A DNA stretch of 64,000 nt from Brevibacillus laterosporus LMG 15441 (lineage in GTDB: Bacteria; Bacillota; Bacilli; Brevibacillales; Brevibacillaceae). The DNA lies in assembly GCF_000219535.2 (NCBI RefSeq), contig NZ_CP007806.1:2576501-2640500 (forward strand). Reading direction: 5' to 3'. Positions 1 through 64,000 of the stretch are shown piece by piece (positions within the stretch are counted from its first letter, which is position 1; the number at the start of each line of letters is the position of its first letter). The notes beneath the pieces are model-generated. The model saw nothing but the letters and a program-made list of their open reading frames with translations. It was not told the DNA's origin and searched no databases. Made by a program: the position numbers and the translations under genes.

Positions 1-1247
1 GCTGTAGTAAAAACGAAAGCATTATAATCTAATCGAACATGAAGTTCTTCTCTTGGCTGAACCATAATGGTTAAATCATAATTGGTTGGCTCAAACATTT
101 CGACCGAAAGAATCGAAAAACCAATCTTTTGCATGATACTGTTCTTTTTCAATTCTTCCACTAATGGATAATTTTCAATAACAACAATATGATCAAACAG
201 GTTTTGTTTTAATTCAGAATGATTTTGAATCTCGTACAGAGGAACATGTTCGTATTGTTGGAAGCTTAGCGTTCTTTGATGAACATCTTTTACTACTTCA
301 CAAAAGGCTTGCTCTGCACTTGTTTGAACGCGGAAAGGAAGAGTATTAATGAATAAACCAACCATTCTCTCGATTCCTTGTAAATCAGTTGGACGACCCG
401 ACACAACTGAGCCGAAAATTACATCGTTTGACGAATTATACCTTTGCAGTGCTAGTCCCCAAATGGTTTGAAAAATAACAGGTAGGGTCACCTGATTATT
501 TTTAGCGATTTGCTGTAACTGCTGCGTTAGCACACGATCAAATGAAAAATGATATTGCTTTGGCAAAAACGCTGTCTTTTCTCCAGAAGAACCTTTTTTC
601 GGCAATACAGCCTGATGCTCATAATCTTTTATATATTCCGCCCAATACTGAAGCGATGTCTCTTGATCTTGTTTCTCCAACCATGCAATAAAGGTGCTGT
701 ATGCTTGTACTGGTTGTAGTGACAAAGGCTTATTTTCGACTAAAGAATCATACATCTGGATGAGTTCATCAAAAATAATACTGAAGCACCAGCCATCCAT
801 AATAATATGATGAAAGCTCCAAATGACCTGATACTCATTTTCCTTCATTTGTAGGATGATCACTCTCATGAGTGGATCTTTGGTTATATGAAACGTAGCT
901 TCTTGGTCTTTTCTTTTCATTTGATCCGCTTGTTCCATTTTTGTCCACTCGTCAAAGGAACTCAAATCATGAAATTGAATGGGAATGGCGCGTTCCTTCA
1001 AAACGACTTGGACTGGCTTTTTCATTTTCTCATGCAAAAACGTTGTTCGAAATACGTCATATCTGGATACCAGCATTTGTAAACTTTTTGCAAACAAATC
1101 AACATCCATTTTTCCTTGAATGTGGATCGTCATCTGTACCAAATGAGAGTTATTATCCCCGTTTAGTAAGGAATGAAACAGCATCCCTTCTTGCATAGGA
1201 GATAGTATATACATATCCTGAACCAGTTCTCTCCTAAAAGTACTCAC
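1..1247 (-). CDS. NRPS, N-terminal condensation domain (TycB/GrsB-like), partial
   Basis: The frame is open from a GTG at 1247 through to the window edge, so the gene continues to the left. GAGG lies 8 bases upstream of the GTG. The ~415 visible residues are one condensation domain: the start motif SPMQEGMLFH is near residue 14, the catalytic HHIIMDGW near residue 150, and the domain end (LDYNAFVF) lies at the edge. The sequence resembles the first domain of TycB/GrsB closely, including the GSVVSGRPTD and VGLFINT motifs. Such a domain takes a D-aminoacyl donor from the partner A-T-E protein and joins it to the next residue, Pro in the gramicidin S and tyrocidine systems. It lies 98 bp downstream of the A-T-E gene and is probably cotranscribed. 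Its A domains are outside the window, so the later residues cannot be read here. Confidence 0.93.
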   Translation of the reverse strand, partial: MSTFRRELVQDMYILSPMQEGMLFHSLLNGDNNSHLVQMTIHIQGKMDVDLFAKSLQMLVSRYDVFRTTFLHEKMKKPVQVVLKERAIPIQFHDLSSFDEWTKMEQADQMKRKDQEATFHITKDPLMRVIILQMKENEYQVIWSFHHIIMDGWCFSIIFDELIQMYDSLVENKPLSLQPVQAYSTFIAWLEKQDQETSLQYWAEYIKDYEHQAVLPKKGSSGEKTAFLPKQYHFSFDRVLTQQLQQIAKNNQVTLPVIFQTIWGLALQRYNSSNDVIFGSVVSGRPTDLQGIERMVGLFINTLPFRVQTSAEQAFCEVVKDVHQRTLSFQQYEHVPLYEIQNHSELKQNLFDHIVVIENYPLVEELKKNSIMQKIGFSILSVEMFEPTNYDLTIMVQPREELHVRLDYNAFVFTT

Positions 1248-1345
1248 CCAGCATTCCTCATTTCTATTTTTTACTTTTATTAAAAAAATAATAGCAGGAA
1301 AGTGTAAGTACACCTCGTTTCATTCGTCACCTATCCTTCTAAGGA

Positions 1346-4300
1346 TTACTTCATGGATTCTTCTAGTAACCCAAAAATATCGTCCACATCTTCCAGTTCA
1401 AGACCTTTTATACTAAAATCACTGGGTGTACGTTCAGTTTCCTCCTTCTCCATACAGTGTCTAATCAAGCGTAGAAGGTGATATTTGTATTTATCGCCAA
1501 GCTGTTTAATCGACTCTTCCTTATATTGTTGGTCACTATATGAAAAAGATAGATTCATCCTGCCTTTCTCAATCACCCCAGTGATATGTAAAACCATATT
1601 GCTTTCCATTTCCGGACTGATATTGTTCTTCCCATCCGCACCAAGAGAATTTCCCTGACTATATGGTGAACGGGTAAAACCTTGACCCTCCAGATCAGAA
1701 TCGAATTGTCCCAGATAATTGAAAGTAATCGAAGGTTGAAGAGAAAAGGAAAGAGAAGTGTTTATTTCTTTTGCAGTTTTATATTTTAAGATTTCATAAC
1801 CGATCCCTTTGTTCGGAATCTTCCGCAAATTCTCTTTAACACTCTTTATGTGATAAGACAAATCATCTGATTTATCCATCTTTACTAGAACAGGATATTG
1901 GCAAGTAAACCAGCCTACTGTTCGTGCTATATTAGCTTGTTCGATAATATCCTCTCGTCCATGCCCCTCTACATTTATGAGGATTTGATCTACTTTAGCC
2001 CATTCCAGAAGTGCAAGACTTAACCCGGATAGTAAAATATCATTTATTTCTGTTTGATAAGCATGATTCACGTTTTTTAATAAATGTCCCGTGTCTTCCA
2101 CTGACAATTCCATTTTCATATGCTGGATACTATTTTGTTTGACTAAGGAATTCTCAAAATCTTTGGGGAGAGGGGTAGGTTTTGCAATAGATTCGAGCGC
2201 TTGCCAATAAGGAATTTCATGTAAAAGCTCCTTACTAGTAGCATATTTCTCAATTTCCAAGGACCACTCCTGAAATGAATCCGTTTTTTCTGGTAAAGCT
2301 ATCTCTTTTGATTCCAACACTTGCGCATAAGCTGTACTAATATCTTCAAATAATATTCGCCAGGAAATACCATCTACTATCAAATGATGAATAGCAATAA
2401 ATAAATGGTCACCCTTTTGGGTATGAAATAATCCAAGCTTTACTAATGGGCCTTCATTTAGATTTATTTGGCTGTGTAAACGATAGGATTCCTCATAGAT
2501 AGCTTGCTGTACATCTTGATTAGATCTTAGGTCGAATGTGAAAAAGTCGTATAGTGGACCTGTTTTCCCTCGATTGATCTGTTTAATCCTTCCATTTACT
2601 CGCTTATATACCATCCGAAGAGCATCATGATGCTCAATCATTTTGTCAAATACCTTTCGGATGAGTACCTCGTCAATTCCATTCGGGTGAGAAAGCACAT
2701 ATGATTGGTTATAATGATGCATGTTAGTAAATTGTTGATCAAAGAACCATTGCTGAATAGGAGTTAATCCTACTTCTCCCTCGACAATGCCTTGCTCACT
2801 CTTTTTACTTGTTTGCTTTAAAAGGGGGACAATTTCTGTAATGGTTGGATGCTTGAGCAAATCCTTTGTTTCAAGCTTTAGCTGATAGGCATACAATCGA
2901 GCAGCTACTTGGATCGCTTTAATTGAATCTCCTCCAAGAGCGTAAAAGTTATCATGAATACCAACTCTGTTATTCCCTAATACACTCTGCCAAATCTCTG
3001 CAAGGATGGCTTCTATTTCAGTAGTCGGTGCTTCAAATTCTGTTGTATCAAGTAGAGAGGCATGTGGTTCAGGCAGGGCTTTTCGATCAATTTTATCATT
3101 CGGAGTTAGTGGCATCTTATCCAAGCGTACAAAATAGGAAGGAATCATATATACGGGTAGGTCTTTTGCAACATGCTCTCTTAGTTCAGCAGGTGAGACT
3201 TGCTCTGTTTCGACAAAATAGGCGCATAAATAGGCTTGTTCCAGCTCATCTTTCTTAGCAATGACAGCGGCTTCTCTAATCTTGTGATACCGTAATAAAA
3301 CAGTTTCTACTTCTCCCAATTCCACTCGGTGTCCCCTAATTTTTACTTGATGATCCATACGTCCTATATACTCAATGGTCCCGTCTGAACGCCACTTCGC
3401 CAAATCCCCTGTTTTGTACATTTTTTCACCGGGTAGATACGGATGAGTAATAAATTTCTCGGAAGTTAATTCTGGACGATTCCAATAGCCTCTTGCTAGT
3501 CCAATCCCACTGATACATAGTTCACCCGTTTCTCCAAAAGGTACTTCTTCTAAATTTGGATTGAGAATATAAATCTGTGTATTTTGAATAGGTGAACCAA
3601 TGGGGACTGCCTGCTGCCCTGCGTCTTCTGTTTTTGCTATCCAGGTGGAAGCACAAATGCTCGATTCGGTTGGACCATATGCATTCATGTAGGTTACTCT
3701 ATCTTTCCATTTATTCACTAGGGGAAAAGAGGTGGCTGAACCTGCTGTGATGAGTTTACGCAAATATAAAATGCGCTCTGGGTTCAAATGAATAAGATAC
3801 GTGGGTGGCAGTGTGATAATCGAAATTTTATGCTGGTTCATAAATGTTTCAAAGCTTACAAAATCGTTTATCGTATCCTTAGAAATCATATATAAGCTAG
3901 CACCTGTTAGCAATGCCATAAAGAACTCTGATACAGATGCATCAAAGGAGATGCTGGCAAATTGCCCGACTCGGTCGTTTGGTGTAATTTCAAGTATTTT
4001 TTGAAAGTAATCGATTAGGTTTACAATACCTTTATGCTCCAGCATGGTTCCCTTTGGACTTCCTGTTGTACCAGATGTATAAATTACATAAGCTAAATCG
4101 GTATTCTTGCAGTCCAAATTAAGATTTAATTCCGCTTGCATCATAATTGCTGGATCTTCAAAAGTAATAACTTGACCTTGGAAATCAGCTTCGCGGATAA
4201 GACCAACAAGAGCATGCTGGGTTAAAACTATTTTGGTTTGACTATCTTTTAGCATGTATTGAATTCTCTCTTGCGGGTATTCAACGTCGATCGGGACATA

Positions 4301-4576
4301 TGCCCCACCAGCTTTTAAAATCGCTAGAATGCTAATAACCATTTCTATCGATCGATCCATGAAAATACCAACTATTTGATCAGTCTGAACGCCTTTTTCA
4401 ATCAATAATCGTGCGAGTTGATTTGCTTTGGAGTTAAGCTCTTGATAGGTAAGCTTTTCTTGTTCTAGGATAATGGCAGGATTGTCTGGGTTTTTTTCAG
4501 CTTGACTTTCAAAAAGCTGATGAATTGTCTTGTCAGATAGATAGGGTGTTGTGAGCGAATGACTGTGTATCATCAC
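1346..4576 (-). CDS. NRPS initiation protein A-T-E (GrsA/TycA-like), predicted D-Tyr
   Basis: A stand-alone initiation module of 1076 residues, near the size of GrsA and TycA (about 1090-1100). Domains in order: adenylation (~15-510, core [11 protein letters not shown] near 170), carrier ([10 protein letters not shown] near 550) and epimerization (~590-1050, with HHLIVDG near 730 and the EGHGRE motif). It would activate an L-amino acid, load it on the carrier and epimerize it before transfer to the next protein. Alignment by eye to GrsA gives the specificity residues D-A-S-T-I-A-A-I-C-K. GrsA has Trp at the third position (W239) and this protein has Ser. That pattern is close to the Tyr code DASTVAAVCK, so D-Tyr is more likely than D-Phe. 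The C-terminus ([13 protein letters not shown]) resembles the GrsA docking end. The start is GTG at 4576 or ATG at 4573, behind AGGAGG. The synthetase identity is firm; the substrate is inference. Confidence 0.95.
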
Positions 4577-5106
4577 AGTTTAACCTCCTATGCTCGAAAA
4601 ATATACAAATACTTCTTTTTCATATATTCGTGCCAATGATATTCAGCACCTAACACCCCCTTCTATTCGTAGATTTTACTCTGTGGGACTTCACTTTTTA
4701 TGAAAGCAGAACAAAAGGAATTTGGATCGTAATTATAGTAATCAAGGAGTGTTTCATAGAGGAAAAAAGAATCATTGATCTTAGAGGTTATAAAAGGTCT
4801 CGCCATCTTTAAAAATAGATACATATGGTATTATCCAGCTACAACCTTATTTATACAATATCGAGCAAATCGACAGTCAACATCAATTTTTTGTAATTTT
4901 GTCTTACATTTCCATGATGGACGTGTAAGCATTACAGCCATACCATGCATTTCAGCAAATTGCTTTATTTTACAAATGTTCATCTTGGATTAAATTTACA
5001 ATAAGTTACATAAAATTACAACATCCAAAACTAAATTCATTCATCATATAAAGATTTATTCCATAATATTTTGAGCTTGACAAGCGGTTCCATGATTACT
5101 TACTAA
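4577..5106. other. Intergenic leader of the A-T-E NRPS gene
   Basis: About 530 bp, AT-rich, with no convincing gene; the short frames here lack ribosome sites and family resemblance. It must hold the promoter of the NRPS operon. A minus-strand TATAAT (4737-4732) has no good -35. Three TTACA elements recur at exactly 10-bp spacing (4996-5000, 5006-5010, 5016-5020), which would put them on one helix face. Confidence 0.5.
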
Positions 5107-5140
5107 AAAAACCAGACCTTCTATTGAAAGCCTGGTTTTT
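5107..5140. terminator. Bidirectional rho-independent terminator
   Basis: AAAAACCAG at 5107-5115 pairs with CTGGTTTTT at 5132-5140, giving a T-run on either strand. It lies downstream of the oxidoreductase gene that ends at 5182 on the minus strand. Confidence 0.8.
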
Positions 5141-5181
5141 CTTTATGAAGGATATAAGCTTCGTTTCTTATATTACATTTT

Positions 5182-6198
5182 TTAACAATCAGAAACTTTT
5201 ACCAATTGCTTACCAGTGTTCTCTCCAGTAAATAGCCCAAGGAAAGCTTCCGGTACATTCTCCAAACCTTCTACAATATTCTCGGAATATTTTATTTTTC
5301 CTTCCTTGATCCACTGGGCCATCTGTGTCATTCCCTCATGATAACGATCTGTATATTGAGTCACCAAAAAACCTTTCATAGTAGCTGTTTTCTTGAGGAG
5401 CTGCACCTGAATCCTAGGTCCAATATCCTGCTTCTCTGAATTGTAGAGAGAAATCTGACCGCAGAGAGGAATTCGCGCTCCCTGATTAATCAAGCTCAGA
5501 ACGGCATCTGATATCGGACCACCCACATTATCAAAATAAACGTCTACCCCGTTTGGGCAAGCTTTTTCTAATGCTAGTTGCATATTTGGTGTTGTTTTAT
5601 AATTAATTGCGGCATCAAATCCGAGCTCTTCTGTTACATACTGAACTTTTTCTTCAGAACCAGCAATCCCTACAACACGTGCCCCTTTGATTTTTGCTAT
5701 TTGCCCGACAAGCATTCCCACCGCTCCTGCGGCCCCTGAAACAACTACGGTTTCCCCTGCCTGTGGTTGGCCGATGTCCAATAGACCAAAATAAGCGGTC
5801 ATTCCAGGCATTCCAAGTACACCCAATGCGGTTGTAATTGGTGCTATATTTGTATCGATTTTTTGTACTTCTCCAGCATCAACCACGGAGTAATTTTGCC
5901 ATCCCAATAGACCAAGGACAACATCCCCGACTTGAAATTCTGAGGACTTCGTTTCTATTACTTCTCCAATTACCCCACCGGTTATCACTTGATCTAGCTG
6001 AAAGGGGGGTATATAAGATTTTTGATCATTCATTCTCCCCCTCATATAGGGATCAACAGATAGGTATAGAGTACGTATTAAAAGCTGATTGTCATTGACT
6101 TCAGGAATAGAGGATTTGATGAAGGTGAAATTATCTCTTGTTGGAACGCCAACTGGCCGACTAGAAAGTAAAATCTGATTATTAACTGCTTCACTCAT
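5182..6198 (-). CDS. NADP-dependent MDR-family oxidoreductase (YfmJ/CurA-like)
   Basis: A 338-residue zinc-independent medium-chain dehydrogenase/reductase of the leukotriene B4 dehydrogenase/CurA/YfmJ group. Early motifs are RPVGVPTRDNF and LSVDPYMRGRM; the nucleotide-binding glycine motif is VSGAAGAVGMLVGQ (~150-163); and FDNVGG (~222) is typical of the group. These soluble NADPH enzymes reduce the double bond of alpha,beta-unsaturated aldehydes and ketones. The gene is divergent from a TetR regulator at 6374, which probably controls it. It ends at a terminator, so it is monocistronic. The family is sure, the physiological substrate is not known, and no link to the NRPS is visible. Confidence 0.92.
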   Translation of the reverse strand: MSEAVNNQILLSSRPVGVPTRDNFTFIKSSIPEVNDNQLLIRTLYLSVDPYMRGRMNDQKSYIPPFQLDQVITGGVIGEVIETKSSEFQVGDVVLGLLGWQNYSVVDAGEVQKIDTNIAPITTALGVLGMPGMTAYFGLLDIGQPQAGETVVVSGAAGAVGMLVGQIAKIKGARVVGIAGSEEKVQYVTEELGFDAAINYKTTPNMQLALEKACPNGVDVYFDNVGGPISDAVLSLINQGARIPLCGQISLYNSEKQDIGPRIQVQLLKKTATMKGFLVTQYTDRYHEGMTQMAQWIKEGKIKYSENIVEGLENVPEAFLGLFTGENTGKQLVKVSDC

Positions 6199-6328
6199 TA
6201 GAATACCCTCCCTGCTTATTAGGAAACGTTACCTTTGCAACCTTATATTATCATACATAATGAATTAATTAAACTTTTTTCGTATATTTCGTTCAGTTAA
6301 ATAGCAGTTATATGTGTAATATCTAATT

Positions 6329-6344
6329 TTACGTTATAATGTAA
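6329..6344. promoter_or_regulatory. Palindrome over a TATAAT: probable TetR operator
   Basis: TTACGTTATAATGTAA is a 16-bp palindrome with a single mismatched pair. It encloses TATAAT (6335-6340), which is well placed as the -10 of the TetR gene starting at 6374. The position in the divergent region suggests autoregulation and control of the oxidoreductase. The -35 is weak. Confidence 0.5.
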
Positions 6345-6373
6345 TTTGATGTTTTAGATTGGGAGGCATTGAA

Positions 6374-7051
6374 GTGACAAACACTCGAGGCAGATCACGT
6401 AAAAATGAGCAAGAGACGAAAAAAGAATTGATTATTCGTCTACTTCCCTTTCTTAAAAAGCAAGGGATCAGCTCTTTGAAAATGGAAGACATTGCAAAAT
6501 ATATGGATATAAGCAAAGCAACGATGTATAAATATTTTTCTTCTCGAACAGAAATCTTAGAAGCGACAGTAGAAGTGTACGTTGATTATATCCTTGAGAA
6601 CCTTCATGACTTATCTGATAACGAATCTGCTTCTTTCGTACGCCGCTTCCAAAAGGTTTTTGAAAACTCGGTGGTTCTGGCTATTTTTTTATCAGATTTA
6701 TTATTACAGGAACTAAAAAGCATGTATCCTCATTTATACCAGCGAATTGTTGAGGCGCAAAAAGCTCGTAACGATCATATTAAAGCTTTTTATGAAGCTG
6801 GTCATAGAGAAGGTGTGTTCCTTTCTGTTAATCCTTCTTTATTAATTGCTCAGGACGAGCTACTCCTGCCAAGTTTACTTAGTCCTGTTTTTTTGATTCA
6901 AAATCACATGACTTTAGAACAAGCCTTATTTGATTACTATCAGATGAAAAAGCATCAACTGCTCAAACCAGAGCTTATTCCTGACGTAGATGACTCATTC
7001 ATTCCCATGCAGGTAGGACAATGTATTCAAAAAATTACGTGGACAGAGTAG
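6374..7051 (+). CDS. TetR/AcrR family transcriptional regulator
   Basis: About 225 residues. An N-terminal TetR DNA-binding domain (~10-60) contains MEDIAKYMDISKATMYKYFSSR, the usual helix-turn-helix plus the YKYF segment. The C-terminal ligand domain is alpha-helical and not recognisable to a substrate. I choose the GTG at 6374 because GGGAGG sits 7 bases upstream; a longer TTG frame from 6359 would overlap that site. It is divergent from the YfmJ-like oxidoreductase, with a palindrome between them, so it probably represses that gene and responds to a reactive carbonyl or similar effector. This pairing is inferred from layout only. Confidence 0.9.
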   Translation: MTNTRGRSRKNEQETKKELIIRLLPFLKKQGISSLKMEDIAKYMDISKATMYKYFSSRTEILEATVEVYVDYILENLHDLSDNESASFVRRFQKVFENSVVLAIFLSDLLLQELKSMYPHLYQRIVEAQKARNDHIKAFYEAGHREGVFLSVNPSLLIAQDELLLPSLLSPVFLIQNHMTLEQALFDYYQMKKHQLLKPELIPDVDDSFIPMQVGQCIQKITWTE

Positions 7052-7170
7052 CTCATATAAAGCGTGTAAGCTACATTGCAAATCAGACTAACTGTGCTCA
7101 ACTATCCCTATTCCATATAGGATATTCGTTGGTCTTTCCAAAAAGTAGTTACATCCTACCTCTCGCAAAT

Positions 7171-7220
7171 ACAAAAAACCAGTCAAAAGCACAATGGTAA
7201 CGTATTGGACTGGTTTTTGT
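7171..7220. terminator. Bidirectional terminator between convergent genes
   Basis: ACCAGTC near 7178-7184 pairs with GACTGGT near 7208-7214, and A- and T-runs lie outside. It separates the plus-strand TetR gene from the minus-strand P450 gene. Confidence 0.75.
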
Positions 7221-7322
7221 ATGTAACCTTTTGTTTATGGGAATTGAATACAAATTAGAAAGCTTGCACTTCTTTTCAGACCATAATAGCCGGTGTTCTT
7301 GAATGTTTTCAGGAGTTGGATA

Positions 7323-10019
7323 TTAAGATTCTGGTGTACTGATGAACATTATAATTTTCTCTTCTGGGCGGCAATCAGCTAAGTAATGATCGAGCATTCC
7401 CAGATGTACTCCGCATTCACTTTCTAGAGAATCAGCTCCTATCATAATACTAGCCTGATGGGGACTGTTCTCTGGAGAACTAGTTATCGTATAATATTTC
7501 GGCTGAAGCGGGGGCAAAAGCTCGATAACCCTTTCGAAGGGCATCTCGCAGGCTTCATATTTTTCAAGCAGTTCTAGCATCGACACCCCGGTCTTCTCTA
7601 CCTGCTGTTCATAGACAACCTCATCTAATAAATCCTCCAATTCACGTTTATGTGGGGGACAAACCGTGTAAGCTGCAAGCTCATGTAGCTGTGCATGAGT
7701 TGCGGTTGCTTGCAGATCTACATTTTGACTCAGCAAATCATTAAGTCGTACTGGTCGATCCAGCGGAAGATGGGCTATGTTACGTCCATCTGCCCTCAAA
7801 ATCAAGGGATCGTTCCCGTTCAAGCCAAAGCGTTGTAAAATTCGTTCGACATGCTCCTTCCTATTTTTCGGTAATACCCCGATTTGATCCCCCTCCTGAT
7901 AGCTAAGACCATCTGGCAATGTGATTTCTACTTGCCGGATGCTTCGCCCACAATTAGCACTCTCCAGTTCCCGGTTTTCTGTTATATAGGCATAGACAGC
8001 ATTATACTTGAGGGCGAGCGGTACATCTGACATGTCATTCATAAATTGAATCGTAAGGGTTCCGTGATCTTTTTCCTCAAGGTTTTCCTGTAGAATAAAA
8101 GTCTCCATAACGTCAAGCCACATACGCTTCTGCCAGTCTTCTAATTGTTTTTCGAAGTCTCCGCTAGTGTCAGCTTCGCCTCGCAACGAAAGCCTTTTCG
8201 CTCCTTTTAAAGTAAGCTGCTCATCAATAAATCTCGGGACGTCTTGATAGGTATTTGCCCAATTGCGGTCTCCACATCCAAAAACCGCATACGTAACTCC
8301 TTGAAGCGCACCTGCCTCTACTCCTTCCAACCATTGCACGAATTTTCGGGCATTATTAGGGGGCTTTCCATTATAAGAAGCGGTAACAATCAGTACGACT
8401 CCCTCTTTCGGTAACTTCCCTAGCCAATCATCAAGCGGTGCCATCTCACTTCTGATACCGAGCAAACCCGCATTAGTAGAAAGCTCTCGTGCGGTACGCT
8501 CTGCTGTGCCTAAATTTGACCCATAAAGGATTAGTAAAGATACATGGTTGACCCTAGCTATGGATGTTTTAATCTGTTCCCATCTACTATCTGTCCCTCG
8601 TATGTTTACAGCTCCTACTTCTGGCTCTTGGGTAGATTGGTCTAGCTTCTGTTTCTTTCGCTGTTTGACACGTATGTAAAATTCTTCTGGTTTGATCGTT
8701 AATGTTTGTTGAATGCTTAACTGATAGTTCGTATGATCAATTAATTCAAAGTTCTGGAGAATCATACCTAGAACTAAAGTGGCTTCATGCAGTGCAAATT
8801 GCATCCCAATGCAGGCTCGTTGACCATTTCCAAAAGGTTTATAGGCATGATGGGGGACTTTATCAGGGTCCTCAAATCGCTCGGGGCAAAATTCATCAGC
8901 ATCATCTCCCCAAGCATCTTTATCTCGATGAAGTTGGGGTAAGAGTAATGCAACAACTTCGCCTTTTTTTATGGCATACTTCCCTCCAATGATTGTATCT
9001 GCCCGAGCGGTAAGTTCAAATCCCGGGGCTGTTGGCCATAAACGTAAGGATTCCTGTAAAATCATACGCACATATGTAAGTTGTAGAACCTGCTGATACG
9101 AAGGAGATACACCGGTTAATACCCGATCCACTTCCTGGTACGCTTTTTCTCGCACCTCTGGGTTTTTCAGCAAAAAATAGAGAGCAAATGATAATAAGCC
9201 GCTTGTTGTTTCATGTCCTGCTATTAAAAATGTGATGATTTGATACCGGATATTTTCGTCATCCAGTCTCTCTCCAGTTTGCGGGTCCTTCCCGTTAAGC
9301 ATGCGGGTGAGCAAATCGATTTCACCCTGATCGCCATTCACCTTTCGTTCCTCGATGATTTTGTCTACTAATGAAAACATCGTTTCAATATCTTGGGTAA
9401 ACTGACGTCTAGTTCCCACCATTAATGTATTTTGAATTTTCAATCTTCCACTCTGATGCATCGCTTCTTGAAGTGCGCGAACCATACTGTTGATAAAAGG
9501 GCTGTGTGTTTCTCTATAAAAACTATTAAAGCGATAATTAAAGCCGCATAACCCAATCGTATCCAATGTAAGTCGAGTCATATCGCCAGGAACATCTATA
9601 CTTTCATTAGGATTAAGACGTGCCCATTTTTGGATCAACTGCAAGGCAATATCCACCATCATTGAATGGTATCCTTTCATTGCTTGTTGACTAAAAGTAG
9701 GTAGGAGGATATTATGGGCCTTTTGCCAATTAGGCTCCTCAATCCTGCTCGTAAATAAACCATCTCCACTAAAGGCACGAACATTTTCCAAATCACCTGT
9801 AATGTTTTTGAAGAAACGCGACTCGTCACAAACCTCAGCCGCTAGTTTATGACCAGAAATAACCAAGCTTGAACTTCCAGAAAGGGTTAATCGGTAGATT
9901 GGACCGAACTCTTCTGCAAGTTTACAGAGTGAAAGTGTCGGTGTATCTTTTTCTATTAAGGGGTAATTGCCAAGCGGACCATACGTTTTGGGTTGCGGAA
10001 TATATCCTACTTCTTTCAT
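7323..10019 (-). CDS. CYP102-type P450-reductase fusion, C-terminally truncated
   Basis: A self-sufficient fatty-acid hydroxylase type (P450 BM3, B. subtilis CypB/CypD). The P450 part (~1-460) has AGHETTSG near 267 and the heme-ligand region [10 protein letters not shown] (Cys ~403). A flavodoxin-like FMN domain follows (~490-640, GSNLGTAE), then the start of the FAD domain (~660-898, YYTITSSP). Intact family members have about 1050 residues. This one stops at FISTPES, so the NADPH-binding lobe, including the GPGTGVAPFRGF region, is missing. Just after the stop another frame reads TPAIMV, resembling the family's TPIIMVG, and then similarity ends. This suggests a frameshift plus deletion. The P450 domain may still fold, but NADPH-driven self-sufficient turnover is unlikely. 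The ATG at 10019 is chosen over 10028 because AAAGGA lies 9 bases upstream. It is cotranscribed with the FatR-like gene upstream. Confidence 0.9.
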
Positions 10020-10084
10020 CACAAACATCCTTTCAGATTTATTCGCGAAAGTGTAGTTGCCCTGCTACGCATCATCAAATCTGC

Positions 10085-10657
10085 TTATGATTTTTCTTGT
10101 TTAAAACCATGATAAAGTGTGTCTAAAAGAAGTGACGCGGCCGATCTTTTCGCAATATGACCTTCTTGAACCTGCTGCCATGTCATAAAGAGAAGTGAGT
10201 ACAGGACATTCAAAATCCATTCGCTGTTCATATCGGCACGGAGGTAACCTTTGCGTTGCAATACCTGAATGGAGTGTCGAATAGGTTCCTTTACCTCCTC
10301 CTCAGCTTCCATCATCTCTTGACTGTAATACAGCGTAGATTCATGAGCTAGAAAATAAATCTTAGCCCCGAGTGGAATTAACGCCTCAATCAATTGTGAA
10401 ATATAGGATTCGATGTTTTCCTCGTCTAACGGAATTTGCTTTATCGTCTCTCTGAACACCTGAGAAGATCTTAATCCTAGTTGCAGGATCAATTGATCCC
10501 TATTTTCGATGTATCTGTGCAGAGTCGCAATGCCGATACCAGCGTATTCGGCAATTTCATTCAAAGATGCAGTTGGCTTTTCGACTAGTAATTCTGTAGC
10601 CGCATCCAAAATGGCATTAAGCCTAGCCTCCTTTGTCGCTGATCTGGCATTTTTCAT
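10085..10657 (-). CDS. TetR-family repressor, FatR/BM3R1-like
   Basis: 190 residues with an N-terminal TetR helix-turn-helix (~10-55; LNEIAEYAGIGIATLHRYIENR) and a helical effector domain. It lies directly upstream of the CYP102-type gene on the same strand (65-bp gap). This is the arrangement of B. subtilis fatR-cypB and B. megaterium bm3R1-BM3, where the repressor senses fatty acids and controls itself and the P450. Candidate operators (TGATAG half-sites) lie 40-65 bp upstream of the start. Family and role by synteny are well supported; fatty-acid sensing is inferred. Confidence 0.9.
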   Translation of the reverse strand: MKNARSATKEARLNAILDAATELLVEKPTASLNEIAEYAGIGIATLHRYIENRDQLILQLGLRSSQVFRETIKQIPLDEENIESYISQLIEALIPLGAKIYFLAHESTLYYSQEMMEAEEEVKEPIRHSIQVLQRKGYLRADMNSEWILNVLYSLLFMTWQQVQEGHIAKRSAASLLLDTLYHGFKQEKS

Positions 10658-10695
10658 CTTGAAGGCCCCTCTTTCTTTTTGATCGGTTCATTTTT

Positions 10696-10721
10696 TGATA
10701 GATGAAACTATCACTTGATAG
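10696..10721. promoter_or_regulatory. Candidate FatR operator: TGATAG inverted repeat plus a third half-site
   Basis: TGATAG (10696-10701), six bases, CTATCA (10708-10713), then TGATAG again (10716-10721). A minus-strand TATAAT at 10742-10737 would place transcription start near 10730, just upstream of these sites, where a repressor would block the polymerase. Confidence 0.5.
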
Positions 10722-10742
10722 AATATTACACCAATTATTATA

Positions 10743-11355
10743 TAAATTCAACTTTTCTGATAAAAAATTCCATCAACATAATCTGGTTTCCCTACTTGAC
10801 CTTTTTCTACAGGCTATGTACGGTCTTCCCTGATAGCATTGTGTTACAGATTTTTCTCTCAAGCTGTCCGTTCCTGATTTTTTCCCGATATAAATATGTT
10901 CATGAGAGTGATTTCTCTCTAAAATGATGAAATTACCGAGGTGCGAACATTCGTTCTGTTTTATGGTTTTCTAGCTCCTGCTCCTCGGAAACAAAATAAA
11001 CTATCTTCGTAAAAAGCTTATATTTATGGGCTTTTTGTGTTATCAGCAGGTGCTTTAAGACAAGAAAAGTATGATTATGCTGGTTATTCTTCATCCCTTT
11101 TACGATTGAACAACATGAAGATTTTCGGCCTAATAACTTGTAAATAACAGTATATAAATCCATTTATATACATGTAAACCTTTAAAATAATCCAGTTGTA
11201 TCTAAGAAAAATGCCGTTTTCTCCGGTATAGGAACATTTGTTCTATTTGTTTGTTCACCGTTTTATGTAACCCTGAACGCCTATTCTGCTTTCACGTATA
11301 AATTTTTTTTGCTATCTCAAGAAGTAAATCTTCCTGCAAGGCTATACAAAAACAG
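10743..11355. other. Gene-free AT-rich stretch with a 22-bp palindrome
   Basis: About 600 bp between the FatR-like gene and the ArsR terminator. No frame has a ribosome site or recognisable protein. The only structure I see is a perfect inverted repeat at 11150-11171: GTATATAAAT, two bases, ATTTATATAC. It could be a regulator site or a cruciform-prone element, or decayed remains of a gene. Confidence 0.5.
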
Positions 11356-11378
11356 AAAAAGGCCGCTATTTAGCGACC
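11356..11378 (-). terminator. Terminator overlapping the ArsR stop codon
   Basis: On the minus strand GGTCGC pairs with GCGGCC (one G-U pair) and is followed by TTTTT. The stem overlaps the stop codon at 11370-11372, so termination is immediate after the ArsR gene. Confidence 0.75.
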
Positions 11379-11717
11379 TCTTTCTTCCACTGCCTTATCT
11401 TCTGCTTCTACATAACGTTTCAACGCAGACAATTTATTTTCCCAGAATCGTTCATAGTATTCGAGCCACTTCTTCAATTCAAGTAATGGATCTGCTTTAA
11501 GTCGATACCTTGTTTCACGTCCCACTTTTCTTTCCGTGAGTAGCCCAGCCTCTGTTAATATCCGTAAATGCTTAGAAACCGCTGTCCGGGTCATCGGAAA
11601 ATGGCTACTGATTGCGGTAACAGACAGCTCCTGATCACCTAACAATTCCAGTAGCTGCCGTCGCGTTGGGTCAGCAATGGCTTGAAACACATCATACTTG
11701 TGAGCTGGTGCACTCAT
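11370..11717 (-). CDS. ArsR-family winged-helix regulator
   Basis: 115 residues. A winged helix-turn-helix (~8-85) starts with YDVFQAIADPTRRQLLELL and contains the recognition segment TRTAVSKHLRILTEAGLL. No metal-binding cysteine motif is visible, so this is the non-metal ArsR type found with AHSA1/SRPBCC proteins. The start lies one base after the stop of the SRPBCC gene, so the two are translationally coupled. It probably represses the pair. Confidence 0.92.
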   Translation of the reverse strand: MSAPAHKYDVFQAIADPTRRQLLELLGDQELSVTAISSHFPMTRTAVSKHLRILTEAGLLTERKVGRETRYRLKADPLLELKKWLEYYERFWENKLSALKRYVEAEDKAVEERGR

Positions 11718-11718
11718 A

Positions 11719-12147
11719 TTACGCCTCGACGTGAGTACGTAATGCTTTCAGTAAGCCTACCCAGCCATTTGCCATTCTATCTCGCACGACGACATGGGTT
11801 TCACCAAACTCGGTGACTGTATCTGGGTCCCAGCCGCTGTGAATCAGCGTAAACTCTGTTGTTCCATCCTCTAAGGTAGTTAGTTCAAAAGTAACGGTCC
11901 AATCTTTTCCCCATGTAAAGGAAAGACGCTTAGGCGGATCAAGCTCCATTACCTTACAAGGAGACATACCAAAAGGGCCAGCATTCAACTGGAACTCATA
12001 CCCCTTAATTGGCTTAAAATCATTAGGCATAAACCATGCAGCAATTCCTTCTGATGTCGCAACAGCTTCCCATACTCGTTCAATTGGTGCATTGCACACG
12101 ATTGTTTGGCGAATCTCAGGAATCTTGTTAGATTGATTCGTTTGCAT
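11719..12147 (-). CDS. SRPBCC (AHSA1-like) domain protein
   Basis: 142 residues forming one START/Bet v 1-like fold: N-terminal IRQTIVCNAPIERVWEAVATSEGIAAWFM, later FTWGKDWTVTFEL and the C-terminal helix VRDRMANGWVGLLKAL. The fold makes a hydrophobic cavity; many members are uncharacterised and some bind hydrophobic ligands. GGAGG lies 7 bases upstream of the ATG. It is the first gene of a two-gene operon with the ArsR regulator, a common Bacillales pairing. No enzymatic function can be assigned. Confidence 0.9.
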   Translation of the reverse strand: MQTNQSNKIPEIRQTIVCNAPIERVWEAVATSEGIAAWFMPNDFKPIKGYEFQLNAGPFGMSPCKVMELDPPKRLSFTWGKDWTVTFELTTLEDGTTEFTLIHSGWDPDTVTEFGETHVVVRDRMANGWVGLLKALRTHVEA

Positions 12148-12329
12148 TTATTTACCTCCATCAATTTGTTACTTATCTGATATTTGTCGCCACGAAGATA
12201 TAAAGCTGACCCATATCCATTTTTGGTCATACAACAAAATCTTCCACATCATGAATTATTTTGTTCGATTCGTGCCAAACTATCCCCGGTTGGCAGTCTT
12301 AAGGAGATAAATCTATAACACGTTTATTC

Positions 12330-12381
12330 GAAACGATTTGGTTTCACTTTGTGATTATATGACACCATTTGGTTTCGTGTC
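12330..12381. promoter_or_regulatory. Repeated ATTTGGTTTC motif with inverted repeats
   Basis: ATTTGGTTTC occurs at 12336-12345 and 12367-12376, 31 bp apart, or about three helical turns. The first copy sits in GAAAC-N6-GTTTC (12330-12345) and the second in GACAC...GTGTC (12361-12381). The location about 200 bp upstream of the SRPBCC-ArsR pair suggests binding sites for that ArsR or another regulator. Confidence 0.35.
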
Positions 12382-12426
12382 AAACCATCTTAACTAACAA
12401 ATAATTCCTTCCTCCATCATCTTTGT

Positions 12427-13500
12427 TTATGTGAATACGTATTCCTCAACAACTCTTCCATTACGTCCCTTCGTTGTTCTGGCTTTAGATAATGAGTTAA
12501 GAATTGCTTCCTCTGTCGCATCACTTGCAGCAGTGAACAATTGATTCATTACAGGATGATCCTCACGTAGCTGCATTCGTTTTTCCACAAAATGATCACT
12601 ATGATGTGGAATTTTATGTGCGGTTGAAAAAGCAATCACAATATCTCCGCTACCATGACCATAATAGCTACCTGTTCTCCCAAGTCCGATGGCACAACGC
12701 TTGGCCAAACGTAGCAATTGTCGCTCATTGACGGGGGCATCGGTAGCAAGGACAATCATGATTGAACCATCCGACGTATGTTCAATAGCAGTGGAGGAAC
12801 GCTGAACATTTGCGAATTGTTGTTGATATTTATCTCTTTGAAATTCTTCTTTTTTTCCAAAATTGCTTAGCACAAGTACACCAACTGAATATTCCTTACC
12901 ATCTATCTGGACGAGACGAGAAGAGCTCCCTATCCCGCCTTTATACCCAAAGCAAACCATACCTTTTCCAGCGCCGACAGCTCCCTCTTCGGATTGATTC
13001 TCCATCGCATTCATAATCGCTGCTCTAGCGTCTTCTGGTTGAATAACACATCTACGGATAGCATTGAGATAACCATCATTACATTCACCAACTACCACAT
13101 TAATCGTACCTGTCGTATCACCAATCTCAGGATTTTGTGCTAGCATTTCCTGTAAGGTCCCTTGCGTAACAGCCGGCACCGAAAACGTATTAGTCAGCAT
13201 GATTGGCGACTCCAGCACTCCTAATTCATTTATCTGTACAAGACCTGTTGTTTTGCCAAATCCGTTGATTACATAACTAGCTGCTGTCACTTTTTCCAAA
13301 AACAAATTGCCCCCATGAGGCAAAATGGCGGTAACACCGGTACATGCATAATCTTGCGTGCCATCATCTAGCGGTCGATCTATGGTGACATGACCAACTT
13401 TTACACCGCTAACATCTGTAATGCAATTTTTCCTTCCTGTTGGCAACGTTCCAATCACGATTCCTAGCTCACGAACTTTTTTTCTTGTAGGTTGACTCAT
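12427..13500 (-). CDS. P1/S58-family aminopeptidase (DmpA-like)
   Basis: About 357 residues of the DmpA/BapA-type N-terminal nucleophile family. Motifs: GTLPTGRKNCITDVSGVKVGH at the N-terminus, a glycine-rich GAGKGMVCFGYKGGIGSSSR (~195-215) followed by VGVLVLSNFG, and later IVLATDAPVNERQL. Members autocleave at a conserved Gly-(Ser/Thr) bond; the GIGSSSR stretch precedes or contains the cleavage region. They release N-terminal D- or L-residues or beta-amino acids from small peptides. The ATG at 13500 is chosen because GGGGAG lies upstream; the frame could be extended to 13521 but no ribosome site supports that. It stands alone. In a strain making D-residue peptides such an enzyme could matter, but nothing here links them. 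Confidence 0.88.
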   Translation of the reverse strand: MSQPTRKKVRELGIVIGTLPTGRKNCITDVSGVKVGHVTIDRPLDDGTQDYACTGVTAILPHGGNLFLEKVTAASYVINGFGKTTGLVQINELGVLESPIMLTNTFSVPAVTQGTLQEMLAQNPEIGDTTGTINVVVGECNDGYLNAIRRCVIQPEDARAAIMNAMENQSEEGAVGAGKGMVCFGYKGGIGSSSRLVQIDGKEYSVGVLVLSNFGKKEEFQRDKYQQQFANVQRSSTAIEHTSDGSIMIVLATDAPVNERQLLRLAKRCAIGLGRTGSYYGHGSGDIVIAFSTAHKIPHHSDHFVEKRMQLREDHPVMNQLFTAASDATEEAILNSLSKARTTKGRNGRVVEEYVFT

Positions 13501-13626
13501 GGATGCACATCTCCCCAGCATTCATCTAGCTTTTATTATTACATACAGCTTTCAGTATAAAAATTAACATCTTCCACAGTAACAAGTCTTTAGCAGCATC
13601 TGTTACTAGCATTTACACACCACTCT

Positions 13627-14118
13627 CTATTCAACATACAAATCAAACATGCTCACCTCATATCCTCGCAATTTTAAATAAGTAAATAACTGTGAGCGAT
13701 GATGGAACATATGGGTAACGCTCTCCGTAAACCAGTGAGCCTGAGAAGCAGAGTGTTCATGATAAAAAGGAGTTGTTTTCTTGTTGAAAAACTCATCTTC
13801 TGACATAGCTAACAGATAAGAGATGCACATCTGGTATCCTTGTTCCATCTCTTGTGCCAGCGACTTGGCCGTATCCAATCTGTTGTATTTTTGTTCAATC
13901 TGTCTTATGGTATCCTCTCCTTTCTCCTGCATAATAAGAAGGTCTACTTCAGGAATTGCTACTAGATGACAGGCTAATTCGTGTAGAGTACGCATGTTCG
14001 GAGCAGGTCGATACCCCCAATCCTCTTCTTTAATCTTCTGAAGAAGTAAAATTGTACTTTTCATAGCTACGTTCATCTGATGAAATAACTCATCCCGTAA
14101 CTTCACAACATTGGACAT
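13627..14118 (-). CDS. DinB-family protein
   Basis: 163 residues, a four-helix DinB/YfiT fold. The metal-binding histidines expected of the family can be placed at LACHL (~47) and MFHHRSQ (~138). Some relatives are metal-dependent thiol transferases (bacillithiol, mycothiol), but most are unassigned. AGAGGTG lies upstream of the start. It stands between the aminopeptidase and the WYL regulator on the same strand and may be controlled by the latter. Confidence 0.88.
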   Translation of the reverse strand: MSNVVKLRDELFHQMNVAMKSTILLLQKIKEEDWGYRPAPNMRTLHELACHLVAIPEVDLLIMQEKGEDTIRQIEQKYNRLDTAKSLAQEMEQGYQMCISYLLAMSEDEFFNKKTTPFYHEHSASQAHWFTESVTHMFHHRSQLFTYLKLRGYEVSMFDLYVE

Positions 14119-14214
14119 GCTTTACACCTCTTTAGTCTATTAGATTTCTCTTCTTGATTCTAACAGCTAATAGTGACAAACTCTGTCATAATGGAACGCA
14201 TGAAAAAAGTTTAT

Positions 14215-15231
14215 TTACCGATAATGCTCCGCCATTTTTGTAATCTTTTCCCTCACATAAGAAATAAGTTCTTGCGGCTCCTTCGCCATCGCCTCCATGC
14301 CTAGATTCCAAACAAGCTCAGCATAGAAGGGAATTTCAGCACGCGGAATCCTTGTATCGATCCAGCCTGTCCCATCGCTGCGCTCTTCAACCACCCGGAC
14401 TAAATCTAATATCGATTTCGCTTGTCGTGTACCGTCTCTTGTCAGCTCGACGACAAAAGGAACGAGATTTTTCCCGTTTTGTTCACTGTTTATAAGCCAA
14501 TCCATGATGGAGCAATAACGTAGTTTATCCTTTCCCGATTTATTCTGTATGGGGGCTCTTTTTTCACAATCTGCTTGCGATTGAACCTGCTTTAAAGTGG
14601 CTGTATCAGGATCGCTTATTTCTGCTTGCTTAATCCGATCTGTCCGAAACAGTCGATACGCTTGTCGCTGTAAACAATAAGCTGGGCAATACCAAAATCC
14701 ATTGTAGCTATACAAGCCGATTGGTTGAATTCTTCTCTTGGTTATTCCCTTTTTACCATCGTATTGAATAGTCAGAATGGATTGATCCATGGCTGCTTCA
14801 AGCAAGACTTCTAAATGATGAGAAGATTGAGCGTACGTAGGATTCCAGAAAACAACTCTGTCTCGCATTTGGTCAATACGTTCCTTCACATCTTCTGGTA
14901 GATAGTGATAAAACTTTTTTAATGCTGCTTTCGTTTCTGTTTGAAAGGGGAGGGAATCAAAAAATTGCAACGATTGATAAGCAAAAAACATAGCAGTTGC
15001 TTCTGTTTCTTTAAAGAAAATAGGAGGTAGCATGCGATCCTGTAATAAATAATAGCCACCCCCTGCTCCCACCTCTGAATAAATAGGAACTCCCATTACA
15101 CTTAGTTCATTTAAGTCACGTAAAATGGTGCGATACGAAACCTTGAATTCCTCTGCCAATTCCCGTGCCGTGAATTTTCTCTTCGCATTCATCGTCATCA
15201 TAATTTCAATCAAACGTTGCGTTTTTGCCAT
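14215..15231 (-). CDS. HTH and WYL domain transcriptional regulator (YafY type)
   Basis: 338 residues. An N-terminal HTH_11 winged helix (~5-60; FTARELAEEFKVSYRTILRDLNEL) is followed by a WYL sensor domain (~140-215; LTIQYDGKKG, YSYNGFWYCPAYC, YRLFRTDRI) and a C-terminal WCX extension. Such regulators bind nucleic-acid or small-molecule ligands through the WYL pocket. The gene lies 97 bp upstream of the DinB-like gene and may regulate it; DinB-fold proteins often neighbour such regulators. Effector unknown. Confidence 0.9.
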   Translation of the reverse strand: MAKTQRLIEIMMTMNAKRKFTARELAEEFKVSYRTILRDLNELSVMGVPIYSEVGAGGGYYLLQDRMLPPIFFKETEATAMFFAYQSLQFFDSLPFQTETKAALKKFYHYLPEDVKERIDQMRDRVVFWNPTYAQSSHHLEVLLEAAMDQSILTIQYDGKKGITKRRIQPIGLYSYNGFWYCPAYCLQRQAYRLFRTDRIKQAEISDPDTATLKQVQSQADCEKRAPIQNKSGKDKLRYCSIMDWLINSEQNGKNLVPFVVELTRDGTRQAKSILDLVRVVEERSDGTGWIDTRIPRAEIPFYAELVWNLGMEAMAKEPQELISYVREKITKMAEHYR

Positions 15232-15330
15232 TCTTTAGCCCCCATATTTCATCATATCTATTTCTTTTACTAGAATATAGCAAACTTTTAAAAGGAAAAA
15301 CCAAAAAGACTGTGTAGCAACCTACAACAA

Positions 15331-15382
15331 AAAAAACAGCATTGAACCCCCTCTTTATCCAAGCTCGGTTCACACTGTTTTT
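15331..15382 (-). terminator. Terminator of the eight-gene isoprenoid operon
   Basis: AAACAG, four bases, GAACC at 15334-15348 pairs with GGTT(C)...CTGTTT at 15367-15380. A T-run follows on the minus strand. It lies about 130 bp past the P450 stop codon and marks the operon end. Confidence 0.8.
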
Positions 15383-15512
15383 ATATCATTTCTCATTTTT
15401 TGTTTAACCGGTTACCTCTAACGGTAGAACGGTATTGTTTTCATCTACTTTTCCCTAAAAGCTCTTTTTCTCAGTATTTGGCATTTGCATTTCCTATATC
15501 AATGGTAGGTGG

Positions 15513-16826
15513 TTACATCCGTTTATTTACAACCATATGCAAGGCTTTTGGGGATAGAGTTATCGAAGCGTTTACCTCTAGCTTGTCCTGATTAACTGCT
15601 GTTAGCTTGTAGCGTTGAACAATGGTAGCCAAAATCAACACGGCCTCTGCCATTGCAAATCGCTGTCCAATGCACATGCGCGGTCCACCGCCAAAGGGAA
15701 AGTAGACAAACGTCGGTAATTTTTTTTCAAGCCCATCTGCCCAGCGTTCTGGACGAAATACCAATGGGTCTTCAAAATAACGGGGATCACGGTGCATGAC
15801 ATACTGACTAACTAACACAATCGAATCTTTTGGAATCATATATTCGCCAATCTGAATGTCTTCTGCAGCCTGACGAAGCAAGATATAAGCTGGAGAACGA
15901 AGCCGGAGGGTCTCATTTACCACCATTGTGGTATATTGTAGATTTGGTAAATCTTGAATATGGGGTAAATGACCATCAAGCACTTCACTAATTTCAGCCG
16001 CCATTTTCTCTGTAACATCAGGATTTTCAGATAGAAGATAAAAAGCAAACGCCAGCGCTGCGCTTGTTGTCTCATGTCCTGCAACAATCAAGGTCATCAC
16101 TTCGTCGCGAATTTGACGATCATCAAGTCCTTCTCCATTTTCATCGCGCATGGAAAGAAGCATTCCTAACAAGTCATCTCCATATATACCTGATGATCTT
16201 CGTGAAGAAATTAACTGCAAAATCATGTCATCCATCTCTTTTGCACAGCGCTTATAGTTACTATAACCTGGAAGTGGTATAGGGAACATGACTGCCTTAG
16301 CGTAATACCTTAGAATCGTCTGCAAGGCCTGAATTAATTTTCCTTCGTCAATGGTGTTGTTATGTCCAAACAAACTTTTCATTACGACATCAAGTGCTAA
16401 ATTGAGCATATCGATCTTGATTTCGCGCGTTTCGCCTTCTTGCCAGTTCTCAATGTAACGATTCGTTACTTCAATGATCGTCTTTCCATAGCTTTCTATC
16501 CGTTTTTGGTGGAATTCCGGGGCCATCATCCGTCGGTTCCGAAGCCAATGCTCTCCGTTAGCGGTGAATAAACCTTCGCCTAAAATATTTTTGATAAGCT
16601 TTGCTTGTAATCGATCATTCTTTATAAAACTCGATTGTTTTTTGATAAATACTTCTTCTATAAGCTCCTGCTTATTTAATTGATAAATGCGTTCATTGAG
16701 CAACGGATAATACACGACGTCTCCATACTTGTCTGCGTTTTCCTTAATGAAATCCAGAATATTGTGCAGAGTACGGAACACGTTGTACAGAGGTTTATTT
16801 GGTCCAGGCGGAAGTGTAAGAATCAT
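15513..16826 (-). CDS. Cytochrome P450, last gene of the isoprenoid operon
   Basis: 437 residues. Helix-I oxygen-binding motif AGHETTSA near 248, ETLRLRSPAY near 305 (ExxR), and heme motif FGGGPRMCIGQRFA (Cys ~385). It starts at the N-terminal TLPPGP proline-rich hinge and belongs to the CYP102/CYP4-like class-II-type group; unlike the gene at 7323 it has no fused reductase. The ATG at 16826 is chosen because GGAGG lies 6 bases upstream; the longer frame would overlap the preceding gene. As the last gene of the operon it most likely hydroxylates or otherwise oxidises the operon's lipid product. Its redox partners are not encoded here. Confidence 0.93.
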   Translation of the reverse strand: MILTLPPGPNKPLYNVFRTLHNILDFIKENADKYGDVVYYPLLNERIYQLNKQELIEEVFIKKQSSFIKNDRLQAKLIKNILGEGLFTANGEHWLRNRRMMAPEFHQKRIESYGKTIIEVTNRYIENWQEGETREIKIDMLNLALDVVMKSLFGHNNTIDEGKLIQALQTILRYYAKAVMFPIPLPGYSNYKRCAKEMDDMILQLISSRRSSGIYGDDLLGMLLSMRDENGEGLDDRQIRDEVMTLIVAGHETTSAALAFAFYLLSENPDVTEKMAAEISEVLDGHLPHIQDLPNLQYTTMVVNETLRLRSPAYILLRQAAEDIQIGEYMIPKDSIVLVSQYVMHRDPRYFEDPLVFRPERWADGLEKKLPTFVYFPFGGGPRMCIGQRFAMAEAVLILATIVQRYKLTAVNQDKLEVNASITLSPKALHMVVNKRM

Positions 16827-16836
16827 AATGTCCTCC

Positions 16837-18435
16837 TCAAACGGAAATAGTTTGTTGCTCAAATTTTCCTTGTTCCAATGCCTTGTTCAAAAGACTATAA
16901 TCCACTTTTGCATTGTGCCGCTTATCAACTGGAATCTGATCCATATAGATAATGGCATCGAGGTTTGCCCATTCTAGCATTTCAGCTAATTCAGCAGTCA
17001 TGTAGCTCTTACTATTTCTTTCCACAATTAATACACGACGACCGCGATATTGTGTTAAAGCAGTTCGTCCGATCGACTCATCAAACGATAACACGCTCTC
17101 CACAGCAAAAGGGTACAAAACTCCCCTTTCATCTTTAATTCGTGCGGCTACTCTTCCCAGAAGCCATAATCTTCCCGATTGGTCAAAGTACCCAGCATCC
17201 CCGGTTCGATGCCAGACTGTTCCATCCACGCGGAATTTCGTCTCCTCATCTCCTCTTCCATGCAAATATCCGGAAAGTACATGTGGACCTGTGACCACAA
17301 TCTCTCCCGCTTCCTCAGGAGTCAGGCAGATGTTTTCAAATTCTGCACTGGATAAAGAACCAATCGGTTTGCCCCACTGATGACGAACAATCCGTACCTG
17401 AATCTCCGGAACAGGGGTTCCTACTAAAAGACCTTTTCCTGACTTGATTGCGGTAAGATCATTTGTATGGATATCGTTCCAATCTACTTCTGCAATTGGC
17501 TCAGCCTCGGTGGACCCATATACGGCCATTATGCGAGCGTTTGGAGCAATCCGTTTTAATCTGGACATGAGTCGTGGGAATACTGGTCCACCGCCACTGA
17601 AGATATATGTAAGCTCAGTTAGAACGATGTCATGTTTTTCACAGTATCCCAACAGTTGTTCAAAAAACGCTGGTGAAGCTACGATTCTCTGAGCATGTTG
17701 TTTTTGGAGCTGAGAAATGACGGGACCCGGTTCAATCGCTCCTGGCCGGCGCAGGTCACCATTGGGAATAATGCTCCTCATCCCAGCCCCAAGATTGCAC
17801 AGAGCAAAAATAGGTAGTGTTGTCATATCGATTGCTCCAGCTTGCATGTCAAGACTGCGCCGGAGCACCTCGTATTGATCAATTAAAAATCCATGAGTCC
17901 GCACGGTCGCCTTTGGCTCCCCAGTGCTACCGCTGGTAAAGGTGATGAGCGCCGGCGTGTCATGTTGACATGAGTGGTATTGACTGTACTCTGTTGCATT
18001 GGTTTGTGAAGTTAAAGAAATGGCTCCAGGCAATCTCCTCCCAATCACAAATTTTTGCGGAATTTTTCGAATAGCTGGGGATAACAGCCTCAATAGTTGG
18101 GCTTTTGGGCTTGCAATTAACGCTTTAGGTGGGTTTAATGTACAGCATCGTTCAATATGATTTTTACCAGCAGATGGATCAAGAAACATCGCAATCAATC
18201 CAAGTCTGAAGATTGCTACTAAGGTGATATACAACTCAATCGACATTGGATAAAAGAGTAGAACCGTATCGCCTGCCACTAACCCTTGTTTCTTGAAAAT
18301 CCCTGCGACTTGAGCAGAACGTTTGTCCAGATCGGCAAAAGTTAGTTGACGGGTCTCTTTGTCTGGCATATCCTGTATCGCGATCGCATTGGGGCAATTT
18401 TGAATATGAGGTTTGACAATTTCAAAGATATTCAT
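16837..18435 (-). CDS. AMP-dependent ligase, OleC-like
   Basis: 532 residues of the ANL superfamily. The P-loop is TFTSGSTGEPK (~165-175), the AMP site VYGSTEAEP (~300), the core RTGDAGYFDQSGRLWLLGR (~430) and the C-terminal segment VDKRHNAKVDYS, which carries the last lysine. RHNAK and the GPHVLSGYLHG, RTGDAGYFD and GVLYPFAVE blocks resemble OleC, which in olefin biosynthesis activates beta-hydroxy acids with ATP and forms a beta-lactone. No OleA, OleB or OleD is present. The enzyme could activate a carboxylic lipid precursor as an acyl-adenylate, either as substrate for the neighbouring GNAT protein or for lactonisation. It overlaps the GNAT gene by 4 bp and lies 10 bp from the P450. The superfamily is certain, the OleC assignment moderate. 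Confidence 0.85.
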   Translation of the reverse strand: MNIFEIVKPHIQNCPNAIAIQDMPDKETRQLTFADLDKRSAQVAGIFKKQGLVAGDTVLLFYPMSIELYITLVAIFRLGLIAMFLDPSAGKNHIERCCTLNPPKALIASPKAQLLRLLSPAIRKIPQKFVIGRRLPGAISLTSQTNATEYSQYHSCQHDTPALITFTSGSTGEPKATVRTHGFLIDQYEVLRRSLDMQAGAIDMTTLPIFALCNLGAGMRSIIPNGDLRRPGAIEPGPVISQLQKQHAQRIVASPAFFEQLLGYCEKHDIVLTELTYIFSGGGPVFPRLMSRLKRIAPNARIMAVYGSTEAEPIAEVDWNDIHTNDLTAIKSGKGLLVGTPVPEIQVRIVRHQWGKPIGSLSSAEFENICLTPEEAGEIVVTGPHVLSGYLHGRGDEETKFRVDGTVWHRTGDAGYFDQSGRLWLLGRVAARIKDERGVLYPFAVESVLSFDESIGRTALTQYRGRRVLIVERNSKSYMTAELAEMLEWANLDAIIYMDQIPVDKRHNAKVDYSLLNKALEQGKFEQQTISV

Positions 18436-19460
18436 GCTTCCCTCTCCAATTTCTTAGCAAATAAGGTGTAATCACGAAGAATGTAGCCTTCATTCGCATT
18501 AAACCTTGTGGATCGATTTTCTTGGATCATTAACGCATTAATCGCACGTTGATAACCTAGCTTCTGAGCCAAATCGTAGACTGCCTTTACGAGGAAGGAG
18601 CCTATTTTATACCCTTGGTAATCTGGATCAACAGCCAGCGTCTTTAAGATTACCTGATCGACCGCCTTTCCCATTTGGGCTTGCATCACATCTGGTAAGG
18701 TGAACATAAAGCCGACCAGTCGATCATCATGCTCGGCTAACAAAACCAGTTCTGGCTTAATATATGGAACAATCTTTGTGTATTGTTTCAAGAATTCATT
18801 TTCACTTATCTCGGTGTACAAAAAATTTTGATGAAAAGCTCGTATCGAGAGTTCATAGATTCGTGTAAGCTCTTCATCGATTCGAGTCAAATCCAACTGC
18901 CGGATACGAATGCCGCGTTCATTCATATGCTGTGTCAGTTGCTTGTACCGTTTTTTCTCATACTCCTGCCCCGCTTCGCCCAAATCTCTATGATCGAGAT
19001 CAACAATTCGCGAAATGTAGTGAGATAGCGGTTCAAAGCCATCCTGTGTAAAATGATCGGCCCATTCCAAGGGTGTATTTGGCTCAAGGAAGAAAGGAAG
19101 ATCTCCTTTTGTTTTCGTAACCAATCGGTGTGTCCCCCACGTATTTCCATCCATTGGGCCTATCACGATTGTACATCCCTTTTTAGCCAATTCTCTTGAA
19201 CACAGTTGTAGTAGCTCACTTGCTGCAGGAGCATTTCGCGCTGCATAGTGTCCTATTACACCAACCTGATGATCTTGATATGCTGGTACGTTTGACCACC
19301 ATAGTGAACAGCGTGCGGCTACGCCTTCCTTGTCTAGTATCATCCAGTGAGTATCAGCATTCGATTCGTCCAGAGAATCGATCCGATTTGCAGAAGGCCC
19401 TGGTAGTGAGCAAAACTCTTCCTTCATCTTGGTATTCGTAACCTGTACTGCTTTTAACAT
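18432..19460 (-). CDS. GNAT-fold acyltransferase, operon member
   Basis: 342 residues. The C-terminal third (~195-335) is a recognisable GNAT domain, with VGFMFTLPD and the acyl-CoA-binding loop LAVDPDYQGYKIGSFLV (~270-286), followed by NALMIQENRSTRFNANEGY. The N-terminal half looks like a second, degenerate GNAT-like lobe, with HYAARNAPAASELL and IGPMDGNTWGTHRL. Such double-lobe proteins transfer acyl groups to amines or hydroxyls. GGGAGG precedes the ATG and the stop overlaps the AMP-ligase start by 4 bp, so the two are coupled. It may acylate the amine introduced by the BtaA-like enzyme. That role is inference; the substrate is unknown. Confidence 0.85.
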   Translation of the reverse strand: MLKAVQVTNTKMKEEFCSLPGPSANRIDSLDESNADTHWMILDKEGVAARCSLWWSNVPAYQDHQVGVIGHYAARNAPAASELLQLCSRELAKKGCTIVIGPMDGNTWGTHRLVTKTKGDLPFFLEPNTPLEWADHFTQDGFEPLSHYISRIVDLDHRDLGEAGQEYEKKRYKQLTQHMNERGIRIRQLDLTRIDEELTRIYELSIRAFHQNFLYTEISENEFLKQYTKIVPYIKPELVLLAEHDDRLVGFMFTLPDVMQAQMGKAVDQVILKTLAVDPDYQGYKIGSFLVKAVYDLAQKLGYQRAINALMIQENRSTRFNANEGYILRDYTLFAKKLEREA

Positions 19461-19493
19461 GTCGAATATCCTCCCTACTCTTTTCGCTGATCA

Positions 19494-20813
19494 TTAAAAA
19501 AGCAGAATTCCCAAAATAGAACCAACCGCTGCGCATATTGGTTGGATTAATACGGCTGCCTTCGACCTTTTAAAGACAAAGAGATAGTAAATACCGCTGG
19601 CCATAAGCATGCTTACGGCCGCCCAAATCGAATGGACAACCACTTCGCTGCTCAGACCTGAACGAAGCACTAAAGCCGTCAATGTCAGCCCCCAGTTTTT
19701 CAAAATGTTTAAAAAAAGATAAATTAACAGATGCCTTTTCTGAGACGATTGAAAGATTTCCGTGAGACTAAAACAAATGGATTGGGCCAATAGACCGATC
19801 AGAAATGCGAAGAAAAAAACTTCACTTTGTGTTTGCTGGTACAAAAATAACCATACAAAACTCATTGTATATGTGGCGATGAATAGACCTATTTTTTTGC
19901 TGGAAAACAGCTCAGTTGAACTCTTCAAAATAATCGGCGATGACACGGAATGCAGCAGCAATACCACTAGAAAGTCTATTCCACCAATAGCCCAGCTCAC
20001 ATACGAAATGACTGATATTCCCATTAAAGCCTGTGGACACACGACCTTCGTTCTTCTGCATGCTTCAAGCAAGATAAACAGTAAGAGTGCTAGAGTGAGC
20101 GCCAACAGCAAATGGGCATTGTCCTTTACGATGAGAAACTTGAGCATCATAAAGCTCACAATTGGTACAACTAAATTATCCTTCCCGCCCCAGGAAACGG
20201 ACTCAGCTAAAGTGGCTAACAGTGACACTGTAATAGAAATCATTAAATTAGCCATTCCGTCCATCGGAAAAAACAAAAATAAGGTGATGTGAGTCGATAA
20301 AAAAGCAACTAAAAAGAAGGCAAATGACCCTTCTATGCTCTTCATACCCTCGGGAACTACGTATCTCACCTGACCGTAGCGAACGCCGACAAGAGCAGCG
20401 ATCGCATCAGCTAACGTGAGAATGATGAGAGAAATACTGTACAAAACCCGTTCTTCTTGTTCCGTAAAAAGGAGAAGAATCGCAATACTCATCACAAAGT
20501 ACATCTCACCAAATGAATAACGCGAAACATCAGATAAGATTTTTCCGGGTCCATTCTTTAGCCGAGTAACTCGGAAAAGAAATAGAACAATTGCGACAAA
20601 CCCTAAAACAACCAATACAGGCCAATCCTGACCAAAAAGCCATGGAGCAACCAATGCGAATGTACCAGAGCTCATATGAAAAAGCTTACGAACCCATTCT
20701 GGATCAGGCTGGTACCTGACCTGGTAAAAACGCAATCCTGCAATCAACAATGCTATGGCGGCAAGCAGCAGCACAATACCGAACCATGGATGTAAGGGAA
20801 TAATACCACTCAT
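19494..20813 (-). CDS. Phytol/dolichol kinase-like membrane protein with extra C-terminal membrane half
   Basis: 439 residues with about 12 hydrophobic segments. The N-terminal half (~1-225) has the CTP-dependent polyprenol kinase pattern of VTE5, SEC59 and related proteins: RKLFHMSSG near 42, TLADAIAALVGVRYG near 135, KSIEGSFAFF near 160 and WGGKDNLVVPIV near 208. Family members phosphorylate phytol, farnesol, dolichol or diacylglycerol at the membrane. The second half (~226-439) is membrane-embedded and I cannot assign it. Some organisms pair VTE5 with VTE6/DUF92, which makes the diphosphate, but the match is not convincing by eye. Beside HMG-CoA reductase and a UbiA-like protein, an isoprenol kinase supplying or salvaging a prenyl phosphate is the natural reading. 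It overlaps the upstream gene by 4 bp (ATGA). Confidence 0.82.
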   Translation of the reverse strand: MSGIIPLHPWFGIVLLLAAIALLIAGLRFYQVRYQPDPEWVRKLFHMSSGTFALVAPWLFGQDWPVLVVLGFVAIVLFLFRVTRLKNGPGKILSDVSRYSFGEMYFVMSIAILLLFTEQEERVLYSISLIILTLADAIAALVGVRYGQVRYVVPEGMKSIEGSFAFFLVAFLSTHITLFLFFPMDGMANLMISITVSLLATLAESVSWGGKDNLVVPIVSFMMLKFLIVKDNAHLLLALTLALLLFILLEACRRTKVVCPQALMGISVISYVSWAIGGIDFLVVLLLHSVSSPIILKSSTELFSSKKIGLFIATYTMSFVWLFLYQQTQSEVFFFAFLIGLLAQSICFSLTEIFQSSQKRHLLIYLFLNILKNWGLTLTALVLRSGLSSEVVVHSIWAAVSMLMASGIYYLFVFKRSKAAVLIQPICAAVGSILGILLF

Positions 20814-21952
20814 ATGATTTCCTCCAGTACAAACGCACTGTAAAAGAAAGCCTTATCCTGCTTAAAAAGTTCCTGACTCAAGCTGGTGAGTGGACGAAGT
20901 GACTCCTCCATGCTCACAGGGCGACTTCGGGGAACCAGCATATTCCAGTAAGCCAATCGTCCTTTTTTCCTCCCCGCTTGTACCAAAACCTTCAGTAAAT
21001 TTTCATATTGGTCTTCGGACATATATTCAAAAATGTCACTCAGATTGTACTTATCAAATGCGTTTTGGCCCACATGCTGTAAATACTCTTCAACTGATAA
21101 GCAATGCCATTCAATTCGATGCAGGTTGTTTCGTATAGCATCAAAATTTTCAGGTCTTAATGCATACGGTAATGCATGACTATGTCGTCCTTGTAAAATC
21201 CACTGGAGATAAGGATTTTGCATAGGATCAAGCTCAGTTAGGGCATATTGGGCTCTTTGTAAAATCCTTGCTGCCACACTGCCCTCTACATAGCGGAAAA
21301 AACGGGTATCACGCCCCAGCCTTCCCATGACAAATCGGGAAAAAAAGAACTGGAACATCAATCTCCAGCGTAACGTATTCCACTCTTTTTGATAAAATGT
21401 GCGGCGATCCTTTGGCGTGCGGTTCTGAAGAAGCTTTTCCACGCGAGAGCGAGAATGGACAAGAGGTAAGATTGAATCGCGAAACATTGAAAAATACTGC
21501 TCAAATTTCCCAATGCTTCCAATCCCAGATTCTATAGCGGTTGATTGAGAATCCCAATAGTTTTTTACTAGCGGTGTGAGCTGCTTGCGACATTTTTGGT
21601 ATAGTTCATTTCGCCGATTACTTGGGATCGAGCCCATAAGTTCTAACAGTTCAGTATGTGTCAGAGCAGAATAGGCTGCCACGCGTAATTCCAAGCAGGC
21701 AAGCTGTGCATGGCTCAAATCTAGTGCAACAACACGCTCTGGCGACTTGCTTAGCATCGCTAGTGCATTGTCACCAGAAGAGGCGATAGCTAAACAGTTA
21801 TCTCCAGGCTGAATATCTAGTGCCTCTAGGAGGATGTCAGCATCCTCCCAGCACTGGGCATAACGGATTAAGGAAAAGTCAACTTCGCTAGCTAGCTTGG
21901 GGCGCGCATCTATCGTTACTTTCTGGGCGAGATTTCCAATATTACTAGGCAC
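20810..21952 (-). CDS. BtaA/DUF3419-like SAM-dependent 3-amino-3-carboxypropyl transferase
   Basis: About 380 residues. It matches the BtaA/DUF3419 family: RYAQCWEDADILLEAL near 30, the SAM-binding IASSGDNALAML near 57 followed by VVALDLSHAQLACLELRVAA, and near the C-terminus YNLSDIFEYMSEDQYENLL. BtaA moves the 3-amino-3-carboxypropyl group of S-adenosylmethionine to the hydroxyl of diacylglycerol, the first step to betaine lipids. The second enzyme, the N-methyltransferase BtaB, is not present, so the product here would keep a free homoserine-type amine unless modified otherwise. The GTG at 21952 is chosen because GGAGGAGGG lies 8 bases upstream; it overlaps the end of the PEP-synthase-like gene by 8 bp. 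A longer ATG frame (22012) lacks that support. The acceptor lipid is unknown and may be isoprenoid. Confidence 0.87.
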   Translation of the reverse strand: MPSNIGNLAQKVTIDARPKLASEVDFSLIRYAQCWEDADILLEALDIQPGDNCLAIASSGDNALAMLSKSPERVVALDLSHAQLACLELRVAAYSALTHTELLELMGSIPSNRRNELYQKCRKQLTPLVKNYWDSQSTAIESGIGSIGKFEQYFSMFRDSILPLVHSRSRVEKLLQNRTPKDRRTFYQKEWNTLRWRLMFQFFFSRFVMGRLGRDTRFFRYVEGSVAARILQRAQYALTELDPMQNPYLQWILQGRHSHALPYALRPENFDAIRNNLHRIEWHCLSVEEYLQHVGQNAFDKYNLSDIFEYMSEDQYENLLKVLVQAGRKKGRLAYWNMLVPRSRPVSMEESLRPLTSLSQELFKQDKAFFYSAFVLEEII

Positions 21953-24623
21953 TGATCGATCCCTCCTCCGGGGTGATCTTACGAATGACCCCTGTACTAC
22001 CGTCAAATTCAACCCAATCTCCTGTTTTCAACCATCGAGTCAAACCAGTTACAGAAACGATTCCTGGAATACCAATCTCACGACAAACAATAGATACATG
22101 AGACAGCAGACTTCCTCGTTCGACCAACAATCCGGCTGCTGAGGAGAAAAGTACGATCCAGCCTGGATCAGTCCGCTCAGCTACAAGGATTTCTCCTGGA
22201 AGCAACGTCACATCACGGGGATCCGTAACCACACGAACCGGACCACGTACGACACCCGTCGCACAACCGATTCCTTTCATCACATCCCCTGTCAGTGGTT
22301 CTTTAGGGCTTTTCGCTTTAAACGTATTACCTTTATAAATGACGCCATACGTTTCAAAGCGATCCTCAGGCACATCCATTTCATGATATTTTTCAAATTC
22401 AGCTTTTCGCAATGCTACTAGTCCCTTTAGGTTGCTGCATGTTGCAGTTCCGTCTGCCATACCAAGCAATTCTCCCACTTCCAAATAGAATACATCGCGG
22501 GGATCGTCAAGCAGATCGAGTGCATAAAAGCGACGCCCCATTTCAAGAAAGATGGAACGGCAACGACCAAAGACTCGTGTTCGTTCGAATCGTAGGTTTT
22601 CCCGATCACGAACACGCAATCGCGCATTTTTAAGTACCCAGCGAAAAAGGACTCGACGAAACAGATTGAAGCCGATAGATTGAAATGCTTGCTCCTCTGC
22701 CATGCGTCTTATTTCTTCCTCGCTTGGTCCCATCTCAGTTGGGGCGGGACGGGATGCAAGATGGCCAATAGAGCGCAACAACGGAAGCGGGTTGTCAAAC
22801 AGATTAACGCTCTCTAGCTTGAGTTCATCCAAACAACGATCTCCGAATTTGTCCAAATAAGCCTCGTACTCTTCTTTAAATGCAGGGAATCGATCCATTT
22901 CCTTCATGATTTCTGCTAGAGTGCCATTGCAGAGGATGTCGATGAAGGTGGCATCTTGGTTCGTTAGCTTCATCAGCTTTTTCATACGCATTGCTGGTTC
23001 TGCACTGATAATGCCACCTTCTGCTGCGAGCAGTGAATTCTGTAGGGTAGAATCTTCATCATTGCACCATTTAGTCGTCAGCTTTCGCAATAAACCGTAG
23101 TAGATCATAGCTCCAAAATCATTAATCAATGGGGCATCCCAACGAGTTAGAAGCTGACCTTGTAGCTTCAGATAGTAGTTGGCTAGCTCGACTGTACTGT
23201 ATTGTTGCAGGTCTGGGCGTGTAATACCAAGCGCATTGTTTAAGCGTTGGTAAAAAACGTCGATCGTCTTTGGCAAACGTCTGAAATTGCCAATCAATTT
23301 AACAATTGTTTTACCAAGACGCATTGCATCCTTGAGTTTGTCTTGCATGCTCACCTGCTGTTGAACATTATCCGTCAGTTGCTGGGGAAGTGCTTCCTTA
23401 ACCCCCATCATCTGTTCCATAAAACCTCGATTCATTTGATAACCAGGAAGCAGTGCCAGACAACGATACCAGTTCAGCAGGTTGTAATACACTCGTCCAT
23501 TGACAAGGCCAATCATGCAACGGAACACGGAATCCCGATTAACAATCTCCTCAGCGGAAACCCCCATTATTCGGCAGAACGACTTGTATACCTCAGCATA
23601 AGCGTGACGGGCAAATGAAAATGTCAGGGGGGTTGTGATACCGCCATAGCTTTCTGAAATATTGCTGTTATCCCATAGATTAAACTCATCATCAGGGTCA
23701 ATCATCTCCGCTAAGTTGGTGATTGGACGTGATTGCAAGAGATAGAGCTTTCCATCCTGAATGGCCCACTCAATATCCTGGGGTCGTCCGAAATGGCGTT
23801 CGCAACGGCGGGCTAGCTCTGCAACTGATCGCACTAGTTCATCTGTAAGGGCTGGCTGATTTGCCTTCTCAACCGCTACCTCTTCACTCTCCACGCCCTC
23901 ATCGCTTTCCATTGAGAAACGATGCGCAATCAGCTTTGTCGCTATTTCACGCTCCACAATCTCCCCATTACGATTCACTTTATACGTGTCTGCATCGCAT
24001 TCTCCTGATACTAGCGCTGTTCCAAGCCCGTACAAGGCCCCCACGATGGCAATTTTTCTTTGTCCCGTCAAGGAATCTGCACTGAATGCTACCCCGGCTG
24101 TTTCTGAGTCAACCATTCGTTGGATAAGAACTGCGGGTGGCTGGGGCAGCAAGCTAAGCCCCTTTTCTTTTCGATAGGTCAAGATTCGTTGACTAAAGCC
24201 AGATCGCCAGACCTGAAGCACCTTAGCTGGCACATCCTCTGGTTTGACAAACAAGTAGCTTTCTAGCTGTCCAGCAAAGGAGTGTTCAGCCCCATCCTCA
24301 TCTAATGCAGAGGAACGGACAGCCACCAATTCATTATTTGCGCAAAGTATCTCAACTTCTTTTTTTAACATCGCCTCCACATTCGGTTCTAAAGTAATGT
24401 GCCTTAAAACCCGGGTGACTGCCTCTTCTGATTGAAGAACCGCTCCCTTTAACTCCTCCATAAGACTTTTTGGAACACTTTCCATAAAAGCCTCTGGTGT
24501 AAGAACAAACCACTCGGGAATCACCATACCTGCCTGTCCCAGCAAAGCGAGGGCACGAGCTTTACCGCCCATCTTTTGCAGCTCATTCTCCTCTGCACGG
24601 TTCATTTGTAAAATATACGTCAT
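21945..24623 (-). CDS. PEP-synthase/rifampicin-phosphotransferase-like enzyme
   Basis: 892 residues, three-part layout of the PEP synthase/PPDK/RPH family. The N-terminal ATP-grasp domain (~1-320) has GGKARALALL, AVRSSALDEDGAEHSFAGQ, IQRMV and DIEWAIQDGKLYLLQSRPIT. A long helical central region (~330-780) is followed by the swivelling phosphohistidine domain at the C-terminus (LLVERGSLLSHVSIVCRE, His ~842). The size and the absence of a PEP/pyruvate-binding TIM barrel fit rifampicin phosphotransferase, which uses ATP to phosphorylate a hydroxyl of the antibiotic. In this operon it probably phosphorylates, or couples phosphate to, a lipid or isoprenoid alcohol; antibiotic inactivation is the alternative. 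AAAGGAGG lies 9 bases upstream of the ATG. Confidence 0.88.
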   Translation of the reverse strand: MTYILQMNRAEENELQKMGGKARALALLGQAGMVIPEWFVLTPEAFMESVPKSLMEELKGAVLQSEEAVTRVLRHITLEPNVEAMLKKEVEILCANNELVAVRSSALDEDGAEHSFAGQLESYLFVKPEDVPAKVLQVWRSGFSQRILTYRKEKGLSLLPQPPAVLIQRMVDSETAGVAFSADSLTGQRKIAIVGALYGLGTALVSGECDADTYKVNRNGEIVEREIATKLIAHRFSMESDEGVESEEVAVEKANQPALTDELVRSVAELARRCERHFGRPQDIEWAIQDGKLYLLQSRPITNLAEMIDPDDEFNLWDNSNISESYGGITTPLTFSFARHAYAEVYKSFCRIMGVSAEEIVNRDSVFRCMIGLVNGRVYYNLLNWYRCLALLPGYQMNRGFMEQMMGVKEALPQQLTDNVQQQVSMQDKLKDAMRLGKTIVKLIGNFRRLPKTIDVFYQRLNNALGITRPDLQQYSTVELANYYLKLQGQLLTRWDAPLINDFGAMIYYGLLRKLTTKWCNDEDSTLQNSLLAAEGGIISAEPAMRMKKLMKLTNQDATFIDILCNGTLAEIMKEMDRFPAFKEEYEAYLDKFGDRCLDELKLESVNLFDNPLPLLRSIGHLASRPAPTEMGPSEEEIRRMAEEQAFQSIGFNLFRRVLFRWVLKNARLRVRDRENLRFERTRVFGRCRSIFLEMGRRFYALDLLDDPRDVFYLEVGELLGMADGTATCSNLKGLVALRKAEFEKYHEMDVPEDRFETYGVIYKGNTFKAKSPKEPLTGDVMKGIGCATGVVRGPVRVVTDPRDVTLLPGEILVAERTDPGWIVLFSSAAGLLVERGSLLSHVSIVCREIGIPGIVSVTGLTRWLKTGDWVEFDGSTGVIRKITPEEGSISA

Positions 24624-24644
24624 GTGCTATAACCTCCTTTTCAC

Positions 24645-25571
24645 CTAAAATAAAAGTGGAACAAGTCCCAGGCTAAGATACAGCAAAATAATGAGTAGAC
24701 CCGAAACTTTTTCTATAGCCTGTGCTACTTTCGTTGTCATAGATTTAAGAAACGTCACTGCCATCCAAACTGCGATCAGCACATTTAATCCAGCACACCA
24801 CATCACGATTTGGCCAGCGCCCACTTGTACGGAAGCCATCCAAACCACGAAAGATGTCAAAAACACAACGGCCACCCATATCCAGGTTGCCCTTTTGTAG
24901 CCCCACAAAAAGCTGTAGGTCTCGACACCATATTCCTCATCCTCGGGGATTCGAATCTTGCGCCCGATCTCCAGAATGATTCCGTTTCCGTAGCTGGCTA
25001 GTAAAAGCCAAGGAAGCCCAGAAGGAATTGTATCTGAAGCTGTCACCCAGTCGCATGCCACGATATACATCACAATCATCGGCATCATTACCATATGGGA
25101 CAGCAGGTAAATAATTGGGTGAGCTTTTAACCATTCCTTGACAAAAAATTCCTTACTCATTAAAGCTAGATAGCCCCATGCAAGCACTAACCAAAAAATA
25201 AGCTTTGGAGACAACCAATATGCCATACCAAGTTGAAGAAGTCCTATGAAAACACCAAGCACTCCGAGATGCTTCAGGGTTACAACCCCACGCGGAACAG
25301 CCCGATACGAACGAAATCGGGAGTCTTCCTCAAAGTCCTTAAATTCATCAGCAATGCGCAACAGCAAAAAGAACAAAAAAGTCGACAAGAAACCAATTAC
25401 AAGCGACTGGAAACTGGGTGAAGACCCGTTTCTCAGAATAGAAGAGTAAAGCATCGTAGATATACTGAATACAGCGACCACGATTCCATTTTGAACAACG
25501 GGAAATCTCTCCCGCTGATAAATCCACCAACGTCTCGACCAAGAAAGCTGTTGATAGCTCACATTAGACAT
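24645..25571 (-). CDS. UbiA-superfamily prenyltransferase-like membrane protein
   Basis: 308 residues, about 8-9 hydrophobic helices. The first Asp-rich motif is RIADEFKDFEED (~72-83) in place of the usual NDxxDxxxD. The second is altered: EIGRKIRIPEDEEYG (~200-215). UbiA enzymes bind a prenyl diphosphate through Mg2+ held by these acidic motifs and transfer it to an aromatic or other acceptor, or in some cases cyclise it. The ATG overlaps the HMG-CoA reductase stop by 8 bp. No aromatic-acid pathway is encoded nearby, so the acceptor may be non-aromatic. The superfamily is clear; activity and substrate are not. Confidence 0.87.
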   Translation of the reverse strand: MSNVSYQQLSWSRRWWIYQRERFPVVQNGIVVAVFSISTMLYSSILRNGSSPSFQSLVIGFLSTFLFFLLLRIADEFKDFEEDSRFRSYRAVPRGVVTLKHLGVLGVFIGLLQLGMAYWLSPKLIFWLVLAWGYLALMSKEFFVKEWLKAHPIIYLLSHMVMMPMIVMYIVACDWVTASDTIPSGLPWLLLASYGNGIILEIGRKIRIPEDEEYGVETYSFLWGYKRATWIWVAVVFLTSFVVWMASVQVGAGQIVMWCAGLNVLIAVWMAVTFLKSMTTKVAQAIEKVSGLLIILLYLSLGLVPLLF

Positions 25572-26862
25572 ATTGCTTCACCATCCCTTGAGCTGTTCCA
25601 TCTGTGCCACGAGAAAGCTTATGATGGGCTCTAGTAAAATCATCAGCGGCCAATGCCGCAATGATCGACAGTTCCCCGGCTAAAACTAGACCGGCACATA
25701 CCTCCGCAAGCGCGTGTACATGTCCAGCACCTGAAAGTCCCATAATTTCAAGGCATGCCTTTTGACTCGGCAACCCTGTACCTCCGCCCACCGTACCCAC
25801 AATAACATTCGGTAACGTTATCGATGCATACAGGTCCCCATTTTCTGTTAGTTCGAATCGTGTAACGCCAACGGACGATTCAGATACACAAGCAACGTCT
25901 TGTCCTGTTGCTAGATACAAGGCAGCCAAACCATTAGCTACGTGACCTTGGGAACCAATCATACCTTGCAGAACTCCACCTACAAATGCCATTCTCCAGT
26001 ACTTTTCCATATTTTCAGGAGTAGTGTGGAAGCGTTGGCGAACCAATTTTGCAGGTAATACCACTTCAGCACAAACCTTTTTCCCTCTCACGGTCATGAA
26101 AGATTTTGCAGAAGCTTTCTTGTCTCCCGAAAAGTTCGCTTCAACAAAGCTATTCTTGAACGGAACTGGTGAATGCTGTCGAATATAGTTGCAGATTTCT
26201 TGTGTTGCGATCGTTACCATGTTTTGTCCAGATGCGTCTCCAGTTGAAAACTCGAAAATAAGATACACGTAGTTACCCTCGATCATATGATCCATTCTAA
26301 TAAGCTGCCCAAAGTTTGTTGTACTCTGGGCAACCTCGCGGAAGGTATCAAATTCAAAAACCGCCCAGTTAGCAAATCGACTCGCCTCTACTACGCTCTC
26401 AAAGATAAAGCCAGGGGTCCTCCCAATCGCTTCTTTCAAAATCACTGTTCTGCATCCACCTGCTTGGCTAATGACCTGCGCACCACGACTATAAGAAGCT
26501 ACGAGAGCAGCCTCGGTAGTAGCTAAAGGAATATAGTAATCACCTTGGGCATAAAGACCATTGATCCGTAAAGGACCAGCCAAGCCTACCGGGATACTGA
26601 CAGTGCCAATCAGATTCTCAATGTTTTTTTGATACAACTCAAGTTGGTCTACGGTTTGATTGCCTAGTAATTGTTCCTTGGCCTCAGGTCGAACCGACAG
26701 TAATTCCCATCTAGACTCGATAGCTTTGGACGAAACTCTTGCTCCCCCGGGTACACGTTTTGGAAGGGGGCTATCGTTGGTAGCAAAATGCTCCTGATAT
26801 AGATTGTCATCAACACTACGCAGCATGTGATTATCTACTTTTTTACTAGTTGAACATTTCAT
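25564..26862 (-). CDS. Class I HMG-CoA reductase, first gene of the operon
   Basis: 432 residues. It makes mevalonate from HMG-CoA with two NADPH. Family signatures: ENLIGTVSIPVGLAGP (~82-97), TTEAALVASYSRG (Glu117), STGDASGQNM (~206), GDKKASAKS (Lys248), GQDVA (Asp322), GTVGGGTGLP (~356) and the C-terminal His413 in AHHKLSRG. These supply the catalytic Glu, Lys, Asp and His set. The DKK and GQD arrangement is class I-like. The ATG at 26862 has AAAGGAG 8 bases upstream; the frame extends 54 codons further but without support. No other mevalonate-pathway gene is in the window, so mevalonate either feeds a pathway encoded elsewhere or is itself a building block. This gene heads the eight-gene operon. 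Confidence 0.95.
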   Translation of the reverse strand: MKCSTSKKVDNHMLRSVDDNLYQEHFATNDSPLPKRVPGGARVSSKAIESRWELLSVRPEAKEQLLGNQTVDQLELYQKNIENLIGTVSIPVGLAGPLRINGLYAQGDYYIPLATTEAALVASYSRGAQVISQAGGCRTVILKEAIGRTPGFIFESVVEASRFANWAVFEFDTFREVAQSTTNFGQLIRMDHMIEGNYVYLIFEFSTGDASGQNMVTIATQEICNYIRQHSPVPFKNSFVEANFSGDKKASAKSFMTVRGKKVCAEVVLPAKLVRQRFHTTPENMEKYWRMAFVGGVLQGMIGSQGHVANGLAALYLATGQDVACVSESSVGVTRFELTENGDLYASITLPNVIVGTVGGGTGLPSQKACLEIMGLSGAGHVHALAEVCAGLVLAGELSIIAALAADDFTRAHHKLSRGTDGTAQGMVKQYV

Positions 26863-27783
26863 TGTTTTATCTCCTTTGCAATATGGTACTGGTATAGTTC
26901 TAGAATCATTTAAATGAGCCTCTCCCAAGCTTTTTTGCGAATGGAGAGCCTCTGGATGAAAGAGCTGCATAAAATTTTCAATATTAGCAAAATTCCTGTC
27001 ATAAGAAACCAGTACCAAGCACAATTTATACTACTATCCAAATGAATAGCCTTGCTTTTTGTCTATCTTTGCCTATCAGATTCAATATGATTGTTTCTCT
27101 TGTTCAAAAAACTGGTGTTTTACGCTACATTTTTCTTATCCTAAGTGGGTTGTATGGGATTAGTTCGCTCCTTAAAAACCCAATTAAGAAATTTCTATTA
27201 ATTCAAGCGACAACGATACAATTTTATAAACCTAGTAAGCAAATCTGACTCACAAAAAACGGACCGCTGAATCTGCTAGAAATGAGTGAATTACGCAATA
27301 ACAAAAATCATTTTCCACACAAAAATGAGTTATTACAAAAAATTAAACAATGCGAAACTGCTAGAAAAGCTATTATTCCTCCTCTCTTTAGGGAATCTAT
27401 TCTGAACACTTAAAATTACCCTTGCTGAATACTAGCACAATATGTCAAAAAATACAACTTTTTGTAATTCCCACTTCCTGAACATAGTAAGCCCACATTC
27501 TTATTCACAAGACATGCAATCCTAACCTTTTTCTTAGAACAAGATAAGCTCACAGCAATATATTGATACTGGGATTCTTTGCTTGTTTCTGGAAAAACGT
27601 TACACCTTAAATGTAAATCAAGTTTCTTTTTACATAATATATATTTTTTTACAATTTATTGACATTTAGTAACATTCTTTTTCACTTTTTTCACTTTCAA
27701 ATGTAATTCGACTACAAGTAACAAGCAACAGTGCTTTCCCTGCCTATCTAAGAACAGGAAGAAAGAACTGATTTGTACAAAAA
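26863..27783. other. Long AT-rich region upstream of the HMG-CoA reductase operon
   Basis: About 920 bp without a convincing gene; the frame at 27042-27248 has no ribosome site or recognisable product. Structures seen: a palindrome TCATTTAAATGA at 26906-26917; TGGTACTGGT at 26884-26893 with its exact reverse complement at 27008-27017; and TTTTTGTAATT-like elements near 27332-27344 and 27459-27470. The operon promoter must lie here but I cannot place it with confidence. Confidence 0.5.
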
Positions 27784-27811
27784 ACAGGTTATCTTTTACT
27801 CGATAACCTGT
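27784..27811 (-). terminator. Terminator of the FecCD permease pair
   Basis: ACAGGTTATC (27784-27793) pairs perfectly with GATAACCTGT (27802-27811) across an 8-base loop. A TTTTTT run follows on the minus strand. Confidence 0.9.
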
Positions 27812-27881
27812 CAGCTTGAAGAGTCTCCTATTTGGAGCCTCGTATACGTCTTTTAAAATGTATTATTGGTGGAAAACCTGT

Positions 27882-28904
27882 CTATGACTTCGATTTCATT
27901 AACAAATAAATAAAATAAGGAGCCCCTAAAGCAGATACTACAATTCCGACTGGTAATTCCGATGGAGCTAAGATATTGCGTCCAATCGTATCGGCAGAGA
28001 GTAAAAGAAGTGCTCCAAGCAGTGCAGCCGTAGGAATTAAAATTTGATGCTTCGGTCCTACCATTTTTTTAGCTAGATGAGGAGCAACCAAACCAAGGAA
28101 CGATATTCCTCCTCCAACCGCCACGCAAGCACCTGCTAACGCAACAGCCGTTGCTAGTAACAATCTTCGTTCCCTCTCTACATTCGTCCCTAAACTCACA
28201 GCAATATCATCGCCTAGATGCAACACGTTTAAATAGCGTGCTTTATACATGGTATAAGGAATAAGAAAAACAATCCACGGAAGTGTAGCCAGTACATATG
28301 TCCAATTCGTACTCCAAATGCTCCCGGACAACCAGATCATAGCCTTCATAAAATCTGTATCGTTCATTTTAAGCTGGAACACAATTAGGAATGCACCCAA
28401 TATCGCGTTCAAAGCAATCCCGACCAAAATCAGCCGTGTCGGAGTCACACCATTTTTCCATGCTAACAGATAAATGATAAAGGCAGATAGCGAAGCTCCT
28501 AGTAATGCTATTACTGGCAAAATAAAAATAGACATGGTGCCAATGGCTGTCATCGAGCCACTAAATAGATAAATATAGATGACGACAAACAAGCCTGCTC
28601 CAGAATTAATTCCGATAATTCCCGGTTCAGCCAATTCATTTTGCGAGACACTTTGCAAAATAGCTCCAGAAATAGCAAGACCAGCTCCAATTAATAAAGC
28701 AATAACCATCCGTGGTAGCCGAAACTCAAATAATATCAACTGATGATCCGCTGTTCCAAATCCAAACAAGGTTACTATGACATCCACGAGTGCAATGCGA
28801 ATAACTCCTAAATGTAGACTGACAAAAAATACTACGATGATCAGCGATGTAATCAATCCAAGAACTACCCAGGGGCTTTTTCTTCCTTTTTGCAATACTT
28901 GCAT
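27882..28904 (-). CDS. FecCD-family siderophore ABC permease
   Basis: 340 residues with about 9-10 transmembrane helices, the FecCD/BtuC fold. Typical segments: RLPRMVIALLIGAGLAISGAILQ (~60-82), ELAEPGIIGINSGAG (~92) and GAGISFLGL-type GGGISFLGLVAPHLAK (~265), the loop that contacts the ATPase. It would pair with the neighbouring permease to carry a ferric siderophore. Its start overlaps the upstream permease stop by one base (TAATG). No binding protein or ATPase is adjacent, so those must be encoded elsewhere. A Fur-box-like site precedes the pair. Confidence 0.93.
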   Translation of the reverse strand: MQVLQKGRKSPWVVLGLITSLIIVVFFVSLHLGVIRIALVDVIVTLFGFGTADHQLILFEFRLPRMVIALLIGAGLAISGAILQSVSQNELAEPGIIGINSGAGLFVVIYIYLFSGSMTAIGTMSIFILPVIALLGASLSAFIIYLLAWKNGVTPTRLILVGIALNAILGAFLIVFQLKMNDTDFMKAMIWLSGSIWSTNWTYVLATLPWIVFLIPYTMYKARYLNVLHLGDDIAVSLGTNVERERRLLLATAVALAGACVAVGGGISFLGLVAPHLAKKMVGPKHQILIPTAALLGALLLLSADTIGRNILAPSELPVGIVVSALGAPYFIYLLMKSKS

Positions 28905-29959
28905 TATAAGCCCCTCCCTTCACGTCTAGCCAAATATAGAAAGAACGGTGCTCCTAGAATGGCAGTCACAGCCCCCACTGGCGTTTCAAAAGGGGCATTT
29001 ACTAAACGAGCACCAATATCAGATACAATGAGCAACAGTGCTCCTAGTAAAGCGGAGCAAGGAATAATCCAGCGATAATCTACTCCTACTAATGAACGTG
29101 TTATATGTGGAATTACCAGCCCCATAAATCCAATAAAACCAGCTACCGCTACAGATGCTCCTGTCAGTAGCAACACAACCAAGGTACAAATCACTTTAAT
29201 GATAAAATTGCGTTGTCCTAAGCCTTTCGAAACATCTTCACCTAGACTAAGAATCGTAATAGAACGCGCTAATAGCAAAGCAATCGGAAGCCCGATAGCC
29301 CCCACAAGACATAACAATTCGACACTGATCCAGGGCGTATTTGCCACCCCTCCTGCAAACCAGAAGCTTATATCCTTAGCTACATGAAAATGAATCGCGA
29401 TGGCAGAAGATAGCGAAGTAAGTAATGCGCCTACCGCTGCACCAGCCAGTGCTAATTTTACGGGAGTTAGCCCCCCTTTAGACAATGATCCAACAGCGAA
29501 TACGAGACCAGCACCTAATCCTGCTCCCATAAAAGAAAAGGCCATCATGCTCATGTTTGACAGACCTGGAAAAAAGGCAAAGGCCAGCGCAATCGCAAAC
29601 CCCGCTCCATTCGTTATGCCCATAATGGACGGGTCCCCTAGGGGATTTCGGGTCATGCCTTGCATAATAGCTCCCGATACAGCCAAAAAAGCCCCCACTA
29701 AACCTGCCGCTATTGACCGAGGCAAGCGTAATTCTTGAATAATCTGATGGGAGGTTAGGTCAGGATTAAAAGAAACAATGCTTGACCACACCGTCAAAAA
29801 ATCAATATCTGCTGCTCCCAAAGAGATAGAAGCCACCATTACAAAAACAAGTGCTATGAACAAACCAATAATCATGATAAGAGCAATTGCGGGTCTAGAT
29901 TTGTGCTTTAGCTGTTTCATTGCCCCGTCCTGCTCATTGTGTGATTCGTGGGATACCAT
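28904..29959 (-). CDS. FecCD-family siderophore ABC permease (first of pair)
   Basis: 351 residues. After a ~25-residue hydrophilic head there are about 9-10 transmembrane helices. Family segments: RLPRSIAAGLVGAFLAVSGAIMQG (~64-87), NPLGDPSIMGITNGAGFAI (~90) and VAGFIGFMGLVIPHITR (~275). It is the partner subunit of the downstream permease in a FecCD heterodimer for iron-siderophore uptake. AAAGGA lies 11 bases upstream of the ATG. The site TGATTATCATTCTCA about 175 bp upstream suggests repression by Fur when iron is plentiful. Which siderophore is imported cannot be told. Confidence 0.93.
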   Translation of the reverse strand: MVSHESHNEQDGAMKQLKHKSRPAIALIMIIGLFIALVFVMVASISLGAADIDFLTVWSSIVSFNPDLTSHQIIQELRLPRSIAAGLVGAFLAVSGAIMQGMTRNPLGDPSIMGITNGAGFAIALAFAFFPGLSNMSMMAFSFMGAGLGAGLVFAVGSLSKGGLTPVKLALAGAAVGALLTSLSSAIAIHFHVAKDISFWFAGGVANTPWISVELLCLVGAIGLPIALLLARSITILSLGEDVSKGLGQRNFIIKVICTLVVLLLTGASVAVAGFIGFMGLVIPHITRSLVGVDYRWIIPCSALLGALLLIVSDIGARLVNAPFETPVGAVTAILGAPFFLYLARREGRGL

Positions 29960-30133
29960 TACTCTATCATTCCTTTGTAAAATTCATCCTGTTATCTATT
30001 GATTGCTATGAATAATCTGTCTGAAAAAAGATGCATCTGCCCCCTTGTCGTATGTATCATGGATTCCTTATAAACAGAAACAAGCCTCTTTTTCAGTCCA
30101 GTATCCTTGAAAAAGCGCCTCTTGTTACATCAA

Positions 30134-30148
30134 TGATTATCATTCTCA
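30134..30148. promoter_or_regulatory. Fur-box-like operator
   Basis: On the minus strand TGAGAATGATAATCA matches the Bacillus Fur 7-1-7 consensus TGATAATNATTATCA at 12 of the 14 defined positions. Located upstream of the FecCD permease pair. Binding is inferred. Confidence 0.7.
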
Positions 30149-30282
30149 AATGATAGTATCATACCTTCTACTACTTTTACATAGAAAAAATGAGGTCTAA
30201 TCGAAGACCACAAGCGATTCAGTAATTCCCGTTCAAGCCGAAAAACCACCTTAGAACCAACAACTATAGATTCTTTCTACTA

Positions 30283-30335
30283 AAAAAAGCATCCCATTTT
30301 ATCCATTTTATTCGGATATTGTGGAATGCTTTTTT
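30283..30335. terminator. Terminator downstream of the ABC exporter gene
   Basis: AGCAT-CCA pairs with TGG-ATGCT around an AT-rich loop, with an A-run on the left and a T-run on the right. It would stop minus-strand transcripts from the exporter and could work in both directions. Confidence 0.75.
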
Positions 30336-30356
30336 CGTGACACGTAAAAATGACTT

Positions 30357-32123
30357 TTATTGTACTAATGTAGAAAATTGAGCTTCATGCAATCTACTAT
30401 AAACTCCTTTTGCCGCAAGTAACTCCTGATGATTTCCTTGCTCTGTAATTCCGTCTTTTGTCACAACCACGATACGATCAGCATTTTTAATCGTTGCTAA
30501 ACGGTGTGCAATGACAAGTGTCGTTCTTCCTTCAGACAGTTTTTCCAGTGATTTCTGGATCGCTAGCTCTGTCTCTGTATCCAAGGCAGATGTTGCTTCA
30601 TCCAAAATAAGGATAGGCGGGTTCTTTAAGAACATACGCGCAATGGCTAAACGTTGCTTCTGCCCACCTGACAGCATGACACCTCTCTCACCAATAATCG
30701 TTTCCAATCCATCCTTTTGAGAGAGAATGAATTCTTCCAATTTAGCATGACGCGCAGCATCCCATATTTCCTCATCGCTAGCTTGTAAGTTTCCATATTT
30801 AATATTCTCTCGAAGTGTTCCTGAGAACAAGAAAACATCCTGCTGAACAATCCCAATCTGTTTACGTAAGGATTCCAGCTTCAAATCTCGAATATCCATT
30901 CCATCAATGGTAATTTTGCCTGAGGTAACATCATAAAAACGTGGCAATAAACTGCACAGCGTTGTTTTTCCAGCACCGGACGGCCCGACAAAGGCTACAG
31001 TTTCACCTGCACGAATGGTTAAATTGATACTGTTTAGGATATTTTCTTTATTTTGATAGCCAAAGGTAACATCGTGATATTCTATGTTTCCTTTTAAATG
31101 ATCTACAGCGATCGCGTTAGTAGAGTCAGCTATATCTGGAGCAGTATCTAAAAGCTCCACATAGCGCTTAAAGCCAGCAATCCCTTTTGGATAAAGTTCA
31201 ATAACTGCGTTAATTTTTTCAATAGGTTTAAACAATATATTTGTGAGCAATACAAAACCTACAAATTCACCTGCTGTCAAATGCCCCTTAATGACAAACC
31301 AAGTTCCACAAATCAAGACAAATAGTGTCACTAGCCGCATAAGCAGGTAGCTGATAGACATATTCATAGCCATGATCTTGTAAGAGAGCAGCTTGGTCAA
31401 ACGAAAACGACCATTATTAATAGCAAATTGAGCTTTCTCATACTCCTCATTACCAAATGCTTGTACCACACGAATGCCACCAATGTTATTCTCTACTCTC
31501 GCATTAAAATCTGCAATATCGGAAAACATTCTTCGAAAAGCAACCGTCATTTTCTTGTTAAAGAAAACGGTTAGCCAAATCAAAAAAGGAATAACGAGGA
31601 ATGTGAGCAAGGCTAATTGCCAATTAATATACAACATGACACCAAATGCACCGCAGAGGGTCATGATAGCAATGAACAAATCCTCTGGCCCATGGTGAGC
31701 TATCTCTCCAATTTCCATCAAATCATTTGACATACGAGACATTAAATGTCCTGTCTTGTTATTGTCAAAAAATCGGAATGACAGCTTCTGGATATGGTCA
31801 AACAGCTTTTTCCGCATATCCGTTTCGATATTAATACCAAGCATATGTCCCCAATATGTGACAACAAAATTAAGGGCTGTGTTTAAAACATAAATTCCCA
31901 ACAAAGCAAAACAAGCCCCAATAATCAGCGACCAATTTTGCCCAGGAAGCAGTTTATCGACAAATTGATTAACTGCCAAAGGAAATACTAATTCTAGTAA
32001 GCCTGCAATAATGGCACATGAAAAATCCAAAATAAATAACCCTTTATAAGGGCGATAATAAGAAAAAAACCGGCGTAACACGAATCTATCACTCTTTTCT
32101 CTCTTGTCTACTAATGAAAACAT
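30357..32123 (-). CDS. ABC exporter half-transporter (MsbA/BmrA type)
   Basis: 588 residues, one type I exporter membrane domain (~20-310, six helices) fused to an ATPase. Walker A is GPSGAGKTT (~377-385), Q-loop IGIVQQDVF, signature LSGGQKQRLAIARM (~485), Walker B ILILDEATSALD (~507) and H-loop IAHRL. It works as a homodimer or with a partner half not seen here, exporting a hydrophobic compound, lipid or peptide. Ribosome-site support at the annotated ATG (32123) is poor; a GTG at about 32080 is an alternative. It stands alone between terminators, so its link to the flanking natural-product genes is only positional. Confidence 0.92.
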   Translation of the reverse strand: MFSLVDKREKSDRFVLRRFFSYYRPYKGLFILDFSCAIIAGLLELVFPLAVNQFVDKLLPGQNWSLIIGACFALLGIYVLNTALNFVVTYWGHMLGINIETDMRKKLFDHIQKLSFRFFDNNKTGHLMSRMSNDLMEIGEIAHHGPEDLFIAIMTLCGAFGVMLYINWQLALLTFLVIPFLIWLTVFFNKKMTVAFRRMFSDIADFNARVENNIGGIRVVQAFGNEEYEKAQFAINNGRFRLTKLLSYKIMAMNMSISYLLMRLVTLFVLICGTWFVIKGHLTAGEFVGFVLLTNILFKPIEKINAVIELYPKGIAGFKRYVELLDTAPDIADSTNAIAVDHLKGNIEYHDVTFGYQNKENILNSINLTIRAGETVAFVGPSGAGKTTLCSLLPRFYDVTSGKITIDGMDIRDLKLESLRKQIGIVQQDVFLFSGTLRENIKYGNLQASDEEIWDAARHAKLEEFILSQKDGLETIIGERGVMLSGGQKQRLAIARMFLKNPPILILDEATSALDTETELAIQKSLEKLSEGRTTLVIAHRLATIKNADRIVVVTKDGITEQGNHQELLAAKGVYSRLHEAQFSTLVQ

Positions 32124-32787
32124 TACTGCTAAGTATAAACGATCAAAAACTGAAAGTGAATATCTTTCTCAATTAGAAGTGTAGGTAAAAATTTTTTGCT
32201 CTTTTTTGTAAACTTGATACCTTTATTACTCTACTCACACGTTGACGTTACTCTCCAACAAAATGTTAGAAGGAAATGGTTGTATTTTCCACAATTCCAG
32301 CTTAAATTGTATCCTAGGGATCAAAAAATAACTAGAATGGAGCTAAATCTACGCCCTGACGGTTTTATTGCTTGGAACACTTCTGATGAATCTTCACTCA
32401 TACCAAATATTGAAAAGACTCTGACTGCCATCATGCTGCCCTAGTTTCTGAGTCTGTAACTACCCATTTTCTTCTATTGTTCCTTGTGTAAGAAAACAAC
32501 TATTTATCCCTTCTTATAGCACATGAATCTTCGTTATAGAACCTTGTATAAAATAGAATGGCAGCATTTCAGTGCTTAGGGTATCACCCCATTTAGAAAT
32601 GCTGCCAATCAACCAACCCGGTTGTTTTTGATCTTTATATTCTCTGTCCTTTACTTATTTTCAGTATTGTATTGTGATGATTCGTATTGGGGAAACACAG
32701 GATCTGTGAAGGTATGTTTTGAATCTCGTACTCTTTTTGCTGGTACTTCCATTTCTCCCCTTCGACTGCCTTCCACTCTAGTAAATC
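32124..32787. other. Gene-free stretch between metE and the ABC exporter
   Basis: About 660 bp. A plus-strand frame (32196-32444) codes for an unrecognised 82-residue peptide without a ribosome site and is not called. The main structures are the strong hairpin at 32559-32607 and a weaker stem with a T-run near 32612-32628. The exporter promoter should lie near its left end. Confidence 0.45.
32559..32607. terminator. Long perfect hairpin downstream of metE
   Basis: TGGCAGCATTTC (32559-32570) pairs perfectly with GAAATGCTGCCA (32596-32607) across a 25-base loop. The T-run on the minus side is broken (ATTCTATTTTAT). It is probably the metE terminator. Confidence 0.6.
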
Positions 32788-35082
32788 CTAGGGAATAGCT
32801 GTTATGGTGTTACGAACTAATCGAGTAGCAGTCACCATATTTTCTAAGGAAGCGATCGTTTCCTTACGCCCCCTTGTTTTTAACCCGCAATCGGGATTAA
32901 TCCAAAATTGTCTGGGTTCAAGGACATGTAGAGCATTCTCTATCATTTTTACCATTTCTTCTACAGCTGGAACGCGGGGACTATGAATATCATAGACACC
33001 TAGACCGATTCCTTTCAGATAGGAATGATTATGGAAAGCATGGATTAGCTCACCATGGCTGCGCGATGTCTCTATTGAAATAACATCTGCATCCAGTTCG
33101 CTAATAGAATCGATAAAATCATGAAACTCGCAGTAGCACATATGGGTATGAATTTGGGTCGTGTCTTTTACAGTAGAAGTCGTTAAGCGGAAGGCTTTTA
33201 CAGCCCATTCTAAATATGCTTCCCATTCCGTTTTCTTTAACGGTAACCCTTCACGTAGTGCTGGTTCATCAACCTGAATCATCGTGATCCCACTAGCTTC
33301 TAGCGCCTCTACTTCTTTTTGTAAGGCAAGTGCAATTTGATAGGTTACCTGCTGTCTGGAAATATCGTCACGCACAAAGGACCAATTTAAAATCGTAACA
33401 GGTCCTGTAATCATTCCCTTGACCGGTTTCGTTGTAAGAGATTGTGCATAGATACTCTCCTTGACTGTCATCGGCTCAATAAACTCTACATCTCCATAAA
33501 TAACTGGTGGTTTTACACAACGTGAGCCATAGGATTGCACCCATCCGTTTTTAGTAAAAGCGAATCCACCTAGTTTTTCGCCAAAAAATTCCACCATATC
33601 TGTCCGTTCAAATTCCCCATGAACCAACACATCAAGCCCAACCTTCTCTTGTATGTCAATCCATTCCCGGATTTCTGCTTGCAAAAATTGCTCATATTGC
33701 TCTACCGACCATTCCCCCTTCCGCCATTTATTTCTCGCCTGACGAACTTCTGTTGTTTGTGGAAAACTACCAATCGTTGTAGTAGGGAGAATTGGTAACT
33801 GTAATTGGTGCTGTTGTTGTTTTCGACGTTGTTCATAAACAGATGCACGGCCGATCTGATCTAGTTGCAAGCTGGCAACAGCCTCATGTATATGTGGGCG
33901 ATTGCGAGCTACAGAGTTGGCTACCCGTTCTAAAATGGTTTGATTCTCAGCAAAAATCTCTTTAACGCTTTCCTCTCCGTTCTGCAACCAATCTGTAATA
34001 TGCTTGATTTCAATTAGTTTTTCATCTGCAAACGCCAATGAATCTTTAACTAGTGGATCAAGCTGTATCTCTTGATTTAGACTGATTGGAACATGAAGTA
34101 GACTACTAGATGGCTGAATCCAAATACGGGATGCATCGACATGCTCTTTGATTGTAGCGAGAAGATTTGTCTTTTGAGTCAGATTTGCCCGCCAAATGTT
34201 TCTACCATCAATGATGCCCGCCCCAAGTACTTTATCCTGTGGGAAACCATTTGTTGTAATCTGCTCAAGGCTGCGTCCTCCATCATGGATAAAATCTAAT
34301 CCAATTCCTGCTACAGATAGCTTACTCACTTCATTGTAAAATGTAACGGAACCAAAATAGGTTTGTAGCATGATTTGTAGTTGTGGAACAGCCTCATGAA
34401 GCTGTTCATAGATGTAGGAGATCGTCTTCATTTCGTCTTCGGATAAAGATGTTACTAGAATGGGCTCATCTATCTGAACCCATTCCACGCCTTCCTGCGC
34501 TAATTCTGTTAGAACCTGCACATAAAGAGGGACAAGCTGTAGGATAATCGCCGGTATCTGGAGCCGATCGAACCCTTTGGATAGCTTAATAAAGGTATAC
34601 GGTCCTATTATGACAGGTTTTCCTTTAATCCCTAGCTCCTCTTTCGCCTCTTTATAAGCAAGAAGCGGTTTATTTTCGGTCAGGACGGGTTTGATGTCCT
34701 GAAACTCCGGCACGATGTAGTGATAATTGGTATTAAACCATTTGGTCATTTCGCAAGCAACTGCATGCTGATTTCCTCGTGCCATTGCAAAATAGATGGA
34801 CAAAGGTACTAGCCCACCAGAATATTCATAGCGTTTTGGAACATATCCAAACATCACAGCCATATCCAACATGTGATCATACATAGTGAAATCATTAACC
34901 GGGATCAGATCAATCCCTATTTCCTTTTGTTTTTGCAGGTGCTGGAGTCTGCTTTGTTGCATTTGGGCAAGAAATTCCTTCTCTTCAATTGTCCCGGCCC
35001 AAAATGCTTCTAATCCCTTTTTCCATTCGCGATTTTCCCCAATGCGTGGATATCCTAAACTGCTACTTATTCCTTTATTCAT
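32788..35082 (-). CDS. metE: Cobalamin-independent methionine synthase
   Basis: 764 residues, the usual MetE length. It transfers a methyl group from methyltetrahydrofolate-polyglutamate to homocysteine. The N-terminal half opens with SSLGYPRIGENREWKKGLEAFW. The catalytic half starts at PTTTIGSFPQTTEVRQ (~440) and holds VHGEFERTDMVEFFGE, IQVDEPALREG, the zinc ligands in HTHMCY and the NPDCGLKTR motif (~730). The ATG at 35082 is chosen for AGGAGG 10 bases upstream; an upstream extension lacks support. A cobalamin riboswitch and an intrinsic terminator precede it, so the gene should be off when B12 is available. That implies a B12-dependent MetH elsewhere in the genome. Confidence 0.97.
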   Translation of the reverse strand: MNKGISSSLGYPRIGENREWKKGLEAFWAGTIEEKEFLAQMQQSRLQHLQKQKEIGIDLIPVNDFTMYDHMLDMAVMFGYVPKRYEYSGGLVPLSIYFAMARGNQHAVACEMTKWFNTNYHYIVPEFQDIKPVLTENKPLLAYKEAKEELGIKGKPVIIGPYTFIKLSKGFDRLQIPAIILQLVPLYVQVLTELAQEGVEWVQIDEPILVTSLSEDEMKTISYIYEQLHEAVPQLQIMLQTYFGSVTFYNEVSKLSVAGIGLDFIHDGGRSLEQITTNGFPQDKVLGAGIIDGRNIWRANLTQKTNLLATIKEHVDASRIWIQPSSSLLHVPISLNQEIQLDPLVKDSLAFADEKLIEIKHITDWLQNGEESVKEIFAENQTILERVANSVARNRPHIHEAVASLQLDQIGRASVYEQRRKQQQHQLQLPILPTTTIGSFPQTTEVRQARNKWRKGEWSVEQYEQFLQAEIREWIDIQEKVGLDVLVHGEFERTDMVEFFGEKLGGFAFTKNGWVQSYGSRCVKPPVIYGDVEFIEPMTVKESIYAQSLTTKPVKGMITGPVTILNWSFVRDDISRQQVTYQIALALQKEVEALEASGITMIQVDEPALREGLPLKKTEWEAYLEWAVKAFRLTTSTVKDTTQIHTHMCYCEFHDFIDSISELDADVISIETSRSHGELIHAFHNHSYLKGIGLGVYDIHSPRVPAVEEMVKMIENALHVLEPRQFWINPDCGLKTRGRKETIASLENMVTATRLVRNTITAIP

Positions 35083-35136
35083 GCTTGTTCGCCCTCCTAA
35101 ACAGGTTATATTTTCGGTAAAAAACACAACTCAAAC

Positions 35137-35177
35137 AAAAAAGCATCTCTCCCCGTTCAAAAGATGGTTAGAGATGC
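35137..35177 (-). terminator. Riboswitch-controlled terminator in the metE leader
   Basis: On the minus strand GCATCTCT pairs with AGAGATGC and runs into TTTTTT. It lies between the cobalamin aptamer and the metE start, as expected for an expression platform by transcription termination. Confidence 0.85.
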
Positions 35178-35258
35178 CCGAACAAGCAGTGAATATACTT
35201 GTACAACTGCCACAGCTATCTAACACCTCCCTATCTCCCGTAGGTCACACAGTGTTGT

Positions 35259-35434
35259 TGAAATAGGCAGGTCTCCTGACTTAAGAATCCACATCAGCAC
35301 ATACCTTCCCAATCCTTCGTTGATCAGTGGTTTTTTTGTACTGACTCCTCTTTTACAGTGGCGGGACCGTGACGGATTTACACCGTGCTTCCCTTTTCAT
35401 CCTTGACACTCATTGTTCAAAGAACCTATTTCCA
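35259..35434 (-). ncRNA. Cobalamin (adenosylcobalamin-type) riboswitch
   Basis: The minus strand carries the class hallmarks in order: GGGAAGCACGGTG, AAATCCGTCACGGTCCCGCC, the invariant GCCACTGT (near 35354-35361) and, at the 3' end, the B12 box GTCAGGAGACCTGCC (35266-35280). It precedes metE, so bound cobalamin should favour the following terminator and shut down the B12-independent enzyme. Similar leaders on metE are known in other Bacillales. Confidence 0.95.
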
Positions 35435-35741
35435 CATATTTAATTCATCCATATCACCAAGATAATACCTAACCTTTATTCTAGGTATGCTTGCTATCAT
35501 AATATAACTTCACATAAAATTCCATATTTTTATTTAATTCAGTTTCCTATTGTCGCAGGAAGACTTCTGCCACTTCCATGGCAAACTGAATTTTGCCCGC
35601 CCTTTGTACCACTGCTCGCCCTTTTTGTCAAATTGCACGGAAAAAGGGGAATTCCTTCTCTTTTTACCTATGTTTTCTGTTCTACTCTCCTTGTCCAATT
35701 GATAAGCATATAAGGACATCTACAGGAAAGGAGGCAATCAT

Positions 35742-35957
35742 ATGAGTCGAAATCGAAAAGCATACTTTCCTTTCATCGGTCCATGTGATCCTTGTCCGCC
35801 ACAACGGGTTGTAACTTATGAGACACCACCACAGCTCTACTTAGGATTTCAACCCCCGAATTTACCGCAATTTGATCCATGCAAAGCTCTTTGCTTAGGA
35901 ACCCTCTGGCCTGCTCTGTATGCGCCTTATGAAAATCCGTACAAGGGAGGCAAATAA
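35742..35957 (+). CDS. cotJA: Spore coat protein CotJA
   Basis: 71 residues, rich in Pro and Cys, with FPFIGPCDPCPP, ETPPQLYLGFQPPNLPQFDP and LGTLWPALYAPYENP, all typical of CotJA. It is a component of the inner spore coat that depends on CotE assembly in B. subtilis. AAAGGAGG lies 7 bases before the ATG. First gene of cotJABC; in B. subtilis the operon is mother-cell specific (sigma E). I see only a weak sigma-E-like site upstream. Confidence 0.95.
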   Translation: MSRNRKAYFPFIGPCDPCPPQRVVTYETPPQLYLGFQPPNLPQFDPCKALCLGTLWPALYAPYENPYKGGK

Positions 35958-35959
35958 AA

Positions 35960-36241
35960 GTGAGCGATCATGATACTTTTAAGGATGAACGCCAGCAACA
36001 ATTTTATGAGCTGCTTCACCAAATTCAGACGATCGACTTTGTGTTAGTGGAGCTAAACCTGTATCTTGATACACATCCTACTGATATGACTGCTATTAGG
36101 CAATTCAACGATATGGCTCAGCAAAGTATGACACTAAAGCGCGAATATGAATCTTTATTCGGACCTCTGATGAATTTTGGCAATAGCTTTTCACAGTACC
36201 CTTGGTCGTGGAACGAAGTACCTTGGCCTTGGCAGGTCTAG
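35960..36241 (+). CDS. cotJB: Spore coat protein CotJB
   Basis: 93 residues. The helical core FYELLHQIQTIDFVLVELNLYLDTHPTD and the later ALRQFN-like AIRQFNDMAQQSMTLKREYESLFGPL match CotJB, and the C-terminus is Trp-rich (YPWSWNEVPWPWQV). Starts at GTG 35960, behind GGGAGG, two bases after the cotJA stop. It works with CotJA and CotJC in the spore coat; the molecular role is not known. Confidence 0.95.
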   Translation: MSDHDTFKDERQQQFYELLHQIQTIDFVLVELNLYLDTHPTDMTAIRQFNDMAQQSMTLKREYESLFGPLMNFGNSFSQYPWSWNEVPWPWQV

Positions 36242-36257
36242 AAAGGGGGAATTTTGA

Positions 36258-36827
36258 ATGTGGATTTATGAGAAAAAGTTACAGTATCCTGTTCGCGTAA
36301 GCAAATGCGACCCGAAAATGGCAAAGTACTTGATGGAACAATACGGTGGAGCTGATGGAGAGTTAGCGGCCGCTCTACGTTATATGAATCAGCGCTATAC
36401 GGTTCCTGATAAGGTCATTGGTCTTTTAAACGATATTTCCACAGAAGAATTTGCCCATCTCGAAATGATTGCAACAATGGTATATAAGCTAACGAAGGAC
36501 GCTACTCCTGAACAGCTAGAGGAAGCTGGTCTTGGCGCACATTACGCAAGCCATGATAAGGCTTTGTTTTTTCATGATGCGGCCGGTGTTCCTTTCACAG
36601 CTACATATTTTCAAGCAAAGGGTGATCCTATTGCAGACTTGTATGAGGATATTGCTGCGGAAGAAAAGGCACGGGCTACTTATCAATGGTTGATTAATAT
36701 GACTGATGATGTCGATTTAATCGATAGCCTTTCTTTCCTTCGTGAACGTGAAATTGTACATTCTCAACGGTTCCGTGAAGCAGTGGAAATTCTAAAAGCA
36801 GATCGGGAACAGAAGAAGATTTTCTAA
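36258..36827 (+). CDS. cotJC: CotJC, manganese-catalase-like spore coat protein
   Basis: 189 residues, ferritin-like four-helix fold of the manganese catalases. Candidate dimetal ligands: Glu in GADGELAAALRYM (~38), Glu-x-x-His in STEEFAHLEMI (~68), IAAEEKARATYQ (~140) and the final EIVHSQRF (~175). In spores it belongs to the inner coat and may protect against peroxide. AAGGGGG precedes the ATG. Last gene of cotJABC; a strong terminator follows. Confidence 0.95.
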   Translation: MWIYEKKLQYPVRVSKCDPKMAKYLMEQYGGADGELAAALRYMNQRYTVPDKVIGLLNDISTEEFAHLEMIATMVYKLTKDATPEQLEEAGLGAHYASHDKALFFHDAAGVPFTATYFQAKGDPIADLYEDIAAEEKARATYQWLINMTDDVDLIDSLSFLREREIVHSQRFREAVEILKADREQKKIF

Positions 36828-36870
36828 CTACGTAACGAATTAGACACTACAAGTGAATATGAAAGGCTAA

Positions 36871-36911
36871 TTGACCAAATTTCTAGTAAGAGATTTGGTC
36901 AAATGTTTTTT
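36871..36911 (+). terminator. Terminator of cotJABC
   Basis: TTGACCAAAT (36871-36880) pairs perfectly with ATTTGGTCAA (36893-36902) and is followed by a T-run (36905-36911). Confidence 0.9.
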
Positions 36912-36999
36912 GTACGCGCTATTTTCCTCAACGCTCATGTCCAGCCTTATGTCAAAAAGCTTTTCAAATGGGATTTGCAGAAATATGATTAATTCATAC

Positions 37000-37028
37000 T
37001 TTACAGATCGGAATTATAAGAATATAAT
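37000..37028 (+). promoter_or_regulatory. Sigma-A promoter of the peptide ABC importer operon
   Basis: TTTACA (37000-37005), a 17-bp spacer, then consensus TATAAT (37023-37028). The predicted start near 37035 leaves a short leader with AAGGAGG before the ATG at 37064. Confidence 0.8.
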
Positions 37029-37063
37029 GAGTCTACATTTTCCCATTTATAAGGAGGAGCATC

Positions 37064-38809
37064 ATGAGAAGAGCTTTTATACATTCATTCTTCACATTTC
37101 TATTAGGAGCTTCCTTATTAGTCGGTTGCAGTAGCGAAGGAGCAGCTCCATCCACCTCTAATACTCCAGCCGATGGTCAGGCAGATACTCAGGCTCAAAC
37201 ACTTCGGGTACAGAACGCAGGAGATGCTGTTATCGCTGCTACAGACAAATCGAAATCGCCTCAATCGGCGAAAAATCGAAAAGATACGGTTGTAGTAGCT
37301 TTAACTGAACCAGGCGGGGTTTTCAATCCATATTTTTATCACAATGGTTATGACGGTAACGTTACCTCCGTGATGTTTTCTCCACTGGTTGATATTGATA
37401 AGAGTGGCAAACCAGTTCCTAAATTGGCAGAAAAATGGGATATTTCCGATGATCAGCTTACGTACACCTTCCATCTACGTAAAAATGTAAAATTTAGCAA
37501 TGGAGATCCCTTAACTGCTGATGATGTCGCCTTCACCCTCACCGTTTTGCATGATAAAACGTATGACGGAGAAACAGAAATCGCCGAAGCACACATTAAG
37601 GGCGGCAAAGCTTATAAAGAAGGAAAAGCAAAAACCATTGAGGGAATTACAGTCATCGACCCACAGACAATAAAGATAACCACTGAGAAAGTAAACGCTC
37701 GATCTCTTCTTCTGCTTGGTGGTCACGTTTTGTCCAAAGCTTATTATGGAAAAGGCTATGAACCAGGTAAGCTTGACTATCTGCGTACCTTGCATACAAA
37801 ACCAGTCGGAGCTGGCCCATATAAATTTGAAAAGTTTATCCCCGGTCAAGAAGTGAGATTCGTAGCCAATGAGTATTATTACGAGGGAAAACCGGCCATT
37901 CCGCATTTTATTTATAAAACAACCGATGGAGATACTACGCAGTTTTTCCAAACAGGTGAGACTGATTATAGCTCCTTCCCTGCAAATGCCGATAATCTGG
38001 AGCTTTTAAAGAGCCTTGGTTTTGCAAACATCAATATTTATACTTCGACTGCCTACAGCTACCTTTCCTTTAACCATAGCAAGCCTTATTTAAAAGACAA
38101 GCGTGTTAGACAGGCGCTAATCTATGGGCTTGATCGTCAACAAATTGTGGATGCCGCCTATCAAGGTTATGCACAAGTAGCTAATGTCCCCATATCTCCA
38201 GTATCCTGGGCGTATACAGAAGATGTGAATCCCTACGATTATGATGTGAATAAGGCTAAACAGCTACTGGATGAATCAGGTTGGAAAGAAGGCTCGGATG
38301 GCATCCGTGAAAAGGACGGAAAAAAACTGGTTCTTCACTATCTGACAACGAAAAGTAAAGCAAGCGACATTCTTATTCCTATCGCGAAGGAAAACTACAA
38401 ATTAATTGGCGTTCAACTAGAGGCAGAATTAATGGATTATCCAGCGCTTGTTGCAAGAACTGACAAAGGTGATCACGACCTTGCTTCCTTTTCTACTACC
38501 ATGCTAGGTGATCCATCAGATGGTGTTGTTCAGTTTTCTTCTACAGGTGGCGGTAGTTTTACGAATACACATGGTTATTCCAATCCTAAGGTAGATGAAC
38601 TGCTCGCAAAAAGTGTAGGGACACTTGATATTGAAAAACGTAAGGAAGCTTATAAGGAGCTTTATCAAGCATTAAGCGACGATCCTCCCTTTATTTTCCT
38701 GAACTATCGAAAGATTTTATCAGGCCATAATGCACGAGTGGAAGGATTTGAACCAAACGGTTACACCGGGATAAGCTCAAGCCTACCTAATCTGAAAATT
38801 GTGGAATAA
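37064..38809 (+). CDS. Oligopeptide-type ABC importer, substrate-binding lipoprotein (SBP family 5)
   Basis: 581 residues. The N-terminal signal ends in the lipobox LLVGC with Cys22 as lipid anchor, followed by a Ser/Thr/Ala-rich linker. The family-5 fold shows at [49 protein letters not shown] (~135-170) and [16 protein letters not shown] (~345). It binds di- or oligopeptides, or another small ligand such as nickel or opines, outside the membrane and delivers them to the permeases encoded next. It is preceded by a good sigma-A promoter and followed by a hairpin before the permease genes. The ligand is not determinable by eye. Confidence 0.94.
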
Positions 38810-38823
38810 AACGCCCATCGAAC

Positions 38824-38863
38824 ATGCTCAGTCCCTATGTACTTGATAGGTAGGACTGAGCAT
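38824..38863 (+). terminator. Intercistronic hairpin between binding protein and permease genes
   Basis: ATGCTCAGTCC (38824-38834) pairs perfectly with GGACTGAGCAT (38853-38863). No T-run follows, so this is probably an mRNA-stabilising or partial-attenuation hairpin that lets the binding protein be made in excess over the membrane subunits. Confidence 0.6.
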
Positions 38864-38941
38864 ATTCCTTCATTATTCATTCGTTATATCAAATGAAAGG
38901 TACCCCTTCCATCTATGTTTTAGCTAGGAGGCGCTCTGTCC

Positions 38942-39898
38942 ATGAAAACCTACATGTTCAAAAGACTGATGATTATGATCCCGACCTTAATCGGCTCTTC
39001 TCTCTTAATCTTTTTTCTCTTTGCGCTGACTCCCGGTGACTATGTTGATACCAATCCTAAGCTAAGTCCTGAGAGAAAAATAGAACTAAAAGCATTATAC
39101 GGTTTAGATAAGCCGATTATAGAGCGTTATTTTGTTTGGGCAGGCAATGTATTACGAGGAGATTTGGGATATTCCCTTCAATATCAGCAGCCTGTAACGA
39201 CCATCTTAGGTCAATATATCTGGAGTTCTTTCTTAATTGCTATCACCTCCACCACATTAACCTGGATCATTGCCATCTCGATTGGTGTATTTTCTGCAAG
39301 TCGACAATATTCATGGTTTGATTCGCTTGTAACAATCGGTGTTTTTGCGGCCATGGCCTTGCCGGCGTTTTTCGTAGGCTTGCTAGCGATTAAAATTTTC
39401 GCGGTTGACCTAAAAATACTGCCACCAGGCGGAATCCTGACAACGGGGAGCAATGCTACAGGTCTAGACTATGTGATTGAAGTTATGAAGCACATGATTT
39501 TGCCTGTCACAGTATTAACCATGCTGAGTGTCGGTTCCCTCACTCGCTATTTCCGTACCAATATATTAGAAGTGATTCGTCAGGACTTTATTCGAACAGC
39601 TCGCGCTAAAGGACTGAAGGAAAAAGTAATTACCTATAAGCATGCTCTGCGCAATGCTTTGCTACCAGCGATTACCCTGCTTGGGTTTGAACTGCCAGCT
39701 CTGTTTGGAGGAGCAATTATTACTGAGAAAATTTTTAACTGGCCCGGAGTAGGTCAGGTCTATATGCAAGCGTTATCACTTAGGGATTATCCCCTACTAA
39801 TGGGATTTACTATGTTCATTGCATTACTTACCGTTGTCAGTAATTTGCTGGCTGACTTGTTATATGGTGTTGTTGACCCACGGGTGAGATTGAAATAG
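38942..39898 (+). CDS. Peptide ABC importer permease, DppB/OppB type
   Basis: 318 residues, six transmembrane helices. The N-terminus (MFKRLMIMIPTLIGSSLLIFFLF) and the long periplasmic segment with LYGLDKPIIERYFVWAGNVLRGDLGYS are typical of DppB/OppB. The EAA loop is ARAKGLKEKVITYKHALRNALLP (~220-242), and the end DLLYGVVDPRVRLK is also family-typical. It forms the heterodimeric channel with the next gene product. GGAGG precedes the ATG. Confidence 0.95.
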   Translation: MKTYMFKRLMIMIPTLIGSSLLIFFLFALTPGDYVDTNPKLSPERKIELKALYGLDKPIIERYFVWAGNVLRGDLGYSLQYQQPVTTILGQYIWSSFLIAITSTTLTWIIAISIGVFSASRQYSWFDSLVTIGVFAAMALPAFFVGLLAIKIFAVDLKILPPGGILTTGSNATGLDYVIEVMKHMILPVTVLTMLSVGSLTRYFRTNILEVIRQDFIRTARAKGLKEKVITYKHALRNALLPAITLLGFELPALFGGAIITEKIFNWPGVGQVYMQALSLRDYPLLMGFTMFIALLTVVSNLLADLLYGVVDPRVRLK

Positions 39899-39909
39899 GA
39901 GGGGCACAT

Positions 39910-40839
39910 ATGAACGCGATTGGTAAAAATAACATAGAGACTGGCATTAATACGGCCTCCTCTTATTCGAAATCCTCACTATGGGGACAGTCCTTTAGGA
40001 AATTACAAAAGAACAAAATAGCAGTTATCGGTCTCTGTTTTCTCGTTGCCATCTTTCTCTTTTGTTTTCTGGGACCACTGCTTTCCCCTTATACATTAGG
40101 AAAAATTAATGCTGCAATGATCAACAAACCGCCAAGTATGTCTCATTGGCTTGGAACAGATGCTCTGGGGCGTGATATTTTAACTCGTCTGATGCAAGCT
40201 GGGCGAATCTCTTTGACGGTGGGGCTTGCTTCCATGGTTCTTTCTGTTTTTCTTGGAACCTTGCTTGGTGTTTTAGCTGGATATTTTCGCGGATGGGTCG
40301 ACGCACTGATCATGCGTGCCTCGGATATCCTGATGACAATCCCTGAATTACCAATGCTGTTTATCCTAGCGGCTGTATTATCTGAGTGGAAAGTTCCTTC
40401 TAGTTACCGTCTATATATTGTTATGATTATGCTTAGCTTCGTAGGCTGGGCAGGTTTGGCCCGTCTGGTTCGTAGCCAGATTTTGAGTCTGCGCGAGCAA
40501 GAATATATTCAAGCAGCTAAGGTTCTAGGTCTTCGCAGTAGTCGAATTTTATTTCGCCATCTGCTTCCCAATGTTTTACCTTTGCTGATTGTTGTAGCAA
40601 CCTTACGCGTTGGCGGAGCAATCCTGAGCGAGTCAACACTTAGTTATTTTGGACTTGGCGTCGTCCCCCCTACCGCAACCTGGGGTAACATGATTGATTC
40701 CGCTAACACTCTCATTGATTTTCAAAAAAGACCGTGGCTCTGGATTCCGCCTGGCTTAGCCATTTTTGTAACAGTCATCTCCATTAATCTATTAGGAGAT
40801 GGATTGCGGGATGCGCTAGACCCGAAAATGAAAAAGTAG
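39910..40839 (+). CDS. Peptide ABC importer permease, DppC/OppC type
   Basis: 309 residues. A cytoplasmic head is followed by a first helix (IAVIGLCFLVAIFLFCFLGPLL), the motif HWLGTDALGRDILTRLMQAGRISL (~80-103), the EAA loop AAKVLGLRSSRILFRHLLPNVLP (~198-220) and the end NLLGDGLRDALDPKMKK. It is the second channel subunit, 11 bp downstream of the first. AGGAGGGG precedes the start. Confidence 0.95.
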   Translation: MNAIGKNNIETGINTASSYSKSSLWGQSFRKLQKNKIAVIGLCFLVAIFLFCFLGPLLSPYTLGKINAAMINKPPSMSHWLGTDALGRDILTRLMQAGRISLTVGLASMVLSVFLGTLLGVLAGYFRGWVDALIMRASDILMTIPELPMLFILAAVLSEWKVPSSYRLYIVMIMLSFVGWAGLARLVRSQILSLREQEYIQAAKVLGLRSSRILFRHLLPNVLPLLIVVATLRVGGAILSESTLSYFGLGVVPPTATWGNMIDSANTLIDFQKRPWLWIPPGLAIFVTVISINLLGDGLRDALDPKMKK

Positions 40840-40850
40840 GTGGACGACAT

Positions 40851-41936
40851 ATGAATCATTCAAATAAACAGCCTTTTTCCTTACATCCAATTGAACATCG
40901 TGATGAGCTAGGCCCTATTTCTGGAACCGAAAAAACACATGTACACACTGAGGAGCCACCAGAGACAGTCTTGGATATTAAACATCTCTCCACCTATTTT
41001 TATACGGATGAAGGGATTGTAAAAGCCGTCGATGATGTAAGCTTTCAAATCAATGCGGGGCAAATCGTCTGTATTGTAGGTGAATCGGGATGTGGCAAGA
41101 GTGTTACAGCGATGTCTCTTATGGGGCTTATCACTGGGCCCATGGGCAAAATCGTTAATGGGGAGATCTGGTTTGATCATAGAGATCTTTTGAAGCTCAA
41201 TTCATCGGACATGCAACAATTACGCGGAAATGAATTAGCCATGATTTTTCAGGAACCGATGACTTCTTTAAATCCTGTATTATCTATCGGTGAACAAATC
41301 ATGGAACCCTTAATCGAACACCTTCACATAAGCAAAAAAATGGCGTTTGAAAAAGCAATCGAGTTAATCTCCCTAGTAGGAATTGCCCGCCCAGAGGAGA
41401 TTGCTCATTCCTATCCTCATCAATTAAGTGGCGGGATGCTGCAAAGAATCATGATTGCCATTGCTCTTAGCTGCAACCCGCGTTTATTGATTGCTGACGA
41501 GCCTACTACGGCACTTGATGTAACAATTCAAGCCCAAATTTTAGACTTATTGCGGAAAATTAAGCAACAATCAAACACCGCTATCCTTCTGATTACACAT
41601 GATTTAGGTGTCGTTGCAGAAATGGCTGATTATGTCATTGTTATGTATGCAGGCAAAGTGATAGAAGAAGGGCCTGTTATTGATTTGTTTCTCCAGCCAA
41701 AGCACCCTTATACACAGGGATTATTACGTTCCAAACCAGTGATGAACCAACGAACCACTCGGCTCTATTCAATACCGGGCCAGGTTCCGAATCCGATTGG
41801 GTTAGGTGATTCCTGCTACTTTGCAGAACGCTGTGAGCATCGTAAACCACAATGTGTAACGAAACAGCCCCACCTATCCCCCGTATCCAATAAACAGAAA
41901 GTAGCCTGCTGGTTGTATGAGGAGGAACACGCATGA
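40851..41936 (+). CDS. Peptide ABC importer ATPase, DppD/OppD type
   Basis: 361 residues. Walker A is GESGCGKSVT (~80), Q-loop MIFQEPMTSLNPV (~133), signature LSGGMLQRIMIAIAL (~190), Walker B LLIADEPTTALD (~212) and H-loop ITHDLG. The C-terminal oligopeptide-transporter extension has cysteines in GDSCYFAERCEHRKPQC, which in relatives bind an iron-sulfur cluster or metal. It has a 40-residue N-terminal extension. The stop overlaps the next ATPase start by 4 bp. Confidence 0.95.
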   Translation: MNHSNKQPFSLHPIEHRDELGPISGTEKTHVHTEEPPETVLDIKHLSTYFYTDEGIVKAVDDVSFQINAGQIVCIVGESGCGKSVTAMSLMGLITGPMGKIVNGEIWFDHRDLLKLNSSDMQQLRGNELAMIFQEPMTSLNPVLSIGEQIMEPLIEHLHISKKMAFEKAIELISLVGIARPEEIAHSYPHQLSGGMLQRIMIAIALSCNPRLLIADEPTTALDVTIQAQILDLLRKIKQQSNTAILLITHDLGVVAEMADYVIVMYAGKVIEEGPVIDLFLQPKHPYTQGLLRSKPVMNQRTTRLYSIPGQVPNPIGLGDSCYFAERCEHRKPQCVTKQPHLSPVSNKQKVACWLYEEEHA

Positions 41937-42901
41937 ATGAACTATTACTTGATGTACAGCATCTAAAAAAATATTTTCCTCTAGGGGACGGTCCCTTTCC
42001 GACTGGCAGAGGGCAGATAAAAGCAGTTGATGACCTCTCCTTTACGATCAGTAAGGGAGAAACCTTCGGACTGGTTGGTGAATCAGGCAGTGGAAAAAGT
42101 ACGGCGGGACGCACAATCCTAAGAATGATTGAGAAGACTTCAGGAGATGTCTTTTACAAAGGCATTGATCTATCTACCCTCTCACCTAAAGAGCTACGAA
42201 GGCTGCGCCCTTCCATGCAATTTATTTTCCAGGACCCATACAGCTCTCTTAATCCTCGTATACGGATTGGAGATGCCATAGGAGAAGCACTGCTGGATCA
42301 TGGGTTGGTAGCCAAGCGTGATCTACGTGAACGGGTTCAACAGGTAATGGACCTATGCGGTCTTGCCCCTTATCATTATGATCGATTTCCGCATGAATTT
42401 TCTGGCGGTCAACGACAACGTATCGGCATTGCTCGGGCTATTATTTTACAGCCTGATTTCATCGTTGCAGATGAACCTGTATCAGCACTTGATGTTTCCA
42501 TTCAGGCCCAAATTATCAATTTATTTCAGGATTTACAGGAGAAGCATTCCCTTACCTATCTATTTATTTCACATGATTTAAGCGTGGTAGAACACCTTTG
42601 TACCACGATTGGAGTGATGTACTTAGGCTCCTTTATGGAGGTGGCACCGCGTGATGAATTATTTGCACATCCCCAGCATCCTTATACTCAGGCACTTTTA
42701 TCTGCTGTGCCTATTCCGGATCCAACGGTTCGACGAGAAAGAATCGTATTAAAGGGCGAAATTCCAAGTCCAGCTAATCCTCCATCTGGCTGTAAATTTC
42801 ATACTAGATGTCCATATGCAACGGCATTGTGCTTGGAGCAAGCTCCCCTTTATCGGGAAATCGGGACCAATCATTATGTCGCGTGTCATTTTGTTTCATG
42901 A
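41933..42901 (+). CDS. Peptide ABC importer ATPase, DppF/OppF type
   Basis: 322 residues. KKYFPLG at the start, Walker A GESGSGKSTAGRT (~51), FIFQDPYSSLNPR (~100), signature FSGGQRQRIGIARA (~155), Walker B FIVADEPVSALD (~178) and H-loop ISHDLSV. The C-terminal extension carries the cysteine motif SGCKFHTRCPYATALC. It forms the ATPase heterodimer with the preceding protein. Last gene of the importer operon. Confidence 0.95.
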   Translation: MNELLLDVQHLKKYFPLGDGPFPTGRGQIKAVDDLSFTISKGETFGLVGESGSGKSTAGRTILRMIEKTSGDVFYKGIDLSTLSPKELRRLRPSMQFIFQDPYSSLNPRIRIGDAIGEALLDHGLVAKRDLRERVQQVMDLCGLAPYHYDRFPHEFSGGQRQRIGIARAIILQPDFIVADEPVSALDVSIQAQIINLFQDLQEKHSLTYLFISHDLSVVEHLCTTIGVMYLGSFMEVAPRDELFAHPQHPYTQALLSAVPIPDPTVRRERIVLKGEIPSPANPPSGCKFHTRCPYATALCLEQAPLYREIGTNHYVACHFVS

Positions 42902-42937
42902 TTCTAAAAGCCTAAATCTGTCCTAGGTTATCAGAAC

Positions 42938-42976
42938 AAAAAGCAGGCCTGATTTCATCCTCTTTGAAATCAGGCC
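42938..42976 (-). terminator. Terminator closing the PKS-NRPS cluster
   Basis: GGCCTGATTTC (42946-42956) pairs perfectly with GAAATCAGGCC (42966-42976); on the minus strand TTTTT follows (complement of 42942-42938). It may also slow plus-strand transcripts of the importer, but the T-run on that side is poor. Confidence 0.85.
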
Positions 42977-43135
42977 AGTTGGCACAAGCTCAGTTCAGAG
43001 TATATTGTACATTACATTTAATAACCAAAATTCCCCTAGAAATGAATCAGCCTACAATCGGTATTGAGCGTTGAGTGGATCTTTTCGCGTGAAATATTGA
43101 GGCTGCTCATCTCCTCTTTTTTATATGATGTTGCA

Positions 43136-46100
43136 TCAGGCATGCGAAAGAGTTTGCTGAGTTATAATTCGCCCGCTCTCCATTTTAACCACCTGATCAG
43201 CGAGGTCAAAGTAACGATCGTCATGGGTAATCGCAATTACACATTTTCCTTGCTTTTTCATTTCTGGTAACAAGGATTCGTAAAAGAAGTGCCGATACTC
43301 TGGATCTTGATCCGCTGCCCACTCATCGAAGAGAAGTATCGGTCTGTCTTTTATCTGACTTAGCATCAAGGCAAGGCGCTTTCGTTGACCTGTAGACAGC
43401 TTGGTCGTGCTAAACATCCCGGTTTGATCCACTTCGACTTTGTCAGCTATACGAAGCACCTCTAAATGCTTCCGTATCTCGTCTTGTTTAGCTTGGTAAT
43501 CAACACCATACATTTTCTCGAATAGATAGAAATCACTGAAGATAACTGAGAAAAATTCACAACGTTGATCGGCATTCACTTTTTGCCCGTTTATGAAAAA
43601 CTCGCCATCATCCTGCTCATACAATCCTGTAATCAGTTTGGCAAAGGTAGATTTCCCACTCCCATTCCCACCTACAATGAAGACGATTTCTCCTTTGCGA
43701 CAGGAAAAATCGAGTGGTCCCACCGAAAACTCCTCACCTTCCTTGTTTTTGTACCTGAACTGCACCTGATCAGAGGTAAATGTCTCAAAATCTTGGACAG
43801 CAAGACCAGCTATATCTACATCATCCCTTCTCTTTTCCGAAGATAACGAATCTAACAAGGCATTTAACCGTTCCCAGCTAATCTTAATACGGATCAGCTC
43901 AGGTACCGCATTTAATATGCCGTGAACCGGCCCCGTCATATACAGGAAGACAAACACGTAGCTTACCAGCATATGCTTTGGGATCTGCGGGAAGAAAATG
44001 GGGAACAAAAAGGTAACGGTCCCGATTACCACTACAAACAGCAATTCTCCCACTAAATACACATTTACAAACTTGAATTGACCTGCAGATCGCTTGTGTC
44101 GATATTCATAACAGCTTCTATCCATGTGTTCTTCAAATTCCCTGCTTTGTGCGCGAGTAAGATATAGCTCCTTAAAGCCCCCTATCATATCGTTAATATA
44201 GGAGAAAAACACATTTTGGATGTCTCTGGTTTCCTCCCATACCTTGTTTGCCGAACGGCCTGCCAGTGTATATAAGCCGGCCGCTATTATTATGACAGCC
44301 AGACAAAACAAGAATCCGTAAAGGCTCATTGCAGCTAGATAGATAAAGCAAAATACCAGTGTAACCGTACTGGTCAGTGCTATAACGACAATATTAGAAA
44401 TCGTACTGATGGTTTCCGTATCGTTGTTTAAACTCGCATAGATCTGGCCGTTATCAATCCGTTCATATTTTTGATAGGGAGTCCTAAAAATTCTGTGAAC
44501 TAGCTCCATTCTTTTTTCATATACCACCTGATTCGTTATAACAATGAGGCGGCTGCGAATCATTTTCTCCCCAACAATATATAGCGAGATACCTAACAGA
44601 AAATACAAAAAGACAGAAACGTGAAACGTATTAATGGAAGTGAGCGCTATATTGATCATGAAAATAATCATCGCATTTCCAAATCCGCTGACAAGCCCTT
44701 GTATAACGATAGGGGTCAGGGAGGTTTCCTTGGATTTCGGAAATAAACGAATCATGGTTAGGTAGACGGTAAACAAAGTGACGGATGCTAGCAAGACGTA
44801 CATTGCGTAAAAAATGGTTATCGGAAGCCAAACCTCAATAAACTGCCACGGTAAACCGAAGAAAAACACATCTGGCAAGAAGTATACAGCGGCTGACAAA
44901 ACACCGCATGTTATCACAAAAGCAAACAAAGATGTCAGACAGATGCGCCCGGGATTTAAGGCAAGTTTACGATCACCTCGAAGGATCTGTACTATGGCCT
45001 GACCAATTGCAACAGTAAGGACCGCCACAAGGACACTAAGGATCACGAGAGTAATGCTTGCCAATCGATCTGTTTGTAGATTGGTGTCATCCACTACTTC
45101 TGGAACTTCTTTTCCTTGCAAGAGCTTGACGGCTCCCTCCGCCATAACGGACACATTCATCGAGTCAATATTCGTCAAAACGATGGCACCCAGCTTTTCC
45201 TCTGGACGAAACACCATGTATGAGGAGAAAGTAGGATTGTTGCCACCGTGTGCAATTTGTCCACCGCCATTTTGAAAAATCATCCAGCCTGAGGCATACG
45301 AGGAACCGTTTGCCGCAGGAGCTACAGATCGATCTGGCAGATGGGAGGCATGTATTAACTCAGCAGGAAACCCTGAAGCCTCCAACCCTAATTGAATATG
45401 TAACCAACGCTCCATGTCGTTGAGACTTGATACCACGTAAGCCGCCGGTGTGTTTCCACGATAATCCGGTGCATCATACACTCGTGGGGAAAAGAAACCG
45501 ATTTTGTGCCCTCTTGCCATTTGCTCACTCGGTGCCTGTGCCTTCATAAAGGTGTTGGTTAGGCCCAATTGAGTAATAACTTGCTGTTGGACATACTGTT
45601 CATAGGATTGCCCGGTAACTTTTTCAACAATATAGCCTAGAATATCGTAGTTAACCGTTGCATATTCAAACTCTGTTCCTGGCTTGCGGGCTAATTCCCT
45701 GTTATTGAGCGCACGTACGTTTTCTTCAAGGGCCCGCTCACTGGATGAAATGGGGATAAAACCAATGCTTTCAAACGGAAAACCACTGGTATGATATAAC
45801 AGATGCTTTATCAGGATCGTTTCCTGCTGTCCTTTATATGTAGCTGAAAACCAAGGTATGATGGACTGAACAGAATCGTCTAGCGAAAGACGTTTTTGCT
45901 CGATAAGCTGTTGGATGGCTAGTGCCGTAAATGCCTTGGTGTTCGAGTTGATTTCAAATAGTGTGTCAGCAGTTACGGGGGTTTGCTTTTGAATGTCAGT
46001 AACTCCAAATGATTGTTTGTAAATCGTTTTCCCCTCTTTGACGACAACAATGGCTGCACCCGGAATTTTCTCCGACTCCATCGTTTTATTGACCAGTTGT

Positions 46101-46219
46101 TCGATCGCCGCAGCGGCTTCCCCACTTCCCATTTCGGCATACACGGTGGTGCTCATTTGAAGTACGAGGATCAGGCACATTAGCATTACGAATCGTGCTT
46201 GTTTCACTACTTCTTTCAT
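43136..46219 (-). CDS. D-asparaginyl peptidase-ABC exporter fusion (ClbP/ZmaM-like)
   Basis: 1027 residues, three parts. Part one: a signal/anchor (1-28), then a serine beta-lactamase-fold peptidase (~35-375) with Ser92-x-x-Lys95 (NSNTK), Tyr186 (YATVNY) and His324-Gly-Gly. Part two: three transmembrane helices (~388-412, 426-448, 464-492), as in ClbP. Part three: a cyclic-peptide-type ABC exporter (~505-1027) with Walker A GGNGSGKST, signature LSTGQRKRLAL and Walker B LLFDEW. This layout matches the type II prodrug peptidases such as ZmaM of zwittermicin, where an N-acyl-D-Asn leader is cut off outside the membrane and the same protein exports the peptide. A D-Asn module lies in the upstream synthetase, which supports the reading. 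The other role for such a fold is peptide release or cyclisation. GGAGAGG is 15 bases before the ATG, rather far. Confidence 0.87.
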   Translation of the reverse strand: MKEVVKQARFVMLMCLILVLQMSTTVYAEMGSGEAAAAIEQLVNKTMESEKIPGAAIVVVKEGKTIYKQSFGVTDIQKQTPVTADTLFEINSNTKAFTALAIQQLIEQKRLSLDDSVQSIIPWFSATYKGQQETILIKHLLYHTSGFPFESIGFIPISSSERALEENVRALNNRELARKPGTEFEYATVNYDILGYIVEKVTGQSYEQYVQQQVITQLGLTNTFMKAQAPSEQMARGHKIGFFSPRVYDAPDYRGNTPAAYVVSSLNDMERWLHIQLGLEASGFPAELIHASHLPDRSVAPAANGSSYASGWMIFQNGGGQIAHGGNNPTFSSYMVFRPEEKLGAIVLTNIDSMNVSVMAEGAVKLLQGKEVPEVVDDTNLQTDRLASITLVILSVLVAVLTVAIGQAIVQILRGDRKLALNPGRICLTSLFAFVITCGVLSAAVYFLPDVFFFGLPWQFIEVWLPITIFYAMYVLLASVTLFTVYLTMIRLFPKSKETSLTPIVIQGLVSGFGNAMIIFMINIALTSINTFHVSVFLYFLLGISLYIVGEKMIRSRLIVITNQVVYEKRMELVHRIFRTPYQKYERIDNGQIYASLNNDTETISTISNIVVIALTSTVTLVFCFIYLAAMSLYGFLFCLAVIIIAAGLYTLAGRSANKVWEETRDIQNVFFSYINDMIGGFKELYLTRAQSREFEEHMDRSCYEYRHKRSAGQFKFVNVYLVGELLFVVVIGTVTFLFPIFFPQIPKHMLVSYVFVFLYMTGPVHGILNAVPELIRIKISWERLNALLDSLSSEKRRDDVDIAGLAVQDFETFTSDQVQFRYKNKEGEEFSVGPLDFSCRKGEIVFIVGGNGSGKSTFAKLITGLYEQDDGEFFINGQKVNADQRCEFFSVIFSDFYLFEKMYGVDYQAKQDEIRKHLEVLRIADKVEVDQTGMFSTTKLSTGQRKRLALMLSQIKDRPILLFDEWAADQDPEYRHFFYESLLPEMKKQGKCVIAITHDDRYFDLADQVVKMESGRIITQQTLSHA

Positions 46220-46318
46220 TAGAGGCAGAATTATCCTCTCCTTTTTTAGAAACTGTGTCTATGTCAGAGAAAGCGGGCAACCAGCCCTTCTACGCCGGCT
46301 GCCCCTTTTATCGTTCCA

Positions 46319-49300
46319 TTACACAGGTGAATGATGATAGAAGGAAGTAATCTTTTTTGAACTTTCTTGCCATTGACCAACAATTTCTTCCCATTCTACT
46401 TGTGTTGGCAGGGTAAGATCGGCTATTGTTATCCGTTCATTTTCCGCTATTTGGCGCAAAAGATGAACAAAGCTCGCCGCAATGCGCTTCGCGGTATCCG
46501 TAGCGTACAGCTTAGTAGCATACACTAAGGAGAATTCCAATCCATCTGGTCTTTCTTCCGCAATCATTGATAGATCGAATTTGGCTAAAGGCTGATCAAC
46601 CGGATACACCGAGATCGTAAGTCCGTCCAACTGTAGCTGGGGAGTTTCAAAATTGTTCAGGGTAAACATTGTGTCAAACAAAGGATTACGGCTCAGGTCA
46701 AGCTCAGGGTATATCTTATCGACTAGACTTTGGAATTGATAATCCTGATTATCGAATGCCTCCAGAACATTTTTCCTTACCTCTTCTAAAAAGGCCATGA
46801 ATGTCTGAGAATCATCAACTTTTTGACGCAACACTAGTGTATTGATAAACGAACCTACTACATGTTCTAAGTCAGTATGAGGTCTTCCGGCGACAGATGT
46901 ACCCACGCTAATATCTGATTGACCGGCAAGTTTGGAGAGCAGGATGTGATAAGCTGCCAATAAAGTCATAAACATGGTTGAGTTCGACTTCTCTGTAATA
47001 GTGCGGAAGGCACTCCACACCTGCTCATCTGCATGAAAGACAATCTGCGCCCCGTCAAAAGACTGGATAGGAGGTCTTGGGAAGTCCGGCGGAATGTTCA
47101 AAATAGGAATTTCACCCTCAAACCTGCTCAACCAGTATGTCTCTTGCTTTTTTACAGCCTCAGTTTGTAGCATCTTGTTTTGCCAAACGGTAAAATCCTT
47201 GTACTGAACAGGCAACCCCGGCAACTCTGCACCATGATATAGCTGCATGAAATCACGCAGGATGATACTAATTGACAGTCCATCAGAAATGATGTGATGC
47301 ATATCAAACAGGAACAGATGAACATTCGGTGCGATCTGAATTAGACCTGCCCGAGCAAGCGGGGCCTGCGCAAGTTCAAATGGACGAATAAACAACTGCG
47401 CCGCTTCGCTTGCTTGCTCCTCCTCCATTTCTAAATAGGTGACATCTAGCTCTACTATGTCTGCGATGCGTTGAACGAGTTCGCCATTTACATATTCGAA
47501 AGAGGTTCGCAGGGATTCATGGCGATCTACAAGCTTTTGCAAAGCTGTAGCAAAGAGCTCTTTATTCAAATGTCCTTCGATTTTTAACACGCTTGGCATG
47601 TTATAGGCTGTCTCTGCTCCCTCTATTTCCCTTAGCAAATACATCATTTTCTGAGTCTCTGATGTAGGATAGTGCTCCTGTTTTGCAACTGGTTCAATAA
47701 CTTTATAGCTCTCTTCCTCCGCTCCTATAATCAGCTTTGCGAGCTTACCGATGCTGTCATTCTGGAAGAAGATATCGAGCGGAATCACCTTTTGGAATGT
47801 CTTGTGAATCCGTGCCAACAGCATGATTGCGCTTAGGGAATTGCCGCCTATGCTAAAAAATGGATCATTCACTCCGATTTTCTCGATTTTCAATAGACTT
47901 TTCCAAATATCTGCTACTATTAATTCTGTTTCAGTTGTTGGTTCTTCAAAAACCCCTAGCTGTTCGTCCTGTCCATTCGGTTCAGGTAACGCTTTGAAAT
48001 CAATTTTTCCATTCACTGTGACCGGAAACTTGTCTAGAGATACGAAATGGGAAGGAATCATGTACACAGGTAATGAGAGCGACAAATAATCGACTAGCTC
48101 ATTTGTGTTCCATGTACGATCGGACACGATATAGGCGCACAAATATTGGTGCCCTTCGCCATCTTCTCGTGCTATGACGACTGCTTGGTCAATCTCTTCA
48201 TGCTGTTGCAGATATGCCTCGATTTCACCGATTTCAATCCGATGTCCCCTGATTTTTACCTGATTGTCAATCCGACCTACATATTCAATAACACCGCCAG
48301 GTAGCCAGCGTCCCGTATCTCCTGTACGGTACATTTTCTCTCCTCGGATAAACGGATTTGCAACAAACCGCTCGTTAGTCAGTTCTGGCCTGTTGAGATA
48401 TCCTCTAGCAACACCCGCTCCCGCGATAAAGATTTCTCCTGTTACCTCAGGCGGAAGAAGATTCGCGTTCTGATCAAGAATGTAAATCTGCTGATTTGCA
48501 AGTGGAGCCCCAATCGGTACGGATGTCCTTTCATTCAAGTGATCCGGGTTTACATGGTAGTAGGTAGAGTCGACGGTGCACTCCGTGGGTCCGTATACAT
48601 TTGTAATTGCAAAGGATTCGCCCGCGAATTTGGTATACAGCCCTTTGACAACACTTTCTCGTAACGGCTCTCCGCCGACAACAAAGTGCTTAACCGTAAG
48701 CTTATGTTCAATTTCAGACACGGCATTCAGCAGCATCGACAGATGAGTTGGTGTACCATCAGCCATATCAATCTGGTTCTCTCTGTAAAAACGAAGCAGT
48801 CCTTCTCCGTCTACGCGAATATGCTCTGGCACGATGTACAAGGTATGACCAAGCAACAACGCACCGTAGATCGGCTTTACAGACATGTCGAAGATAAACG
48901 GGGCTATCTGCGCTATGCGCAAGCAACGATCGTAGGCGTTGTGCACAATATCATGTAAACTCATGACAAAATTTGTGACGTTTCGATGTTCCACCATGAC
49001 CCCTTTTGGTTTACCTGTTGAGCCAGAGGTATAGATGATATAAGCGAGATCCTCAGGTTTAGCTGTATCCGGCAAGTTTGTGGCATCCCCATGATATAAA
49101 TGGGAATCATCCAACAGGATCGTCTCGTATTCGCTGAGGGAAGGTTGTTTAGTGGAAGATAATGTAAGAAAAATTTTAGCTCCACTGTCCTCCAGCATGT
49201 AGCGAACCCTTTCCTCTGCAAATGTGTGGGAAATGGGCAAGTAAGCTCCTCCCGCTTTTAGTACAGCTAGCATGGCAATAATCATTTCTATGGAAGGCTC

Positions 49301-52300
49301 TGTCATGACTGCAACCAGATCATTGGTCTGCATCCCGCGTTCGCGTAATTTCCGCGCAACTTGATTTGCTTTTTCATTGAGTTGCTTGTAAGTAAGCTCG
49401 CTCCCTTGAAAAACAACTGCGCTACGCTCAGAATGCTCATCTACCATTTTTTCGAACATTCGGTGCATCACTACATCAGTCGGGTAGTCCGCTTTATTTT
49501 GATTCCAAGTACGTAGCAACAGATGCTTTTCCTTGTCGGCAAGAATTTGTTCCTTAGTGATGACGGCATTTGGTTCGTCGGCGATCAGTTGCAGGATGCG
49601 AAGATAATAATCTAGCAGGCGTTGCACATCTACGCTATCTAACACTGCTTCACTGTAGGCTATCTGAATTTCTGACTGTCGGCGGATATAAAACTCAAAC
49701 ACGCGATGATCGACAATGTGCTCCTCCAATTGCCATTCTTTCTCCTTCAGCGCGATTTGATCCTTGCCCTCCAACTGATCAAAAACATGGAAATCTATAT
49801 AGCTAAAGGTAGAATCAAAAAATTCACTGCCAGCATCTACATCTGAGGCCATTTTCGTAATCTCAAACAATGGTAGACGTCCATACAGCTTTAGATCGAT
49901 CATTTTTTGATTCATCTGTCTAAGCAAGTCTATCCATGTCATCTGTGTCTTTAGGTTGACTCTTACTGGTACAGTATTTAAGAAACAACCAAGGATTTGA
50001 TCCGCCTTCTCACACTGTGGTCGATTGTGCTCCACCAAGCCCACCGCAATGTCATTCTCGTAGGATAGCATGTGAAGCATCATGCTATAGGCTGTAAAGC
50101 AGACCGTTTTCAGATTGGTCTGATTCGCCGCAGCAATACGCTCCAAACGCGTTACCAAATCAGGATCAAGTGGATGGATGAGCTGATGCATACGATTTGT
50201 TTCATCTTTGTTCAGCTTTTTTGGAAAACGGAAAAGCTGCATGTCGTTTAGTTCATTTTGCCAATAATCACGTACTTCTGGACTGTTTTTGACAATCATC
50301 TGATCTAGAATAAATGCCTCGTAGTCATGCGGTAACCATTCAGGAAGATAGCTGTCATCCACTCTTAGCTTCGTATAGGTATTAGAGAGCTCTGTGATAA
50401 AGGATGCCACACTCCAACCATCCAAAATCGCATGGTGGAAAATCATGCACAGAACATGCTCTTCGTTGCTGATCGTAAAAATTCTCAATTTCCACAGTGG
50501 TTTGTCTAAAGCGAATGGTACCTTTCGATCTTCAGACAAATAATGATTGATAGCCATTTCTTGATCGTGCTCATTCGTTATGTCCATATGTTGCAAATCA
50601 AGATGGAACGCTTCTTGCTTGTGAACGATTTGAATCGGCTCAGGAAAATCCTGTAGGTTAAAGGTGGTCCGTAAAATCGAATGTTTTTTCACAAGTAACG
50701 AAACAGCTTTTTGAAGCAGGTCGAGATTAAATTCACCATCTTTAAACGGATACAGCATTTGATCATGATAGACTGCCTTTTCCGCATTTTTTCCTGAGGC
50801 GTATAGCATTCCAAATTGGATATCACTCATCGGGCAGATGCTTTCAAAATCCTCCGGTAATTTCTCAGCCAATGGAAGCTTGTCCACTATTTCAGTCTGC
50901 CATTCCGTAAGCTTGGCTTTGGCCGTATTCCATTGATCACTCCAAGTAGGTGTCCCGTTTTGGCGAATCAATTCGGACTGTTTTCGAATAGTAGGGAACT
51001 TATACAGATCCTGTACGCTTACTGCCGTTTCCAGTTGGCTATTTACCGCTGTTAACAACCGAAGCACCTTGATGGAATCTCCTCCAAGTGCAAAAAAGTC
51101 CTGAGTTACACCAATTCGCTGATTCTCCAGATCAAGCACCTGTTGCCAGATGTTCTCCAGCTTTTCCTCCGTCTCATTTTCAGGAGGAATAATCTGAACA
51201 TCGCTCTCCAGCTCCCAATCGAGCTGCAATAACGCGTTTCGATTCACCTTCCCGTTTACGGTTACGGGAATTTTTTCGATTTGTACAAAACGAGCTGGCA
51301 TCATATATTCAGGAAGCTTTTGGCTGATGTGCTCGCGTAACTGAGCTGTTGTTACTCTTTGCTGAGCGGTGAAAAAGGCATGCAACTGGTTTTGTGCATG
51401 GCGATCTTGAATCGCCAACACGACAACATCTGTCACAGCAGGGTGTTTTAGTAACATGTTTTCAACTTCACCAAGTTCGATCCGATGTCCACGAATTTTG
51501 ACCTGCAAGTCCATTCGTCCCAGATACTCCATATCACCTGAAGGTAGAAGCCGGACTAAATCTCCAGAGCGGTATAAACGTTCCTCAGGCTTATACGGAT
51601 TCGGTACAAATCTACTCGCGGTCAACTCTGGCTTATTCAAATAGCCACGTGCAACACCCTCGCCTCCCACGTACAATTCTCCGGGCACACCGATTGGGAC
51701 CAGCCGTTGCTTTTGATCCATCACGTAAGCTGTAAGCGTAGGGATCGGTTTACCGATGTTACTTGCATTTCGTTTCATTTCTTCCCTTTGAATTTCCTTG
51801 TAGGTAACGTGCACCGTGGTTTCTGTAATTCCGTACATGTTAACTAATTTGACGTCTGGATACATCTCATGCCAGCTTGTCAGCATTTGAGGTTTTAGTG
51901 CTTCCCCGCCGAAAATCACGTAGCGAAGTGCATCCAGTCCGTTCACCTGATTCTTGCAAACAAACTGAATGAGGTTAGCAAATGCAGAAGGCGTCTGGTT
52001 GAGGACGGTTACCTTTTCTGACTGAAGGAAGTGGCTACATTTTTCTGGATCGCGCACAGCTTCTTGGGATACCAAAACTAGCTTACCTCCATAAAGTAAT
52101 GCTCCGTACATTTCCCACACGGCGAAGTCAAAGCTAAACGAATGGAATAAAGCCCACACATCATTATGGTCAAATTCAAATAGGTTTCGATCGTTATGCA
52201 AAAGGCGAACGACATTTTTATGTTCGATCATTACGCCTTTTGGCTCCCCTGTTGAACCCGATGTATAAATGATGTAAGCAAGCTGCTCTGGGCTGTCAAA

Positions 52301-54097
52301 TCCATTCAAATTGGAGGTATCATAATGTTCTATTGCCTCATCGGAAATAGTAACCAGTTGCCAGGAATCCGAGAGTGCTCCCGCAAGAGCAGGATGAGTA
52401 ATGATCACTTCCGGCTTGCTGTCCATGAGCAAATATGTAATTCTTTCCTGAGGATACTCTGGATTAATGGGTAAGTACGCACCCCCGGCTTTTAACACAG
52501 CCATAATGCTTACCACCATATCAATGGATCGATCCAGCATAATCCCTACTATACTTTCAGAAACTACACCCCTGCTTTGCAACAAACGTGCAAGCTGATT
52601 AGCTCGCTCGTTTAGTTCACGGTAGGTTATTGTTTGTTCACCACTTACTACAGCGATTCGCTCTGGATGCCTAGCTACTTGCTCCTCGAATAGCCCGTGG
52701 ATTGTTTTTGTCGAAGGATAGCCTGCTTGTGTACGGTTGAATTCGGTTAACAGCCTGTCTCTCTCTGTTTGCGAAAGTAACTCGATTCCATCCACCACTG
52801 CATTCGGATTGTCTGCGATTTGTTGCAGGATGCGCAAGAAGTAGGTAGCAAGCTGATCTACGGTCTCCTCCTGATACACAAGGGCATTGTATTGCAATTT
52901 TAATGTCGCCATCTCATCAGGAATTACAACTGCCATGAAATCAAATTCTGTCTGTTCAGAGATTTCAACGTCTTTAATGGAAAAACCGAGCTTCGTCTCT
53001 TCCCCTGCCTGTGCGAAAGCTTGATCTGCTGGGTAGTTTTCGAAGACGAAGATATGTGAAAATAAATCTTTTTTCAATTCAGATTTCTTCTGAATCTCAC
53101 TCAGCGCGAGATAACTGTGAGGATCACTTTCCAGAGTCGATCGTTGGACTTCTTGTAGTAGCTCTGCAATTGACTGATTCCCTTCTGACTTGATCCGTTT
53201 TGGAATTGTATTGATAAACAAGCCCACCATATCTTCGATGCCCGACACCTCGGCTGGACGCCCCGATACAACCGTTCCAAATACAACGTCATCCACATTA
53301 TTCATTCTTTGTAATAGCAGTCCCCACGCCGTACTAAATACCGTGTTCAGTGTCACCTGTAGATGGTTGGCAAGCTCCTGTAGCTTTGCCGTAGGAATGG
53401 TGTAAGACTTTTCGTTACTTTCTCGTTTCTTCCCTTCTGAATCACTGCGATAAACAGGCAGGATAGCTTGATGCTCGTAATCATCTAGGTATTCACTCCA
53501 GAAAGTCGCGGCCTGCTGTTGATCTTGTTCCTGAAGCCACTGAATGTAATCTGTATAAGCAGGAGGTGTGTCATCTGGTAAAGGATGGCCATCACGCAGG
53601 GCAAGATAAATGCGGGCAAAATCGCGAAAAAGAATCCCAACGCACCAGCCATCCATCAGGATATGATGAAAGCTCCATATAATCGTATGAGCTTGTGGAG
53701 CATTTGTCAGAATAGCAACCCGCATAAGCACATCTTTGGAAAGGTCAAATTTTCTGTCGCGGTCTTGTTTTTTCCATGCCTCTATGTAGGCTATTTGCTC
53801 TGTCTCAAGCATCTGAGACAAATTCTTATGGATTACCTCAGCAGGTCGTTGTTGCAAAACGACCTGCAAAGGTTCCTCCACTTCCTCGTATATAAAGATG
53901 GTACGTAAAATATCATAACGTTCAACCAGTTTTTCCATACTTGCAGCAAATAGGGCGACATCTAGTTCGCCTACTACTGTCATTGTCATCTGCTCAACAT
54001 ACGCTTCTGAATCCCGATCCATTAAATAGTGTAGGAGCATTCCCTCTTGCATAGGAGCAAGAGGGGAAAGTTTGGTAATCTCTATGTTCTCATTCAT
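46319..54097 (-). CDS. NRPS C-A(Thr)-T-C-A(Glu-like)-T-C, no thioesterase
   Basis: 2592 residues. Domains by position: C 54060-52750 (HHILMDGW), A 52700-51250, T ~51100, C 50830-49540 (HHAILDGW), A 49460-47990, T ~47850, C 47680-46400 (HHIISDG). The first C starts with LSPLAPMQEGMLLH, the type that accepts a D-residue from an upstream E domain, which fits the preceding protein. Specificity residues read by alignment to GrsA: first A domain DFWNIGMVHK, the Thr code; second DMKDVGVVDK, near the Glu code DAKDLGVVDK. The protein ends at the last condensation domain, without TE or reductase. Release could use that C domain with an external amine, alcohol or water, or a carrier protein encoded elsewhere. 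GGAGG precedes the ATG; the gap to the upstream gene is 15 bp. Confidence 0.95.
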   Translation of the reverse strand: MNENIEITKLSPLAPMQEGMLLHYLMDRDSEAYVEQMTMTVVGELDVALFAASMEKLVERYDILRTIFIYEEVEEPLQVVLQQRPAEVIHKNLSQMLETEQIAYIEAWKKQDRDRKFDLSKDVLMRVAILTNAPQAHTIIWSFHHILMDGWCVGILFRDFARIYLALRDGHPLPDDTPPAYTDYIQWLQEQDQQQAATFWSEYLDDYEHQAILPVYRSDSEGKKRESNEKSYTIPTAKLQELANHLQVTLNTVFSTAWGLLLQRMNNVDDVVFGTVVSGRPAEVSGIEDMVGLFINTIPKRIKSEGNQSIAELLQEVQRSTLESDPHSYLALSEIQKKSELKKDLFSHIFVFENYPADQAFAQAGEETKLGFSIKDVEISEQTEFDFMAVVIPDEMATLKLQYNALVYQEETVDQLATYFLRILQQIADNPNAVVDGIELLSQTERDRLLTEFNRTQAGYPSTKTIHGLFEEQVARHPERIAVVSGEQTITYRELNERANQLARLLQSRGVVSESIVGIMLDRSIDMVVSIMAVLKAGGAYLPINPEYPQERITYLLMDSKPEVIITHPALAGALSDSWQLVTISDEAIEHYDTSNLNGFDSPEQLAYIIYTSGSTGEPKGVMIEHKNVVRLLHNDRNLFEFDHNDVWALFHSFSFDFAVWEMYGALLYGGKLVLVSQEAVRDPEKCSHFLQSEKVTVLNQTPSAFANLIQFVCKNQVNGLDALRYVIFGGEALKPQMLTSWHEMYPDVKLVNMYGITETTVHVTYKEIQREEMKRNASNIGKPIPTLTAYVMDQKQRLVPIGVPGELYVGGEGVARGYLNKPELTASRFVPNPYKPEERLYRSGDLVRLLPSGDMEYLGRMDLQVKIRGHRIELGEVENMLLKHPAVTDVVVLAIQDRHAQNQLHAFFTAQQRVTTAQLREHISQKLPEYMMPARFVQIEKIPVTVNGKVNRNALLQLDWELESDVQIIPPENETEEKLENIWQQVLDLENQRIGVTQDFFALGGDSIKVLRLLTAVNSQLETAVSVQDLYKFPTIRKQSELIRQNGTPTWSDQWNTAKAKLTEWQTEIVDKLPLAEKLPEDFESICPMSDIQFGMLYASGKNAEKAVYHDQMLYPFKDGEFNLDLLQKAVSLLVKKHSILRTTFNLQDFPEPIQIVHKQEAFHLDLQHMDITNEHDQEMAINHYLSEDRKVPFALDKPLWKLRIFTISNEEHVLCMIFHHAILDGWSVASFITELSNTYTKLRVDDSYLPEWLPHDYEAFILDQMIVKNSPEVRDYWQNELNDMQLFRFPKKLNKDETNRMHQLIHPLDPDLVTRLERIAAANQTNLKTVCFTAYSMMLHMLSYENDIAVGLVEHNRPQCEKADQILGCFLNTVPVRVNLKTQMTWIDLLRQMNQKMIDLKLYGRLPLFEITKMASDVDAGSEFFDSTFSYIDFHVFDQLEGKDQIALKEKEWQLEEHIVDHRVFEFYIRRQSEIQIAYSEAVLDSVDVQRLLDYYLRILQLIADEPNAVITKEQILADKEKHLLLRTWNQNKADYPTDVVMHRMFEKMVDEHSERSAVVFQGSELTYKQLNEKANQVARKLRERGMQTNDLVAVMTEPSIEMIIAMLAVLKAGGAYLPISHTFAEERVRYMLEDSGAKIFLTLSSTKQPSLSEYETILLDDSHLYHGDATNLPDTAKPEDLAYIIYTSGSTGKPKGVMVEHRNVTNFVMSLHDIVHNAYDRCLRIAQIAPFIFDMSVKPIYGALLLGHTLYIVPEHIRVDGEGLLRFYRENQIDMADGTPTHLSMLLNAVSEIEHKLTVKHFVVGGEPLRESVVKGLYTKFAGESFAITNVYGPTECTVDSTYYHVNPDHLNERTSVPIGAPLANQQIYILDQNANLLPPEVTGEIFIAGAGVARGYLNRPELTNERFVANPFIRGEKMYRTGDTGRWLPGGVIEYVGRIDNQVKIRGHRIEIGEIEAYLQQHEEIDQAVVIAREDGEGHQYLCAYIVSDRTWNTNELVDYLSLSLPVYMIPSHFVSLDKFPVTVNGKIDFKALPEPNGQDEQLGVFEEPTTETELIVADIWKSLLKIEKIGVNDPFFSIGGNSLSAIMLLARIHKTFQKVIPLDIFFQNDSIGKLAKLIIGAEEESYKVIEPVAKQEHYPTSETQKMMYLLREIEGAETAYNMPSVLKIEGHLNKELFATALQKLVDRHESLRTSFEYVNGELVQRIADIVELDVTYLEMEEEQASEAAQLFIRPFELAQAPLARAGLIQIAPNVHLFLFDMHHIISDGLSISIILRDFMQLYHGAELPGLPVQYKDFTVWQNKMLQTEAVKKQETYWLSRFEGEIPILNIPPDFPRPPIQSFDGAQIVFHADEQVWSAFRTITEKSNSTMFMTLLAAYHILLSKLAGQSDISVGTSVAGRPHTDLEHVVGSFINTLVLRQKVDDSQTFMAFLEEVRKNVLEAFDNQDYQFQSLVDKIYPELDLSRNPLFDTMFTLNNFETPQLQLDGLTISVYPVDQPLAKFDLSMIAEERPDGLEFSLVYATKLYATDTAKRIAASFVHLLRQIAENERITIADLTLPTQVEWEEIVGQWQESSKKITSFYHHSPV

Positions 54098-54112
54098 CTG
54101 AAACCTCCGAAT

Positions 54113-57100
54113 TCACAGTTTTCTTGAGAGCAAGTTTTGCAGCTTGGAAAGACCTTCGATCGACATTTTTGAATAGCCCAAATCTGATGGAGTGACAGTT
54201 GTTTCCTCTTTTTTCATACAATGCTCGATGATGCTTAGCACATTCTTGTTCAAGCTGGTCAGCAACTGCAATATCGTCTCCTCGTTATATTCCTTGCTGT
54301 TGTACGTAAGTGAGAGAGTAAATTGACCTCGTTCCACCATGCCGATAAATTCGAGTGAATGCTTTCTGGTATATTCTTTGCTGATCGCTTCTCCTGTGTA
54401 GTGAGGTGAGATTTGTACAAGATGCTCAGGCATGTCCTGATCGAATTGTCCCAGGTAGTTAAAGCTGATTGGCGCAGTGTAGTTAAGTGACTCATCCTCA
54501 TTATCCTCTGATCCATATCTAAGAATTCCATAGCCAATCCCGTTTTTTGGAATTTGACGCAAACTCTGCTTAGCAAATTTGATCTGATATTCCAAATTCT
54601 CTGCCCGCTCTGTTGAAAGAAGCACCGGATATATGCTGGTAAACCAGCCTACTGTTCTGGAAATATCCAGCTCAGGCAGAATATCTTCTCTACCATGACC
54701 CTCTAGGTCAAGCAGAATTTTGTCCAGTCCGGACCACTCTTTGATAGCCAGACCAAGCGCCGCAAGAAGCACATCATTTACCTGCGTGTTATAGGCCTGA
54801 TGAATGTGACGCAGTAGCTGGTCTGTTTTTTCAGGATCAAGCGTAAAGGACTGCGTCTTGGTGTCTATTATTCTGTTCTGGTGAACGACCACATCTACGG
54901 GAAGCGAGGAAACAGGCGTCTGTACCGTTTTTCTCCAATACGCATACTCTTTTTTCAGCCTTTGGTTTTTGTTATAGGCTGTAATCTGCTCCGCCCATTG
55001 CTTAAAGGAATCTGTTTTCTTTGGAAGCTTAATTTCCTCTCTCTGTTGTATCTGTTGGTACGCTTTGGCGAAATCCTCCAAAATAATTCTCCAGGAAACC
55101 CCGTCTACAACTAAGTGATGAATGACGAGCAACAAATGATCACCGTCCACACTTGTAAACAACCCTACTTTTACCAAAGGACCTGTTTGCAGCTCAATAC
55201 TTCTTTGCAATCTATTCGCATGCTCCTCAACTTTTTGTGCAAAGTCAGGATCATCAGCAAGATCAACAACCTGAAACGTAAAGAGCTCCTCCTCCATGCC
55301 ACGGTTATACGGGATTACCCGATTCTCCTCGAAGGTAAATACCATACGTAAGGCATCGTGATGTTGCAGTAACGTCGTAAGAACCTCTTCCACCATCCTC
55401 GGATCAAAGCCCTCTTTCCGATACAACATGATAGCGTGATTATAATGATGAACATCGTTTCGTTCACCAGCAAAGAACCAGTGCTGAATGGGAGTCAGCG
55501 GAGCATGTCCCGTGACGATGCCTTGTTCGCTTTTTTCACTCTTCTGTTTAATCAGTGGAGCTAATTCTGCAATTGTTTTTCGTTGAAAGAGATCCTTCAC
55601 ATCTAGGTGAAGCAGTCTTTCCTTTAGACGGGCGTTCATCTGAATCGCCTTAATGGAATCTCCTCCCAAAGCAAAAAAGCTATCATGAACACCAATCGTT
55701 TCAACTCCAAGCACTTGTCTCCAAATATCAGCAAGAATCTCTTCTTTTTCGGTGCGAGGTAATACTAAATTTGTGCCCGAAGATAAATGAGTATGCGGTT
55801 CCGGTAGCTTTCGTTTATCTACCTTACCATTTACTGTAAGCGGCAGCTTGTCCATCCGCACGATGTATGCCGGAACCAAATAATCCGCAGCGTTTTGCAG
55901 TACATGCTGTTTGATCTGAGCTGGTGCTACTTCGGAATCAGGTACATAGTAGGCGCAAAGCTCATTGTGTCCCTGAGCACTTGTTCTGACGACCACAACA
56001 GCATCGGAAATATTCGGATGTTCCAACAGTTTGGCTTCAACCTCCGCCAGTTCTACACGGTGTCCCCTGATTTTGACTTGTCCATCTGTTCGACCGATGT
56101 ATAAGAGATTTCCGTCAGGCAACCGCCTTGCCAAATCGCCTGTCTTATACATCCGTGCTCCTGGAATATACGGATTAGACAGAAAACGCTCGGCTGTCAG
56201 GTCAGCACGGTTATAGTATCCTCGTGCTACTCCTTCTCCCGATATATACATCTCCCCAATACTTCCTACGGGAACGGGCTGAAGATATGGATCGAGTAAG
56301 TAAATCTGTACGTTATCGGCAGGCAATCCAATTGGGACAGAGCCTTTGCTATCTCTCTCTTGATTGAACACATAAATCATGCAGCCAACGACTGTTTCGG
56401 TTGGCCCGTATTCGTTGTAAATTTTCACTCCGCCGTTAAACCGCTGAACTGTTTTCGTTGCCAGCTCTGCTTTTAAATCCTCCCCGCCTACAATTAATTT
56501 TTTTATGCTAGAACGTGAGCAGTCTAATCCCTCTAGCGTATGCAGATGAGAAGGAGTCAATTTCACGATGTCCACCTGATTGTCCTCTACAATCTTGCGG
56601 ATAACCATTGCTTTATTCTCTTCTGAATAAATGACGATTCTGTTTCCGGAAACCAATGGCGTATAAATCGAAGTAACGGTCAAATCGAACGCCGGAGACG
56701 AGTACAAGGCAAAATCGAGCTGTTCCCCTTCGAGATATACCTTTTCTGCCCAGCAAATATAATTGGTCAGACCTTGATGTGTAATCATGGTTCCTTTCGG
56801 TTTCCCAGTCGTCCCTGAAGTGTAAATAAGATAGGCGAGATGATCTGAATCCACCGATTTTTCCGGATTAGATGGGTCACCCTTATAGAGTGCAGGGTCA
56901 TCGGCCATAATCAAACGTCCTGAAAAATCGGTCAAATTCGCCAAATTGGCTTGGGTAATGATGAGCTGTGCCTGACTGTCTTCCAACAGATAATTGATTT
57001 GCTCTCGTGGATATTGCGTATCTATAGGTAGATATGCTCCCCCCGCTTTCATTACGGCCAGCATGGAAATAACCAATTCAAAGGAGTGATCTAACAAAAT

Positions 57101-60100
57101 CCCTACCACTACCTCTTTTGTTACACCAGCTTGTTGCAGGACCCTTGCCAGTTGGTTCGCTCTGTCGTTTAGTTCGCGATACGTAAGCTCTTGATCATGA
57201 TGTACCAAGGCTACTCGATCTGGCCCCTGCTCTACCTGACCCTCAAACAAAAAGCTTACTGTTTGGTTTTTCGGATATGATATAGACGTTTGATTCCAGT
57301 CATAGATGATTTCGTCCAGCTCTTCACCCGCAAGCATTTCAATTTCACATAGCTTTTGATGTGGTTTTTCTGTCGCTTCACGCAGAATAGCTAGGAAATG
57401 CTTGTACATACGTTCCACCGACTCACGTTTAAATAGCTCGGTGCAATATTCCATGGTGACAGACAAATTCTGATTCCACTCTGAGACAAACATCGTTATA
57501 TCAAATTTGGCTACCTGAAAATCGAAATCATAAGGAGTTACGCCATACGTGCCCTTTTGCAATCGTTGATCATCTATGCTCTGCATGACAAGCATGGTAT
57601 CGAACAACGGATTTCTGCTGAGATCTCGATTGATCTGTAGCCGCTCTACTAAGCTTTCGAACGGATAATCCTGATTTTCATAGGCTTGCAGTACACTTTC
57701 CTTTACCTCATTCAAAAAATCGTAGAAGGTTTTATTTCCTCTAGGGTCATTTTTTATTGCTAGAGTATTCACAAACATACCGATAACCTTTTGCAGTTCC
57801 AGATGATGTCGTCTGGACACAGGTGTTCCTACGATGATCTGCTCATCTCCTGTGTATTTGGCTAACAGGATATTATAAATGGCCAGCATCACCATATAGG
57901 TTGTTGTTCCCGTTTCCTTGGCCAGCTTTTCAATTAATTGACGATCGGACTTGGAAATCTCAAACGAAATCCGATCACCTGCAAAGCTCTGCACTGCCAC
58001 CCTCAGGTAATCTGTAGGCAACTGTAAAATCGGAATTTCATCCGAATATTGCTTCAGCCAATAGTCCTCCTGTTTTTTCATGTCGCCTGATTGCAAAAAG
58101 CCTTCATACCAAACAGCAAAATCTGTGAACTGAATGTCAGGAATCACCATCTCTTCCTCATGGTACAAAGAGAATAAATCCTGCATGAGTATCTGAAGGG
58201 ACAAGCCATCAGCAATGATGTGATGGATGTCAAAAACCAGAAGATCTTCTTCCGACTGAGTACGGAACAATCCAACTCTCATCAGGGGAGCCTTAAACAA
58301 ATGAAACGGGCGAATAAACGATTGAATTTGTTGATTCCATTCATTCTTCTCCACTTGTTCAATTGTAAGTGGAATTTTCACAGCTGGATGAACCCGCTGA
58401 ATCGGTAGACCATCTCTGAAATCAAAGGATGTTCGTAGCATCTCGTGCCGTTCTGTCAATTTGACCAATGCTTGCTCTAATTTCTTTGCATCCAGTTTAT
58501 CTTTGAGAACATAGGCACTCGGCAGATTATAGGTGATGCTACCGGCCTCCAATTCCTGAAGAAGATACAGCCTTCTTTGAGCTGGAGTAACAGGATAATG
58601 TGTCTTTTCATTCGATTTTTGAATAGACAGGCAGTTTCCGGTTTCTATAGCTTCAAGCTGTTTAGCGAATTCTTGTATTGTCGGTGCTTGGAAAATAACA
58701 CTGATCGGAACCTTAATCTGAAGGCGTTGTTGAACCTGTCCTATCATCAGAGCTGCCTTAAGAGAGTGGCCTCCTTTTTCAAAGAAATGATCGGTTATAC
58801 CCAGCTTCGTATCGCCAAGCACCTCTTGCCAAATCTCCACGAGCTGTTCCTCTAATTGGGTTGCTGGCGGCGTATATTCCCTTGAAGTAAATGAATCGGC
58901 TGTTGGCTTTGGAAGGGCTTTTCGATCAAGCTTTCCATTCATAGTCAACGGTAACGCATCCATAATAATGAAGCAGACCGGAATCATGTAATCGGGTAAA
59001 TGACGTGATAAATACTCACTCAGTTCCGTAACGTCGAACGGCTGCTCCTGAACATAATAGGCACACAGATTTTTCTCTCCGGTGTTATCAGTGAAGTCGA
59101 TGACAGCCGCTTCTTTTATCTTGGAGAAGCTTAGAATTCTCGCCTCAATTTCACTTGGTTCTATTCGATATCCACGAATCTTCATTTGATTGTCAACTCG
59201 TGCAAGATACTCTATATGCCCATTCGGTAACCATTTCACTAAATCTCCCGTACGGTACATGCTTCCTGAACCAAACAGATTTGAAACAAACCTCTCTGCC
59301 GTAAGCTCCGGCTGATTCACGTATCCTTTAGCTAAGCCCGAACCAGCGATACACAGCTCCCCAGAAACACCGATAGGTACAAGCTGGTCGTAGCGATCTA
59401 CAACGTAATAGCTTACCCCTGGGATTGGTTTGCCAATATCCACCTTATCTGCTGTCGTCAGATCGCTTACAGACGCCCATACTGTCGCTTCCGTAGGTCC
59501 ATACACATTGTAAATCTGAGCTTTAGACAGACCTTGTATCTGATGGAGCAACGTATCAGATAAGAATTCTCCGCCGATCAAAATGGTTTTAATCTGTGAA
59601 AGCACCTCTTTGCATTGCTCATTACTCAATAACAGGCTCATGCGAGACGGTGTTATTTGCAACAATTCTATCTGCTGCTCCATGATTAATTCACTCAACG
59701 CAAATGGGTCTGTTTGCTGTTGTTCATCAGCGATTACCACCTGAAGACCTTTTGTTAGCGGTACAAGTGTCTCCAAAACAAAGATGTCAAATGAAATGGT
59801 TGTCAACGCCAAAATATTTTTGTTTTGCTCCAAAGGAATCACTTCTGTCATTGCCTGTATAAAGTGAACGAATGCACGCTGTTCAATCATGACCCCTTTT
59901 GGATTACCAGTAGAGCCGGATGTATAGATTACATACGCAAGGTCTTCCCCGCTTGCCTTTGAAACCACATTTTGCTCGCAAGTTTCTGATTGAACAGACA
60001 GCATGTTACTATCAACAGCTTCGCATGGCAGCTCAAATCGCTCGATAATAGGTGCTTGTGATAGGACGAGAGTCGCATTGCTGTCCTCTACCATAAAGCG

Positions 60101-63100
60101 AATTCGTTGGGCTGGAAAAGCCGGATCAAGAGGAAGATAGCATCCCCCACTATGCAAAATACCCAGCAGGCAGACGATCATATCTACCGAACGATCTGTC
60201 ATTAGACCAACGACACTTCCTGGCCCGACGCCCTTTGCCTGTAGCATTGCCGCTACTTTCATCGCGCGTTGATGCAATTCTGCGTATGATACTTTTTCAC
60301 CATTACATACAACTGCGATTCGATCTGGTGTTTTGTGCGCCTGAAGCGTTAGTAACTGTTGAACGGTCATTCCATCGTGATTACTAGTATTGCCTTTGTA
60401 CTGAGTCTTCTCTACCAATAGATGTCTTTCTGTTTCCGTCAGCATTTGAATCCTATAAATTGGCACGGACGGGTTGGAAACAATGCTTTTTAGGATTTGC
60501 ACAAAATGCGTACCCATTCGGTGAATTGTTTCCGGTTTAAAAAGCTTCAGCGCGTATTCCACGCTTACACCTAAACCATCGTCCTGATCAGAAATCATCA
60601 TTGTGATATCATATTTTGCCTTCGTAGCATCAATCGGATAAGGCGTAACAGCGATCCCTGGGAGCTGTAATTCTTCTGTGTGAATGGTATGCATGATAAA
60701 CATCGTATCAAACAACGGATTGCGGCTGATATCACGCTGTACGTTCACTTGTTCCACCAATTCTTCAAATGGATACTCCTGATGCTGTAATCCCGCGAGT
60801 ACTTGGTCCCTAACTTCGGCAGCAAACTGATTAAACGGCTTGTCTCCCTGTGGACGATTTCGCAATGGCAACGAATTGACGAACATCCCTATCATTGTTT
60901 CCGTATCCTTGTGCAGTCTGCCCGCTACAGGAGAGCCAATGACGATATCCTCCTGCCCACTGTATTTAGATAGTAAGACATAATAGGCGGACAGTAGTAG
61001 GACATAGAGTGACACTCCTTGACTTGTGGCCAATTCCTTCAAAGCATTCTCTAAATCAGGAGGCAAATAAAACTCATGTACCTGTCCATCGTAGGACAAG
61101 ATCGGAGGACGGGAATAATCCGTCGGTAATTGTAGAACGGGTATTTCTCCAGAAAACGTTTGTAGCCAGTACGCTTCGTGCTGTTTTTTGATTTGAGAGC
61201 TCTCGTTTCCTTTTTGCCAAGCAGCGTAATCCTTGTAATGAACACGCAGTTCAGGCAACGTTTGACCTTGATAAAGTGAACAGAATTCCCGGAGCATAAG
61301 ATTAACTGATTCTCCGTCTGAGATGATGTGGTGCATGTCCACAAATAAGACATGCTGCTCCGCAGACAATTCAAACAGGCCTACCCGTAATAACGGTGCA
61401 CGATTCAGATCAAAGGGTTGGCTATACTGATTGATTTGTTCTGATAGGCTTGCCTCATCTGAATGGAAGAAATCTACCTGGAACAACATTTCGTCATGAA
61501 TTCGTTGTACAACGATATTTTCTCTCATTTCAAAAGAGGTTCGGAATGCCTCATGCCGGTTAACGATCGTCAGAAATGCTTGAGTGACCGCCTGTTTGTC
61601 AAGGGGCCCCTCCAATTCAACAGCCGCCGGCATGTGATAAGCTAGCTGTGCTCCCTCAAATTGACTGAGTAGGAAAATGCGTCCTTGCACGGACGATGCT
61701 GGATAAAACTCTTCCCTAGGAATGGGAGGAATAGATCGGGAGCTATCGCTTTGACTGCTTTTGCCCTCCTTTGCTTCCAGATAAGCAGAAAATTCTTCAA
61801 TCGTCTGACACTCCAGCACCTTGCCAATCTCGACAGTGATTCCATAATTCATTTGGAATGTATTTACCACTCGCATGGCATGAAGAGAATCTCCACCAAT
61901 CTCATAGAATCCTGCCGTAACCTCTATCTCCTCATATCCTAGAACCTCGCCCCATACATTGGCCGTTTTTTGTTCGGTTTGAGAATAAGAATTGTTGGCA
62001 CGTCCAGCCAGCTTCACCTGTTTGCGGGCAGGGTCGATCGCAACAGCGGCTTCAGCTACTGCGCTACCTGCTGTTTTTTTACTGCTTACGATTTGAAGCT
62101 CATCGGCTAAGGCAAAGGGAAGCACTTGTTGCTGTAGCAGCACATGATCGAACCGAATCTTCCCAATAAATACACGACTGATCTTTTTGGACATCACCTT
62201 CTGAAAAGCAGCAACAGCCAATGCAGTTGAAAGAGGGACAAAGATCCCGTTCTCATCATTACCAGCCTCAAATGCCATTCCCGTTTCCTTCCAAGCAGAC
62301 CAATTAATCGTGATTACCGGTTTGTTCTGTTTTCTTCGATAATCCGCAAAAGAATCCAGATAGGCATTCGCAGCCGTGTAGTCAGCCTGCCCCGCGGAGC
62401 CGAATAAGGAGGTTCCTGAAGAGAAAAGAACAAAAAAGTCTAGCTGATCCTGCTCTGTCAGCTTGTCTAACAGCCATGTTCCCTGAACCTTCGGGGCCAA
62501 CACTGCCGAGAACTCCTCAGGTTCTTTGCGGATGATAAATCCGTCTCCTGGAAGGCCTGCGCTGTGGATGATTCCGTCAATTCGCCCAAAACGTGTCCGC
62601 AGGTCTTCCAGTACATATTGCAAATCAGCTTCTTTGGATACGTCCGCCTGATAGTACAAAATCTTGCTACCCATCCGCTCTATTTCCTGAATAGCTGTGA
62701 GCTTACGAATTGTTTTTTGGCAAACATCATTTCGAGTAAGCATACTGTCCCAGTCATCTTTTTCAGGTAAATCAGAACGACCGAGCAAAGCCAGCTTCAC
62801 ACTTTGCTGTCCAGCCAAATACTTGGCAATCGCAAGCCCTAAGCCGCCGGTACCACCCGTGATCAGGTAAACACCGTTTTCACGAACTGTCACATCACAA
62901 TCGGCAGAAGCGGAAAGAGCCTTTCTGCGAAACTCTTCTACATATCGTTTTCCTCTACGATAGGCGACAACTTTACTTGTCTGCTCTTTCGTAGCTTCAA
63001 GCAGAAGTTCCTTTACACCCACCATCTCGTCAGCATCCACACACGTACTTACCAACTGAGGATACTCTTGCTGGATTACTTTTGCTAAACCAAAGAGTGT

Positions 63101-64000
63101 TGCATATTCCGGATTGAGTGTACTTTCCGCTCCTGTCACCTCATGCACATTGTGGGCGACTACTGTAATGCCAAGCTTTCTGGCTGCATTAGAATGAGCA
63201 ACTAATTGTTTTGTTAACGAAAATAAACTATGAACGCCACGCATCTGTGCAAGCTCAAGCTCGGACAAAGCTTGTATACTCTTGTGATCCTTTACGCCAA
63301 ACATATGGAAGACATGGCCGATATCACGTGAGTCAAGCTCCTCTAGCAAACGGCGATAATCCTCTTCCTTGGCGCTTAAAACAAACTGGTGTTCTGTGCA
63401 TTTTTCAAAACATGTTCCAAATGAGACCTCAATGACATCATTTCCCATTTCACGAAGCTGTCGTGCCAACTGATCGCCTAATTCCCGTTCGTCCTTCAAG
63501 ATCAAAACCGCTCCAGCTATGGTCTGTTGACTCGCTTCGTCAACCATCGCTTCCTTCCAGCCTACTTCATAGAACAAGGAATCCTTTAGTTCCTCAGCTT
63601 CATCCTTGACCTCTGGTATCTCAATCCAGCAACGCTTCGGTTCAAATGGATAAACGGGTAGGCGAATCTTCTTATACTCTGCACTAGAATAAAGCACATC
63701 CCAGTCTATAGAAGCTCCTTGCATATAAAGGAGGGCTAGCTGTAGATAGATTTCTCCCCGCTCCGATTTATCCGCTTGTGAAAGCTTTCCGAGCAACTCG
63801 ACTGCTTTTCGCGTTGCCTCTTGATTTTCCTGTTTGGCATAGCCATACCCGGCAGTAGCGATATCTCCCTTTTGGACAGCATCCGCATCCAGTGAAGCAA
63901 GGGCCTCCTGAAATTCACCCGGATGGCTTAATACCAGTGCTATCCTGTATTCGTGGTGCCATCTTCCAGTATTGGCAGTGTAGCAGGCATCAGCTATCTC
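54113..64000 (-). CDS. Hybrid PKS-NRPS: (KS linker)-KR-ACP-C-A(Gly)-T-C-A(Asn)-T-E, partial
   Basis: The frame is open to the window edge, so the N-terminus is missing; about 3295 residues are visible. The right end shows a KS-to-AT linker (DACYTANTGRWHHEYR) that joins straight to a post-AT linker (LPVYPFEPKRCW) with no AT, as in trans-AT PKSs. Then: KR (VYLITGGTGGLG near 62860; FSSGTSLFGSAGQADYTAANAY), ACP (GGDSLHAM near 61890), C 61700-60500, A 60380-58900, T ~58760, C 58590-57300, A 57240-55800, T ~55660 and E 55520-54200 (EGHGRED). Specificity residues: DILQLGVVWK, close to Gly (DILQLGLIWK), and DLTKIGEVGK, close to Asn (DLTKLGEVGK). The E domain makes D-Asn. The chain would be 3-hydroxyacyl-Gly-D-Asn, passed to the next NRPS. 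No start codon is inside the window. Confidence 0.94.
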   Translation of the reverse strand, partial: EIADACYTANTGRWHHEYRIALVLSHPGEFQEALASLDADAVQKGDIATAGYGYAKQENQEATRKAVELLGKLSQADKSERGEIYLQLALLYMQGASIDWDVLYSSAEYKKIRLPVYPFEPKRCWIEIPEVKDEAEELKDSLFYEVGWKEAMVDEASQQTIAGAVLILKDERELGDQLARQLREMGNDVIEVSFGTCFEKCTEHQFVLSAKEEDYRRLLEELDSRDIGHVFHMFGVKDHKSIQALSELELAQMRGVHSLFSLTKQLVAHSNAARKLGITVVAHNVHEVTGAESTLNPEYATLFGLAKVIQQEYPQLVSTCVDADEMVGVKELLLEATKEQTSKVVAYRRGKRYVEEFRRKALSASADCDVTVRENGVYLITGGTGGLGLAIAKYLAGQQSVKLALLGRSDLPEKDDWDSMLTRNDVCQKTIRKLTAIQEIERMGSKILYYQADVSKEADLQYVLEDLRTRFGRIDGIIHSAGLPGDGFIIRKEPEEFSAVLAPKVQGTWLLDKLTEQDQLDFFVLFSSGTSLFGSAGQADYTAANAYLDSFADYRRKQNKPVITINWSAWKETGMAFEAGNDENGIFVPLSTALAVAAFQKVMSKKISRVFIGKIRFDHVLLQQQVLPFALADELQIVSSKKTAGSAVAEAAVAIDPARKQVKLAGRANNSYSQTEQKTANVWGEVLGYEEIEVTAGFYEIGGDSLHAMRVVNTFQMNYGITVEIGKVLECQTIEEFSAYLEAKEGKSSQSDSSRSIPPIPREEFYPASSVQGRIFLLSQFEGAQLAYHMPAAVELEGPLDKQAVTQAFLTIVNRHEAFRTSFEMRENIVVQRIHDEMLFQVDFFHSDEASLSEQINQYSQPFDLNRAPLLRVGLFELSAEQHVLFVDMHHIISDGESVNLMLREFCSLYQGQTLPELRVHYKDYAAWQKGNESSQIKKQHEAYWLQTFSGEIPVLQLPTDYSRPPILSYDGQVHEFYLPPDLENALKELATSQGVSLYVLLLSAYYVLLSKYSGQEDIVIGSPVAGRLHKDTETMIGMFVNSLPLRNRPQGDKPFNQFAAEVRDQVLAGLQHQEYPFEELVEQVNVQRDISRNPLFDTMFIMHTIHTEELQLPGIAVTPYPIDATKAKYDITMMISDQDDGLGVSVEYALKLFKPETIHRMGTHFVQILKSIVSNPSVPIYRIQMLTETERHLLVEKTQYKGNTSNHDGMTVQQLLTLQAHKTPDRIAVVCNGEKVSYAELHQRAMKVAAMLQAKGVGPGSVVGLMTDRSVDMIVCLLGILHSGGCYLPLDPAFPAQRIRFMVEDSNATLVLSQAPIIERFELPCEAVDSNMLSVQSETCEQNVVSKASGEDLAYVIYTSGSTGNPKGVMIEQRAFVHFIQAMTEVIPLEQNKNILALTTISFDIFVLETLVPLTKGLQVVIADEQQQTDPFALSELIMEQQIELLQITPSRMSLLLSNEQCKEVLSQIKTILIGGEFLSDTLLHQIQGLSKAQIYNVYGPTEATVWASVSDLTTADKVDIGKPIPGVSYYVVDRYDQLVPIGVSGELCIAGSGLAKGYVNQPELTAERFVSNLFGSGSMYRTGDLVKWLPNGHIEYLARVDNQMKIRGYRIEPSEIEARILSFSKIKEAAVIDFTDNTGEKNLCAYYVQEQPFDVTELSEYLSRHLPDYMIPVCFIIMDALPLTMNGKLDRKALPKPTADSFTSREYTPPATQLEEQLVEIWQEVLGDTKLGITDHFFEKGGHSLKAALMIGQVQQRLQIKVPISVIFQAPTIQEFAKQLEAIETGNCLSIQKSNEKTHYPVTPAQRRLYLLQELEAGSITYNLPSAYVLKDKLDAKKLEQALVKLTERHEMLRTSFDFRDGLPIQRVHPAVKIPLTIEQVEKNEWNQQIQSFIRPFHLFKAPLMRVGLFRTQSEEDLLVFDIHHIIADGLSLQILMQDLFSLYHEEEMVIPDIQFTDFAVWYEGFLQSGDMKKQEDYWLKQYSDEIPILQLPTDYLRVAVQSFAGDRISFEISKSDRQLIEKLAKETGTTTYMVMLAIYNILLAKYTGDEQIIVGTPVSRRHHLELQKVIGMFVNTLAIKNDPRGNKTFYDFLNEVKESVLQAYENQDYPFESLVERLQINRDLSRNPLFDTMLVMQSIDDQRLQKGTYGVTPYDFDFQVAKFDITMFVSEWNQNLSVTMEYCTELFKRESVERMYKHFLAILREATEKPHQKLCEIEMLAGEELDEIIYDWNQTSISYPKNQTVSFLFEGQVEQGPDRVALVHHDQELTYRELNDRANQLARVLQQAGVTKEVVVGILLDHSFELVISMLAVMKAGGAYLPIDTQYPREQINYLLEDSQAQLIITQANLANLTDFSGRLIMADDPALYKGDPSNPEKSVDSDHLAYLIYTSGTTGKPKGTMITHQGLTNYICWAEKVYLEGEQLDFALYSSPAFDLTVTSIYTPLVSGNRIVIYSEENKAMVIRKIVEDNQVDIVKLTPSHLHTLEGLDCSRSSIKKLIVGGEDLKAELATKTVQRFNGGVKIYNEYGPTETVVGCMIYVFNQERDSKGSVPIGLPADNVQIYLLDPYLQPVPVGSIGEMYISGEGVARGYYNRADLTAERFLSNPYIPGARMYKTGDLARRLPDGNLLYIGRTDGQVKIRGHRVELAEVEAKLLEHPNISDAVVVVRTSAQGHNELCAYYVPDSEVAPAQIKQHVLQNAADYLVPAYIVRMDKLPLTVNGKVDKRKLPEPHTHLSSGTNLVLPRTEKEEILADIWRQVLGVETIGVHDSFFALGGDSIKAIQMNARLKERLLHLDVKDLFQRKTIAELAPLIKQKSEKSEQGIVTGHAPLTPIQHWFFAGERNDVHHYNHAIMLYRKEGFDPRMVEEVLTTLLQHHDALRMVFTFEENRVIPYNRGMEEELFTFQVVDLADDPDFAQKVEEHANRLQRSIELQTGPLVKVGLFTSVDGDHLLLVIHHLVVDGVSWRIILEDFAKAYQQIQQREEIKLPKKTDSFKQWAEQITAYNKNQRLKKEYAYWRKTVQTPVSSLPVDVVVHQNRIIDTKTQSFTLDPEKTDQLLRHIHQAYNTQVNDVLLAALGLAIKEWSGLDKILLDLEGHGREDILPELDISRTVGWFTSIYPVLLSTERAENLEYQIKFAKQSLRQIPKNGIGYGILRYGSEDNEDESLNYTAPISFNYLGQFDQDMPEHLVQISPHYTGEAISKEYTRKHSLEFIGMVERGQFTLSLTYNSKEYNEETILQLLTSLNKNVLSIIEHCMKKEETTVTPSDLGYSKMSIEGLSKLQNLLSRKL

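Follow-up and report, generated by a model that had tools for sequence, protein, structure and literature searches.

A horizontally spread seven-gene bacterial cassette with an HMG-CoA-reductase-like enzyme that may make an undescribed aminolipid

The operon in Brevibacillus laterosporus

The window, that is, the whole 64,000-nucleotide stretch of the Brevibacillus laterosporus LMG 15441 genome analyzed here, contains in its ORF listing eight minus-strand ORFs (26862..15513), which form an operon at the coordinates first claimed for it. The genes and their flanking features, in the order of transcription, are as follows:

26863..27782, minus strand: leader between the FecCD terminator and the HMG-CoA reductase (HMGR) gene; presumed promoter region
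25564..26862, minus strand: HMGR-like enzyme (HMG-CoA_red, 392 bits; start ATG at 26862)
24645..25571, minus strand: UbiA-superfamily prenyltransferase (Pfam UbiA, 54 bits)
21945..24623, minus strand: RPH-type (rifampin-phosphotransferase-like) putative ATP-dependent alcohol phosphotransferase, "PEP synthase" (PEPS) according to the family models (PPDK_N, 222 bits, and PEP-utilizers, 72 bits)
20810..21952, minus strand: DUF3419/BtaA-like protein, expected SAM 3-amino-3-carboxypropyl transferase (DUF3419, 240 bits; start GTG at 21952)
19494..20813, minus strand: hydrophobic protein, distantly VTE5/dolichol-kinase/DUF92-like; putative prenol or fatty-alcohol kinase
18432..19460, minus strand: GNAT N-acyltransferase (GNAT, 44.5 bits, in the second half of the protein)
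16837..18435, minus strand: AMP-forming acyl ligase, distantly OleC-like (AMP-binding, 168 bits)
15513..16826, minus strand: cytochrome P450, a local addition (P450, 317 bits; start ATG at 16826)
about 15379-15335, minus strand: terminator-like hairpin and T-run 3' of the P450 gene (-15.7 kcal/mol, z -3.8)

A preliminary description had called these genes a single operon, and our data agree: the eight frames share one strand, belong to the families named (seven by Pfam), overlap by 4-8 bp or lie less than 35 bp apart, and end in a hairpin, which is absent from the list of a simple terminator scan. The HMGR, DUF3419, and P450 starts are preceded by the Shine-Dalgarno sequences AAAGGAGAT, GGAGGAGGG, and GAGGAGG, respectively. 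With Shine-Dalgarno-supported starts, the overlaps amount to 8, 8, 4, and 4 bp and the gaps to 21, 33, and 10 bp, and the P450 and ligase genes therefore do not overlap. The upstream FecCD genes end in their own terminator-like hairpin (27812-27783, z -3.7).

The operon is patchily distributed, occurring in three of five Brevibacillus genomes, and in the relatives without the operon, nothing closely matches the WYL gene that flanks it here. The GC content of the operon (0.42-0.47) was considered as a sign of transfer and rejected, since the window beyond 40 kb is equally GC-rich.

Gene content, order, and spread of the cassette

A genome scan with the DUF3419 protein uncovered at least 510 candidate stretches that encode a relative, of which the best 80 were examined; not all 510 are thus to be taken as cassettes. 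Within these 80 loci, many of them cut by contig ends, we found PEPS in 77, VTE5 in 71, UbiA in 66, GNAT in 65, the ligase in 63, HMGR in 55, and P450 in 8. The conservation of the gene set across the best 80 of at least 510 loci excludes a chance association. The preliminary description had proposed an eight-gene unit: seven genes (HMGR-like, UbiA, RPH-like, DUF3419, VTE5-like, GNAT, and AMP-ligase) stand as a cassette that is syntenic across phyla, and the P450 gene, present in so few loci, falls outside this core.

Among the best 80 loci, the complete seven-gene set occurs in 46 loci from 10 phyla, and the cassette, complete or partial, in loci from 15 phyla. The spread between phyla was assessed on the 66 loci with DUF3419 frames of 340-450 aa, two rows being without a phylum label. 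After short-flank loci were left out, 49 of the 80 remained for the order count and 51 for the profile count. All seven genes were present in one of two orders in 37 of the 49, namely, HMGR-UbiA-PEPS-DUF3419-VTE5-GNAT-ligase in 27 and with the GNAT-ligase pair placed first in 10, a few of the 37 having extra frames interspersed. The profile search of the 51 loci revealed UbiA, PEPS, and DUF3419 in all of them, the ligase in 49, GNAT in 48, VTE5 in 46, and HMGR in 43. An alphaproteobacterial plasmid carries the cassette in the same order, as do three diverged genomes of the cyanobacterial phylum, the latter with HMGR absent within the stretch. Long frames had suggested UbiA-PEPS, DUF3419-VTE5, and GNAT-ligase fusions; these were rejected for locus L077 as out-of-phase overlaps in GC-rich DNA.

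In addition, the genes are co-inherited, with distance correlations of 0.69-0.91 for all 21 gene pairs in 46 loci and none of 999 permutations as high (L051 and L066, with diverged or split cassettes, were excluded). Beyond the seven, any other family was encountered in 9 of the best 80 loci at most, ABC-transporter ATPases and P450s being the most frequent. The negative results for neighbors were re-run with six-frame profiles, because ORF picking misses genes in GC-rich DNA. Collectively, the cassette is a self-contained, horizontally spread seven-gene unit. It matters as a biosynthetic unit spanning 15 phyla, with at least 510 stretches encoding DUF3419 relatives, and as a small gene set in which to look for a new class of lipid.

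Two conditions that the preliminary description had named as refuting it gained no support. The genes of the close cassette are not scattered in related genomes but syntenic across phyla, and no described pathway with this gene set, or description of its parts, was found among the top open-access literature matches. The gene sets of the Lipocone neighborhoods presented in part of PMC12419801 are unlike the cassette. The enzyme families are known; the novelty lies in how they are assembled, in the variant HMGR, and in the product presumed to result.

Enzymes of the cassette and isoprenoid pathways of the hosts

Each gene was aligned using 28-40 hand-picked full-length frames, the HMGR set (n = 30) comprising the window protein and 29 of 39 such frames. 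The cassette HMGR shares its family with class I HMG-CoA reductases (human and archaeal 6hr7), including the catalytic E559, K691, D767, and H866 (human numbering), and E559, R590, D690, K691, K692, D767, and H866 are kept in 30/30 members. It differs from them at S684, replaced by E in 30/30, and at K735, replaced by M, V, I, A, or L in 30/30. We take these two residues to be contacts of the HMG carboxylate, and both are retained in three canonical HMGR loci. In the tree, the cassette HMGRs fall into a group of their own (98/91 split). Judging from these residues, the enzyme seems to have changed its substrate and to be a lookalike of the statin target.

The preliminary description had assigned the operon a supply of mevalonate, and the hosts speak against this. 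The MEP-pathway enzyme DXR was found in 27 of 29 host genomes, HMG-CoA synthase above the cut-off in only three of 29 (G002, G496, and G001, which lacks the cassette; L112 was left out of both counts), and mevalonate-diphosphate decarboxylase, as far as the canonical decarboxylase profile covers it, in one of 27 (G491, whose cassette lacks HMGR). In B. laterosporus itself, the best HMG-CoA synthase match reaches 24.3 bits, below the cut-off of 25. Since the hosts use MEP and nearly all lack both mevalonate enzymes, the HMGR very probably does not serve mevalonate supply. For the orphan HMGR homologues of mevalonate-free bacteria, the cassette provides a setting and suggests a change of substrate that can be tested.

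Eight of the 10 genomes with an HMGR-less cassette, most of them MAGs, lack HMGR genome-wide, which indicates that the reductive step is optional. Three of the 51 loci lack HMGR and VTE5 together (Fisher's test, p 0.023, kinship ignored). Moreover, in two Bacillota loci a related noncanonical HMGR is fused to an EcKL/APH small-molecule kinase and adjoins DUF3419, with neither UbiA nor PEPS within the stretch; the two loci are near-identical and therefore represent a single event. We count the fusion and the joint loss in favor of a reductase that feeds a kinase.

The label "PEP-synthase-like" gives way to a different reading. The equivalents of RPH R666, E667, K670 (as R, a conservative change), and H825 are invariant in 28/28 members, and the RPH profile matches both ends of the cassette protein, whereas its middle (substrate) part is unmatched. 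This pattern of residues suggests that the protein is probably an RPH-type alcohol phosphotransferase. The UbiA protein (54 bits against a cut-off of 34) has D75, E76, D79, and D83 invariant in 30 members; its best solved-structure match is an archaeal ether-lipid synthase (weak, E 9.5e-5), and it could instead be a terpene cyclase or take another acceptor.

BtaA-type DUF3419 enzymes transfer an aminocarboxypropyl group from SAM to a lipid hydroxyl, and the same activity is expected, by analogy with BtaA, for the cassette proteins, which are 45-67% identical to the window protein. The cassette has this enzyme family in common with BtaA/BtaB betaine-lipid synthesis but differs from it in having GNAT and five more enzymes, with no BtaB-type methyltransferase recurring nearby. 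Stop codons in the DUF3419 match of G002 sit 5' of the likely start.

For the hydrophobic protein, the VTE5 label is a weak assignment. DUF92 matches were found in 6 of 40 members (best E 5e-4) and TIGR00297 in 2 of 40, all of them weak, and CTP_transf in none of the 40 at E 0.05; the window protein has no Pfam match at E 0.001 and matches neither DUF92 nor TIGR00297. The second half of the protein is missing from some loci. Used as a probe against 398 Bacillota, the window protein gave only uninformative matches of 21-32%. A two-kinase logic and, in the six members, a distant DUF92 likeness recall the phytol/polyprenol salvage kinases VTE5, FOLK, and VTE6, from which the cassette differs in the missing CTP_transf match and in that its second kinase is of the RPH type.

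Two of 32 GNAT members match N-myristoyltransferase. With two NCBI OleC models, the ligase reaches 253 and 229 bits, far under their cut-offs of 900 and 850, and with the PigC/RedH prodigiosin-ligase models 322 and 314 bits (cut-offs 1300 and 1350). Its likeness to OleABCD olefin/beta-lactone synthesis is thus distant, and, unlike in that system, no additional family recurs beside the cassette. The beta-lactone lipid suggested earlier gains no positive evidence from these scores.

Proposed pathway and alternatives

We tentatively propose, as a possibility that falls somewhat short of probable, that the cassette makes an undescribed amphiphilic aminolipid. The AMP-ligase would convert a hydrophobic acid to an acyl-CoA, and an alcohol would arise as the HMGR-like enzyme reduces a CoA thioester other than HMG-CoA. 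The VTE5-like kinase and the RPH-type enzyme (with ATP) would attach phosphate to alcohols, perhaps two in succession to give a diphosphate, and UbiA would pass an isoprenyl chain, or one like it, to an acceptor. DUF3419 would add 3-amino-3-carboxypropyl from SAM, GNAT would acylate the amine, and in Brevibacillus the P450 would presumably oxidize the product. The proposal builds on gene content, synteny, co-inheritance, family, catalytic residues, the absence of the mevalonate pathway from most tested hosts, and the HMGR-kinase fusion; from these we infer what each enzyme acts on, in which order the steps run, and what is made. The lipid-type chemistry recognized earlier is retained, and among its steps the phosphorylation of a prenol, the transfer of prenyl and aminocarboxypropyl groups, and the acylation appear plausible.

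Other readings were weighed against the same evidence. That the cassette supplies mevalonate for an ordinary terpenoid would suit a clear class I homologue with complete catalytic residues adjoining UbiA, but the loss of S684 and K735 in every member and the MEP-using hosts, mostly without above-cut-off HMG-CoA synthase or mevalonate-diphosphate decarboxylase, make it very improbable. We consider it unlikely, yet worth attention, that, instead of a membrane lipid, the cassette yields a natural product that is prenylated and secreted (a signal, an antibiotic, or a metallophore), with the aminocarboxypropyl group in a small polar scaffold and P450 tailoring. The patchy spread within Brevibacillus and between phyla is consistent with it, as are the P450 adjoining 8 of the best 80 loci, the ABC-transporter ATPases in the vicinity of as many as 9 of them, and, in the window, the FecCD genes for iron uptake that lie upstream of the operon. 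Yet ABC ATPases are abundant and have no fixed adjacent place, nothing else recurs, a terminator-like hairpin sets FecCD apart, and the membrane-type enzymes and N-acyltransferase fit a membrane product.

Polyprenol salvage, as presented in part of PMC9782597, runs through two kinases in series, and two kinase types occur in the cassette. The ligase, HMGR-like reductase, and both kinases might accordingly salvage scavenged prenyl or branched acids as alcohols and then prenyl diphosphates for UbiA, with DUF3419 and GNAT only modifying the end product. The HMGR-kinase fusion favors this route, which we nevertheless regard as rather improbable: DUF3419, present in all loci by search design, is well conserved (see the identities above), and the fused Bacillota stretches lack UbiA and PEPS. 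Improbable, too, is a betaine-lipid variant, in which DUF3419 would act on a UbiA-made ether glycerolipid as BtaA does on diacylglycerol, GNAT acylation replacing BtaB methylation. The 240-bit DUF3419 match and the ether-lipid synthase match of UbiA point that way; however, no methyltransferase or glycerol-phosphate enzyme recurs in the neighborhoods of the best 80 loci, and the HMGR and RPH-type kinase would be left without a role. A long shot is a ceramide-like lipid with a homoserine skeleton made without sphingolipid enzymes: DUF3419 would act on an isoprenoid or alkyl chain, GNAT would N-acylate, the ligase and altered HMGR would reduce the carboxyl to a primary alcohol (E684 facing nitrogen in place of a carboxylate), and the kinases would phosphorylate it. 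If true, a two-tailed N-acyl amino-alcohol phosphate would have spread over bacterial phyla by gene transfer.

Against the aminolipid cassette model, we count the HMGR-less cassettes, the weak VTE5 assignment, the DUF3419 activity carried over from BtaA, the alternative roles of UbiA, and relatives of the cassette genes that occur outside the cassette. The cassette-type HMGR clade, with the same altered residues, is also found in Pseudomonadota, where eight of nine such genomes have no cassette gene in the 1.5-kb flanks; in eight 16.5-kb stretches around these orphan HMGRs, we found no cassette gene except one 208-bit PEPS-like gene. Three of the orphans adjoin a LuxQ-type kinase gene family. 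Noncassette HMGRs have neighbors such as transporter, LysR, LuxQ-type kinase, and helicase genes, which point to no function, nor do the top literature matches give one for the orphans. Diverged DUF3419 genes (37-48% identity to the window protein) stand alone in the Planctomycetota loci L205, L206, L209, and L213, with no other cassette gene within 15-19 kb. Other DUF3419 genes of the Brevibacillus family (23-30% identity) had no cassette profile match in seven neighboring stretches; one of these stretches has a GNAT-like neighbor at 20.0 bits, against a Pfam cut-off of 20.7.

Conservation and inheritance of the cassette

The operon comprises eight genes tightly packed on the minus strand, from 26862 to 15513, and is bracketed on both sides by hairpins with T-runs, which bears out the preliminary description of eight closely packed genes on one strand. 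The gene families named there also stood in general, except that the "PEP synthase" (PEPS) protein scored below the cut-off of all listed NCBIfam PEP-synthase models (best, 787 of 883 bits) and that the VTE5-like protein had no match in Pfam or NCBIfam. B. laterosporus MSSRFCCT15 (NZ_JAUKFY010000006.1) carries the operon as well (96% DUF3419 identity), and the DUF3419 gene is present in three of five genomes of the genus (G001 and G003 are without it).

The first seven genes (HMGR-like, UbiA, PEPS, DUF3419, VTE5-like, GNAT, and AMP-ligase; hereafter, the cassette) almost certainly form one genuine, hitherto undescribed biosynthetic unit. When 84,980 species genomes were scanned with an alignment of four DUF3419 sequences, at least 510 related stretches came up, and all seven genes recur among the best 80 of these, which were the loci examined. 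Forty-nine of the 80 have room on both sides; the order HMGR-UbiA-PEPS-DUF3419-VTE5-GNAT-ligase occurs in 27 of them and GNAT-ligase-HMGR-UbiA-PEPS-DUF3419-VTE5 in 10, and in the remaining 12 cassette genes are absent or moved. On a plasmid of the alphaproteobacterium Roseinatronobacter sp. S2, the UbiA, PEPS, DUF3419, VTE5-like, GNAT, and ligase genes follow the same order as in the window, with HMGR ahead of the other six across the record's start. Gapless packing is not universal; in locus L067 the GNAT-ligase pair lies 7.6 kb off. A profile search of 51 loci, with slightly looser flank limits than the order count, found UbiA, PEPS, and DUF3419 in all 51, ligase in 49, GNAT in 48, VTE5 in 46, and HMGR in 43. 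Grouping 1,012 frames from the best 80 loci uncovered no further family in more than 8 loci, and a six-frame repeat no outside family in more than 9 of the 80, the commonest being ABC-transporter ATPases and P450s (the member in L090 was identified separately).

In the 46 loci with all seven genes, which represent 10 phyla by record titles, protein distances correlate with r of 0.69-0.91, uncorrected for host phylogeny, and 0 of 999 permutations were as high. The 67-row DUF3419 tree bears 15 phylum labels and 27 label changes vs the least possible 14, which fits between-phyla transfer, although extra changes can also stem from paralogy or contaminated MAGs. In Microseira wollei (L084:3415-6132), the HMGR-less cassette follows two frames that match nothing in Pfam and a radical SAM/SPASM gene.

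Linkage is strong in the close DUF3419 family and looser with distance, as seen from gene content in 20 of the more diverged loci (L194-L213) read with six-frame profiles, of which L199, L200, L210, and L212 are short contigs. L194-L196 keep the UbiA-PEPS-DUF3419-VTE5-GNAT-ligase order, and L197-L200, L202, and L204 retain UbiA and PEPS with DUF3419, often rearranged. PEPS, ligase, and GNAT are present and UbiA absent in L201; L208 has a PEPS match (362 bits), L210 VTE5 as the sole other cassette gene, and L211 a ligase and a weak UbiA match. By these profiles, L203, L205, L206, L207, L209, L212, and L213 hold DUF3419 without other clear cassette genes. Cassette-type DUF3419 occurs among 398 Bacillota in the own genome and two others (44% identity), among 292 Cyanobacteriota at ≥57% in 5, 49% in one, and 33-39% in eleven, and among 284 Planctomycetota at ≥54% in 4 and ≥43% in nine (centre counted in the latter two phyla). 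In L201, from a cyanobacterial-phylum genome, an AurF-type oxygenase (9977-11137) lies between PEPS and the diverged DUF3419.

The HMGR-like enzyme and its kinase link

The preliminary description assigned mevalonate supply to the cassette HMGR, which very probably has another role: the hosts mostly lack HMG-CoA synthase and the decarboxylase, and S684 and K735 (human numbering) are replaced in 30/30 cassette HMGRs. HMG-CoA synthase (PF01154) exceeded the cut-off in 3 of 29 genomes and mevalonate-diphosphate decarboxylase in 1 of 27 (G491, in which neither DXR nor HMGR was found), and DXR, the marker of the mevalonate-independent pathway, is present in 27 of 29. All 30 enzymes keep E559, R590, D690, K691, K692, D767, and H866. 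Position 684 is E throughout, and position 735 is M (23), V (3), I (2), A (1), or L (1); in human HMGR these two residues hold the HMG carboxylate.

Among full-length HMGR matches in 398 Pseudomonadota genomes, a top group (9 genomes, 630-733 bits) has E/D684 and M/V735 in 9/9, a middle group (9 genomes, 365-400 bits) has lost K735 in the 9 loci read and kept S684 in 5, and a low group (3 genomes, 233-252 bits) has S684 and K735 in 3/3; 14 more genomes gave weak partial matches. In the HMGR tree, human, archaeal, and low-group proteins split from all others (support 98/91), and cassette and top-group proteins fall together (100/100). UbiA stands beside HMGR in one of the nine top-group genomes, the Methylomonas centre; the other eight HMGRs are orphans, which counts against cassette exclusivity. 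These orphan loci, with S684/K735 altered, are L172-L179 (G768, G582, G759, G698, G842, G848, G614, and G868). Those in L174, L176, and L178 adjoin members of a single gene family; the member scanned, in L174, is a LuxQ-type kinase.

Among 10 genomes whose cassettes lack an HMGR gene, 8 showed no HMGR elsewhere either, so the reductive step of the cassette chemistry is optional. In G511, a separate contig carries an HMGR of another kind, which scores 58 bits against the cassette profile, and in G510 a diverged HMGR lies downstream of the ligase.

In two near-identical loci of G193 and G303, DUF3419 adjoins a protein with an HMGR and then an ecdysteroid-kinase-like (EcKL)/APH domain:

HMGR-EcKL/APH kinase fusions beside DUF3419 (two Bacillota, one family)
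L192:7970-10726, fusion protein of 918 aa
L193:6270-9026, fusion protein of 918 aa

The HMGR half has D684 and A735 and sits on a very long branch of the tree; the kinase domain carries the HND...N and D motifs. Three of 51 loci lack both HMGR and VTE5 (p 0.023, uncorrected for kinship). Reductase and kinase probably belong together.

Other enzymes and overall reading

The best solved relative of the PEPS protein is rifampin phosphotransferase (RPH; 359 bits), whose products are an alcohol phosphate, AMP, and Pi. The matched structure entries are titled phosphoenolpyruvate synthase and were equated with the RPH-Lm of PMC4844700 by the agreement of residue numbers. R666, E667, K670, and H825, named for RPH in that paper, correspond to R674, E675, R678, and H842 of PEPS (hand count on the alignment), which are invariant in 28/28. 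The "PEP synthase" is accordingly placed here as a predicted RPH-type enzyme.

UbiA keeps its acidic motif, and the ligase has an invariant K510 in an A10-like motif. GNAT matched Acetyltransf_1 in 31 of 32 members and N-myristoyltransferase in 2 of 32. In 40 VTE5-like members, E39, R42, K43, H46, D136, K158, G162, D212, and N213 are invariant, a pattern known from dolichol/phytol kinases; the putative family assignment, based on profiles, is weak. L063 and L085 have the first half alone.

The proposed mechanism would use each enzyme once, its full step order being tentative at best; that the product is a membrane or amphiphilic aminolipid is an evenly balanced proposition. No description of the gene set was found in 5.39 million open-access papers; subscription papers and preprints lay outside this scope, and the cassette may have been described elsewhere. 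DUF3419 itself is named in four of the open-access papers; by title, these deal with algae and plants, an anther smut, and one very small eukaryote.

Elsewhere in the window, a P450 that carries fused flavodoxin and FAD domains (7323-10028) is accompanied by a TetR-type gene (10085-10657). A cobalamin riboswitch (35249-35444, minus strand, 127.7 bits) lies upstream of a 779-aa frame (32788-35127), and two very large minus-strand frames (2592 and 3227 aa; 46319-63796) may, by size, be NRPS genes.
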